Assembly (NCBI GenBank): GCA_003265685.1
Contig: QJOU01000081.1
Span: forward strand, 1-44,468
Source of the DNA: Piscinibacter caeni
GTDB taxonomy: Bacteria > Pseudomonadota > Gammaproteobacteria > Burkholderiales > Burkholderiaceae_C
Length of the DNA stretch: 44,468 bases
Direction: 5' to 3'
Shown: in pieces, positions 1 through 44,468 of the stretch
Layout of the letters: the number at the start of each line of letters is the position of its first letter
How positions within the stretch are numbered: position 1 is the stretch's first letter
Notes under the pieces: generated by a model
What the model was told of the DNA's origin: nothing
Seen by the model: only the letters and a program-made list of their open reading frames with translations
The model's database searches: none
Translations under genes and position numbers: made by a program

Positions 1-19
1 TGACTCGGAAGACGGTTAC

Positions 20-2164
20 TCAGTCGGGCACGACGAGGGTCGCGCCGCGCGCCGTGATCGCATCGGCCGCGGCCGGCTCGATGGCGATCGGCGGCACGTT
101 GGCCGCGGTCAGCGCCGGCGCCGCGCCGGGCGTGCCGCCGCGCGCCGCGGTGCGCACCACCTGGCTGCCGGGCAGCGGGGCGCGCTCGGTCAGGTGGGCG
201 TACAGCGCGTCGAGCGCGCGGAACAGGTACAGGTGCACCGGCACATAGCGGCTGTCGTAGCCGGGCAGCACCGTCGGCAGGCCGACGAAGGCGTCGAAGT
301 GCTGCGCGTTCGCCACCTCGATGTAGCGCAGCTTGCTGTGGCGGCCCTCGACCTTGCGGTTCAGCGCCACGTACGGGCGCGACGAATGGTTCACCGGCAC
401 GAGCGCGTCGTCGCGCCCGTGCACGATGATGGCCGGCTTGCCGCGCAGGTCGCCGCTGCGATAGACCTCCGAGATGCCCTGGCGCAGCGCCTGCGCCTTC
501 GCGTCGCTGCCGGTCAGCAAGTTGCGCAGGCACAGCGCGCCGTCGAGGTTGGCGTCCGCGCGGGCCGTCGACGCCGAGACCGAGAACAGGTCGCGCACCG
601 GGCCGCCGACCGAGAGGTCGTTGATCACCTCGACCGGGGCCGAGCGCGGCACGCCGTTGCCGGTGCCGGCCAGCAGGGTCAGCGTCAGCGGCGCCAGGGC
701 GGCGGGCTTGAGCGTGGCGTCCACGCCGGCATAGCTGAAGCCGCACAGCGAATCGGCCACACCGGCGCGCGAGTAGGTATTGGCGTAGGTGATGCTGATC
801 GCCTGCGCCACCTCTAGCGCGGCCAGCGAGGTGTGCAGCTGCGCCGCCTCGGGCTCCCAGCCGTAGGCCTGCAGCTTGCCGAGCGCATCCTCGGCGAGCT
901 CGGCGGTGGTCGTGCCGGCGATCAGGCCCTTGTCCTTCAGCGACGCGCAGCGGTTGGCGGCGATCGCCGCGACCACCGGCGAGGACACCAGCGCGCGACC
1001 GGGCGCGCCGTCCAGCGACGGGGCCTGGCTGGCGCACAGGCCCATCAGGTTGGCCAGGGAGGTGTAGTCGAACAGCGGCCGGCCGGTCACCGGCTGCACC
1101 GTGGCGCCGCGCTTGACGACGACGTCCGCGTCCGGCGGCAGCTGGATCATCGGCTCGGAGACGGCCACGCCGTCGATCAGGCGCTCGCGGTCGAGCTCTG
1201 CGGCGGCGATCGCCGAGCCGCCGCCGTTGCTCAGGCTGGAGGCGATCACGACGGTGTTCTCGGGCCGGATCGTGCGCAGCTTGAGCCCGTTGCCGAGCGT
1301 GCGGCCGTAACGCTCGTTGAGCACGTAGTAGGCGAACTCGACCGCCTGCAGCGTGAAGCGGCCCCAGTCGCGCTCGGGGTTGCGCTGCGAGTGCGCGTGC
1401 TTGAACGCGAGCCGGTTTGGGCTGGCGGCGTTGAACTCGGCCAGCTGCTGCGCCGTCAGCGGCGCGCGGAACTGCGCCTGGTTGCCCGCGGCGGTGGCGC
1501 TGTCGCGCGTGCCGTCGATCAGCGGCACGGTGTCGTTCATCAGCTCGTGCGGCGCCGCGCCGGTGCCCTTGTCGGTATAGGCCACCGCGCAGCCGCGCTT
1601 GAGGCCCCACTCGCCGACGCTGATCGCACCGTACACGCCGCGCGATCCCGACGAGGTGGCGGTCACGATGCAGGCCTTGCGCGGGTCGAAGCTGGCCGGC
1701 ACCTGCACCATCAGGACCACGTTCTGCGGCGTGCCGCCGGCGCGCGCGCCGCGGCTGAAGGCGAGTACCTCGAGGCCGGCGACCTTGCCTTCCGAGCCGG
1801 TGACGTGGCCCTGCGCATCGACGTTCGGCCCGTAGAACGTGCCGTAGCCGCCGCCCGGCGTCATGTCGACGATCGCGCGGTAGTTGCTGTAGATCGCCAG
1901 GCGGCGGAGCTCCGCCGCGGTGGGCACGGCCGAGAAGGGCGGCGTGGCGCCGGCCAGGCCGCTCTTGCCGAGGCCGGCCGTCAGCAGGTCGTCGGTGACG
2001 CCGTCGTACTCGGTGCTGCGCAGCGGGCCGTTGATGAACTCGGGCAGGCGGTTGAACGGGCTGCGCGGGCCGAGGCCGCGGCCGGCGTCGTCGCCGTGCG
2101 CGCCGGCCGGCGCCGTGCCGAGCGCGAGGGCCGCCAGCGGCAGCAGCATCCAGGGTGTTCTCAT
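20..2164 (-). CDS. D-(-)-3-hydroxybutyrate oligomer hydrolase, exported
   Basis: A 714-residue protein matching the bacterial 3HB-oligomer hydrolase family in length and layout. It should cleave soluble 3-hydroxybutyrate oligomers released from PHB to monomers. Residues 1-22 look like a signal peptide ending at an AGA site, so it probably acts in the periplasm or outside the cell. The likely nucleophile is S312 in the motif SSLSNGGGSA, the family's lipase-box variant. Later segments IIVHGRDDALVP and ANAQHFDAF are candidates for the acid and histidine. The ATG is preceded by AGGAGA at good spacing. It lies 46 nt downstream of the PHB depolymerase on the same strand, so polymer and oligomer hydrolysis are probably co-transcribed. 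The family assignment is strong; the Asp/His assignment is inferred. Confidence 0.9.
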   Translation of the reverse strand: MRTPWMLLPLAALALGTAPAGAHGDDAGRGLGPRSPFNRLPEFINGPLRSTEYDGVTDDLLTAGLGKSGLAGATPPFSAVPTAAELRRLAIYSNYRAIVDMTPGGGYGTFYGPNVDAQGHVTGSEGKVAGLEVLAFSRGARAGGTPQNVVLMVQVPASFDPRKACIVTATSSGSRGVYGAISVGEWGLKRGCAVAYTDKGTGAAPHELMNDTVPLIDGTRDSATAAGNQAQFRAPLTAQQLAEFNAASPNRLAFKHAHSQRNPERDWGRFTLQAVEFAYYVLNERYGRTLGNGLKLRTIRPENTVVIASSLSNGGGSAIAAAELDRERLIDGVAVSEPMIQLPPDADVVVKRGATVQPVTGRPLFDYTSLANLMGLCASQAPSLDGAPGRALVSSPVVAAIAANRCASLKDKGLIAGTTTAELAEDALGKLQAYGWEPEAAQLHTSLAALEVAQAISITYANTYSRAGVADSLCGFSYAGVDATLKPAALAPLTLTLLAGTGNGVPRSAPVEVINDLSVGGPVRDLFSVSASTARADANLDGALCLRNLLTGSDAKAQALRQGISEVYRSGDLRGKPAIIVHGRDDALVPVNHSSRPYVALNRKVEGRHSKLRYIEVANAQHFDAFVGLPTVLPGYDSRYVPVHLYLFRALDALYAHLTERAPLPGSQVVRTAARGGTPGAAPALTAANVPPIAIEPAAADAITARGATLVVPD

Positions 2165-2210
2165 CGTCGTTCTCCTCTCTGGGGTCGTCGTGGGGAAGGG
2201 ATGCAGGGGA

Positions 2211-3698
2211 TCAGGGGCAGGTGCCGATCACGTAGTAGTTGGCGCCGGTCTGCTTCAGCGTGGTGGTGACGAACACGTTCCACAGGCCCATCGCCTGGTC
2301 GGAGCCGTTGGCATAGGCCAGGCCCAGGCGCTGCGTGGCGCGGCCGGCGGTCGTGTGGGCGTAGTTCGAGGCGGTGAAGCAGGCTGCCGCGCTGCCGGTG
2401 GTCGAGCCGCTGGCCGGGGCCGAGGGCGCGCTCTCGGCGCCGCCGGCGTCGAGGGCGGTGACGGTCCACGAATAGGTCGTGCCGGGGGCCAGCCCGGTGT
2501 CGGTGAAGCTCGTGCCGGCGATGGGCGTCGCGTTGGCCTTGCCGCCGTTGCGGTAGACGTTGTAGCCGCTCGCGCCGTTCACCGCGCCCCAGGCGATCAC
2601 CATGCTGCTCGCGGTCGCGCCCGAGGCGGCCACGCCGGTGGGCGCGGGCAGCGTCGCGCCGCCACCGGTGGTGCCACCCGAGGCGAGCCGGTCCACCATC
2701 GCCTTGATCGCCGCCACCTGCGTGCCGCCGCGCTGCGCGAAGCTGCTGCCGTACCAGCCGATCCAGTCCCAGCAGCCGTTCGGGTTGGGCAGCGAGCCGC
2801 TCGCGGCGGTGCTGCGGCGGGTGTTGTCCACGCGGGTCTGCGGGAACAGCACGACGATGCGGTTGGTGTCGGCCCAGCGCGTGTAGCCGGTGTTGACGAG
2901 GAAGCGGTCGCCGATGCTCGCCTGGTTCTGCTGGCAACCGTGCAGCGCCACGTGCAGCCGGCAGCTCGCGCCGGCCGCGCAGTCGGCCGGCACGTAGACC
3001 CAGCCGGTGCTCGCCATGCCCGGGTTGCTCGTGAAGGCAGCCTGGTCGAACTCGAGGTAGCGCGAGGCGGGCGGCGCGTCGTTGCGCGGGTTCAGCGCGC
3101 CGTAGAACATCGACAGCACGGCCTTCGCGCCGTCGTAGCCGCAGTTGGCGATGTAGGGCGAGCTCGCGCTGTTGCAGGCGTTGTTGCCGGTGCCGGCGAA
3201 GTCGGTCGGGAACACGTGCGCGGTGGCGTCGCGTCGCACCAGCTGCAGGTTCGCGCCCGTCACGCCGTTGGCCTGGTACTGCGACTGCAGCGCGAGCACC
3301 GGGTTGGGGCCGACCGTGGTGTCGCCGTTGCCGACGAACAGGAACACCTTCTGCGCCGCGATGTTCGACTTCGCGTCGATGCTGCTGCCGCTCCAGCGGT
3401 CGATGTCGGCCTGCATCGTCGCGAGCCTCGTGGACGAGATGCTCGCGTTGTACATGCAGCCCGTGTAGTTGGCGTGACCGGCACACATGTACGGCCCGGC
3501 CGCGAACACGCCCACGCCCCTGAAGGTGGCCGAATGCGCGATGCCGAGCTGGTTGGCCATGAAGCCACCGGAAGACAAGCCCGAGACGGTGATGGCCGCG
3601 CGGTCGATGTTCAGCGCGGGCAGCGCCTGCGCCGCACGGGCCGCCGGCACGACCAGGGCCGCGGCGAGCGCGGCCGTCAGCAGCGGATCACGTGTCAT
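2211..3698 (-). CDS. phaZ: Extracellular poly(3-hydroxybutyrate) depolymerase, type-2 catalytic order
   Basis: A 495-residue secreted PHB depolymerase. Signal peptide residues 1-22 (ends ARA). The lipase box GLSSGGF lies near the N-terminus with nucleophile S42. D126 (GNGDTT) and H161 (ATAHVF) complete the triad, and H253 (ALHGCQQN) fits the oxyanion histidine. Nucleophile first and oxyanion His last is the circularly permuted type-2 arrangement. A fibronectin-III linker follows at about 349-435, then a C-terminal substrate-binding domain at about 438-495 (CFTASNYAH to YYVIGTCP). The frame is open upstream to 3770, but I chose the ATG at 3698 because GGGAG precedes it and it begins the signal peptide. 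It hydrolyses extracellular PHB, and its oligomer products suit the hydrolase downstream. Confidence 0.93.
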   Translation of the reverse strand: MTRDPLLTAALAAALVVPAARAAQALPALNIDRAAITVSGLSSGGFMANQLGIAHSATFRGVGVFAAGPYMCAGHANYTGCMYNASISSTRLATMQADIDRWSGSSIDAKSNIAAQKVFLFVGNGDTTVGPNPVLALQSQYQANGVTGANLQLVRRDATAHVFPTDFAGTGNNACNSASSPYIANCGYDGAKAVLSMFYGALNPRNDAPPASRYLEFDQAAFTSNPGMASTGWVYVPADCAAGASCRLHVALHGCQQNQASIGDRFLVNTGYTRWADTNRIVVLFPQTRVDNTRRSTAASGSLPNPNGCWDWIGWYGSSFAQRGGTQVAAIKAMVDRLASGGTTGGGATLPAPTGVAASGATASSMVIAWGAVNGASGYNVYRNGGKANATPIAGTSFTDTGLAPGTTYSWTVTALDAGGAESAPSAPASGSTTGSAAACFTASNYAHTTAGRATQRLGLAYANGSDQAMGLWNVFVTTTLKQTGANYYVIGTCP

Positions 3699-3890
3699 GG
3701 CATCTCCCGGGGGTCGCTCGCGCGCAGGCCGCCATGTTCGTGAAGCGTGCGCCCCGCCCATTCGGCACAAACCCTAGCCGCGCGCCGGCATCCCTAGTCC
3801 GCAGGCTCCCCGAGGGGGTCCCGCTAGGGAACGCCCGCGGCGCGCCGATGCCTATCGTTGCATCCATCGAACGACACGCGGACCTGCACG
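3699..3890. promoter_or_regulatory. Divergent intergenic region with three CCCTAG-type hexamers
   Basis: This 192-nt gap separates the divergent PHB depolymerase and a small exported protein. CCCTAG occurs at 3772-3777 and 3792-3797, exactly 20 bp apart, and its reverse complement CTAGGG at 3824-3829. Such phased rare hexamers in GC-rich DNA look like regulator half-sites. No clear -35/-10 pair was found. Confidence 0.4.
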
Positions 3891-4574
3891 ATGAAGCCGA
3901 TGGCCTTGTTGATCTCCCACACGACGCTGTTCGCCGCAGCCGTGGCGCTGGGCTGGGGCGTGCGGGGTGAAGCACCGGTGGCCTCCGCCGCCACGGCACC
4001 GACCCGCACCGCACCCGCGCCGTCCACGCAGGTCGGCCCGTTGATCGCGATCAGCGACGACGGCCGCGCCACGCTGCGTGTCGAGCAGCAGCCGCTGGAC
4101 TGGGTGCTCGAGGAGATCGAGCGGCAGAGCGGGCGCCGCATCGACAAGCCGGTGCACGCGGCAGCCGCGGCGACGCCGGCAGCGTCCGGCGAGACGCCGA
4201 CCGACACCTGCGCGGTCAGCCACGAGCCAGCGCGTGTCGCCGATCCGGGCCGGCTGCTGCAGGCCATCGAGAACGGCAGCGAGTCGGACCGCTACGAGGG
4301 CCTGCAGCTGGTGCGTGCCGAGGGCATCCCGGTGGCGCCCACGCTGCTGCGCTCGCTGTACGAGACCGACGCCAGCGAGCGCGTGCGGCTCGCCGCGTTC
4401 GAAGCCTGGCTCGAGTCGCAGTCGGACCGGCCCGAGCAGCTGCGGCCCGCGCTCGAGGCCGCGCTGAACCAGTCCGGCAGCGCGGTGCCGGCCGAGGCGC
4501 GCCGCCGCCTCGACGAGCTGCGGCAGATCGAGCTGGTCGATCCCGCCGACCCGCAAGCGCACCCGAGCCCGTGA
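3891..4574 (+). CDS. Exported protein with STN-like segment and helical repeats, function unknown
   Basis: A 227-residue protein counted from the ATG at 3891. The frame opens at 3858, but the later Met starts a hydrophobic export signal (residues 1-22). Residues around 50-75 (VEQQPLDWVLEEIERQSGRR) resemble the short STN-type module found in secretin and TonB-receptor N-termini, where an amphipathic helix follows a small beta segment. The C-terminal half (about 120-215) is all-helical and charged, with Leu/Ala spacing suggestive of HEAT-like repeats. No catalytic motif is visible. It is divergent from the PHB depolymerase and followed after 141 nt by another exported protein. A periplasmic location is likely. 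I do not recognise the family beyond this. Confidence 0.6.
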   Translation: MKPMALLISHTTLFAAAVALGWGVRGEAPVASAATAPTRTAPAPSTQVGPLIAISDDGRATLRVEQQPLDWVLEEIERQSGRRIDKPVHAAAAATPAASGETPTDTCAVSHEPARVADPGRLLQAIENGSESDRYEGLQLVRAEGIPVAPTLLRSLYETDASERVRLAAFEAWLESQSDRPEQLRPALEAALNQSGSAVPAEARRRLDELRQIELVDPADPQAHPSP

Positions 4575-4715
4575 TGGGCCGCTGAGTTCCCGCCCGCCGT
4601 GCACGGCACCGCCGGAAAGCTCCGGGGTGGCGTTGCGGCGTGGCCCGCCATCGCCGACGTCCGCCGGGGCAGGACGCTGGACGACCCCTCGACCGCCCCG
4701 TTCCAGGAATCCATC

Positions 4716-5216
4716 ATGAACGTCAAGAGCTTCTTCCGCCGTACCGCCGTCATCGCCGCCCTCGGACTGGCCGGCGCCGCCCAGGCCCACGTGATCGCAT
4801 CGAACACCGCGGTGGGCAACTTCCTGTACGGCCCGGGCGCCGCGGTGGTCGTGCCCGGCATGACCTCGGCCCTGTTCGCCAACCCGGCCGGCGCGCGCTT
4901 CTACGTGCACTTCGCGGCCGAATGCGCGGTCAACGCGCCGGCGGGCAACACCACCGCCTGGGCCGACGTGGACATCGTCGTGCTCAACGTCGCCGGCGCC
5001 GTGGTGCAGACGCTGCCGCCCACCGTGGGCAACCTCGGTGCGCTGTGCTCGTCCGACAGCAGCGCGGGCCTGAGCGGCTGGGCCTCCAACGCGGTGATCG
5101 CCATCGGCGGCCCCGGCCTGCCGGCCGGCAACTACCGCGTGCAGGTGCGTGCGCGCCTGAACAACGGCGCCACCGGCGGCTCGATCGGCGAGCGCACGCT
5201 GCTGGTGACGCGCTGA
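4716..5216 (+). CDS. Small secreted protein, function unknown
   Basis: A 166-residue protein starting at the ATG at 4716. AGGA precedes it at suitable spacing, and residues 1-23 form a textbook signal peptide ending AAQAH. The mature part is rich in Ala, Gly, Val and Asn and predicted to be beta-rich. It contains two cysteines (in AECAV and ALCSS) that could form a disulfide. I see no enzyme motif or lipobox. The composition suggests a small extracellular or periplasmic beta-sandwich. The open frame extends upstream to 4599, but that part lacks coding character. The gene converges on the lytic transglycosylase with only 18 nt between stops. Confidence 0.65.
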   Translation: MNVKSFFRRTAVIAALGLAGAAQAHVIASNTAVGNFLYGPGAAVVVPGMTSALFANPAGARFYVHFAAECAVNAPAGNTTAWADVDIVVLNVAGAVVQTLPPTVGNLGALCSSDSSAGLSGWASNAVIAIGGPGLPAGNYRVQVRARLNNGATGGSIGERTLLVTR

Positions 5217-5234
5217 GCGCCGCGGCCGCTGCCG

Positions 5235-6146
5235 TCAGCGCAGCTGCGGCAGCGGCGCGGCATCGGTCAGCGCGCGGTCGAACGGGTGCAGCGCCTGGCC
5301 GAAGCCGGCCAGGATGCGACGCACGTAGGCGCGCGTCTCGGCATAGGGCGGCACGCCGCGGTAGCGGTTGACCGTGCCTTCGCCGGCGTTGTACGCCGCG
5401 GCGACGAGGATCACGTCGCCGCGGTAGTACGACATCAGCCAGCGCAGGTAGGCCATGCCGCCGCGCACGTTCTGCTCCGGGTCGTAGGGCTTGCGCACGT
5501 TGAAGCGCGCGGCCGTGTCCGGGATCAGCTGCATCAGGCCCTTGGCATTCTTGGGCGAGAGCGCGACCACGTCGAAGTTCGACTCGGCCTGGATGAAGGC
5601 CAGCACCAGTTGCGGCGACAGGCCGTACTGCGGCGCCAGGCGCTTGACCAGGCGCGCGATGTCCGGCGGCGCGGCGATCGCCGGGGCGGCTGCCGCCGCG
5701 GCCGGCGGCGCGGCCCGGTTCGGCAGCGCGGCGCTGCGGGCCGGTTCGGGCTCGCGCATGCAATCCGGCGTGTAGGTCGGCGGGCCGCCGACGCGGTCGA
5801 GCATCAGCACGGCCTGCTCGAGGCCCTGCTCCGCCGCGGCGTGGAAGAAGTAGGCCGCGGTCGAATCGCTGCGCTCGACGCCGCGTCCGTTGGCGTACAT
5901 CCAGCCCAGGCTGAACTGCGATTCGGCATCGCCCAGCCGGGCGGCCTGGCAGTACAGCCGGGCGGCCCGTTCGGGGTCGCGCTCGACCCCCTCGCCGTTC
6001 TCCAGCGCCTGCGCCTCGCTGCGCAGCAGCATGCGGTGCAGCCGTTCGGCGTCGGATTCCACCGGCCCGACGGCCGCCAGCGCGCCGCTGCCGGACAGCA
6101 GCAGCACGGCAGCCAGGGCGCGGCGGGCAAGAAAGGTGGTGAGCAC
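5235..6146 (-). CDS. Lytic transglycosylase with Sel1-type repeats
   Basis: A 303-residue exported protein counted from the GTG at 6146. The frame is open to 6251, but the GTG begins a hydrophobic signal sequence ending in GALAA. Residues about 35-110 carry Sel1/TPR-like helical repeats (SQFSLGWMYANGRGV). The C-terminal half is an SLT (goose-lysozyme-like) domain with the expected catalytic E188 in IQAESNFD, followed by KGLMQLIP and the AYNAGEG motif. It should cleave the murein glycan backbone to form 1,6-anhydro ends in the periplasm. Sel1 repeats probably mediate protein contacts. It is divergent from the GntR gene, with 151 nt between them. The start codon is the main uncertainty. Confidence 0.88.
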   Translation of the reverse strand: MLTTFLARRALAAVLLLSGSGALAAVGPVESDAERLHRMLLRSEAQALENGEGVERDPERAARLYCQAARLGDAESQFSLGWMYANGRGVERSDSTAAYFFHAAAEQGLEQAVLMLDRVGGPPTYTPDCMREPEPARSAALPNRAAPPAAAAAAPAIAAPPDIARLVKRLAPQYGLSPQLVLAFIQAESNFDVVALSPKNAKGLMQLIPDTAARFNVRKPYDPEQNVRGGMAYLRWLMSYYRGDVILVAAAYNAGEGTVNRYRGVPPYAETRAYVRRILAGFGQALHPFDRALTDAAPLPQLR

Positions 6147-6262
6147 GCTCGGTTCGGAAGCGGAAGGGCAACGGCCGCCACTGTAGCGAAGCCGGCTTCG
6201 ATCGGCCCGCCTGGCCCCGCAGATCGGCGCCGCGGGCCAAGACCCTGCCACTTGCTGGGTCG

Positions 6263-6290
6263 TTGTAATTATGAATTAGTAATGCTAGCC
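6263..6290 (+). promoter_or_regulatory. AT-rich dyad upstream of the malonate operon, candidate GntR operator
   Basis: A short AT-rich island ends 8 nt before the GntR start codon. ATTA at 6268-6271 and TAAT at 6280-6283 flank a near-symmetric centre (12 of 16 positions match across the dyad by eye). FCD-type GntR repressors commonly bind such dyads at their own promoters. The operator role is inferred. Confidence 0.45.
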
Positions 6291-6297
6291 TGCGGCC

Positions 6298-6987
6298 ATG
6301 GTCGATCCCACCCCGCTGCGCCCGGCCTCGCTGCACGAGGAAGTGGCCACCCGGCTGCGCCAGATGATCTTCGACCGCGTGCTCGCACCCGGCCAGTGGA
6401 TCGACGAGCTCGCGCTGGCCGGCGACTGGCAGATCAGCCGCACCCCGCTGCGCGAGGCGCTCAAGGTGCTGGCCGCCGAGGGCCTGGTGACGCCGGTGCC
6501 GCGCCAGGGCTGCAAGGTGGCCGAGATGTCCGAGGAGGACGCCGACGAGCTGCTGCCGGTGATGGCCCTGCTCGAGGGCCGCTGCGCCTACGAGGCGGTG
6601 CGCAAGGCGAGCGACGCCGACATCCGGCGCCTGAAGCAGCTGCACGACCGGCTCGAGAAACATGCCGCCGCGCACGACATCGACGGCTACTACCGCGCCA
6701 ACCACGAGTTCCACAGCACGGTGCAGGCGCTGGCGCGCAACCGCTGGCTCGACCGCGCCACCGGCGACCTGCGCCGCTTCGTGCGCCTGCTGCGCGGCCG
6801 GCAGCTGAACTGGCCCGGCCGCATCGAGGCCTCGATCAACGAACACCGCGTGCTGATCGACGCCATCGTGCAGCGCGACGCCGCACGCGCCGAGCGCGTG
6901 ATGCACGACCACCTGATGGCCCAGCTCGCCGCGCTGAAGGCGCTGCGTGCCGCCGAGAAGTCCCAAGGAGCACCGCATGCTGGATGA
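6298..6987 (+). CDS. GntR-family regulator, FCD subfamily, of the malonate operon
   Basis: A 229-residue GntR/FadR-type regulator. The winged-helix domain spans about 8-75 (ATRLRQMIFDRVLAPGQ; SRTPLREALKVLAAEGL). The all-helical FCD effector domain spans about 85-215, with conserved metal/ligand positions in NHEFH and EHRVLIDAI. It heads a co-directional run of malonate genes, and its 3' end overlaps the decarboxylase start by 11 nt, so the two are translationally coupled. By family precedent it is probably a local repressor released by malonate or a CoA ester. That role fits the MatR type of malonate regulators but is inferred from context. Confidence 0.88.
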   Translation: MVDPTPLRPASLHEEVATRLRQMIFDRVLAPGQWIDELALAGDWQISRTPLREALKVLAAEGLVTPVPRQGCKVAEMSEEDADELLPVMALLEGRCAYEAVRKASDADIRRLKQLHDRLEKHAAAHDIDGYYRANHEFHSTVQALARNRWLDRATGDLRRFVRLLRGRQLNWPGRIEASINEHRVLIDAIVQRDAARAERVMHDHLMAQLAALKALRAAEKSQGAPHAG

Positions 6988-8275
6988 ACTGCGCAGCGCC
7001 GCGCGCAAGGTGAACGGCGCGCGCCACCTGCGCACGCTGATGATCGACTGCCGCCGCCTGCTCTCCGAGCGCGGCGAGGCGAACAGCGTGGCGATCGCGC
7101 GCGACGTCGTGGCCCGCTTCAAGGCGCTGCCGGACGACCAGCAGGCGACCTTCTTCGAGCGCCTGTCGCGCGACTTCAGCCCCGACCCGCAGGCCGTGCT
7201 GGCCAGCGCGCAGGCCTATGCCAAGGAGCCCAGCGCCGCCAACCTCGAACGCCTGACGCGCGAGGCCGAGCCGCCGCGCCAGGAACTGCTGCGCCGGATC
7301 AACCGCTCGCCCGGCGGCACGTCGAGCATCGTCGCGATGCGCCGCTCGCTGCTGCAGCGCGTCTCGAAGGAACCCGAGCTGAAGGCCGTCGAGGCCGACT
7401 TCCTGCACCTGCTGTCGAGCTGGTTCAACCCCGGCTTCCTGCAGCTGCGCCGGGTCGACTGGAACTCGCCGGCGCAGCTGCTCGAGCAGATCATCCACCA
7501 CGAGGCGGTGCACGAGATCGACGGCTGGGCCGACCTGCGCCGCCGCCTGCAGCCGGACCGGCGCTGCTTCGCCTTCTTCCACCCGCAGCTGCCCGACGAG
7601 CCGCTCATCTTCGTCGAGGTGGCGCTGCTGCCGGAGATGCCGGCGGCCATCGCGCCGCTGATCGACAAGGCGAGCGAGCCGCTGGTGCCGAGCCAGTTCA
7701 AGGTGGCCGCGTTCTACTCGATCAGCAACTGCCAGCCGGGGCTCAAGGGCGTGTCGCTCGGCAACTTCCTGATCAAGCGCGTGGCCGAGGAACTCAAGCG
7801 CGAGCTGCCGCAGCTCAAGACCTTCTGCACACTCTCGCCGATCCCCGGCTTCGCGCGCTGGCTGCGTGCCGGCGCGGCCATCGAGGGCCTGGCCAGGCCG
7901 CGCGCCGAGCGGCTGCAGCAGGCCCGCACCGAGCTGCTGGCCGCCTGCGGCGGCGAGCTCGACAAGCTGGCCAGCGCGGCCGCGCTTCGCGCCCTGCCCG
8001 AGCCGGGGCAGCAGGCGCTGCTGCGCCTGGGCGCGTTCTACCTCGGCCTGCACGCGGCGCAGGCGGACGGCGACCCGGTGGCGCGTTTCCACCTCGACAA
8101 CGGCGCCCGGCTCGAGCGCCTGAATGCGCTGGGCGACCTCTCCGGCAAGGGCGTGCGCCAGTCCTTCGGCCTGATGGTCAACTACCTGTACGACCTGGCG
8201 CGGGTCGAACTGCACCACGAGAAGTTCGTCAACGCGGAAGTGGCACAGTCACGCCTCGTCGCTTCGCTGCTCTGA
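6977..8275 (+). CDS. matA: Malonyl-CoA decarboxylase
   Basis: A 432-residue malonyl-CoA decarboxylase (MLYCD/MatA family) converting malonyl-CoA to acetyl-CoA and CO2 in the cytoplasm. The N-terminal half is helical. The C-terminal catalytic half shows hallmark family motifs: LTRE..PPRQELLRRIN, FYSISNCQPGLKGVSLGNFLIK, TLSPIPGFARWL and, near the C-terminus, VELHHEKFVN with the expected catalytic His. The ATG at 6977 is preceded by AGGAG inside the GntR gene. I preferred it to the upstream in-frame start at 6947. Together with MatB, three genes downstream, it forms a complete malonate to acetyl-CoA route. Confidence 0.94.
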   Translation: MLDELRSAARKVNGARHLRTLMIDCRRLLSERGEANSVAIARDVVARFKALPDDQQATFFERLSRDFSPDPQAVLASAQAYAKEPSAANLERLTREAEPPRQELLRRINRSPGGTSSIVAMRRSLLQRVSKEPELKAVEADFLHLLSSWFNPGFLQLRRVDWNSPAQLLEQIIHHEAVHEIDGWADLRRRLQPDRRCFAFFHPQLPDEPLIFVEVALLPEMPAAIAPLIDKASEPLVPSQFKVAAFYSISNCQPGLKGVSLGNFLIKRVAEELKRELPQLKTFCTLSPIPGFARWLRAGAAIEGLARPRAERLQQARTELLAACGGELDKLASAAALRALPEPGQQALLRLGAFYLGLHAAQADGDPVARFHLDNGARLERLNALGDLSGKGVRQSFGLMVNYLYDLARVELHHEKFVNAEVAQSRLVASLL

Positions 8276-8310
8276 TCCGAACCACCACACACACCACGGA
8301 GACCTGTTCG

Positions 8311-9288
8311 ATGCGCAAGCCCTCGATCCCCCGCCGCGCGCTCGCCGCGCTCGCCCTCGCGCTGGCCAGCCCCTGGGCGCTCGCGCAGGCCTGGCCGGCC
8401 AAGCCGGTGACCATCGTCGTGCCCTTCCCGGCCGGCGGCGGCACCGACGCCTTCGCCCGCCCGCTGTTCGCGACCATGACCAAGAACACCGGCAAGCAGT
8501 TCATCATCGACAACAAGGGCGGCGCCGGGGGCACGGTAGGCGCGGGCGTGGCGGCGCGCGCGGCGCCGGACGGCTACACCTTCTTCATGGGCGCCGTGCA
8601 CCATGCGATCGCGCCCTCGATGTACCCGAAGCTCGACTACAACATCGAGACCGACTTCGTGCCGGTGGGCCTGATCTCCAGCGTGCCGCAGGTGATCGTG
8701 GTCAACCCGCAGCGCGTGGCGGCGAACGACCTGCCCGGCCTGCTCGACTTCCTGCGCAAGAACCCGGGCAAGCTGAACTACGGCTCGGCCGGCAACGGCA
8801 CCTCGCACCACCTGGCCGGCGAGCTGTTCAAGCTGCAGACCAAGACCTTCATCACCCACATCCCCTACCGCGGCGCCGGCCCGGCGCTGCAGGACCTGGT
8901 GGCCGGCCAGGTGGACATGATGTTCGACGGCCTCGGCTCCTCGGCCACGCACATCAAGTCCGGCCGCATCAAGGCCATTGCGGTGGCCTCGGAGGCGCGT
9001 GCGCCCGGCTTCCCGAACGTGCCGACGGCCAAGGAAGGCGGCGTGCCGACCTACCAGGTCGCCACCTGGTACGGCCTGTGGGCGCCCAAGGGCACGCCGA
9101 AGGAGATCGTCGAGGCGATGCAGGCCGAGATGAAGAAGGCGCTCACCAGCGACGAGCTGAAGGGCATCTGGACCGGCCTCGGCACCGACACGCCCAACCT
9201 GTACGGCGATGCCTTCGGCAAGTTCGTCTCCAGCGAGGTCAAGCGCTGGCACGAGGTGGTGAAGGCCTCGGGCGCGAAGCTGGATTGA
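8311..9288 (+). CDS. Bug/TctC-family extracytoplasmic solute-binding protein
   Basis: A 325-residue periplasmic binding protein of the tripartite tricarboxylate transporter (TTT) type. Residues 1-25 are a signal peptide ending LAQA. Family motifs follow: WPAKPVTIVVPFPAGGGTD, ENKGGAGG-like DNKGGAGGT, and YKG/YRGAGPALQDLVAGQVD. Its position between the malonyl-CoA decarboxylase and MatB suggests malonate or a related dicarboxylate as ligand. No TctA or TctB membrane subunits occur in the window. As is common for the expanded Bug family in Burkholderiales, it may use a distant transporter or act as a sensor. It begins 35 nt after the decarboxylase with a GGAGA site. Confidence 0.92.
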   Translation: MRKPSIPRRALAALALALASPWALAQAWPAKPVTIVVPFPAGGGTDAFARPLFATMTKNTGKQFIIDNKGGAGGTVGAGVAARAAPDGYTFFMGAVHHAIAPSMYPKLDYNIETDFVPVGLISSVPQVIVVNPQRVAANDLPGLLDFLRKNPGKLNYGSAGNGTSHHLAGELFKLQTKTFITHIPYRGAGPALQDLVAGQVDMMFDGLGSSATHIKSGRIKAIAVASEARAPGFPNVPTAKEGGVPTYQVATWYGLWAPKGTPKEIVEAMQAEMKKALTSDELKGIWTGLGTDTPNLYGDAFGKFVSSEVKRWHEVVKASGAKLD

Positions 9289-10079
9289 TGGCCGGGTCCG
9301 TCACGCTCGCGCCCACCGAGGCGGACGGCGTCGCGACGCTGACACTCGCCCACCCGGGCAAGCTCAACGCGATCGACATCGCGATGTGGCGCGAGCTGCG
9401 CGCGATGTTCGAGCGGCTGCAGGCGTTGTCGCCGGGCGAGGCGCCGCGCGCCGTGATCGTGCGCGGCGCGGACGGCCAGTTCGCCTCGGGCGGGGACATC
9501 GCCGAGTTCGCCGGCTTCCGCTTCGACGCGGCGCGGCTGCGCGACTTCCACGAGCACATCGTCGCGCCGGCGCTGCACGCGATGCTCGACTGCGAGCTGC
9601 CGCTGGTGGCGCAGATCGAGGGCCACTGCCTGGGCGGCGGCTTCGAGATCGCGGCCTGCTGCGACATCCGCGTGTGCGGCGACGGCAGCCGCTTCGGCGC
9701 GCCGATCGCCAGGCTCGGCTTCCCGATGGCGCCGCTCGAGCTGCAGGTGGTGGCGCGCCTGGCCGGCGCCGCGGTGCTGCGCGAGATGCTGCTCGAGGCC
9801 CGCCTGCTCGGCGCCGCGGCGGCGCTGCAGCAGGGCCTGGTGCACGCGGCGGTGCCCGACGACGAAGTGGCCGCGGTCGCGGTGCAGCGTGCGCGCCAGA
9901 TCGCGCAGCTCTCGCCGCAGGCGCTGCGCCTGAACAAGCGCACGTTGCGCCAGCTCGAGCGCGGCGGGCCGGCGCCGGCCGAGCGGCAGGCCCACTACGC
10001 CTACGCCGACAGCGAAGAACACCGGGAAGGCATCGCCGCCTTCCTCGAGAAGAGAACGCCGCGTTTCCAGCGCGGCTAG
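9288..10079 (+). CDS. Crotonase-fold protein in the malonate operon, lacking one catalytic Glu
   Basis: A 263-residue enoyl-CoA hydratase/isomerase superfamily protein. The oxyanion-hole segment GHCLGGGFEIAACCDIRV is intact and keeps the first catalytic-position Glu (E120). Exactly 20 residues later, where hydratases carry their second Glu, it has I140 (FGAPIARLG). Classic hydration is therefore doubtful. Crotonase-fold decarboxylases and some isomerases also lack this residue, so it may act on a malonate-derived CoA ester. The start ATG shares bases with the Bug stop (TGATG), so the two are coupled, and matB follows after 12 nt. The crotonase fold is certain; the reaction is not. Confidence 0.88.
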   Translation: MAGSVTLAPTEADGVATLTLAHPGKLNAIDIAMWRELRAMFERLQALSPGEAPRAVIVRGADGQFASGGDIAEFAGFRFDAARLRDFHEHIVAPALHAMLDCELPLVAQIEGHCLGGGFEIAACCDIRVCGDGSRFGAPIARLGFPMAPLELQVVARLAGAAVLREMLLEARLLGAAAALQQGLVHAAVPDDEVAAVAVQRARQIAQLSPQALRLNKRTLRQLERGGPAPAERQAHYAYADSEEHREGIAAFLEKRTPRFQRG

Positions 10080-10091
10080 AGGGATCCCGTC

Positions 10092-11648
10092 ATGAACGAC
10101 AACCAGAACCTGTTCACGGCGCTGCGCGCCGCCTTCCCGGCCGAGCTCGACACGGTCGCGATCGAGACCGGCGACGGCCCGGGCGCGCCGCTTTGCTACA
10201 CCTGGCGCGACCTCGAGCGTGCCACCGCGATGATCGCCAACCTGCTCGATTCGCTCGAGCTGCCGCGCGACGGCGAACACCCGCCGCGCGTGGCGGTGCA
10301 GACCGAGAAGAGCGTCGAGGCACTGCTGCTCTACCTCGCGGTGCTGCGCGCCGGGTATGTCTACCTGCCGCTGAACACCGCGTACCAGCAGGCGGAGATC
10401 GAGTACTTCGTCGGCAACGCCGAGCCGGCCGTGGTGGTGTGCTCGGGCAAGAACTTCGGCTGGGTGTCGAAGATCGCGTTCAAGGCCGGCACGAAGCATG
10501 TCTTCACGCTCAACGACGACCGCACCGGCTCGCTGCTCGAACGTGCCGCGCTGCAGAGCGACCGGCACGTGCCGGCGCAGCGCAGCGCGTCCGACCTGGC
10601 CGCGATCCTCTACACCAGCGGCACCACCGGGCGCAGCAAGGGCGCGATGCTGACGCACGGCAACCTGCTGTCCAACGCGCTGACGCTGAAGGACTACTGG
10701 GGCTGGACCGACGGCGATGTGCTGCTGCACGTGCTGCCGATCTTCCACGTGCACGGCCTGTTCGTGGCCTCGCACGGCGCGCTGCTGAACGGCAGCAAGA
10801 TGCTCTGGTTCTCGCGGTTCGACCCGAAGGCGGTGACGGCGCGCCTGCCCGAGGCCACCGTCTTCATGGGCGTGCCAACGCTGTACGTGCGGCTGCTCGC
10901 CGAGCCCGGCTTCGGGCACGAGGCGTGCCGCCACATGCGCCTGTTCATCGCCGGCTCGGCGCCGCTGCTGATCGAGACCTTCAACGAGTTCCGCGCGCGC
11001 ACCGGCCACACCATCCTCGAGCGCTACGGCATGAGCGAGACGGTGATGCTGAGCTCCAACCCCTACCGCGCCGAGGACGGCGAGCGCCGCGGCGGCACGG
11101 TCGGCTTCCCGCTGCCGGGCGTGCAGCTGCGCGTCAGCGACAAGCAGGGCCGGCCCTGCCCGGCCGGCGAGATCGGCGGCATCGAGGTCAAGGGGCCGAA
11201 CGTGTTCGCCGGCTACTGGCGCATGCCGGAGAAGACCAAGGAGGAGTTCACCGCCGACGGCTGGTTCAGGACCGGCGACGTCGGCAAGGTCGGCGCGGAC
11301 GGCTACGTGACGATCGTCGGCCGCAGCAAGGACCTGATCATCACCGGCGGCTACAACGTCTACCCGGCCGAGATCGAGGGTTACCTGAACGAGATGGACG
11401 GCGTGGCCGAGAGCGCGGTGATCGGCGTGCCGCACCCGGATTTCGGCGAGGGCGTGGTCGCGGTGGTGGTGCCCAAGCCGGGCGCGGCGCCCGAGCCGGC
11501 CGCGCTGATCGGCGCGCTGAAGGGCAGGATCGCCAACTTCAAGGTGCCCAAGCACCTGTTCGTCGAGGCCACGCTGCCGCGCAACACGATGGGCAAGGTG
11601 CAGAAGAACCTGCTGCGCGAGCAGCACAAGGGCCTGTTCGGTGCCTGA
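10092..11648 (+). CDS. matB: Malonyl-CoA synthetase (AMP-forming)
   Basis: A 518-residue acyl-CoA synthetase of the ANL superfamily. The P-loop-like signature YTSGTTGRSKG begins at residue 174. Further core motifs are ERYGMSET, the GWFRTGDVG hinge region and the C-terminal NTMGK with the adenylation Lys at about K502. Length and the adjacent malonyl-CoA decarboxylase identify it as MatB. It makes malonyl-CoA from malonate, ATP and CoA, and MatA then decarboxylates the product. A GAGGGA site precedes the ATG. Substrate specificity is inferred from the operon; a close alternative would be another short-chain dicarboxylate synthetase. Confidence 0.92.
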   Translation: MNDNQNLFTALRAAFPAELDTVAIETGDGPGAPLCYTWRDLERATAMIANLLDSLELPRDGEHPPRVAVQTEKSVEALLLYLAVLRAGYVYLPLNTAYQQAEIEYFVGNAEPAVVVCSGKNFGWVSKIAFKAGTKHVFTLNDDRTGSLLERAALQSDRHVPAQRSASDLAAILYTSGTTGRSKGAMLTHGNLLSNALTLKDYWGWTDGDVLLHVLPIFHVHGLFVASHGALLNGSKMLWFSRFDPKAVTARLPEATVFMGVPTLYVRLLAEPGFGHEACRHMRLFIAGSAPLLIETFNEFRARTGHTILERYGMSETVMLSSNPYRAEDGERRGGTVGFPLPGVQLRVSDKQGRPCPAGEIGGIEVKGPNVFAGYWRMPEKTKEEFTADGWFRTGDVGKVGADGYVTIVGRSKDLIITGGYNVYPAEIEGYLNEMDGVAESAVIGVPHPDFGEGVVAVVVPKPGAAPEPAALIGALKGRIANFKVPKHLFVEATLPRNTMGKVQKNLLREQHKGLFGA

Positions 11649-11895
11649 GCTGCCGCCGGCCGGCGACACCCGCTGCCCGCGCTGCGGCGGCGCGTTCCAC
11701 TGCGGCGCGAACGACCCCGGCCCCTGCGCCTGCACGACGCTGAAGCTCGACGCGGCGACGCTGGCGGGCCTGGCCGCGCAGTACCGCGGCTGCCTGTGCC
11801 TGCGCTGCCTGGGTGAACTGGCCGGCGCGCCGGAGCGCGGCCGCGCGCTCGGGCATGCCGGGTCCTCTCACACGACTTCGCGTTCAATCGCTTAG
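11641..11895 (+). CDS. Small cysteine-rich CWC-type protein
   Basis: An 84-residue protein starting at a GTG that overlaps the matB stop by 8 nt. It has paired cysteines in CPRCGG, HCGAN, PCACT and CLCLRCL, the pattern of the small cysteine-rich CWC family, probably a metal-binding (zinc) knuckle. Its function is not known to me. The family often lies next to acyl-CoA genes in Burkholderiales. The C-terminus after about residue 70 (GHAGSSHTTSRS) looks foreign. It is encoded by a stretch (11851-11873) that resembles the terminal repeat of the element at 36298-36564, so the tail may have been altered by a repeat insertion. Confidence 0.75.
   Translation: MPELPPAGDTRCPRCGGAFHCGANDPGPCACTTLKLDAATLAGLAAQYRGCLCLRCLGELAGAPERGRALGHAGSSHTTSRSIA
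11851..11873. repeat. Terminal-repeat-like sequence within the CWC gene end
   Basis: This stretch matches the right terminal repeat of the element at 36298-36564 at 21 of 23 positions by eye (shared parts GGGCATGC, GGGT and CTCTCACAC). It encodes the last residues of the CWC protein. No partner repeat was found nearby, so it may be a remnant or a preferred target sequence. Confidence 0.6.
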
Positions 11896-11959
11896 ATCGT
11901 GCGGCGCTTGCCGGCCCGGGTCTGCCGGTCGTGACTGTCCGCTTGCGTCATGCCGAGCG

Positions 11960-12199
11960 GGTCGCAACAGGCGGCACCTGCCAGTCGCTCATGCGGTGGC
12001 GGTCGGTGCTGCGCACCGACTTCGCTGCGATGCTCGTCACCGGGGTCGCGGCGCCGAACTCGCTGCGCTCACTACCGTTCGCTGCGCTCGGCCAGCGGCG
12101 CCGAGTCAGATCACGAAGCGCGCTGCGCGCGCCGACCCCGGTGCCTGCGCTTCTCGCCGCCCCCGAAATCGCGCCCGGCAGGTGCCGCCTGCCGCGACC
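11960..12199. repeat. Nested inverted repeat, hairpin 1 of the convergent gap
   Basis: The outer arms 11960-11982 and 12177-12199 are complementary at 21 of 23 positions. Inner arms 12038-12048 and 12133-12143 are perfectly complementary over 11 bp (CACCGGGGTCG). Between them lies a 39-nt segment (12053-12091) that is complementary to a segment inside the neighbouring hairpin. The gap 11896-12580 (685 nt) has no convincing gene; the open frames there are GC-driven and lack start signals. Confidence 0.8.
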
Positions 12200-12239
12200 A
12201 GTGACTATCGTGGTTCGTGGGGAACCTCGGTGGCTCCGG

Positions 12240-12478
12240 CCGAGCCGTGCCCGGGCGGGTGGCGGCGCGCGTGGCGGGCGCCGAGGAACGCAGGGCGTGC
12301 GGCCCGCGCGCGTGAGCGCGCCATGTGGACTGACTTGCCGCCGCGTGTCCGAGCGCAGCGAACGCGAGTGAGCGCAGCGAGTTCGGCGGCGGGCCGCAGG
12401 ACCGAGTACCGGAGGGGAGTCGCCGCCGCGCGGCGACCGCCCGCGTCGCGCGCCGCCACCCGCCCGGGCACGGCTCGG
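12240..12478. repeat. Nested inverted repeat, hairpin 2 of the convergent gap
   Basis: The outer arms 12240-12280 and 12438-12478 are complementary at 39 of 41 positions. Inner arms 12299-12308 and 12389-12398 are perfectly complementary over 10 bp. The interior segment 12349-12387 is the inverted copy of 12053-12091 in hairpin 1 (37 of 39). The structure lies between the 3' ends of the malonate operon and the hybrid kinase gene, so it could also serve as a bidirectional transcription barrier. Confidence 0.82.
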
Positions 12479-12580
12479 CTCGCTCCAATCGACGCACCGA
12501 GAGAACTTTGAAGGGCAGCTCGGAGCGGATTGCTGCGGGCAAGATCCATGCGATCGAAAGCAGACCCGTATCACACTCTC

Positions 12581-15500
12581 TCAGGCTGACTCGAGGTCCG
12601 GCGTCAGGCGCGCCAGGCCCTCCAGCACCGGGCCGAGCTGCTGCTGCACCGCGTCGCGCAGCCGGTCGAGCTCGGCCGGCGACGCGCCGTGCTCGCAGCC
12701 GGCCTCGAGTGCCGCGGCGGCGCGCTGCAGTGCCGCCATGCCGAGCGTGCCGGAGACGCTCTTCAGGTCGTGCGCCAGCCGCGTGCAGGCCGCGCCGTCG
12801 CCGGCCGCGCGGGCGGCCGCCAGGCGCGCGGTGAACTCGCGCTCGCGCTCGTGGAACATGCGCAGCAGCCGCCGGTACAGCGCCTCGTTGCCCATCACAC
12901 CGGCCAGGCCGGCACGCGGGTCCAGCCCGGGCACGCCGGACAGTTCGCCGTCCGCGCCCGGGCCGGCGGCCGGCCGCACCCAGCGCGACAGCGTCGCGAA
13001 CAGCTCGTCGACGCGGATCGGCTTGGCCACGTGGTCGTTCATGCCGGCCTCGAGCACCCGTTCGCGGTCGCCGGCCATCGCGTTGGCGGTCATCGCGATC
13101 ACCGGCATGTCCTGCAGGCCCGGCCACCGGCGCAGCGCACGCGTCGCTTCGTAACCATCCATCACCGGCATCTGGCAGTCCATCAGCACGGCGTCGAAAC
13201 GCTCGTGCTCGAGCCGGTCGAGCGCGGCGCGTCCGTCGCCGGCGACCGTCACCTCGATGCCGGCGCGGCGCAGCAGGTCGCAGGCCAGCTCCTGGTTGAT
13301 CTCGTTGTCCTCGACCAGCAGCACGCGCGTGCCGGCCAGGCCGGACTGGCGCGCCAGCAGCAGGTCGTGGCGCAGCTCGTCGCGCCGGGCCGAGAGCGCC
13401 GGGCGGCCGAGCGCGGCCGCGCAGGCATCGAGCAGCGCCGACGCGGTGACCGGCTTGGCCAGCAGGCCGGCCACCGGCAGGTGGCGCTCGTCCAGGCGCC
13501 GCTGCGCCTCGTGGCGGTTGAAGGCGGTGACCATCAGCACCGTCGGGCTGGCGTGGCGCAGCGCGGTGTGGCCGAGCTGGTCGAGCAGCTCGATGCCGTC
13601 GGTGCCCGGCATCTTCCAGTCCAGCAGCAGCAGGCGGTAGGGCGCGTCGTCCGCGTCGGCGCGGCGCAGCGCCTGCAGCGCGGCCGAGGCATCGCCGACC
13701 GCCTCCGGCTGCAGGCCCAGCGAGCGGCACATCGCCGTCATCAGCTCGCGGGCCAGCGGGTGGTCGTCGACGATCAGCAGGCGCGCCCCGCGCAGCTCGC
13801 CGGGCGCCGCCGGTGCGGCGTCGGCGGCAGCGGGCTGCAGGCCGAAGCGGGCGCTGAAGTGGAACACGCTGCCGCTGCCCGGGGCGCTGTCCACGCCGAT
13901 CTCGCCGTCCATCAGCGCCACCAGGTGGCGGCAGATCGCCAGCCCGAGGCCGGTGCCGCCGTAGCGCCGGCTGGTCGAGGCGTCGGCCTGGCTGAAGGGC
14001 TGGAACAGGCGCTCGCGCTGCGCGGCGTCGATGCCGATGCCGGAGTCGCGCACCTCGAAGCGCAGCCGCACGGCATCGGCCTCGCGCGAGAGCAGCCGCA
14101 CCGCCACCGTCACCTCGCCCTGGGCGGTGAACTTGACGGCGTTGTTGCCCAGGTTCAGCAGCACCTGGCCGAGCCGCGACGGGTCACCGACCAGTGCCGT
14201 CGGCAGGTCGGGCGGCAGGTCGAACAGCAGCTCCAGGCCCTTCTCGTCGGCGCGCATGCCCACCAGGTGGGCGAACTGGTCCAGCACGTCGCCGAGCCGG
14301 AACGGAATGTGCTCCATGTCGAGCCGGCCGGCCTCGATCTTGGAGAAGTCGAGGATGTCGTTGATGACCACCAGCAGCGATTCGGCGGCGCGGTGCACCT
14401 TCTCGACATAGTTGCGCTGCTTCGCGTCCAGCCCGCTCTGCAGCGCCAGCCACGACATGCCGATGATCGCGTTCATCGGCGTGCGGATCTCGTGGCTCAT
14501 GTTGGCGAGGAATTCGCCCTTGGCGTGGTTGGCCGCCTCGGCCGCCTGGCGCGCCCCGGCCAGCTCCTCGGTGCGTTGCTGCACGCGGCGCTCCAGGTCG
14601 GCGGCCAGCGCGCGCACTTCCTCCTCGGTGCGCCGGCGCTCGGTGGTGTCGGCGAATACCGCCACCGCCCCGCTCACCGCGCCCGCCGCGTCGCGCAGCG
14701 GCCGCGCGGTGGCGGTCAGCCAGAGCCCCTGGTCCGGGCCCTCGCCGGCGCGACGCATGTACAGGTCCTGCTTGTCGACGTCCTCGCCGCGCAGGGCACG
14801 CGCCAGCGGCAGCTCCTCCAGCGGGCAGGGCGTGACGCGGTCCACCCGGTAGAGCGTGAAACGCTCGCGCCAGTTGCCCTTCGGCCCGGTGCTCATGCCG
14901 CGGCCGGCGATGACCTCGGCGGCCGGGTTGGCGAGCACGAGGTCGGCGCGGCGGTCGACCACCAGCACCGAGTCGCCGATGCCGTCGAGCACCTCGCGCA
15001 GGATGACGGTCTGGCGCTGCAGCTCGGCGCGCGAGCGGCGCAGGCGCAGCACGAACACCGTCGCGCCGGCCAGCAGCAGCGCGCCGCCGACCAGCAGCGT
15101 GACCTGCCAGCGCTGCTGCAGCGTGCGCCGCTCGATCTCGGCGGCCTGCTGCTCGCTGCGGCGCGTCAGCTCGGCCAGCTCGCGCTGGCGCGCCTCGCTG
15201 CGGATGCGCGCGGCCAGCTCGAACACCCGCGCGCCGGCCCGCTCGCGCGCCAGGCGGGCGTTCGACTCGGCCGCCTCCAGCGACAGTTCGTAGGCGCGCC
15301 GGTGGTCCCCCTCGGCGGCCGCCACCGCGGCCATGCGCTGCGCGCTCTCGCTGCGGTAGACCGGCAGGTCGATCGTGCGTGCGAGCTGGTAGGCCTGCTC
15401 GGCGCGCGCCCGCGCCTCGGCGAGGTCGCCCAGGCGCTGGGCCACTTCGCTCTGCTCCTTGAGCACGAACCAGCGGCCGATCGGGTTCGGGTGGCGCTCG

Positions 15501-16405
15501 TAGATCGCGGCGGCGCGCTGCAGCTCGGCCTGGGCGGCCTTCAGGTCGCCCTGCAGGCGCAGCTCGAAGGCCAGCGCGAATCGGCTGAGCGCCACCGCGG
15601 TCGGGATGCCGGCCGCCTCGTTGAGGTCGATCGCCTCGCGGTACAGCCGCAGCGCGAGCGGCTTGTCGCCCTGCTTGCTGGCGACGCCGGCCAGGCCGCT
15701 GATCGCCAGCGCCTCGTTGAGCCGCGACCGCCCGGCCACCGCCTGCCTGCGCATCTGCTCGAACTGCTCGCGCGCCTCGGGCAGGCGGTCGCCCAGGTCG
15801 TAGGCCATCGCCAGGCCGCGGTGCGCGTGGGCCAGCGCGATCGGGTCGCCGCTGGAGCGCGCGATCTCCATCGCCTGCAGCGCGACGTTGAGCGAGTCGT
15901 CCAGCAGGTTGGCACGCCGGTAGGTCATCGAGGTGCGCAGCAGCGCCTCGCCCAGCAGGTCGACCCGGTCGGTGCCTTCCAGTGCCGCGAGCGTGCGCGT
16001 CATGATGTCCTGCAGCCGGCCCAGGCGGCCCTGGTTCACGTCGTTCATCGCGATGTTCAGGCCGGCCTCGGCCAGGCCGAGCCGATCGCCGGCCTGCTCG
16101 GCCAGCTCGAAGGCCTGCTGCGCATGCTCGGCCGAGCGCTCGGTCTGCGCCAGGTAGCCCTCGACCCGCGCCTGCAGGTTGAGCAGACGCACGCGGTCAG
16201 CGGGCGGCGCATCGGCCGGCAGGCTGCGCTCGAGCTCGACGGCGCGCGCAAGAGCGGCGGGGGCATCGTTCTCGGCCAGCTGGCGCGCCTCGTCCACCGC
16301 GCGGCGCCAGGCGGCCGGATCCTGCGCCGCGAAGGCTGCCGCGCCCAGGCCGAGCAGCAACCCGGCCAGCCACAGGCGCAGCAGCAATCGGCGGCATCCG
16401 CTCAT
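12581..16405 (-). CDS. Hybrid sensor histidine kinase: TPR sensor, PAS, HisKA, HATPase, two receivers, Hpt
   Basis: A 1274-residue membrane kinase. A signal anchor (about 1-30) is followed by a long, probably periplasmic TPR-like helical region (about 35-370), a charged coiled coil and one TM segment (about 432-455, [17 protein letters not shown]). A PAS domain (about 470-600) follows. The HisKA H-box [10 protein letters not shown] carries H638, and the HATPase has DSGIGID and GGTGLGLAI. Receiver 1 has phosphoacceptor D929 (LLDWKMPG), receiver 2 has D1076 ([11 protein letters not shown]), and the Hpt domain has H1212 ([10 protein letters not shown]). All phosphorelay residues are present. The start at 16405 was chosen over the frame start at 16486 because it begins the hydrophobic anchor. 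No output regulator is adjacent; the nearest gene is the TonB receptor, 67 nt upstream. Confidence 0.93.
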
Positions 16406-16472
16406 GAGGCCCACTGTAGTGCGACGCTGCCCTGCGCCACGGTGGCGGATTCCCGGGGCACTGCAGAACAGT

Positions 16473-19031
16473 TCAGAACTGCACACTCAAACTGGTGGCG
16501 AGCTGCCGGTCGTTGACGAACGCATCGCGCGGCCGCGCGGCGCTGCCCAGGTCGTTGCGGCGCAGCGTGCGCGTCAGGTTCACGCCGTCCAGCGCCCAGG
16601 TCACCCGCGGCGCGACGCGCCAGCGCAGCGAGGCATCGAGCCAGCCGTGCGCACGGGTCCAGACCTGCTGCGCACCGCCGAGGTCGACCACCGGCACCAC
16701 GCCGCTGGCGAAGCGGCTGCGCCAGTTCCAGGCCAGCCGCGCCGACCACCGCCCATGTTCGTACAGGCCGATCAGGTTCGCGCTGTGGCGCGACAGCCCC
16801 TGCAGCGCCACCTCGCGGCCGAGCACGCGATCGAAGGTGCTGCTGTCCACGTGGGTGTAGTTGGCCTGCAGCCCGAGGCCGGACCAGGCACCGGGCAGCG
16901 TGTCGAAGAAGCCCTGCCACGCGAGCTCGGCGCCGCGCACGCGCGCCCGGTCGGCGTTGCGCGGCCGGCTGACGACGTAGACCGCGCCACCATGCTCCTC
17001 CGGCTGTGCGAGGTTGACGACGAAGCCGTCGACCCGCTTCCAGAACAGCGCCAGCGAGGCGCCCGTGCCGGCGCTGCGTTCGTGCTCCAGCCCCAGGTCG
17101 AGGTTGCTCGAGCGCACCGGCTGCAGGTCGGGGTTGCCGGCGCTGCCCTGGTTCAGGTTCGGGTCGACCGGGTTGGGCAGCAGCAGCAGCGAGGGCGAGA
17201 GCTGGTTGAAGTCGGGCCGCGTGATCGTGCGCGAGGCGGCGGCACGCGCCTGCCAGCCCGGTGCCGGGCGCCAGCGCAGGCTCGCGCTCGGCAGCGGGTC
17301 GGTCTCGTCCGTGCGGGCGCGGATCGGCAGCGGCGTGCCGCTGCCGACGGCCTGCGCGCTGTCGGTCGTGCGGCGCGTGTGCACCACGCGCAGGCCGGCC
17401 TGGCCGTCCAGCGCCGTGCCGGCGCGCCAGGGCAGCTGCAGGTACAGCGCGTCGCTGTCCTCGCGGATGCGCCACACGCTCAGCGGCCCGCCGCCGGCCG
17501 GCAGCGGCGTGGTGACGCCGAAGGCTTCGCGCAGCCCGGCCGGATCGCGCGCATCGCCCAGGTCGCCGATCAGGTGGCCGGTGACGCTGGCCGTGCGGCC
17601 GTCGAGGAAGTCGCCGTAGGGGTTGGGCCGCAGGCGGCCGGGCAGGGTCTCGCCCGACGGCCCGGCCAGCGCCACGTCGCCGAAGGCCAGGCCGGGCGCG
17701 TTGTCGGCACGCCGCCGGGCATGCCGCCAGCCGAACTCGATGCGCTCGAGCCAGCCGCCCTCCAGCAACCGAGATGCGTCCACGCGCAGCGCCTGCAACT
17801 CGCCGCGGAACGGGCGGGTGCGGTAGGCCAGGCCGGTGTAGCGCCAGGCCGACGGGTCGTTCAGGTCGGTACCCGCGACCGATGTCGAGGGCACCGGGCC
17901 GGACAGATCGTGCGTGAAGCGGGCCGCGCTGGCGGCCAGGAAGGGCCCGGAGAAGAACAGGTGGTTGAAGCTGCTGGTGTGGCTCAGGTCGGCGTCGAGC
18001 TGCCAGGGCGCACCGTGCCAATGGCCACCGAGGGCCAGCTGGCGGGTACGGTCCACCGTATCGCGCGCGAAGTTCAGCAGCGACACCGGCGCATCCAGCC
18101 AGGTCACCCGGCGGGCGTCGTCGCTGCCCGCGAAGCGCAGCAGGCGGCCGGGCTCGAAGGCGGTGCCGGCCGGCGCGCTGAGGTTGATCTGGTGCGAATC
18201 CTGGCGCGTCTCGAGTTCGGCGAAATGGGCCTCGGCGTACAACTCGAGCCCGTCGGCCGAGCGCCACTGCAGCAGCGCGCCGGCCGCGCTGCGGCGCCGC
18301 CGGCCGATGCTGGTGGTCTCCGAACTGCCGCCCGGCGCGAGGAAGCTGCCGCCGGCCGGATCGGCGTGGCGCACCGGCGTGCCGCTGCTCTTCTGGTCCT
18401 CGCGCCACCAGCGGTCCTGCAGCGCCAGGTTGACGAGCAGCCCGAGTTCGCCGCCACCCGCGCGGCCGCGCCGGCTCAGCAGCAGCGAGGCCTGGCCGGC
18501 GTCGCGATCGGCCAGGTGGCCGCGCATCCAGCGCAGCGAGAACACGCCGGCGTCACCGGCGAAGTCGAACGGCCGCCGCGTGCGCAGGTCGATGCTGCCG
18601 CCGAGGCCGCCTTCGATACGCTCGGCCGAGCTGGTCTTGTGCACGTCGATGCCGGCGAGCGACTCGGCCGCGATGTCCGAGTAATCCATCAGCCGGCCGC
18701 TGCCGGCGGTGAAGATCTCGCGCCCGTTGAGCGTGGTCTCCACCTGAAGCAGGCCGCGCACCGCGGCCAGCGCCCCCTCGCCGCGGTCGCGCGTGAGCTG
18801 CACGCCGGTGATGCGCTGCAGCGCGTCGGCCACGCTCAGGTCGGGCAGCTTGTGGACCTCGTCGGCCACGACGGCGTCGACGATGCCCGGCGCCTCGCGC
18901 TTGCGCGCCTGCGCCGACTCGAGGCTGCGGCGCGTGCCGGTGACCACGACCGGGTCGAGCGGCTCGGCCGCTGCGCCCGCCGCAGGGGCAAGCGCCAGAC
19001 AGCCCGACAACAACACCAACGCCGTCTTCAC
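16473..19031 (-). CDS. TonB-dependent outer-membrane receptor
   Basis: An 852-residue receptor with a signal peptide (1-22, GAAAEP) and a TonB-box-like DPVVVTGTR. The plug domain (about 40-155) contains VADALQRITGVQLTRDRG and the GGSIDLRTRRP region. A long beta-barrel ends in the aromatic LSVQF, typical for BAM recognition. Plug style resembles the large TonB-receptor subfamily common in Xanthomonas and Caulobacter. The ligand cannot be read from sequence; siderophores, oligosaccharides or other polymers are possible. The start is a GTG at 19031, since the nearby ATG at 19039 is closed by a stop. It probably shares a transcript with the hybrid kinase downstream. Confidence 0.9.
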   Translation of the reverse strand: MKTALVLLSGCLALAPAAGAAAEPLDPVVVTGTRRSLESAQARKREAPGIVDAVVADEVHKLPDLSVADALQRITGVQLTRDRGEGALAAVRGLLQVETTLNGREIFTAGSGRLMDYSDIAAESLAGIDVHKTSSAERIEGGLGGSIDLRTRRPFDFAGDAGVFSLRWMRGHLADRDAGQASLLLSRRGRAGGGELGLLVNLALQDRWWREDQKSSGTPVRHADPAGGSFLAPGGSSETTSIGRRRRSAAGALLQWRSADGLELYAEAHFAELETRQDSHQINLSAPAGTAFEPGRLLRFAGSDDARRVTWLDAPVSLLNFARDTVDRTRQLALGGHWHGAPWQLDADLSHTSSFNHLFFSGPFLAASAARFTHDLSGPVPSTSVAGTDLNDPSAWRYTGLAYRTRPFRGELQALRVDASRLLEGGWLERIEFGWRHARRRADNAPGLAFGDVALAGPSGETLPGRLRPNPYGDFLDGRTASVTGHLIGDLGDARDPAGLREAFGVTTPLPAGGGPLSVWRIREDSDALYLQLPWRAGTALDGQAGLRVVHTRRTTDSAQAVGSGTPLPIRARTDETDPLPSASLRWRPAPGWQARAAASRTITRPDFNQLSPSLLLLPNPVDPNLNQGSAGNPDLQPVRSSNLDLGLEHERSAGTGASLALFWKRVDGFVVNLAQPEEHGGAVYVVSRPRNADRARVRGAELAWQGFFDTLPGAWSGLGLQANYTHVDSSTFDRVLGREVALQGLSRHSANLIGLYEHGRWSARLAWNWRSRFASGVVPVVDLGGAQQVWTRAHGWLDASLRWRVAPRVTWALDGVNLTRTLRRNDLGSAARPRDAFVNDRQLATSLSVQF

Positions 19032-19068
19032 CTACCCATGCTCGCGCCGTGCGAGCCACGACGTCAAG

Positions 19069-19098
19069 GCCGCCGCGGGCTCGGAAACCCGCAGCGGC
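19069..19098 (-). terminator. Stem-loop after the MFS transporter gene
   Basis: Arms 19069-19079 and 19088-19098 pair at 10 of 11 positions around an 8-nt loop. The structure begins about 20 nt beyond the MFS stop codon. There is no U-tract, so intrinsic termination is uncertain. Confidence 0.45.
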
Positions 19099-19118
19099 CC
19101 TGCCGGAGTTGAGAAGGA

Positions 19119-20795
19119 TCAGTCGTTGGCGTAGATGTCCACGTCCTTGGTCTCGCGCACGAACAGCATGCCGACGACGAAGGTGAGCGACGCGATGATG
19201 ATCGGGTACCACAGGCCGTTGTACATGTTGCCGGTCTGCGCCACGATCGCGAAGGCGGTGGTCGGCAGCAGGCCGCCGAACCAGCCGTTGCCGATGTGGT
19301 AGGGCAGGCTCATCGAGGTGTAGCGGATGCGCGTCGGGAACAGCTCGACCAGCATCGCGGCGATCGGCCCGTAGACCATCGTCACGAAGATCACCAGCAC
19401 CACCAGGATGGCGATGATGAGCGGCTTGTTCATCTTCGCCGGGTCGGCCTTGGCGGGGTAGCCGGCCGCCTTCAGCGTGTCGGCCACGGCCTTCTTGAAC
19501 TCGGCGTCCTTCTTCTTCGCCTCGTCCGGCGCGAGGCCCTTGGCCGCGTAGCTCTGGATCACCGTCTCGCCCACCGTGATGGTGGCCGCGGTGCCGGCGG
19601 CGACGGCCACGTTCTCGTAGCTCACCGAGCCGGCCGCCAGCACCTGCTTGGCGATATCGCACGAGCTGGTGAACTTGGCCGTGCCGGTCGGGTTGAACTG
19701 GAACGAGCACTCGGCCGGGTCGGCGTGCACCACCACCTTGTTCTTCGCCTGCGCGGCGGCGAGGTCGGGGTTGGCGGCCTCGGTGAGCATCTTGAAGAGC
19801 GGGAAGTAGGTCAGCGCGGCCACCAGGCAGCCGGCCATGATGATGGGCTTGCGGCCGATCTTGTCGGACAGCACGCCGAACACGATGAAGAACGGCGTGC
19901 CGATCAGCAGCGCGATCGCGATCATGATGTTCGCGGTGGCGCCGTCGACCTTGAGCGCCTGGGTCAGGAAGAACAGCGCGTAGAACTGGCCCGTGTACCA
20001 GACCACCGCCTGGCCGGCGGTCAGGCCGATCAACGCCAGGATCACGATCTTCAGGTTCTTCCACTGGCCGAAGGATTCGGACAGCGGCGCCTTGGAGGTC
20101 TTGCCCTCGTCCTTCATCTTCTGGAAGGCGGGCGACTCGTTCATCGACAGGCGGATCCAGACGCTGACCGCGAGCAGGAGGATCGACACCAGGAACGGCA
20201 CGCGCCAGCCCCAGTCGGCGAAGGCCTGCTCGCCGATCGCGGTGCGGGTGCCGAGGATGACCATCAGCGAGAGGAACAGGCCGAGCGTGGCCGTGGTCTG
20301 GATCCACGAGGTGTAGGCGCCGCGCTTGCCGTGCGGCGCGTGCTCGGCCACGTAGGTGGCCGCACCGCCGTACTCGCCGCCCAGCGCCAGACCCTGCAGC
20401 AGGCGCAGGATGATCAGGATCACCGGCGCGGCCACGCCGATCGCGGCGTAGCTGGGCAGCACGCCGACGATGAAGGTCGACAGGCCCATGATCAGGATGG
20501 TCACCAGGAAGGTGTACTTGCGGCCGATCATGTCGCCGAGCCGGCCGAACACCAGCGCGCCGAAGGGCCGCACGATGAAGCCGGCGGCGAACGCGAGCAG
20601 CGCGAAGATGAAGGCCGAGCCGGCGTCCAGCCCCGCGAAGAACTGCTTCGCGATGATCGCGGCCAGCGAGCCGTAGAGGTAGAAGTCGTACCACTCGAAC
20701 ACCGTGCCGAGCGACGAGGCGAAGATGACCTTCTTCTCCTCGGCGGTCATCGGCGCCGGTGCCGCAGGGGTGCGACCGACGGTGGACGTTGCCAT
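19119..20795 (-). CDS. MFS transporter, metabolite:H+ symporter (MHS) type, with a periplasmic insert
   Basis: A 558-residue inner-membrane transporter. MHS hallmarks are EWYDFYLYGSLA in TM1, GRLGDMIGRKYTF after TM2, RLLQGLALGGEYGGA in TM4 and SDKIGRKP after TM8. It should import a carboxylate or zwitterion with protons. Between TM9 and TM10 (about residues 340-454) it carries a hydrophilic stretch with C363 and C379, predicted to face the periplasm and possibly disulfide-bonded. A strong AAGGAGA site precedes the ATG at 20795; the upstream extension of the frame is not coding. Its promoter carries the same half-site array as the actP operon, suggesting co-regulation and an organic-acid substrate. 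Confidence 0.9.
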   Translation of the reverse strand: MATSTVGRTPAAPAPMTAEEKKVIFASSLGTVFEWYDFYLYGSLAAIIAKQFFAGLDAGSAFIFALLAFAAGFIVRPFGALVFGRLGDMIGRKYTFLVTILIMGLSTFIVGVLPSYAAIGVAAPVILIILRLLQGLALGGEYGGAATYVAEHAPHGKRGAYTSWIQTTATLGLFLSLMVILGTRTAIGEQAFADWGWRVPFLVSILLLAVSVWIRLSMNESPAFQKMKDEGKTSKAPLSESFGQWKNLKIVILALIGLTAGQAVVWYTGQFYALFFLTQALKVDGATANIMIAIALLIGTPFFIVFGVLSDKIGRKPIIMAGCLVAALTYFPLFKMLTEAANPDLAAAQAKNKVVVHADPAECSFQFNPTGTAKFTSSCDIAKQVLAAGSVSYENVAVAAGTAATITVGETVIQSYAAKGLAPDEAKKKDAEFKKAVADTLKAAGYPAKADPAKMNKPLIIAILVVLVIFVTMVYGPIAAMLVELFPTRIRYTSMSLPYHIGNGWFGGLLPTTAFAIVAQTGNMYNGLWYPIIIASLTFVVGMLFVRETKDVDIYAND

Positions 20796-20859
20796 GTTCT
20801 CTCCTTGATTCAGGTCAGCCGCGGGGTCGCGGCTCGTGGTGCCACTGTCCGAGCCGGCT

Positions 20860-20917
20860 CTGACCGTTGACTGACGCGTTCCCAACACCGGCTGACGCGA
20901 CGCTGATGAGACGCTGA
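20860..20917 (-). promoter_or_regulatory. Five-site TCAG array upstream of the MFS gene
   Basis: Read on the minus strand, TCAG half-sites occupy 20917-20914, 20906-20903, 20895-20892, 20874-20871 and 20863-20860. Their spacing is 11, 11, 21 and 11 bp, one or two helical turns. TGTTGG is conserved in the central gap. The nearest site lies 64 nt before the start codon. The same array precedes the actP operon at 31249-31306. Confidence 0.75.
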
Positions 20918-20962
20918 CAAACTCGGGTGCAACCCGCAGCCCGGCTTGCGCGATGTGGAAAC

Positions 20963-22150
20963 TCAGGGAAAGCGATGAGGCCCGTGCAACCTGGCCGTCA
21001 GCGCTGCGAGGGCCGCCCGCGCCTGCCCGGCGAGTGCCTGGGCATGCGCCGCGAGCCGGGCCGGGTCGGCCTGCAGCGCGAGCCGTGCCGCGTCGTCCAG
21101 GCCGGACGCCGGCACCGCCACCGGCAGCCCCGGCAGTTCCCAGGTGCCGGCCACGGCCTCGGCCTTGGACGGCCGCCGGGAGACCGTTGGCGCAACGAGG
21201 TTCAGCCGCGGCCGGCCGCAGGCCATCGCCACCAGGCGCGCGTGCAGGCTGCTGGCGATCAGCAGCGCGCTGCCGGCGATCAGCGCGCACAGCGCCCAGA
21301 CATCGGCCGTGTCGACCCGGCGCGCGGCGCCCGCCGGCAGGCGCTGCGCGAGGCGCTGCAGCACCTGCGGATCGTCGTGCCAGGGCGCCAGGCCGGCGCA
21401 GAACAGGTGGACCGGCGCGCCGGTGTGCGCCATCAGCCGGCGCAGCGCTGCGGCCACGGCATCGAGCGTGGCGTCGTCGCCGAACTCGGCACTTAGCTGC
21501 AGCGCGATGCCGCCCTGCGGCACGGCGCCGGCCCGCGCGCGGATGTCAGCGGCGCAGCACTGGGCCACCAGGAGGGCGGCATCGGGCACGAGCGGCGCGT
21601 CGAGGCCGGCCGAGCGCAGCGCCTGCTGCGTCGCCGTGTCGCGCACGCTGAGGGACTGCGCGCGGGCCAGCTGGGCCAGCACGGCGCGGCGCAGCGCGGC
21701 CGGCGCGCGAGCCAGGTCATGCCCGCCGACCGCATGGAAACACACCCGTGCCGTGCGCGGCAGCGGCGGCGCCACCACCGCATACGGCGCCGGCGACGCG
21801 CTGCCGACCACGCGCCGCACCCAGGCGCGCCGCTCGTGCGCCTGCGTCGCGAGCCAGGCCAGCGTCGCCTGCAGGCCCTCCGGCGGCTGCAGCATCACCG
21901 CGGCCTGTTCGGCGCTGCAGGTCAGCAGTTCGCCGCCGACGCACAGCAACCGGTCCTCCGGCTGCCAGCCGGGCGCCAGCTCGGCCAGCGCCTCGACGCG
22001 GTGGCCGCCGACACCGCGCAGGTCGCGCGCGGCCAGGCCCGCGAAGCGCAGCGGCCGGTCGCCGAGGCAGCGCGCCAGCACATGCGGCAGCAGCAGGTCG
22101 CCCAGGTTGTGGCGGTCGAAGGCGCCGAACAGGACGATGCGGCCGGCCAT
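20963..22150 (-). CDS. Polysaccharide pyruvyl transferase family protein
   Basis: A 395-residue protein with the pyruvyl-transferase fold. The N-terminus FGAFDRHNLGDLLLPHVL matches the conserved NxGD nucleotide-type motif of the family. LSVRDTATQQALRSAG and the C-terminal ASSLHARLVAMACGRP are also typical, the latter containing the conserved S-x-H. Members add ketal pyruvate to surface sugars or act in related glycan modification in the cytoplasm. No glycosyltransferase or export genes are nearby, which is unusual. It begins 8 nt after the exonuclease-fusion stop, so it is probably the last gene of the sensing operon. A role outside glycan synthesis cannot be excluded. Confidence 0.8.
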   Translation of the reverse strand: MAGRIVLFGAFDRHNLGDLLLPHVLARCLGDRPLRFAGLAARDLRGVGGHRVEALAELAPGWQPEDRLLCVGGELLTCSAEQAAVMLQPPEGLQATLAWLATQAHERRAWVRRVVGSASPAPYAVVAPPLPRTARVCFHAVGGHDLARAPAALRRAVLAQLARAQSLSVRDTATQQALRSAGLDAPLVPDAALLVAQCCAADIRARAGAVPQGGIALQLSAEFGDDATLDAVAAALRRLMAHTGAPVHLFCAGLAPWHDDPQVLQRLAQRLPAGAARRVDTADVWALCALIAGSALLIASSLHARLVAMACGRPRLNLVAPTVSRRPSKAEAVAGTWELPGLPVAVPASGLDDAARLALQADPARLAAHAQALAGQARAALAALTARLHGPHRFP

Positions 22151-22158
22151 GGACCGCG

Positions 22159-24327
22159 TCAGTAGGTCACGCGGGCGTAGTAGGTCTGCTGCGCCGCGTC
22201 GCGCGCCTGGCCGAGGGTGTGGATGCCGCGCTCGGCCAGCAGCGGGATCAGCTTGAGGAACACCTCGGCCGTGACCATCGCGTCGCCCAGCGCGGTGTGG
22301 CGGCCCAGCACCGGCACGCCGAGCCGCTCGGCGATCGCCTCGAGCCGGTGCGACGCCTGCTGCGGGTGCACCACGGCCGACAGCAGCAGCGTGTCGAGCA
22401 CCGGCTGGTCGAACGCGAGGCCGGTGCGCTCGCGCTTGAGCTCGAGGAAGCGCATGTCGAAGGCGGCGTTGTGCGCCACCAGCACGGTGTCCTGCGCGAA
22501 GGCGTGGAAGGCCGGCAGCACCGCGTCGATGGTCGGCGCGCCGCGCAGCATCTCCGGCGTGATGCCGTGGATGGCGATGCCGGCGGCCGGGATGTCGCGC
22601 TGCGGGTCGACGAGCTGCTCGAAGCAGTCCTCGCGGCGCAGCTTGCCGGCGACGATGCGCGTCGCGCCGATCTGGATGATCTCGTCGCCCTCGGAGGGCT
22701 GCAGCCCGGTGGTCTCGGTGTCGAACACGGTGTAGGCCAGCTCGGCAAGGCGCCGATCGGCCAGCTCGCGCGCCTGGTCGGTGGCGCGGAACAGGTCGAA
22801 GTCGTAGACCTCGGGGCGGCTCTCGCTGCGCACCACCATCGCCGCGTCGAGCTGCTCGCCGGCCTCGGCCAGCGGCAGCAGCAGGCGGAAGAAGGACTCG
22901 TGGCGCACGCGCTCGCGCTCGAACCAGAACGCGCCGTCGTGGCGCTCGACCACGTCGCGCACGGTCAGCGCGAGCGTGTCGCCGCCGACGCGCATCGCGT
23001 CGGTCTCCCAGCCGACCACGGTCTCGGTGCTCATCGACGGGCCGGCCCAGACCAGGTCGAGCCGCGCGCGGCCGCCGGCCTCGGCCAGGCGCAGCTGCAG
23101 CACCTTGATCTCGTACTCCTCGACCAGCCGGCCGGCGAGGTACAGCAACGCCTGCAGCAGCGAGAAGCTGTCGACCTTGAGCCACAGCGCGGCGTCGACC
23201 TCGCTGGTGGCGACACGGCAGCCGTGCAAGGTCTCGATGCGCCGCGCCGCGGCGGCCACCAGGTCGGCGCCGAGCATGTCCTCCAGCGGCCAGCGCGTCT
23301 TCATGGTCTGCGCGGTGTGGCTGGCCAGCTCGCGGATGCGCCGGCTCATGGTCTGCACCTCGTCGCGGACGACGCCGAGAAAACGTTCGCGCGTGGGGGC
23401 GTCGAGGTCCTCGTAGTCGAGCATTTCGACGGCGGCCTGCAGGTTGCCGAGCGAGGCCCGGCTGCCCTCGGTGAGGCCCTGCAGCAGCCGGTCGCGCTCG
23501 GACTCGGCGGCGAAGTCGCGCGTGATGTTCTCGAGCATCAGCACGAAGCCGTTCAGCGCCACCTCGCCGGGCGCGGCATCGATGTCCCGGACCGGCGCCA
23601 TCTGCACGCGCAGCAGCTGGCCGGCGCGCGTACCGGTGACGAACTGGGCCGACGGGTGCGCCGCGCCGCGCTGCAGGCGCTGCTGCACGCTCTCCAGCGC
23701 GTGGGCGACGAGCGCGCGGTCGAACACCGCGTAGATCGAGCGGCCCAGGCCGATCAGCTCGGCGCCGTCGGCCACGCTCGGCGCGTGCGAGAGGGCGCGG
23801 AACTGGGTGCGCGCGCGGGCGTTGTAGAGCAGCACGCGGCCGTCGAGGTTGCAGACGACGACGCTCTGCGTCAGCTCGGCCATCAGCGCCGCCAGGCGGT
23901 TGCGCTCCTGCTCGACGCCGCGGCTGGCCTCCTTCACCTGGGCGGCGATGTCGGCGCGCAGGGTGTCGCGTTGCTGCGCGAACTGGTTGATGACGCCCGC
24001 GAGCGCCTTCGCCTCGGCGCTGCCCTGCGGCTCGAGGGTGCGCTGCACGTCGGTGGCGAGCAGCACCTGAGCCTCTTCGGCCAGGCGCGCAGAGGCCGCC
24101 ACCCAGCCCAGGTAGGCCTGGCGCGTGAGCGCGCCGAGCACACCGGAGAGCAGCAGCCAGCCGAGCAGCAGCAATGCCGCGCGCGGTTCGAGCATCGCGC
24201 CGAGGGCGGCGCGTTCGGGCGGCTCGAGCGTGGCGGCGAAGAGGAAGCCACCGGCGATGGCCCAGAAAGCGAGCACGGCGCCGGGGATGAGGGCGGCGAT
24301 GACTTCGCGTTTATCGAACTTGCCCAC
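22159..24327 (-). CDS. Membrane PAS / degenerate-kinase / DEDDh 3'-5' exonuclease fusion
   Basis: A 722-residue three-part protein. Two TM segments (about 9-31 and 49-69) lead into a coiled coil and a PAS domain (about 148-275). A histidine-kinase-like core follows (about 280-515). In it the H-box is replaced (TEGSRASLGN, no His), and the ATP-binding part keeps only the terminal VERHDGAFW-type strand, so it is probably inactive. The C-terminus is a DnaQ-type exonuclease with all catalytic residues: D536 and E538 (FDTETTG), D624 (AHNAAFD), and H677 and D682 (HTALGD). The family context, next to a CBS-DUF294 protein, ActP and an SLC5 kinase, recalls the Vibrio/Pseudomonas acetate-switch loci. 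Substrate and trigger are unknown. Confidence 0.87.
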   Translation of the reverse strand: MGKFDKREVIAALIPGAVLAFWAIAGGFLFAATLEPPERAALGAMLEPRAALLLLGWLLLSGVLGALTRQAYLGWVAASARLAEEAQVLLATDVQRTLEPQGSAEAKALAGVINQFAQQRDTLRADIAAQVKEASRGVEQERNRLAALMAELTQSVVVCNLDGRVLLYNARARTQFRALSHAPSVADGAELIGLGRSIYAVFDRALVAHALESVQQRLQRGAAHPSAQFVTGTRAGQLLRVQMAPVRDIDAAPGEVALNGFVLMLENITRDFAAESERDRLLQGLTEGSRASLGNLQAAVEMLDYEDLDAPTRERFLGVVRDEVQTMSRRIRELASHTAQTMKTRWPLEDMLGADLVAAAARRIETLHGCRVATSEVDAALWLKVDSFSLLQALLYLAGRLVEEYEIKVLQLRLAEAGGRARLDLVWAGPSMSTETVVGWETDAMRVGGDTLALTVRDVVERHDGAFWFERERVRHESFFRLLLPLAEAGEQLDAAMVVRSESRPEVYDFDLFRATDQARELADRRLAELAYTVFDTETTGLQPSEGDEIIQIGATRIVAGKLRREDCFEQLVDPQRDIPAAGIAIHGITPEMLRGAPTIDAVLPAFHAFAQDTVLVAHNAAFDMRFLELKRERTGLAFDQPVLDTLLLSAVVHPQQASHRLEAIAERLGVPVLGRHTALGDAMVTAEVFLKLIPLLAERGIHTLGQARDAAQQTYYARVTY

Positions 24328-24346
24328 GTTGTTGCCTACTCGTCAC

Positions 24347-24372
24347 AGCCCGCCGGTCTCGCCCCGCGGGCT
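24347..24372 (-). other. Small stem-loop between response regulator and exonuclease genes
   Basis: AGCCCGC at 24347-24353 pairs perfectly with GCGGGCT at 24366-24372 across a 12-nt loop. It sits in the 60-nt gap between two same-strand genes and could tune expression or mark RNA processing. There is no U-tract. Confidence 0.4.
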
Positions 24373-24387
24373 CTCACGCGGACCGCC

Positions 24388-24756
24388 TCACGCACCTAGA
24401 AGCTCCCGCACCTTCTCAGCCAATTCCTTGGTCGAGAACGGCTTCGTCATGTACGCATCCGCCCCGAGTGCCGACCCCTTCGCGACATCGGTGTCGCGCC
24501 CCTTCGCACTCAGCATCAGGATCCGGACCCCCGCGAGCGACTCGTCCGACCGCACCGCCTGGCACACGTCGAAGCCGCTCCTGCCCGGCATCATCACGTC
24601 CAGCAGCACCAGGTCCGGCTTCAGCTCGCGCACCATCGCCAGCGCCGCATCGCCGTCGCGGGCGATGCTGACCCGGTGGCCTTCGCGCTTCATCAGGAAC
24701 TCCAGCGAGATGACGATGTTCGGCTCGTCGTCGGCGATCAGCACGTGTTTGCTCAT
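24388..24756 (-). CDS. Single-domain (receiver-only) response regulator
   Basis: A 122-residue CheY-like receiver with the full acidic pocket (ADDE near the N-terminus), phosphoacceptor D53 (LLDVMMPGRSG), the conserved Ser/Ala of MLSAKG and the switch Lys in TKPFS. There is no DNA-binding or enzymatic output domain. Its ATG overlaps the stop of the symporter-kinase gene in an ATGA junction, which strongly implies that kinase as partner. The frame continues upstream to 24843, but only from 24756 does the receiver fold begin. The output may be another protein, such as the exonuclease fusion downstream, or the domain may act as a phosphate sink. Confidence 0.93.
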   Translation of the reverse strand: MSKHVLIADDEPNIVISLEFLMKREGHRVSIARDGDAALAMVRELKPDLVLLDVMMPGRSGFDVCQAVRSDESLAGVRILMLSAKGRDTDVAKGSALGADAYMTKPFSTKELAEKVRELLGA

Positions 24757-27386
24757 GAGCTTGTCTCCATCGTTGTCGCTGTGGCGGAAAGCGGCAGTTC
24801 GAAACCGAAGCAGGCCCCCTGCCCCGGCGCCGAGCGCAGCCACATCCGGCCGCCATGGTGCTCGACGATCTGCCGGCTGATCGGCAGGCCGAGCCCGGTG
24901 CCCTGCGGGCGATTCGTCGCCTCGCCGCCCTGGCGGAACTTCTCGAACACCAGCTGCTGCTGGGCCGGAGGCACGCCGGGCCCGTTGTCCTGCACCTCGA
25001 CGCGCACGGCACGCCCGTCGGTCGTCAGCGTGACCAGCACCCGGCCGCGCCCGGCCGGCACGAACTTGGCCGCGTTGGACAGCAGGTTCAGCAGCACCTG
25101 CAGCAGCCGGTCGCCGTCACCGTGCAGCGGCGGCAGCGTGTCGGGCTGCACCACCTCGACCAGGGCGCCGCGTTCGCGGAAGGCCTCGGCGGTGGTCTGC
25201 ACCGCGCGCGCCACCAGCTCGCGCAGGTCCACCGGCTCGTGGCGCCACTCGGCGTGGCCGGACTCGATCTTCGCCATGTCCAGCACCTGGTTCACCAGGC
25301 GCGACAGGCGCTCGGTCTCGCTGACCACCAGGCCGAGGAACTGCTGGCGCTGCTCGGGTTCCATCTGCGGATCGTCGCGCATCAGTTCGGCGAAGGCGCG
25401 GATCGAGGTCAAGGGCGTGCGCAGCTCGTGCGACACCGAGGAGACGAAGTCGTCCTTCTGGCGGTCCAGGTCCTCCAGGCGACGGTTCAGCGCGCGCACC
25501 TGCGAGGCCTCGTCGAGCATGCCGAGGATGTCGGCGCGCGCCAGCGGCTCCTCCTCGGCCACCGCGGCCACCACCACGTGCGCCGAGGCGCTGCCGATCG
25601 CGCCGGCCAGCGCGGTCTCGACGTGCGGCACCAGCTCGGCCTCCGGCACGCCGCGCCGCGCCGCATCGGCGAACAGGCGCTGGGCCGCCTCCGCGCCGAG
25701 GAAACGCGCCGCCAGCAGGCGCAGCTGGGCCAGGCTGGCCGGGCTGCGCCAGGTGCGCGTGGCGGCCGCACCCCGGAACACCTCGACGAAACGCAGCGCC
25801 TGCGCCGCCTCGCGGGCCGAGGGCGTGCCGGCCAGCGACACCAGCACGTACAGGCCGGTGTTGGCCAGCAGGCTCCACAGCAGCGCGTGCGTCAGGTTGT
25901 CGAGCCCGCTCATGCCGAACAGCTGCTCGGGCCGCAGCAGGCTCCAGCCGAACGGGCCGTGCTGCAGGAAGCCCGCATCCATCCAGCCGGACTTGGCGAT
26001 CGACGGCAGCATCAGCGTCCAGGCCCAGAGCAGGAAGCCGGCCGCCAGGCCGGCCAGCGCGCCGGCGCGTGTGCCGCCCTTCCAGTACATGCCCCCGAGC
26101 AGCGCCGGCGCGAACTGCGCCACCGCGGCGAAGCTGATCAGCCCGATGCTGACGAGCGCATAGGCCTCGCCGGCGATGCGGAAGTAGAGGTAGCCCAGCA
26201 GCAGCAGCAGCACGATCACCGTGCGCCGCACCGCCAGCGGCAGCGCGCTCAGGTCGCGCGCGCCGTGGCGGAAGCGCAGCAGCAGCGGCATGACCAGGTC
26301 GTTGCTGACCATGGTGGAGACCGCGATCGCTTCGACGATGATCATGCCGGTGGCGGCCGACAGCCCGCCGATGAAGGCCGCCAGCGCCAGCGCCGGCTGC
26401 TCGGCGGCCAGCGGCAGCGAGATCACGAAGGTCTCGGGGTTGGCATTGCCCGCGCCGAAGTGCAGCAGCCCGCCCAGCGCGACCGGCAGCACGAACAGGT
26501 TGATCAGCAGCAGGTAGAGCGGAAAGGCCCAGCTGGCGCGCTTGAGGTGGCGCTCGTCGACGTTCTCGACCACCATCACCTGGAACTGGCGCGGCAGGAA
26601 CAGCACCGAGAACATGGCCAGCAGCGTCAGCGCGGCCCATTGCCCGCCGGCGAAGCGGTACTCCCCGCCCAGCCCCATCAGTGGCTGCAGCGCGGGCACC
26701 GCGGCGGCGCGCTCGAACACGTCGCGCACGCCGTCGAACAGGCCCCAGCAGACGAACACACCGACCGCGACGAAGGCGAGCAGCTTGACCACCGACTCGA
26801 AGGCCACCGCCGCGACCATGCCCTCGTGGCGCTCCGAGCTGTCGAGGTGGCGCGCGCCGAACGCCACCGTGAAGCCGGCCAGCACCAGCGCGATGTAGAG
26901 CGTGCTGTCGCGCCACCAGGGCGCATGCGCCTCGGCGCCGGCGCCGGTCAGCAGCGCCAGGCCGGAGGCGATCGCCTTCAGCTGCAGCGCCACGTAGGGC
27001 AGGATGCCGACCAGCGCGATCACGGTCACCAGCGCGGCCAGCAGCCGGCTCTTGCCGTAGCGGCTGGCGATGAAGTCGGCGATCGAGGTGATGCGGCCGG
27101 TGTGCGCGATGCGCACCATCTTGCGCAGCACGCTCCAGGCCAGCAGCATCGCCAGCGTCGGGCCGAGGTAGATGGGCAGGAACCACAGGCCCGAGCTGGC
27201 GGCGCGGCCGACGCTGCCGAAGTAGGTCCAGGCGGTGCAGTACACCCCCAGCGAGAGCGTGTACACCCAGGCATTGCCGATCACCGAGCGGCCCGCCCGG
27301 GCGCGCCGGTCGGCCCAGTGCGCCACGCCGAACAGCAGCAGCAGGTAGGCGAACGAGGCGCCGAGCACCAGCGGGGCGGACAGCAT
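24753..27386 (-). CDS. SLC5 symporter-STAC-histidine kinase (CrbS-like sensor)
   Basis: An 877-residue sensor kinase. Residues about 1-490 are a sodium:solute symporter (SLC5) domain with some 13 TM helices (YTLSLGVYCTAWTYFGSVG; ADFIASRYGKS). A STAC-like helical linker follows (about 520-600). The kinase core has the H-box SHELRTPLTS with H653, then an HATPase with NLLSNAAKFV, VQDNGPGVP and GTGLGLPIS. This architecture is shared with CrbS and CbrA. CrbS governs acetate use and CbrA carbon-source responses. The nearby actP and DUF294 genes favour a CrbS-like acetate role. The symporter part may transport the ligand or merely sense it. It starts 4 nt after the small two-TM gene and overlaps the response regulator. 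Confidence 0.92.
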   Translation of the reverse strand: MLSAPLVLGASFAYLLLLFGVAHWADRRARAGRSVIGNAWVYTLSLGVYCTAWTYFGSVGRAASSGLWFLPIYLGPTLAMLLAWSVLRKMVRIAHTGRITSIADFIASRYGKSRLLAALVTVIALVGILPYVALQLKAIASGLALLTGAGAEAHAPWWRDSTLYIALVLAGFTVAFGARHLDSSERHEGMVAAVAFESVVKLLAFVAVGVFVCWGLFDGVRDVFERAAAVPALQPLMGLGGEYRFAGGQWAALTLLAMFSVLFLPRQFQVMVVENVDERHLKRASWAFPLYLLLINLFVLPVALGGLLHFGAGNANPETFVISLPLAAEQPALALAAFIGGLSAATGMIIVEAIAVSTMVSNDLVMPLLLRFRHGARDLSALPLAVRRTVIVLLLLLGYLYFRIAGEAYALVSIGLISFAAVAQFAPALLGGMYWKGGTRAGALAGLAAGFLLWAWTLMLPSIAKSGWMDAGFLQHGPFGWSLLRPEQLFGMSGLDNLTHALLWSLLANTGLYVLVSLAGTPSAREAAQALRFVEVFRGAAATRTWRSPASLAQLRLLAARFLGAEAAQRLFADAARRGVPEAELVPHVETALAGAIGSASAHVVVAAVAEEEPLARADILGMLDEASQVRALNRRLEDLDRQKDDFVSSVSHELRTPLTSIRAFAELMRDDPQMEPEQRQQFLGLVVSETERLSRLVNQVLDMAKIESGHAEWRHEPVDLRELVARAVQTTAEAFRERGALVEVVQPDTLPPLHGDGDRLLQVLLNLLSNAAKFVPAGRGRVLVTLTTDGRAVRVEVQDNGPGVPPAQQQLVFEKFRQGGEATNRPQGTGLGLPISRQIVEHHGGRMWLRSAPGQGACFGFELPLSATATTMETSS

Positions 27387-27390
27387 CGCG

Positions 27391-27606
27391 CTACCTCGCC
27401 TCCTCGTCCTCGTCGGGCCCGGCCTCGGCGACCCAGGCCGCCGCGCCGATCAGCACCGCCCAGCCGCCGAACACCGCCAGCGGCAGCAGCGGCAGGCCCC
27501 ACAGCATCACGCCGCGGTCCCACAGCGTCAGCAGCGGGAAGTTGAGCAGCAGCCAGCCGGCCGCGAAGAGCGCGAGCAGACGCTGGTGGCGCTGGTTCGC
27601 GTTCAT
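27391..27606 (-). CDS. Small two-TM membrane protein next to the symporter-kinase
   Basis: A 71-residue protein with two hydrophobic helices (about 9-30 and 36-60) and an acidic tail (PDEDEEAR). Size and layout resemble the small accessory subunits found beside sodium:solute symporters (DUF3311/DUF485-like), though I cannot name the family with certainty. It lies 4 nt after the DUF294 stop and 4 nt before the kinase start, so it is part of a tight operon. A structural or assembly partner of the SLC5 domain of the kinase is the simplest role. Confidence 0.75.
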   Translation of the reverse strand: MNANQRHQRLLALFAAGWLLLNFPLLTLWDRGVMLWGLPLLPLAVFGGWAVLIGAAAWVAEAGPDEDEEAR

Positions 27607-27610
27607 GTCG

Positions 27611-29050
27611 TCACAGCGTGTCGAGCCGGAAGCGCGTGCGCAGCAGCGCGCGGAAGCGCTTGACGATGGCCAGCGCGTCCTTGAGCTGGTCGCGGTCCAT
27701 CGTGCTCAGGTCGGACGGCCGAACCAGGTTCGAGGCCTCCTGCCCGCCGGCGCGCTGGCGCAGCTGGTGGCGCAGCTTCAGGCCCATCAGGTAGTGCAGC
27801 GCCTCGAGCAGGTCGGCCGCCAGCGGTGCGTCGAGCTGGCCGAGCTCGCGCAGCTTCGCCAGACGCACCGCGGTGCCGGTCTCGCGCAGGCCCTGGCGCA
27901 GCGCGAGCGCGCGCACGCCGTGCACGATCGGGAAGCTGCCGAGCTTCTTCAGGTCCAGCGGCTGCTCGTCGGCGCGCGCGGTCAGGCGGCTCCACCAGCT
28001 GACCGGTTCCTCGAACTGGTCGGCCGCGGCGGCGAAGCGGGCATAGAACGCGTCGCTGCCGGCGAGGATCTGCTCCAGGTGCGCGCGCAGGGCCTCCAGC
28101 AGCGTGGCGTCGCCGGCCACCGGTGCGGCGTCGAGGAAGATGGCCAGCTGCATCACGCCCTGCGGGTCGCTGCCGTAGACCCAGTCGCGCAGCGTGCTGC
28201 GAAAGCCCGCCACCGGCGCGCGCCAGGCGCGGTTGATCAGCATGATGCCGCCCGGGCAGGGCGGCCAGCCGCAGTCGATCAGCGCGGCGTTGAAGCGGCC
28301 GGCGATCGCGTCGAGCTCGGCGCACTCGTAGCCGTCGCGCAGGATCAGCGCGTTGTCCTGGTCGGTCTTGAGGATCTGCTCGCCGCGGCCTTCGCTGCCC
28401 ATCACGAGCAGGCAGGAGTTGGCGACGAGTTCCGCCGGCGCCTCCAGGTGCCAGAGCCGCGCGAACAGGCGCCGGTTCAGTTCGCCGACCAGGCGCGCGA
28501 CACGCTCGACCTTGATGCCACCGTCGTGCAGCAGGGTGACCATCGATTCGATGCGCTGCGCCGCGGCCTGCAACTCGGCGACGCTGGCCGCCTCGTCGAT
28601 CTGCAGCGCGACGATGTGCGAATGGTTGGCGACGAAGCTGACCAGGTCGAGCTGGCCGAGCACGCCGAGCACCTGCTCGCCATCGCGCACCAGCAGGCGG
28701 TGCACGCGGTGGCGCACCATCAGCCACAGGGCCTCGAACAGGTCGGCGTCGGCGTCGACGTCGATCAGCGCGAAGCGTGCCACCTCGCGCACCGGCAGCG
28801 CGGCCGGCGGCACGTCGCGCAGCAGCGCGTCGCGCAGGTCGGTGGTGGTGAAGATGCCGAGCCGCTCGCCCTGTTCGCCGGCGTCGCGCACCAGCGTGTG
28901 GGTCAGCCCGTGCGCGGACAGTTCGCGGCACACCGACACCACGTCGAGCGCCCCGTCGACGTAGTGCGGCTTGCGAACGTAGGCGTCGCGGACGCGGGCG
29001 GTGACCAGCGAGAGCATCTCGCGCTGGCTGTCGGAGGCGCGGTTCGGCAT
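27611..29050 (-). CDS. CBS-pair / DUF294 putative nucleotidyltransferase
   Basis: A 479-residue cytoplasmic protein. Two CBS motifs (about 20-150; LGIFTTTDLRDALL and LGVLGQLDLVSFVA) probably bind an adenine nucleotide. A DUF294 nucleotidyltransferase-like domain follows, with the motif GSEGRGEQILKTDQDNAL (about 215-237) carrying the paired acidic residues, and then a helical DUF294 C-terminal domain. The family is recurrent beside acetate permease, DnaQ-like exonuclease and CrbS-type genes in gamma- and betaproteobacteria. Its reaction is unknown; transfer of a nucleotide to a protein partner is plausible. A run of nine C (minus strand) touches the start codon, leaving an unusual ribosome-binding region. 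Confidence 0.88.
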   Translation of the reverse strand: MPNRASDSQREMLSLVTARVRDAYVRKPHYVDGALDVVSVCRELSAHGLTHTLVRDAGEQGERLGIFTTTDLRDALLRDVPPAALPVREVARFALIDVDADADLFEALWLMVRHRVHRLLVRDGEQVLGVLGQLDLVSFVANHSHIVALQIDEAASVAELQAAAQRIESMVTLLHDGGIKVERVARLVGELNRRLFARLWHLEAPAELVANSCLLVMGSEGRGEQILKTDQDNALILRDGYECAELDAIAGRFNAALIDCGWPPCPGGIMLINRAWRAPVAGFRSTLRDWVYGSDPQGVMQLAIFLDAAPVAGDATLLEALRAHLEQILAGSDAFYARFAAAADQFEEPVSWWSRLTARADEQPLDLKKLGSFPIVHGVRALALRQGLRETGTAVRLAKLRELGQLDAPLAADLLEALHYLMGLKLRHQLRQRAGGQEASNLVRPSDLSTMDRDQLKDALAIVKRFRALLRTRFRLDTL

Positions 29051-29059
29051 GGGGGGGGG
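29051..29059 (-). repeat. Nine-base C run directly before the DUF294 start codon
   Basis: Nine consecutive G on the plus strand (C on the coding strand) abut the ATG. No purine-rich ribosome-binding site lies at normal spacing. Homopolymers of this length can vary by slippage and would here change the 5' leader, not the reading frame. Confidence 0.7.
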
Positions 29060-29073
29060 CGCGAAAGCACGAA

Positions 29074-29103
29074 CGGGACGGCGGCAGTGTGCCAGCCGTC
29101 CCG
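29074..29103 (-). other. Perfect 9-bp stem-loop between actP and the DUF294 gene
   Basis: CGGGACGGC at 29074-29082 pairs perfectly with GCCGTCCCG at 29095-29103 across a 12-nt loop. It follows the actP stop by about 50 nt. It lacks a strong U-tract, so it may be an attenuator or a 3'-end stabiliser separating highly expressed transporter mRNA from the sensing genes. Confidence 0.55.
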
Positions 29104-29129
29104 TCGTGGGGATTGAGGAATCTCTAGGC

Positions 29130-29158
29130 GATCATCCGATCACCCGGTCATCCGGTCA
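29130..29158. repeat. Imperfect 8-bp tandem repeat at the actP stop
   Basis: Units GATCATCC, GATCACCC, GGTCATCC and partial GGTCA follow one another from 29130. The last TCA is the actP stop codon on the minus strand. Confidence 0.65.
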
Positions 29159-30877
29159 GTGGCCCGAGGCCCCCGCCGCGCCGATGCCCGTCTCCGAACG
29201 CACCTGCTGCGCCAGGAAACCCTCGCGGTCGACCTTGGCGCGCGCGCCGCGGTCGAGGATCGAGAACAGCCAGATGCCGACGAAGCCGATCGTCATCGAG
29301 AACAGCGCCGGCGAGGTGTAGGGGAACAGCGCCGAGCCCTTCGGGTTGCCGAGCGTCGCTTCCCACACCGAGGGCGAGACCACGGTCAGCACCACCGAGC
29401 TGATCAGCCCGAGGAAGCCGCCGATCACGGCGCCCTTGGTGGTGCAGTCCTTCCACAGCACGCTCATGAAGAGCACCGGGAAGTTGGCCGAGGCCGCGAT
29501 CGCGAAGGCCAACGACACCATGAAGGCGATGTTCTGCTTCTCGAAGGCGATGCCCAGCACCACCGCGATGATGCCCAGCGCGACGGTCGTCATCCGCGAG
29601 ACCTTCAGCTCCGAGGCGCTGTCGGCCTTGCCCCGCTTGATGACCGTGGCGTACAGGTCGTGCGAGACCGCCGAGGCGCCCGACAGCGTCAGGCCCGCCA
29701 CCACCGCGAGGATGGTCGCGAAGGCCACCGCCGAGATGAAGCCGAGGAACACGTTGCCGCCCACCGCGTTGGCGAGGTGGATGGCGGCCATGTTGCCGCC
29801 GCCGCGCAGCGCGCCCTTGGCGTCGAGGAACTCGGGGTTGGTCAGCACGAAGGTGATCGCGCCGAAGCCGATGATGAAGGTCAGCAGGTAGAAGTAGCCG
29901 ATCCAGCCGGTCGCCCACATCACCGACTTGCGCGCTTCCTTGGCGGAAGGCACGGTGAAGAAGCGCATCAGGATGTGCGGCAGGCCGGCGGTGCCGAACA
30001 TCAGCGCCATGCCGAAGCTGATCGCCGAGATCGGGTCCTTCACGAAATTGCCCGGGCCCATGATCGACTGGCCGATCTTGGCGGCCTCCTCGGCCGTCTT
30101 GCCGGTGGCCAGGCCCGCCTTGATCTCGACCGCCTTGGCGAACATCGCCTCCGGGCTGAAGCCGAAGTTCCACAGCACCATGAAGGCCATGAAGGTGGCG
30201 CCGCCGAGCAGCAGGCAGGCCTTGATGATCTGCACCCAGGTGGTGGCCGTCATGCCGCCGAACAGCACGTAGACCATCATCAGCGCGCCGACGATCACGA
30301 CCGCGATCCAGTACTCCAGACCGAACAGCAGCTTGATGAGCTGGCCCGCGCCGACCATCTGCGCGATCAGGTAGAACGCGACGACGACCAACGTGCCCGA
30401 GGCGGCGAAGATGCGCACCGGCTTCTGGTCGAAGCGGAACGCGGCCACGTCGGCGAAGGTGAACTTGCCCAGGTTGCGCAGCCGCTCGGCCATCAGGAAG
30501 GTGATGACGGGCCAGCCGACCAGGAAGCCGATCGAGTAGATCAGGCCGTCGAAGCCGGAGGCCATCACCGCGGCCGAGATGCCGAGGAAGGAGGCCGCGG
30601 ACATGTAGTCGCCCGCGATCGCCAGGCCGTTCTGGAAGCCGGTGATGCCGCCGCCGGCGGTGTAGAAGTCGGCCGCGCTCTTGGTCCTGGCCGCGGCCCA
30701 CTTGGTGATGAACAGCGTGAACAGCACGAACACGCCGAACATGCCGATGGCCGTCCAGTTGGTGGCCTGCTTCTGCGCCTGGCCGAGATCGGCGCCGGCG
30801 GACCAGGCCGCGAAGGAGACGCCGAACAGCGCGAGCAGCGTGAGCACGCGTCGGGTGGTGACGAACGAGCCGCTCAT
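29156..30877 (-). CDS. actP: Cation/acetate symporter
   Basis: A 573-residue sodium:solute symporter of the ActP (acetate/glycolate permease) group. It has about 13 TM helices and the family motifs [30 protein letters not shown] and [14 protein letters not shown] cleavable leader-like N-terminus (about 1-28) is typical of ActP. The region about 245-300 matches the cytoplasmic loop of DUF485-associated symporters. It imports acetate and other short monocarboxylates across the inner membrane. Its ATG overlaps the DUF485 stop (ATGA), the conserved DUF485-actP pair. The operon promoter carries a TCAG array, and the CrbS-like kinase locus lies downstream. Confidence 0.93.
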
Positions 30878-31182
30878 TTCAGCACCGCCTTCTTGACCGC
30901 GTCGGTCAGGTCGTCGTACTGGCTGTTCGCGCGCAGCACGTAGATGGTCGTGATGACGACCGTGAACACGATGACGCCGAAGCCCACCGGGATGCCGACG
31001 GTCATGACGCCGTCGCCGAGTTTCTGCGACAGGAACTCCTTGTTGAAGGCCACCAGCACGATGAAGCCGTAGTACACGACCATCATCGCCGCCGTGAGCC
31101 ACCAGCCGAAGCTCGAGCGCTTGGCTTTCAGTTCCTGGTACTTCGGATGGCTGGCAATGCGCCGAACCAGATCGTCTTCCAT
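30874..31182 (-). CDS. DUF485 membrane protein, ActP partner
   Basis: A 102-residue protein of the DUF485 (YjcH) family. The N-terminal segment [19 protein letters not shown] is the family signature. Two TM helices follow (about 27-48 and 60-84), then a short charged tail. It is almost always encoded just upstream of actP and is thought to assist the symporter, though its exact role is unproven. The 4-nt overlap with actP indicates translational coupling. The start ATG has GAGGAGA at suitable distance. Confidence 0.92.
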
Positions 31183-31248
31183 GACGCAGTCTCCTCACGT
31201 TGAGTCGCGGGCCCCGACGGGACCTTGCCCGCATGGTCGAAGAAGCGA

Positions 31249-31306
31249 CTGACCATGCTCTGACGGCAGGCCAACAGGGGCTGACGTGAAGCTGAACCGA
31301 AGCTGA
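31249..31306 (-). promoter_or_regulatory. Five-site TCAG array upstream of the DUF485-actP operon
   Basis: On the minus strand TCAG half-sites occupy 31306-31303, 31295-31292, 31284-31281, 31263-31260 and 31252-31249. Spacing is 11, 11, 21 and 11 bp, with TGTTGG in the central gap, identical to the array before the MFS gene. The last site lies 66 nt before the start codon. Direct repeats in an 11-bp phase suit tandem binding by an OmpR/PhoB-type regulator (inference). Confidence 0.78.
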
Positions 31307-31358
31307 CACGCGGGCCCGTCGCCACTCGTGACATGAGCTTCGTCGGCCCTCGCGGGCG

Positions 31359-31380
31359 CAACCCTATGGTTTTCCCTGAG
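31359..31380. promoter_or_regulatory. CCCTA-type motif far upstream of actP
   Basis: The sequence ACCCTATGGTTTTCCCTGAG (31361-31380) holds two CCCT cores 12 bp apart and an incomplete dyad. It is reminiscent of the CCCTAG hexamers in the PHB depolymerase promoter. It lies about 180 nt upstream of the DUF485 start, a position suited to an activator. No direct evidence of function. Confidence 0.35.
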
Positions 31381-31398
31381 ACGCCGTGATCCGCCCCC

Positions 31399-32040
31399 TC
31401 AGGCGCGCTGCACGCCGGGCCGGGGCATGCCGGCGGCGGCCCAGGCGGGGCCGTCGAACCAGGGGTCGCCGCGCAGGTAGGCGGCGAGCATGGTCAGCGC
31501 ATCCAGGCCCCAGAAGAGCCGGCCGTCGACCTCGACGGTGGGCACGCCGAACACGCCGCCCGCCAGGGCCGCGGCGGTGGAGTCCTTCAGCGCCTGCTTG
31601 ACCGGCTCGCCGTCCGGATCGCGCGCCGGGGCGAGCGCCTCGCGCAGCGCCTGCAGGCGCGCCGGCTCGTTGGCATCGGCCCCGCCGCGCCAGGCATGGC
31701 GCAGCACGGTCTCGCAGGCCAGCCGGCTCGGCGTGCCGCCCTCCGGCGCGCTGGCCACCAGCAGGCGCAGCAGCGCGAGCGGGTTGAACGGGTGCTGCGC
31801 CGGCGTCTGGATCGGGATGCCGAGCCGGTGCGCGTTCCAGGCCACCTGGCGGAAGGTCCAGGCGCGCTTGGGCTCGATCTCCGCCGGGCCCTTCTGGCCC
31901 CAGTGCTTCAGCAGCCCGGCAAACAGCAGCGGCCGGTAGTCGACGCTGTAGGACAGCCCCTCGAGCGCCTGCGGCAGCTGCTCGAACGCCAGGTAGGCGT
32001 AGGGCGAGACCGGGTCGAACCAGAACTGCAGGTGCTTCAT
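31399..32040 (-). CDS. 2-hydroxychromene-2-carboxylate isomerase-like DsbA-family protein
   Basis: A 213-residue thioredoxin-fold protein of the HCCA-isomerase/kappa-GST group. The N-terminus FWFDPVSPYAYLAFEQL has the SPY motif in place of CxxC, so it is glutathione-dependent, not a disulfide oxidoreductase. VFGVPTVEVDGRLFWGLD carries the family's cis-Pro (GVPT). It may isomerise an aromatic degradation intermediate or conjugate glutathione; there are no aromatic genes nearby. Its ATG overlaps the DUF1289 stop (ATGA). The frame extends upstream through the DUF1289 gene, but the start is clear. A paralogue lies at 41285-41896. Confidence 0.88.
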   Translation of the reverse strand: MKHLQFWFDPVSPYAYLAFEQLPQALEGLSYSVDYRPLLFAGLLKHWGQKGPAEIEPKRAWTFRQVAWNAHRLGIPIQTPAQHPFNPLALLRLLVASAPEGGTPSRLACETVLRHAWRGGADANEPARLQALREALAPARDPDGEPVKQALKDSTAAALAGGVFGVPTVEVDGRLFWGLDALTMLAAYLRGDPWFDGPAWAAAGMPRPGVQRA

Positions 32041-32324
32041 TCGGACGGGCCGGACATGGCGAAGGCCTCGCGGCGCGCCGGCAGCAGTGCCCAGACGGCG
32101 CGCTTGGCCTCGTCGTCGAGCGTGGACCAGGCGGCGATCTCGTCGATCGTGCGCAGGCAGCCCTCGCACCAGCCGGTGCGCAGGTTCATGCGGCACACGT
32201 TGACGCAGGGGGATGGGACCCCCCGTCCACCGGGTACGGCGGACGGCCCCCCGAGGGGTCGCGGGCCGGCTTGGGGCGGCCCGGCGCGCGGCCCGCGAGG
32301 GTGGTGGCTCGCGTCGTCGTTCAT
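32037..32324 (-). CDS. DUF1289 protein with a repeat-derived N-terminal extension
   Basis: A 95-residue protein. The C-terminal 60 residues are a canonical DUF1289 domain with four cysteines (PSPCVNVCRMN and GWCEGCLRT), probably metal-binding. Residues about 8-36 are Pro/Gly/Arg-rich and correspond exactly to two DNA palindromes (32217-32297). The usual family member begins just before PSPC, so this tail seems to have been added by an in-frame repeat. The ATG is set by a 4-nt overlap with the YbaK-like gene, and the stop overlaps the isomerase start, making a three-gene coupled unit. Function unknown. Confidence 0.82.
   Translation of the reverse strand: MNDDASHHPRGPRAGPPQAGPRPLGGPSAVPGGRGVPSPCVNVCRMNLRTGWCEGCLRTIDEIAAWSTLDDEAKRAVWALLPARREAFAMSGPSE
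32217..32297. repeat. Two adjacent palindromes inside the DUF1289 frame
   Basis: Palindrome 1 pairs GACCCC (32217-32222) with GGGGTC (32255-32260) and GTCC (32225-32228) with GGAC (32241-32244). Palindrome 2 pairs GCGGGCC (32261-32267) with GGCCCGC (32290-32296), extended by flanking bases. The very high GC and tandem hairpin form resemble REP-type elements. Confidence 0.6.
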
Positions 32325-32812
32325 GCCTGCACCACGTCGGCCACCGGCGCGCCGGTCAGCGCCTCGAGCTGCGCCGGGCTGAGGCGGAACACGCCGTTCG
32401 GGTGGCCGGCCGCGGCCCAGATCTCCGCGAAGCGGTACAGCTCGCGGTCGATCAGCGTGACCGGCGGCGTGGCATGCGCGAGCGGCGAAACGCCGCCGAT
32501 CGTGAAGCCGGTCCGGGCCTTGACGAAGTCCGCATCCGCACGGCCGATCGGGCCGACCTGCGCGGCGACCTTCTTCTCGTCGACCCGCTTGTCGCCCGAG
32601 GTGACGACCAGCACCGCGGCCTCGTCGGCCTTGCGCCGGAAGATCACGCTCTTGGCGATCTGGCCGACCGACACGCCGAGCGCATCGGCCGCTTCCTGCG
32701 AGGTGCGCGCCGCCACCTCGAGCCACACCGGCGCATGCGGGTGGCCGCGCTCGGCCAGCGCCTGCGCAACGCGGCGGAAGCCTTCCGGACGATCCTCCAT
32801 CACCGAACTCAC
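32321..32812 (-). CDS. YbaK/ProX-type aminoacyl-tRNA deacylase
   Basis: A 163-residue YbaK/EbsC-family protein, a likely trans-editing deacylase hydrolysing misacylated tRNA. Family motifs include VGQIAKSVIFRRK with the conserved Lys, VLVVTSGDKRVDE, and the late glycine loop TIGGVSPLAH. I placed the start at the GTG at 32812: GGAGG lies 8 nt upstream at 32825-32821. ATG 32800 (four codons in) is the alternative, and the frame start at 32836 is unlikely because the GGAGG lies inside it. It is coupled by an ATGA overlap to the DUF1289 gene. The tRNA specificity cannot be told from sequence. Confidence 0.85.
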   Translation of the reverse strand: MSSVMEDRPEGFRRVAQALAERGHPHAPVWLEVAARTSQEAADALGVSVGQIAKSVIFRRKADEAAVLVVTSGDKRVDEKKVAAQVGPIGRADADFVKARTGFTIGGVSPLAHATPPVTLIDRELYRFAEIWAAAGHPNGVFRLSPAQLEALTGAPVADVVQA

Positions 32813-32870
32813 TGGACTAGCCTCCGTGCTGCGCACTTCGGGATTCGCGCTTGGGAGCGGCCCGGCGCGC

Positions 32871-33785
32871 TCATGCCGCCACCTTCTCGCGCTTCGTCAG
32901 CAACGCCTTGCCGGCACGCGAGATCGGCGCCCGCCCGAGCACGCCGGAGATGAAGGCGCCGGCATCGACCAGCTTGTCCAGATCGATGCCGGTCGCGATG
33001 CCCAGGCCGTTCAGCATGAACAGCACGTCCTCGGTCGCGACATTGCCGGTCGCCCCCTTCGCGTACGGGCAGCCGCCCAGTCCGGCCACGCTGGCGTCGA
33101 ACACCTGGACGCCCATTTCCAGGCAGGCGTAGATGTTGGCCAGCGCCTGGCCGTAGGTGTCATGGAAGTGGCCGCTGACCTCGGCGAGCGGGAAGTGCTT
33201 CAGCGCCCGCTCCATCGCGGCCTGCACGCGCTTGGGCGTGCCGACGCCGATGGTGTCGGCAATGCCGCAGTGCTCGACGCCGATGCCCTTCATCAGCACG
33301 ACCACCTTCTCCACCTCGTCGGCGCTCACCTCGCCCTGGTAGGGGCAACCGAGCGCGCAGGAGATCGCCGCGCGCACCTTGATGCCCGCGGCCCGGGCCT
33401 GCTGCACCACGGGCGCGAAGCGTTCCACCGATTCGGCGATCGAGCAGTTGATGTTGCGCTGGCTGAAGGCCTCGCTGGCCGCGCCGAACACGACGATCTC
33501 GTCCGGCCGGGTCGGCAGGGCCGCTTCCAGGCCCTTCAGGTTGGGCGTCAGCACCGAGTAGCGCACGCCGGGGCGGCGGCGGATACCCGCCATCACCTCG
33601 GCGTTGTCGGCCATCTGCGGCACCCACTTCGGGCTGACGAAGCTGGTGACCTCGATCTCGCGCAGGCCGGCATCCTGCAGGCGGTGCACGAGTTCGATCT
33701 TGTGCGCAGCGCTGACCGGCTGCTTCTCGTTCTGCAGCCCGTCACGCGGGCCGACGTCGACGAGGGTGACGGACGACGGAATCAT
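32871..33785 (-). CDS. mvaB: Hydroxymethylglutaryl-CoA lyase
   Basis: A 304-residue TIM-barrel lyase splitting 3-hydroxy-3-methylglutaryl-CoA to acetyl-CoA and acetoacetate, the last step of leucine degradation. Motifs: VDVGPRDGLQNE near the N-terminus with the metal-site Asp, GHFHDTYGQALAN with metal-ligand histidines, and the catalytic-Cys loop GLGGCPYAKGATGN. All are intact. The ATG at 33785 begins the fold; the 16 residues upstream in the frame are not conserved in type. It lies downstream of mccA on the same strand but is separated by a small divergent gene, so it likely has its own promoter. Confidence 0.94.
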   Translation of the reverse strand: MIPSSVTLVDVGPRDGLQNEKQPVSAAHKIELVHRLQDAGLREIEVTSFVSPKWVPQMADNAEVMAGIRRRPGVRYSVLTPNLKGLEAALPTRPDEIVVFGAASEAFSQRNINCSIAESVERFAPVVQQARAAGIKVRAAISCALGCPYQGEVSADEVEKVVVLMKGIGVEHCGIADTIGVGTPKRVQAAMERALKHFPLAEVSGHFHDTYGQALANIYACLEMGVQVFDASVAGLGGCPYAKGATGNVATEDVLFMLNGLGIATGIDLDKLVDAGAFISGVLGRAPISRAGKALLTKREKVAA

Positions 33786-33852
33786 GAAAAAAGTCTCGGC
33801 TCGAAGTCGCGCGGCGCGGCCGCTTCCCCTCACGTAGGGATGGTGTTACCGG

Positions 33853-33875
33853 GTTTGATACAGGAAGATACAAAC
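33853..33875. promoter_or_regulatory. GTTTG/CAAAC dyad with paired GATACA between divergent genes
   Basis: GTTTG (33853-33857) and CAAAC (33871-33875) form a dyad. GATACA repeats at 33857 and 33867, one helical turn apart. It lies in the 107-nt gap between the lyase and a small gene and may bind a regulator serving either side. Speculative. Confidence 0.35.
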
Positions 33876-33892
33876 ACACCGAAGGACCAATC

Positions 33893-34258
33893 GTGGACAT
33901 CAGTACCCGCCTGCGCATTGCCACCCGCATCCATTTTGCGCTGCTGCGCCAATACGGCGAGCACGTGGAGATCGGAAGCCTCATGAAGGGCGGGGCGGAT
34001 GCTCGCGAGGCGATGTTCGTCTGCGAGGCCTCGAACGACCTGGAACTGGCCACGCTGGCACGCCGCCTGCGCCACGCCGACCGCGCCGAGAGCCGCTCGG
34101 CCGCCAAGCCGGCACCGCAGGAAGCAGCCTGGGCCGACAACACCACCGGCTTCGGCGTCTCGCGCCCGCTCGGGCTGGACGACACCGCGGCGGCTTCCTC
34201 GAGCTGGCTCAGCCCGTCCACCTGGCTCAGGCGCGCCGCGCCTGCGAAGCCGCACTGA
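33893..34258 (+). CDS. Small cytoplasmic protein of unknown function
   Basis: A 121-residue protein starting at a GTG with AAGGA 7 nt upstream. Residues 1-65 are a helical, charged domain (RIHFALLRQYGEHVEIGSLM; ELATLARRLRHAD) that looks like a compact alpha fold. The rest is low-complexity Ala/Ser/Pro with WADNTTGFGVSRPLG. No signal peptide or TM helix. The N-terminal part gives the impression of a conserved Burkholderiales orphan, but I do not recognise a family. It lies alone between the two divergently and convergently arranged leucine genes. Confidence 0.65.
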   Translation: MDISTRLRIATRIHFALLRQYGEHVEIGSLMKGGADAREAMFVCEASNDLELATLARRLRHADRAESRSAAKPAPQEAAWADNTTGFGVSRPLGLDDTAAASSSWLSPSTWLRRAAPAKPH

Positions 34259-34282
34259 GCCCACCCGAGCCTCGCTCGCACC

Positions 34283-36286
<2,004 letters not shown>

Positions 36287-36297
36287 GAGGACCTTCA

Positions 36298-36564
36298 GAA
36301 GGTGTGAGAGAACCCAGCATGCCCGCGCCGGGGCGGCCGAGGGCCCTGGGCAAGGCGCGGCACGCCGCCCAGACTGGCCGTCTGGGCCAGTGGCGCAACG
36401 CGGCCCAGGGCCCTCGGACACCCCGGCCCTCCGGGTTGCCCCCGGGATCGCGCCCACTCGTCGTTGCAAATGCTCGACGTGTCACCCGACACGTCTGCGC
36501 TTTGCGCCTCGATTGGGCGCGATCTCGGGGGCAACGTGGGCATGCTGGGTTCTCTCACACCTTC
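36298..36564. mobile_element. 267-bp non-coding element with 27-bp terminal inverted repeats and two large hairpins
   Basis: The terminal repeats 36298-36324 and 36538-36564 are perfectly complementary over 27 bp. Hairpin A has arms 36327-36374 and 36380-36427 (34 of 48 positions pair, 5-nt loop). Hairpin B has arms 36435-36483 and 36488-36535 (loop ACCC, one base offset, perfect tip GACGTGTC/GACACGTC). There is no coding capacity. The right repeat overlaps the DUF4126 stop codon and the left ends 12 nt before mccA. It looks like a MITE- or REP-like element carried within an operon; mobility is inferred from the ends. Confidence 0.78.
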
Positions 36565-37180
36565 AAGCAGAGCGCGGCCGCATCCAGCCGGCCACGCGGC
36601 GCAGCAGCGCACGCAGGAACTTTCCGAGCACGACGATCAGCGCCACCATCAGCACCAGCGCCACCAGCAGCAGCGCGAAGAACACCAGCGGGTGCTGCCA
36701 CGACAGCCACAGCGCCAGCGGCACGCCGGCATCGCCGAGCAGCGAGAGCCCGACGTTGGAGAACGGCTCGGGCGAGGTGTTGGCCGCCGCCCGGGTGGTG
36801 GCCTTGGCCACGTGGCTGGTGGCCGCCAGCGTGCCGCCCAGCAGCGCCGCCGCGGCGGCCCAGCTGGCATGGTCGCCGCCGAACACGGCCGCCGCGAGCG
36901 CGGCGCCGGCCGGGATGCGGATCACGGTGTGCAGCACGTCCCACAGCGTGTCGACGCCGGGGATCTTGTCGGCGAAGAACTCCACCGCCAGCAGGAAGCC
37001 GCTCGCGCCCAGGATCGTCGGCTGCTGCAGCAGCTTCAGCCCGTGCGGCAGCTCGACCCAGCCGAGATAGCCCGCGAGGCCCGTGACGAACACCACGAGG
37101 TACAGCCGCAGCCCGCTCGCCCAGCCCAGCGCCGCGGCGATCGCCAGCAGCTGCGTGGTGTCCAGCGGTACCGCGTTCAT
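36563..37180 (-). CDS. DUF4126 integral membrane protein
   Basis: A 205-residue protein with about five hydrophobic helices (residues 10-30, 30-45, 55-72, 95-125, 165-192). The segments ALGWASGLRLYLVVFVTGL and FFADKIPGVDTLWDVLHTVIRIPAGA are typical of DUF4126. Function unknown, though the Asp/Lys within the second motif suggests a transport or channel path. Its start overlaps the hydratase stop (ATGA), so it is translated with the leucine genes although unrelated in chemistry. The last codons and stop overlap the terminal repeat of the element at 36298-36564. Confidence 0.88.
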   Translation of the reverse strand: MNAVPLDTTQLLAIAAALGWASGLRLYLVVFVTGLAGYLGWVELPHGLKLLQQPTILGASGFLLAVEFFADKIPGVDTLWDVLHTVIRIPAGAALAAAVFGGDHASWAAAAALLGGTLAATSHVAKATTRAAANTSPEPFSNVGLSLLGDAGVPLALWLSWQHPLVFFALLLVALVLMVALIVVLGKFLRALLRRVAGWMRPRSA

Positions 37181-37968
37181 GCGCCCTCCCGCCAGGCCGG
37201 CGTGCGCTTGCCGAGGAAGGCCTGCACCCCTTCGCGGCCTTCGTCGCTGGCGCGGATGTCGGCGATGCGGCGCGCGGTGTCGGCACGCAGCGCGTCGTCG
37301 ATGGCGCGGCCGGCCAGGTCCTGCACCAGGCGCTTGCAGGCGCGAACGGCCATCGGGCCGTTGGCCACGAGCGTGGCCACCAGTTCATCGAGCTTCGCAT
37401 CCAGCGCCTCGGGCGCGACGACCTCGTGCACGAAGCCCATCGCCTGCGCCCGCGCGGCGTCGAAGCGCTCGGCCGTGACGAACCAGCGCCGCGCCTGCTG
37501 CTCGCCCATCGCCTTGATCACGTACGGCCCGATGGTGGCCGGCAGCAGCCCGAGCTTCGCCTCGCTGAGGCAGAAACCGGCGGCCTCGCTCGCGACCAGC
37601 ACATCGCACACCGCCGCCAGGCCCACGCCGCCGGCATAGCAGTCGCCGTGGATGCGGCCGACCACGGGCACCGGGCAGCGCCAGATCGTCCACAGCATGT
37701 CCGCCAGGCGCTGCGCGTCGGCGCGGTTCTCCTCCCAGGCGTAGCCGGCCATCGCGCGCATCCAGGACAGGTCCGCCCCCGCGCAGAAGGCCTTGCCGTG
37801 GCCGCCGAGCACGATGCAGCGCAGCGTGGTGTCGGCGCCGAGCGCGGCGAAGGCCTCGGTCAGCTCGGCGATCACGCCGTCGTTGAAGGCGTTGCGCACC
37901 TCGGGGCGGTTCAGGAACACGCGCGCGACCGCGCCGTCGCGGCGGATGTCCAGCGTGCTCGTCGACAT
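37177..37968 (-). CDS. liuC: Methylglutaconyl-CoA hydratase (crotonase family)
   Basis: A 263-residue crotonase. The oxyanion motif GDCYAGGVGLAAVCDVL has Gly at the first Glu position. The second catalytic Glu is present 20 residues later in LSEAKLGLLPATI, a pattern typical of AUH/LiuC-type hydratases. NGPMAVRACKRL and VQAFLGKRTPAW at the C-terminus fit. It hydrates 3-methylglutaconyl-CoA to HMG-CoA, between the MccAB and HMG-CoA lyase steps. It is sandwiched between mccB (5-nt gap) and DUF4126 (4-nt overlap). The start at 37968 is fixed by this spacing. Confidence 0.92.
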   Translation of the reverse strand: MSTSTLDIRRDGAVARVFLNRPEVRNAFNDGVIAELTEAFAALGADTTLRCIVLGGHGKAFCAGADLSWMRAMAGYAWEENRADAQRLADMLWTIWRCPVPVVGRIHGDCYAGGVGLAAVCDVLVASEAAGFCLSEAKLGLLPATIGPYVIKAMGEQQARRWFVTAERFDAARAQAMGFVHEVVAPEALDAKLDELVATLVANGPMAVRACKRLVQDLAGRAIDDALRADTARRIADIRASDEGREGVQAFLGKRTPAWREGA

Positions 37969-37973
37969 CGTCG

Positions 37974-39596
37974 TCACATCCGGAACACGCCGAAGCGCGG
38001 CTCGGGAATCGGTGCGTTCAGGCTCGCGCTGATGGCCAGTGCCAGCACGCGGCGCGTATCGGCCGGGTCGATGACGCCGTCGTCCCACAGCCGGGCGCTG
38101 GCGTAGTACGGGTGCGCCTGGTGCTCGAACTGCTCGAGGATGGGCTGCTTGAACGCCGCCTCCTCCTCGGCGCTCCAGGTGCCGCCCTTGGCCTCGATGC
38201 CGTCGCGCTTCACCGTCGCCAGCACGCTCGCGGCCTGTTCGCCGCCCATCACCGAGATGCGCGCGTTCGGCCACATCCACAGGAAGCGCGGCGAGTACGC
38301 GCGGCCGCACATGCCGTAGTTGCCCGCGCCGAAGCTGCCGCCGATGATGACGGTGAACTTCGGCACGTTCACCGTCGAGACCGCGGTCACCATCTTCGCG
38401 CCGTTCTTCGCGATGCCCTCGGCCTCGTACTTGCGGCCGACCATGAAGCCGGTGATGTTCTGCAGGAAGACCAGCGGCACCTTGCGCTGGCCGCACAGCT
38501 CGATGAAGTGCGCGCCCTTGAGCGCGCTCTCGCTGAACAGCACGCCGTTGTTGGCGACGATGCCCACCGGCATGCCCTCGAGGTGCGCGAAGCCGGTCAC
38601 GAGCGTGGTGCCGTAGCGCGCCTTGAACTCGTCGAACTCGCTGCCGTCGACGAGGCGCGCGATGATCTCGCGCACGTCGAAGGGCTTGCGCGGGTCGGTC
38701 GGGATGATGCCGTGCAGCTCGCTCGCGTCGTACAGCGGCGCGCGCGGCGGCTGCAGCTTCAGCGGCTGCGGCTTGCTGCGGTTCAGGTGTGCCACCGCGC
38801 GGCGTGCCAGCGCGAGCGCGTGCGTGTCGTCCTGCGCCAGGTGGTCGGCCACGCCCGACAGGCGCGTGTGCACGTCGCCGCCGCCGAGGTCTTCCGCGCT
38901 GACCACCTCGCCGATGGCCGCCTTCACCAGCGGCGGGCCGGCGAGGAAGATCGTGCCCTGCTCCTTGACGATGATCGATTCGTCGCTCATCGCCGGCACG
39001 TAGGCGCCACCTGCGGTGCACGAGCCCATCACCACCGCGATCTGCGGGATGCCCTGCGCGCTCATGTTGGCCTGGTTGAAGAAGATGCGGCCGAAGTGCT
39101 CGCGGTCGGGAAACACCTCGTCCTGGTTCGGCAGGTTGGCGCCGCCGCTGTCCACGAGGTAGATGCACGGCAGGTGGTTCGCCTGCGCGATCTCCTGCGC
39201 GCGCAGGTGCTTCTTCACCGTCATCGGGTAGTAGGTGCCGCCCTTGACGGTGGCGTCGTTGCAGACGATCAGGCACTCCAGCCCGGCCACCCGGCCGATG
39301 CCGGCAATCAGGCCGGCGCCGGGCGCGGCATCGTTGCCGCCCTTTTCCTTGTACATGCCCAGCGCGGCGAGCGGTGCGATCTCGAGGAAGGGCGTGTCCG
39401 GGTCGAGCAGCATCGCGACGCGTTCGCGCGGCAGCAGCTTGCCGCGCGCCACATGCCTGGCGCGCGCCGCCTCGCCGCCGCCCTGCGCGATCTGCGCGAG
39501 CTTGGCGTTCAGGTCGTCGACCAGCGCACGCATCGCGGCGGCGTTGGCCTTGAAGTCCTCGGCGCGCGGGTTCAGCTTGGTGGTGATCGCAGGCAT
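37974..39596 (-). CDS. liuB: 3-methylcrotonyl-CoA carboxylase, beta (carboxyltransferase) subunit
   Basis: A 540-residue carboxyltransferase. It shows the expected N-terminal [35 protein letters not shown], and the paired oxyanion-hole regions [18 protein letters not shown] and [33 protein letters not shown] is specific to the methylcrotonyl/geranyl-CoA group. It forms the MCC complex with the biotin subunit (34283-36286) and makes 3-methylglutaconyl-CoA in leucine and isovalerate degradation. It is the first gene of the operon, divergent from an AraC-type regulator. No isovaleryl-CoA dehydrogenase gene is present in the window. Confidence 0.95.
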
Positions 39597-39729
39597 GGTG
39601 CGGACAGTGTGGGCGAAGGCGGGAGGCCGCGCCATCCGGGCGCGCACGAGGCCTGCAGCATAGGCGCCGGGCCGGTGCGCCGGGCGCCAGCGAGGTTGCA
39701 AATCGTGCCAGCCCAGGACAGACTCGGAC

Positions 39730-40740
39730 ATGCCCGCCACGCGCCTGCCCGCACTCACGCCGATGGCCTTCATCCGCGCGATGGTGGCGGCCTACCGCGC
39801 GGCCGGGCGGGATCCGGCCGGGGCCCTGCAGGAGGCACGGATCGCGCCAGCCCAGCTGAGGCGTGCCGACGCCCGCATCGACGCGCTGCAGATGGAGACC
39901 TTCTCCGCCCGCGCGATGCAGGAGCTCGACGACGAGGCGCTCGGCTGGTTCTCGCGCCGCCTGCCCTGGGGCAGCTACGGCATGCTGTGCCGCGCCTCGA
40001 TCACCGCGCCGGACCTGGGCGTGGCGCTCAAGCGCTGGTGCCGCCACCACCGCCTGCTGGTCGACGACGTGCTGCTGTCGCTCGAGGCGGCCGGCGATGC
40101 GGCGACGCTGGCGATCGACGAGCGCGTGCCGCTGGGGGAGTACCGCGAGCTCGCGCTGGTCACGCTGCTGCGCTCGGTGCACGGCTTCGCCTGCTGGGCG
40201 ATCGATTCGCGCATCCCGCTGCGCGAGGCAGCCTTCCCGTTCGCCGCCCCGCCGCATGCGGACGCCTATCCGGCGATGTTCCCGGGCCCGGTGCGTTTCG
40301 GCGCGGCGCGCGCCGCGCTGGTGTTCGATGCCGCCTACCTGGCGCTGCCGCTGCGGCGCGATGAAGCGGCGCTGCGCACGATGCTGCAGCGCGCCCTGCC
40401 GCTGACCGTGCGCCCCTACCGGCGCGACCGCCTGCTCGCCCAGCGCGTGCGCGCGCTGCTGCGCGGCGGCGCGCTCACCGCGCCGGCGCTGGCCGAGGCG
40501 CTGCATGTGTCGGTGCGCACGCTGCACCGCCAGCTGCGCGACGAGGGCCTGCCGCTGCAGGCGCTGAAGGACGAGGTGCGGCGCGACACCGCGCTGGCGC
40601 TGCTCGCGCGCACGCAGCGCCCCATCAAGCAGGTGGCGGCCGAGGCCGGCTTCGGCAGCTCGAAGAGCTTTGCACGCGCCTTCCGCCAGTGGACCGGGCA
40701 GACGCCCGAGCAGTGGCGCCGCGCCAGTCAGGCGCCGTAG
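39730..40740 (+). CDS. AraC-family transcriptional regulator
   Basis: A 336-residue regulator. The N-terminal about 200 residues match the arabinose-binding-like (OruR/ORF-type) sensor domain ([30 protein letters not shown]). The C-terminal double helix-turn-helix spans about 235-330, with [45 protein letters not shown] and TPEQWRR. It is transcribed divergently from mccB with a 133-nt gap, so control of the leucine operon is likely and the ligand may be a branched-chain acid or CoA ester. This replaces the MerR-type LiuR usual in proteobacterial leucine operons. Its 3' end overlaps the DinB gene by 13 nt, tail to tail. Confidence 0.92.
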
Positions 40741-41285
40741 ACCTCGGCCTCGTTCCAGCCCAGCGCGGCCATGTCGGCGACGCGGAACGACGCATCGCTG
40801 GGCATCAGGAACTCGTCGAGCTGCGGCGGCGCCACCGCGGTGCCGGCAAGCATCGCGTGCGCCTGGCCGCGGTGGTGGGTCTGGTGCATGAACAGGTGGG
40901 CGAGCACGTGGCCGGCACGGTCGCGCTGCACGTGGGTGCCGCGGTCCATGTCGACCAGCGCGTCGCAGCCGGCGTCGTCGAGCGAGTCGCAGAAACGGAT
41001 CAGCCGCTCGTCGCTCTCGCGCTGCCGCGCGGCCAGCTCGGCCAGTGTCGCCGCCGGCGCGAAGCTGCGGTAGTTCTGCGCCAGGCCGGCATCGCCGTGC
41101 AGCGCGCCGATGTAGTACAGGTCGACCGCCAGCAGGTGGTTCAGCGTCTGCGCCAGGGTCGGGAAGAAGCTGGTGCGCGGCGCGTGGAACTCGGCGTCGC
41201 TCAGCGCCGCCATCGCCTCGTGCAGGCGCCGGTTGGCAAGCCGGTTGGCATGCGCCTGGATGCGCAACTGGTCGGCCACGCGCAT
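40728..41285 (-). CDS. DinB-family putative metal-dependent protein
   Basis: A 185-residue protein of the DinB/YfiT four-helix fold. Candidate metal-binding histidines lie in TLNHLLAVD and VLAHLFMHQTHHRGQAH. Such proteins may act as thiol-dependent transferases, but substrates are mostly unknown. The start overlaps the stop of the upstream DsbA-like gene (TGATG), so the two are coupled and may share a thiol or glutathione theme. Convergent with the AraC gene, with 13 nt of overlap. Confidence 0.9.
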   Translation of the reverse strand: MRVADQLRIQAHANRLANRRLHEAMAALSDAEFHAPRTSFFPTLAQTLNHLLAVDLYYIGALHGDAGLAQNYRSFAPAATLAELAARQRESDERLIRFCDSLDDAGCDALVDMDRGTHVQRDRAGHVLAHLFMHQTHHRGQAHAMLAGTAVAPPQLDEFLMPSDASFRVADMAALGWNEAEVYGA

Positions 41286-41896
41286 CAGAACGGCCCCTTC
41301 TCGAGCCAGCGTTCGATCTGCGGCCGGCGGTCGTTGCCCCAGAAGGGCTCGCCGTCGACCATGAAGAACGGCGCGCCGAACACACCCGCCGCGATCGCGG
41401 CCTCGTTCTCGGCCTTCAGGCGCTGCTTCCAGGCCGGGTCGTTCCAGGCCGCCTCGGCCGCCGCAGCGTCCAGCCCCGACTCGGCGGCCAGCGCGCGCAG
41501 CGCGGCCGGGTCGCTCAGGTCCACGCCGCGCGTGAAGTAGGCGCGCAGGCCGGCGCGCGCCCAGGCCTTGGCCTGCTCGGCGTCGCGCTCGTTCAGCCAC
41601 CAGAACACGCGTGCCGCGTTCTGCGTCGGGATCGGGAACTTCTCCGGCATCGTCACCGGCACGCCGGCAAAGCGCGCCGAGCGCTCGAAGTCGTGCAGCG
41701 AGTACTCGCGCTTGATCGGGTGCGACACCGGCGACTTCAGCTCGGCGGCCTGGAAGGTGACGCCCAGCAGGATGGCCTTCCAGCGCACGGTGCGGCCGTG
41801 GCGCGCGGCGAGCGCGTCGATCCATTCCGAGGCGATGTAGGAGTAGGGCGACGAGAAGTCGAACCAGAAGTCGATCGCGCGGCCGGGCAGGTTCAT
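41285..41896 (-). CDS. 2-hydroxychromene-2-carboxylate isomerase-like DsbA-family protein (second copy)
   Basis: A 203-residue thioredoxin-fold protein with FWFDFSSPYSYIASEWI (SPY in place of CxxC) and GVFGAPFFMVDGEPFWGNDR (cis-Pro loop). It is a paralogue of the protein at 31399-32040 but only moderately similar. It is expected to bind glutathione. The true substrate is unknown, as no chromene pathway is in view. I chose the ATG at 41896 because the fold begins right after it; the frame runs on to 41977. Coupled to the DinB gene. Confidence 0.88.
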   Translation of the reverse strand: MNLPGRAIDFWFDFSSPYSYIASEWIDALAARHGRTVRWKAILLGVTFQAAELKSPVSHPIKREYSLHDFERSARFAGVPVTMPEKFPIPTQNAARVFWWLNERDAEQAKAWARAGLRAYFTRGVDLSDPAALRALAAESGLDAAAAEAAWNDPAWKQRLKAENEAAIAAGVFGAPFFMVDGEPFWGNDRRPQIERWLEKGPF

Positions 41897-42011
41897 GCCG
41901 TGTAGGGTAGCGCGGCGCGGCCATCCCAACCCCTCGGCGCTTACCCGCACCGGCGCGGCCGGATTGGCGCAGATCATGCCCCGCCGCGCCGCGCCGGCCT
42001 AGCATCGCGGC

Positions 42012-42629
42012 ATGGGGTTCGATCTGGCACTGGTGCTCGTGGCGCTGGCCGTGGCGGTGGCGCTGCGACCGTGGCGGCAGTTCGGCGCGGGCTTTCCGCT
42101 CAACGCCTGGCTGGCCTGCCTGGTGCTGCTGCCCTGGCTGTGGGCGTCGCAGCGCGCGCTGCCCGGCGGGATGGCGCTGCAGATGTCGGGCGCCGGCCTG
42201 CTGGTGCTGATGTTCGGCTGGCCGCTGGCGGTGCTGAGCCTGGTGCCGATCGCGCTGCTGGGCGGCTGGATGGCCGGGCTTTCGTGGCCCACGGCAGTCA
42301 ACCTGCTGGCCTGGAACGGTGTCGCGGTCGCCACCTTCGCGCTGGCGTTCGGCCTGGCGACACGCCGCTGGCTGCCGCGCCACCCGTTCGTGTTCATCCT
42401 CGGGCGCGGCTTCATCGTCACCGCGCTGGCGATGATGGCGGCCGGCACGCTGGCCTCGTTCGCCACGCCGCTGCCGCCCGGTACCGAACTGGACACGCTG
42501 CTGATCGGCCATTGGCTGATGGCCTGGGGCGAGGCCTTCGCCACCGGCATGCTGACGGCCGTCTTCGTGGCCTTCCGCCCCGAGTGGCTGGCCACGTGGT
42601 CGGACGCGCGCTACCTGGAAGGGCGCTGA
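42012..42629 (+). CDS. CbiM-like integral membrane protein (energy-coupling-factor type)
   Basis: A 205-residue protein with about six TM helices. The segments FILGRGFIVTALAMMAAG and GEAFATGMLTAVFVAFRPEWL, ending with a conserved Tyr (DARYL), resemble the C-terminal part of CbiM-type substrate components of ECF transporters. The usual N-terminal metal-binding MHI of nickel/cobalt CbiM is absent, so metal transport is uncertain. There are no ATPase or EcfT genes in the window. The gene stands alone, convergent with the TetR gene. The fold assignment is moderate. Confidence 0.68.
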   Translation: MGFDLALVLVALAVAVALRPWRQFGAGFPLNAWLACLVLLPWLWASQRALPGGMALQMSGAGLLVLMFGWPLAVLSLVPIALLGGWMAGLSWPTAVNLLAWNGVAVATFALAFGLATRRWLPRHPFVFILGRGFIVTALAMMAAGTLASFATPLPPGTELDTLLIGHWLMAWGEAFATGMLTAVFVAFRPEWLATWSDARYLEGR

Positions 42630-42647
42630 GCGCGCAGAGGCAACGGC

Positions 42648-43301
42648 TCAGGCATCCCGGTCGGGGTGCGCCAGCACCAGGCGCAGGATGGTGTCGATGT
42701 TGAACTTCAGGCGCGCGGCGAGGGCCTCGCGGCTGGTGAAGTTCAGCGCGAACAGCACGCCGCCGGTGTGGCGGTTGTTCAGGTAGTAGAAACCGATTGC
42801 GGCGATCGTGATGCACAGCTGCACGGCGTCGATGCCCGGCCGGAACACCCCCTCGGCCTCGCCGCGCTTCAGGATGCCCTCGACCGTGTCCACATAGGCT
42901 TTCTGCAGCTTGCGCAGCTGCTTGTTGCCGGTAATGTGGCGCGCCTGGTGCAGGTTCTCGCTGTTGACCAGCGTGATGAACTCGGGGTTCTCGAGGTAGT
43001 AGCGCCAGGTGAACTCGACCAGGCGCTTCATCGCCTCCACCGGCGGCACGTCGTCCAGGCCGAGCCCGCGCTCCTGGCTGCGAATGTTGGTGTAGGCGTC
43101 TTCCACGACGGCGGCAAAGAGCTGCTCCTTGCCGCCGAAGTAGTGGTAGATCATCCGCTTGTTGGCGCCCGACTGCTCGGCGATCTTGTCGACCCGCGCG
43201 CCGGACAGGCCCGCCTTCGCGAACTCGATGCGTGCGGCGGCCAGGATGTCGGCCTTGGTCGCTTCCGGGTTGCGTGCCCGGAACGGCATCTTCTCGCCCA
43301 T
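42648..43301 (-). CDS. TetR/AcrR-family transcriptional regulator
   Basis: A 217-residue TetR protein. The helix-turn-helix lies at about 18-65 (ILAAARIEFAKAGLSGARVDKIAEQSGANKRMIYHYFGGKEQL, quoted in parts: AARIEFAKAGLSG, SGANKRMIYHYFGGK). The helical ligand domain has TWRYYLENPEFITLVNSEN, typical of the TetR_C subtype seen near acyl-CoA genes. It ends the minus-strand set etfA-maoC-tetR and may regulate it, with an acyl-CoA or acid as ligand. That is inferred from position. The gap to maoC is 57 nt, so it may have its own promoter. Confidence 0.9.
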   Translation of the reverse strand: MGEKMPFRARNPEATKADILAAARIEFAKAGLSGARVDKIAEQSGANKRMIYHYFGGKEQLFAAVVEDAYTNIRSQERGLGLDDVPPVEAMKRLVEFTWRYYLENPEFITLVNSENLHQARHITGNKQLRKLQKAYVDTVEGILKRGEAEGVFRPGIDAVQLCITIAAIGFYYLNNRHTGGVLFALNFTSREALAARLKFNIDTILRLVLAHPDRDA

Positions 43302-43358
43302 GATCTCCTGCCGCAGTCGTTGTTTGGGGCGATGTTAGCGGCAGTGGCGCGGCACGCC

Positions 43359-43796
43359 TCAGGCGCGCACCAGCAGCGTGTTGACGCCCTCCTGCACCGG
43401 CTGGCCGCGCTGGTTGCTCACCGTCAGCGCGAGCCTGACCACGCCGCGGCCGGGCCGCGAACTCGCGCGGGCCTCGATCACCTCGATGCGGGCCTGGATG
43501 CGGTCGCCCGGCAGGATGGGCGCGACGAAGCGCCAGCGCCATTCGAGCGAGGCAATCGCGTCGAGCTGGGTCGTCGCGCGGTTCTTCAGGCCATCGACCA
43601 GGGCGAGGCCGAGCAGGCCGTGCGCCACCCGGCCCTCGAAGCCCTCGGCACGCGCGAACTCGTCGTCCATGTGCAGCGCGAAGAAGTCGCCCGAGAGGCC
43701 GGCAAAAGCCACCACGTGCGCGTCGGTGACGACGATGCCGGCGGTCTCCCAGGCCCGCCCGGGCGTCAGATCGGCCAGGCGCAGCGGCTCGCTCAC
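43359..43796 (-). CDS. MaoC-family acyl-CoA hydratase
   Basis: A 145-residue hot-dog-fold protein. The MaoC motif region is present: [30 protein letters not shown] (here in parts AFAGLSGD and LHMDDEF) with the catalytic Asp/His pair, and [16 protein letters not shown]. It should hydrate a short enoyl-CoA. The start overlaps the etfA stop by 4 nt (ATGA), so it is coupled to electron-transfer flavoprotein and probably to an acyl-CoA dehydrogenase beyond the window. That suggests a beta-oxidation-like step. Confidence 0.9.
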
Positions 43797-44468
43797 AGCG
43801 CCGCGGACAGGCTCGGCACGGCCTCGAACAGGTCGGCCTCCAGGCCATAGTCCGCGACGCTGAAGATCGGCGCCTCCGGGTCCTTGTTGATCGCCACGAT
43901 CACCTTGGAGTCCTTCATGCCGGCCAGGTGCTGGATCGCCCCGCTGATGCCGCAGGCGACGTACAGGCTCGGCGCGACGATCTTGCCGGTCTGCCCGACC
44001 TGCCAGTCGTTGGGGGCGTAGCCCGCGTCCACCGCGGCGCGGCTCGCGCCCAGCGCGGCGCCGAGCTTGTCGGCCAGCGGGGTGAGCACCTCGTTGAACT
44101 TCTCGCTGCTGCCCATCGCGCGGCCGCCCGAGACGATGATCTTGGCCGCGGTCAGCTCGGGCCGGTCGCTCTTGGCGATCTCGCTGCCGAGGTATCGGCT
44201 CTTGCCGCTGTCGGCGACCGCCGCGATCGTCTCGATGGCGGCACTGCCGCCCTGCCCCGCGGCGTCGAAGCCGGTGGCGCGCACGGTGATCACCTTGACC
44301 GCATCGGCGCTCTGCACCGTGGCGATGGCGTTGCCGGCGTAGATCGGGCGCTCGAAGGTGTCGGCGGAGATGACCTTGGAGATCTCGCTGACCTGCGCGA
44401 CGTCCAGCTTCGCGGCCACGCGCGGCGCGACGTTCTTGCCGTGCGCGGTGGCGGGGAAGAGGATGTGG
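43793..44468 (-). CDS. etfA: Electron transfer flavoprotein alpha subunit, 5' end beyond the window
   Basis: The C-terminal about 224 residues of EtfA; the gene runs off the right edge. FAD-binding motifs are intact: [54 protein letters not shown] and [19 protein letters not shown]. With EtfB it carries electrons from acyl-CoA dehydrogenases to the quinone pool. The reading frame is open to the last base ([11 protein letters not shown]), confirming truncation by the window only. Followed directly by maoC through a 4-nt overlap. Confidence 0.95.

Follow-up and report, generated by a model that had tools for sequence, protein, structure and literature searches.

Two transcription units for putative carboxylate transporters lie on the minus strand of the window, that is, the whole 44,468-nucleotide stretch of DNA that was analysed, and each is preceded by an ordered array of short repeats (Table 1). 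The first encodes an MFS transporter of MHS type, whose top NCBIfam match is the metabolite/H+ symporter family TIGR00883 (360 bits in two stretches, for a cut-off of 443) and which contains an insert visible by eye. The second starts with a DUF485 gene and continues with actP, the product of which passes the cut-off of the ActP subfamily model NF006903 (954 bits for a cut-off of 750) and does not reach that of the equivalog TIGR02711. The first-pass annotation had described five TCAG half-sites on the minus strand before the MHS gene, within 58 bp and spaced 11-11-21-11, all of which prove exact at the positions listed in Table 1, and had placed the array 64 nt upstream of the gene, which matches the 64 bp that we count to the ATG at 20795. 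It had also claimed that the same spacing, with a TGTTGG core, recurs before DUF485-actP some 10 kb away; the second array is indeed there, 10,389 bp from the first, again spaced 11-11-21-11 and with TGTTGG in its long interval.

Table 1. Coordinates of the arrays, their putative target genes and other features mentioned in the text (window positions unless a contig is named)
Feature	Position	Strand	Details
MHS array, six half-sites	20860-20917	-	five exact TCAG (20917-20914, 20906-20903, 20895-20892, 20874-20871, 20863-20860) and a degenerate TTGG (20885-20882)
-10-like hexamer GACAGT	20844-20849	-	10 bp past the last half-site of the MHS array
Palindrome CGGGTTGCACCCG (as read on the minus strand)	20924-20936		its GGGTT begins 17 bp before the first GTCAG
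MHS-type MFS transporter, 558 aa	19119-20795	-	putative first target; Pfam Sugar_tr, MFS_1
DUF485-actP array, six half-sites	31249-31306	-	five exact TCAG (31306-31303, 31295-31292, 31284-31281, 31263-31260, 31252-31249) and a degenerate TTGG (31274-31271)
-10-like hexamer GACCAT	31233-31238	-	10 bp past the last half-site of the DUF485-actP array
DUF485 protein	30874-31182	-	first gene of the putative second target operon; Pfam DUF485
ActP, cation/acetate symporter	29156-30877	-	Pfam SSF
Kinase with transporter-like N-terminal half	24388-29050	-	HisKA, HATPase (Pfam)
722-aa protein	22159-24327	-	C-terminal DnaQ-like exonuclease domain (RNase_T)
Malonate-type cluster	6298-11648	+	
Large hybrid kinase	12581-19031	-	PAS_4, HisKA, two receivers, Hpt, TPR
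Pho box, canonical-looking	L369:6223-6265 (G000:C4)		upstream of pstS, 10 bp before a -10-like hexamer
Candidate TctD/PmrA/QseB-like regulator	G000:C39, about 16306-16977	-	with a 2CSK_N-domain histidine kinase

The long interval of each array holds GTTGG, the TTGG of which lies 10 bp after the third TCAG and 11 bp before the fourth. Because that position reads GTCAG in a Variovorax array (L059) and GTAAG in four genomes (G004, G142, G226 and G213), the TTGG is, as judged from the sequence, a sixth and usually degenerate half-site. It sits in the half-site register, and the arrays are therefore better read as six half-sites spaced 11-11-10-11-11. The five exact TCAG of the earlier description stand, but its 21-bp gap does not survive as a plain interval, since a degenerate sixth half-site lies inside it.

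Between the two arrays lies a kinase gene whose product has a transporter-like N-terminal half (by eye); the gene overlaps one for a receiver-only regulator and adjoins a DUF294-CBS gene. The kinase/regulator pair looks as if a CrbS-type hybrid kinase had been divided between two genes. Also between the arrays is the gene for a 722-aa protein that ends in a DnaQ-like domain and has no Pfam match over its N-terminal 500 residues; relatives have it next to the kinase as well. The signal may come from this set of genes (kinase, receiver-only regulator, DUF294 and DnaQ fusion).

Rarity and conservation of the arrays

Within the window TCAG-N7-TCAG occurs six times, against 0.78 ± 0.86 in shuffled sequences (0.92 expected when the shuffle test is run on the complement), none of the 100 shuffles reaches six, and all six copies fall inside the two arrays. 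Across the 6.87-Mb genome both arrays, and nothing else, are returned by the five-site pattern (reversed control, 0) and by a core with 21 specified bases when three mismatches or fewer are allowed (control, 0). A four-site pattern with up to two mismatches gives five matches (control, 0), four of which are the arrays in two registers, the other lying elsewhere (C1:168907). These figures bear out the first-pass view that two matching arrays are unlikely to have arisen by chance.

The array is found well beyond this genome. Allowing up to three mismatches over 24 bases, it occurs at 35 places, in 34 of the 250 genomes searched from the family and 23 of 141 genera, with no match for the reversed control. 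The plain five-site pattern with a 15–19 bp gap occurs at 12 places in 11 of the 250 genomes: eight have the 58-bp form with GTTGG, and four (L008, L013, L014 and L017) have a 59-bp form that resembles plain repeats and has no assigned transporter. When GTDB contigs were scanned with the exact 58-bp pattern, 58 stretches were retrieved, of which we kept for the gene check the 24 with Burkholderiales in their titles (in one case just Pseudomonadota), leaving out 34 from other groups. Within 450 bp downstream of these 24 arrays, some of which are near-duplicates (those of L029 and L046 are identical), we found DUF485-actP in 13 contigs, an MHS gene in six, DUF4212 in three and neither target in two, namely L033, where a porin-like frame comes next (by eye), and L037, whose array is a simple tandem repeat. 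The expectation that the array would stand before carboxylate transporter genes is thus borne out by 22 of the 24 Burkholderiales contigs, whereas the enrichment before acyl-CoA genes that had also been expected was not seen among the loci opened.

A consensus of 50 distinct arrays reads GTCAG-N7-TCAG-N6-GtcAG-cc-N2-tGTTGG-N4-GCGTCAGagc-N2-GGTCAG-N10-nAnnnT. The A and the T of the terminal -10 hexamer are each conserved at 98%, in a set of arrays selected by the half-sites, but not by this hexamer.

Ladders of variable length before MHS genes

Matches to the MHS gene at E <= 1e-100, paralogues included, are present in 173 of the 250 genomes, and their upstream regions carry a promoter-proximal pair of half-sites plus none, two or four more. 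In 94 ladders with a strict core, the number of half-sites is two (34 cases), three (4), four (45) or six (11), that is, even in 90 of 94, counts that ignore kinship. Spacing is 11 in two-site ladders, 11-11 in three-site ladders, 11-11-11 (34 cases) or 10-11-11 (11 cases) in four-site ladders and 11-11-10-11-11 in six-site ladders. The upstream stretches are not a random sample, having been chosen from the MHS match list by identity and spread over genera, with 28 chosen genomes added. In the set used for shuffling (76 genomes, 62 with the strict core), that core appears in 0.03% of shuffled stretches.

A search for four half-sites followed by the -10 hexamer gave 60 places in 59 of the 250 genomes, against three places in two genomes for the reversed control. 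Among the 30 places that were opened, 24 lie before an MHS gene by comparison and one more does so by coordinates (G096), one lies before DUF485 (L279) and four are elsewhere (L276, L288, L289 and L302). L276 is beside a frame with weak DUF294 likeness, L289 precedes a 98-aa frame without Pfam family, and L302 (in genome G188, about positions 1500-1554, reverse strand) has four exact GTCAG at 11 bp before a TctB-like gene (by eye), without a fitting -10 hexamer.

Gene order provides a further line of evidence. In 11 loci the DUF485 and MHS genes were found to diverge, and 10 of these have a second ladder that points towards DUF485, so that two oppositely oriented ladders share one intergenic region (DUF485 also occurs in the loci of two more opposite-strand cores, where the orientation of the MHS gene is ambiguous). 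The predicted co-regulation of MHS and DUF485-actP, read from one window, therefore recurs in other genera with a different gene order.

A palindrome with GGGTT lies upstream of many of the longer ladders. All 11 six-site ladders and 30 of the 45 four-site ladders have GGGTT starting exactly 17 bp upstream of their first half-site; among the other 15 four-site ladders, nine have a nearer GGGTT (the script took the first), two have it at 16 bp, one at 39 bp and three have none. None of the 34 two-site ladders has GGGTT at 17 bp, and the palindrome is absent from the 30 bp before the actP array of the window. A loose TTCnCA..GAAA element was also noticed further upstream in 20 of the 94 ladders.

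Operator type and putative mechanism

The ladder is probably an operator of the OmpR type, a reading that rests on three properties of OmpR/PhoB operators found here: (i) half-sites stand head to tail one helical turn apart, at 11-11-10-11-11, in both arrays and in the 11 six-site ladders, (ii) half-sites are paired, as the even numbers in 90 of 94 ladders indicate (kinship again ignored) and (iii) nAnnnT lies at 10 bp, a class II position for which no -35 box is needed, the promoter itself being predicted. An OmpR-type regulator had been named in the first-pass annotation, and the one-turn head-to-tail register, the two-half-site steps and the constant spacing from the -10 hexamer all speak for it.

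Other regulatory systems show parts of this architecture. Upstream of pstS, the same genome has a pho box, TTGTCAC-N4-CTGTCAC-N10-TAGAGT, that matches the ladder exactly in its GTCA-N11-(-10) register but is built on a different half-site; PstS, PstB, PhoU and PhoB pass their NCBIfam cut-offs. Pho box and ladder have in common GTCA half-sites, the 11-bp register and this position, but the former is made of TGTCAC half-sites and serves phosphate genes. As far as the available part of the source goes, the closest published architecture is that of E. coli ArcA sites, in which an 11-bp repeat occurs two to five times (PMC3798270). ArcA too is an OmpR-family regulator, with 10-bp half-sites at a centre distance of 11 bp, and its sites mostly have three to five repeats beyond or including the basic pair. 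However, it is a redox global regulator with another half-site, for which odd repeat numbers are usual, whereas the ladder is nearly always even. The RpuS/RpuR-mctP system of Sinorhizobium, as described in the available part of PMC9100948, likewise has a two-component system that drives a monocarboxylate symporter via a promoter direct repeat, but that repeat is imperfect, lies between -80 and -43, has another sequence and is of another class. No description of the ladder was found by title or abstract in the open-licence papers searched.

In the mechanism that we propose, each array would be a promoter operator whose GT[C/A]AG half-sites are read head to tail by dimers of an OmpR/PhoB-family response regulator, which would stack at 11-bp steps. 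The promoter-proximal dimer, sitting 10 bp upstream of the -10 hexamer, would stand in for a -35 box and recruit RNA polymerase (class II activation), and the regulator would turn on the MHS transporter and DUF485-actP jointly – and in relatives DUF4212 genes too. It is likely that the two arrays are such a shared operator, through which one regulator co-activates both units, and comparative genomics favours the original proposal that the acetate symporter and the MHS transporter answer to a single regulator (34 of 250 genomes, 22 of 24 contigs and the facing ladders). We infer binding, activation and signal at the ladder from DNA sequence; what it supports well is a conserved, putatively OmpR-type operator common to two carboxylate-transporter promoters, with an unusually clean natural length series.

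Candidate regulator and alternative readings

As for the protein that would read the ladder, a TctD/PmrA/QseB-like response regulator encoded beside recA is the best candidate, an assignment which in our judgement falls just short of probable. This 223-aa protein has a receiver and a Trans_reg_C domain, and its gene is followed by one for a histidine kinase with a 2CSK_N domain; recA is its neighbour in the genome of the window and, judged by eye, in G184, whereas G029 and G155 lack this arrangement. Of the 36 regulators taken from five genomes, those of its group are by far the best conserved (77-84% to the genome of the window), a ranking that covers 36 of 56 regulator loci and leaves out 20. 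The G029 protein scores 240 bits with the TctD equivalog NF012023, the best of 99 NCBIfam families and below the cut-off of 337, followed by PmrA (212 bits) and QseB (203 bits), each under its cut-off.

The nearest solved relatives of the candidate are BasR/PmrA (8jo2 and 4s04). PmrA recognises a head-to-tail pair, CTTAAT and CCTAAG (PMC3973317), and, according to the part of PMC4660055 available, contacts bases through N188 and N196 of its recognition helix, with T187, V192 and H195 nearby. The candidate keeps Asn188, Val192 and His195 but has Arg in place of Asn196, the position of the guanine-contacting Arg201 of PhoB, and a half-site between GTCA and TAAG would fit these recognition-helix residues. 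The PmrA (BasR) box itself, in the available text of both papers, differs from the ladder in having two half-sites and other target genes.

The distribution of the candidate follows that of the ladder. It was found in 228 of the 250 genomes at 1e-80, and a looser search, which covered 18 of the 22 genomes without such a match, gave absence (best match at most 51% or none) in G033, G159 and G241, which belong to one genus, and in G079 and G090; G156 (81%, residues 68-222) and G074 (74%, residues 1-165) have no match at 1e-80 and were counted as bearing the candidate. The five near-complete genomes without it (three genera) all have the MHS gene and none has the ladder core, against 93 of 104 genomes with it (p = 4e-5, or p = 0.002 when each genus lacking the candidate is counted once, both ignoring kinship). 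G104 (76% complete), where the ladder is present and the candidate was not found, is a counter-example that was set aside from the 104-genome count; taken as an absence, it gives a core in one of six genomes without the candidate (p = 2e-4). An earlier tally of 115 upstream stretches had the core in 91 of 108 with the candidate and in none of seven without. Dropped from the core count were MHS matches only 57-61% identical and without core in G158 and G240 (candidate present) and in G101 and G098 (absent), as well as a second, core-less MHS copy in G248. A further counter-example is G188, a genome without the candidate that has the four exact GTCAG before its TctB-like gene. In addition, the strict core is missing in 11 of the 104 genomes with the candidate; it is also absent from G192, the tested genus-mate of G090, where the candidate is present. 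Independent losses are few, three of the five candidate-less genomes being of one genus. The link between candidate and ladder is correlative, and plausible.

No ladder was seen (by eye) before the candidate's own gene in 11 loci, and autoregulation was set aside on this count. Beside the arrays, a comparison of 36 regulators with 20 neighbourhoods, 23 named contigs and the window returned no OmpR-type DNA-binding regulator, the neighbourhoods ending within 2-18 kb; receiver-domain matches were obtained at 10 places, none of them reaching the DNA-binding part. A RegB/RegA-like pair (by eye) is present in the neighbourhood of L142.

Among the alternatives, the likeliest keeps the OmpR-type operator and changes its reader, namely another OmpR-family regulator, and we consider it possible while leaning against it. 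The genome of the window has 36 Trans_reg_C matches, one of which was profiled, and G188 has its exact half-sites without the recA-linked protein, but such a reader would have to be squared with MHS ladders in none of five genomes lacking that protein against 93 of 104 having it, and with G029 (2.6 Mb, 99% complete), which has only three OmpR-type regulators yet keeps a two-site ladder (L235). That the reader is PhoB, and the ladder a variant of its box, is very improbable. PhoB does read (T)GTCAT boxes with 11-bp spacing (in the available part of PMC4513871), and the GTCA register and -10 distance of the ladder equal those of the pho box in the same genome. However, that box before pstS is built of TTGTCAC and CTGTCAC, another half-site and a form never seen in the ladder, and PhoB was rejected as the binder on this account; the ladder has no CTGTCAT-like half-sites, its GTCA is followed by G in 98-100% of cases, and its last two GTCA are as a rule preceded by G or C. 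To our knowledge, acid transporters are no usual Pho genes.

The genes between the arrays invite a different account, in which the CrbS-like kinase acts via a CrbR-like LuxR regulator, perhaps at the GGGTT palindrome, the ladder being secondary. A transporter-fused kinase, a receiver-only regulator, DUF294 and a DnaQ fusion do recur in relatives, and control of actP by CrbS/R, with a kinase of this transporter-fused kind, is known from Pseudomonas (PMC5715377). Even so, we find this account unlikely: CrbR is a LuxR-type regulator whose published (ACTU) site, in the part of PMC5715377 available, is a short, imperfect inverted repeat just upstream of the promoter, where the present loci have direct repeats, and CrbR was discarded as the ladder's binder for that reason; the local receiver-only regulator was discarded likewise, having no DNA-binding domain; and the palindrome is absent before the actP of the window and, at 17 bp, before two-site ladders. 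There is, finally, next to no likelihood that the repeats are a functionless tandem-repeat accident. Some matches elsewhere are indeed plain repeats (L037 and the four of 59-bp form), but spacers differ between the half-sites of the ladder, and the array is kept before the same genes in many genera, which, together with its genome-wide rarity, contradicts such an origin.

Returning to the recA-linked regulator and an OmpR-type operator, a bolder picture can be drawn, which we offer tentatively and rate as rather less than probable. In it, a two-component switch would control monocarboxylate uptake across the family Burkholderiaceae, with this regulator reading an operator of variable length; whole dimer sites (22 bp) would be gained or lost between the -10 box and a palindromic anchor that stays fixed, and the number of dimers would set promoter strength or threshold. 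If this is true, the acetate symporter would share a regulon with a widespread and uncharacterised MHS transporter (173 of 250 genomes), and the regulator, which is nearly universal (228 of 250 genomes), would gain a testable role. The natural two-, four- and six-site versions of one promoter offer a ready-made experiment on the number of dimer sites.

Two further gene groups of the window may be mentioned. One is a malonate-type cluster with a GntR-FCD regulator, malonyl-CoA decarboxylase, a TctC receptor and an AMP-binding enzyme, and the other is a large hybrid kinase adjoining a TonB-dependent receptor.
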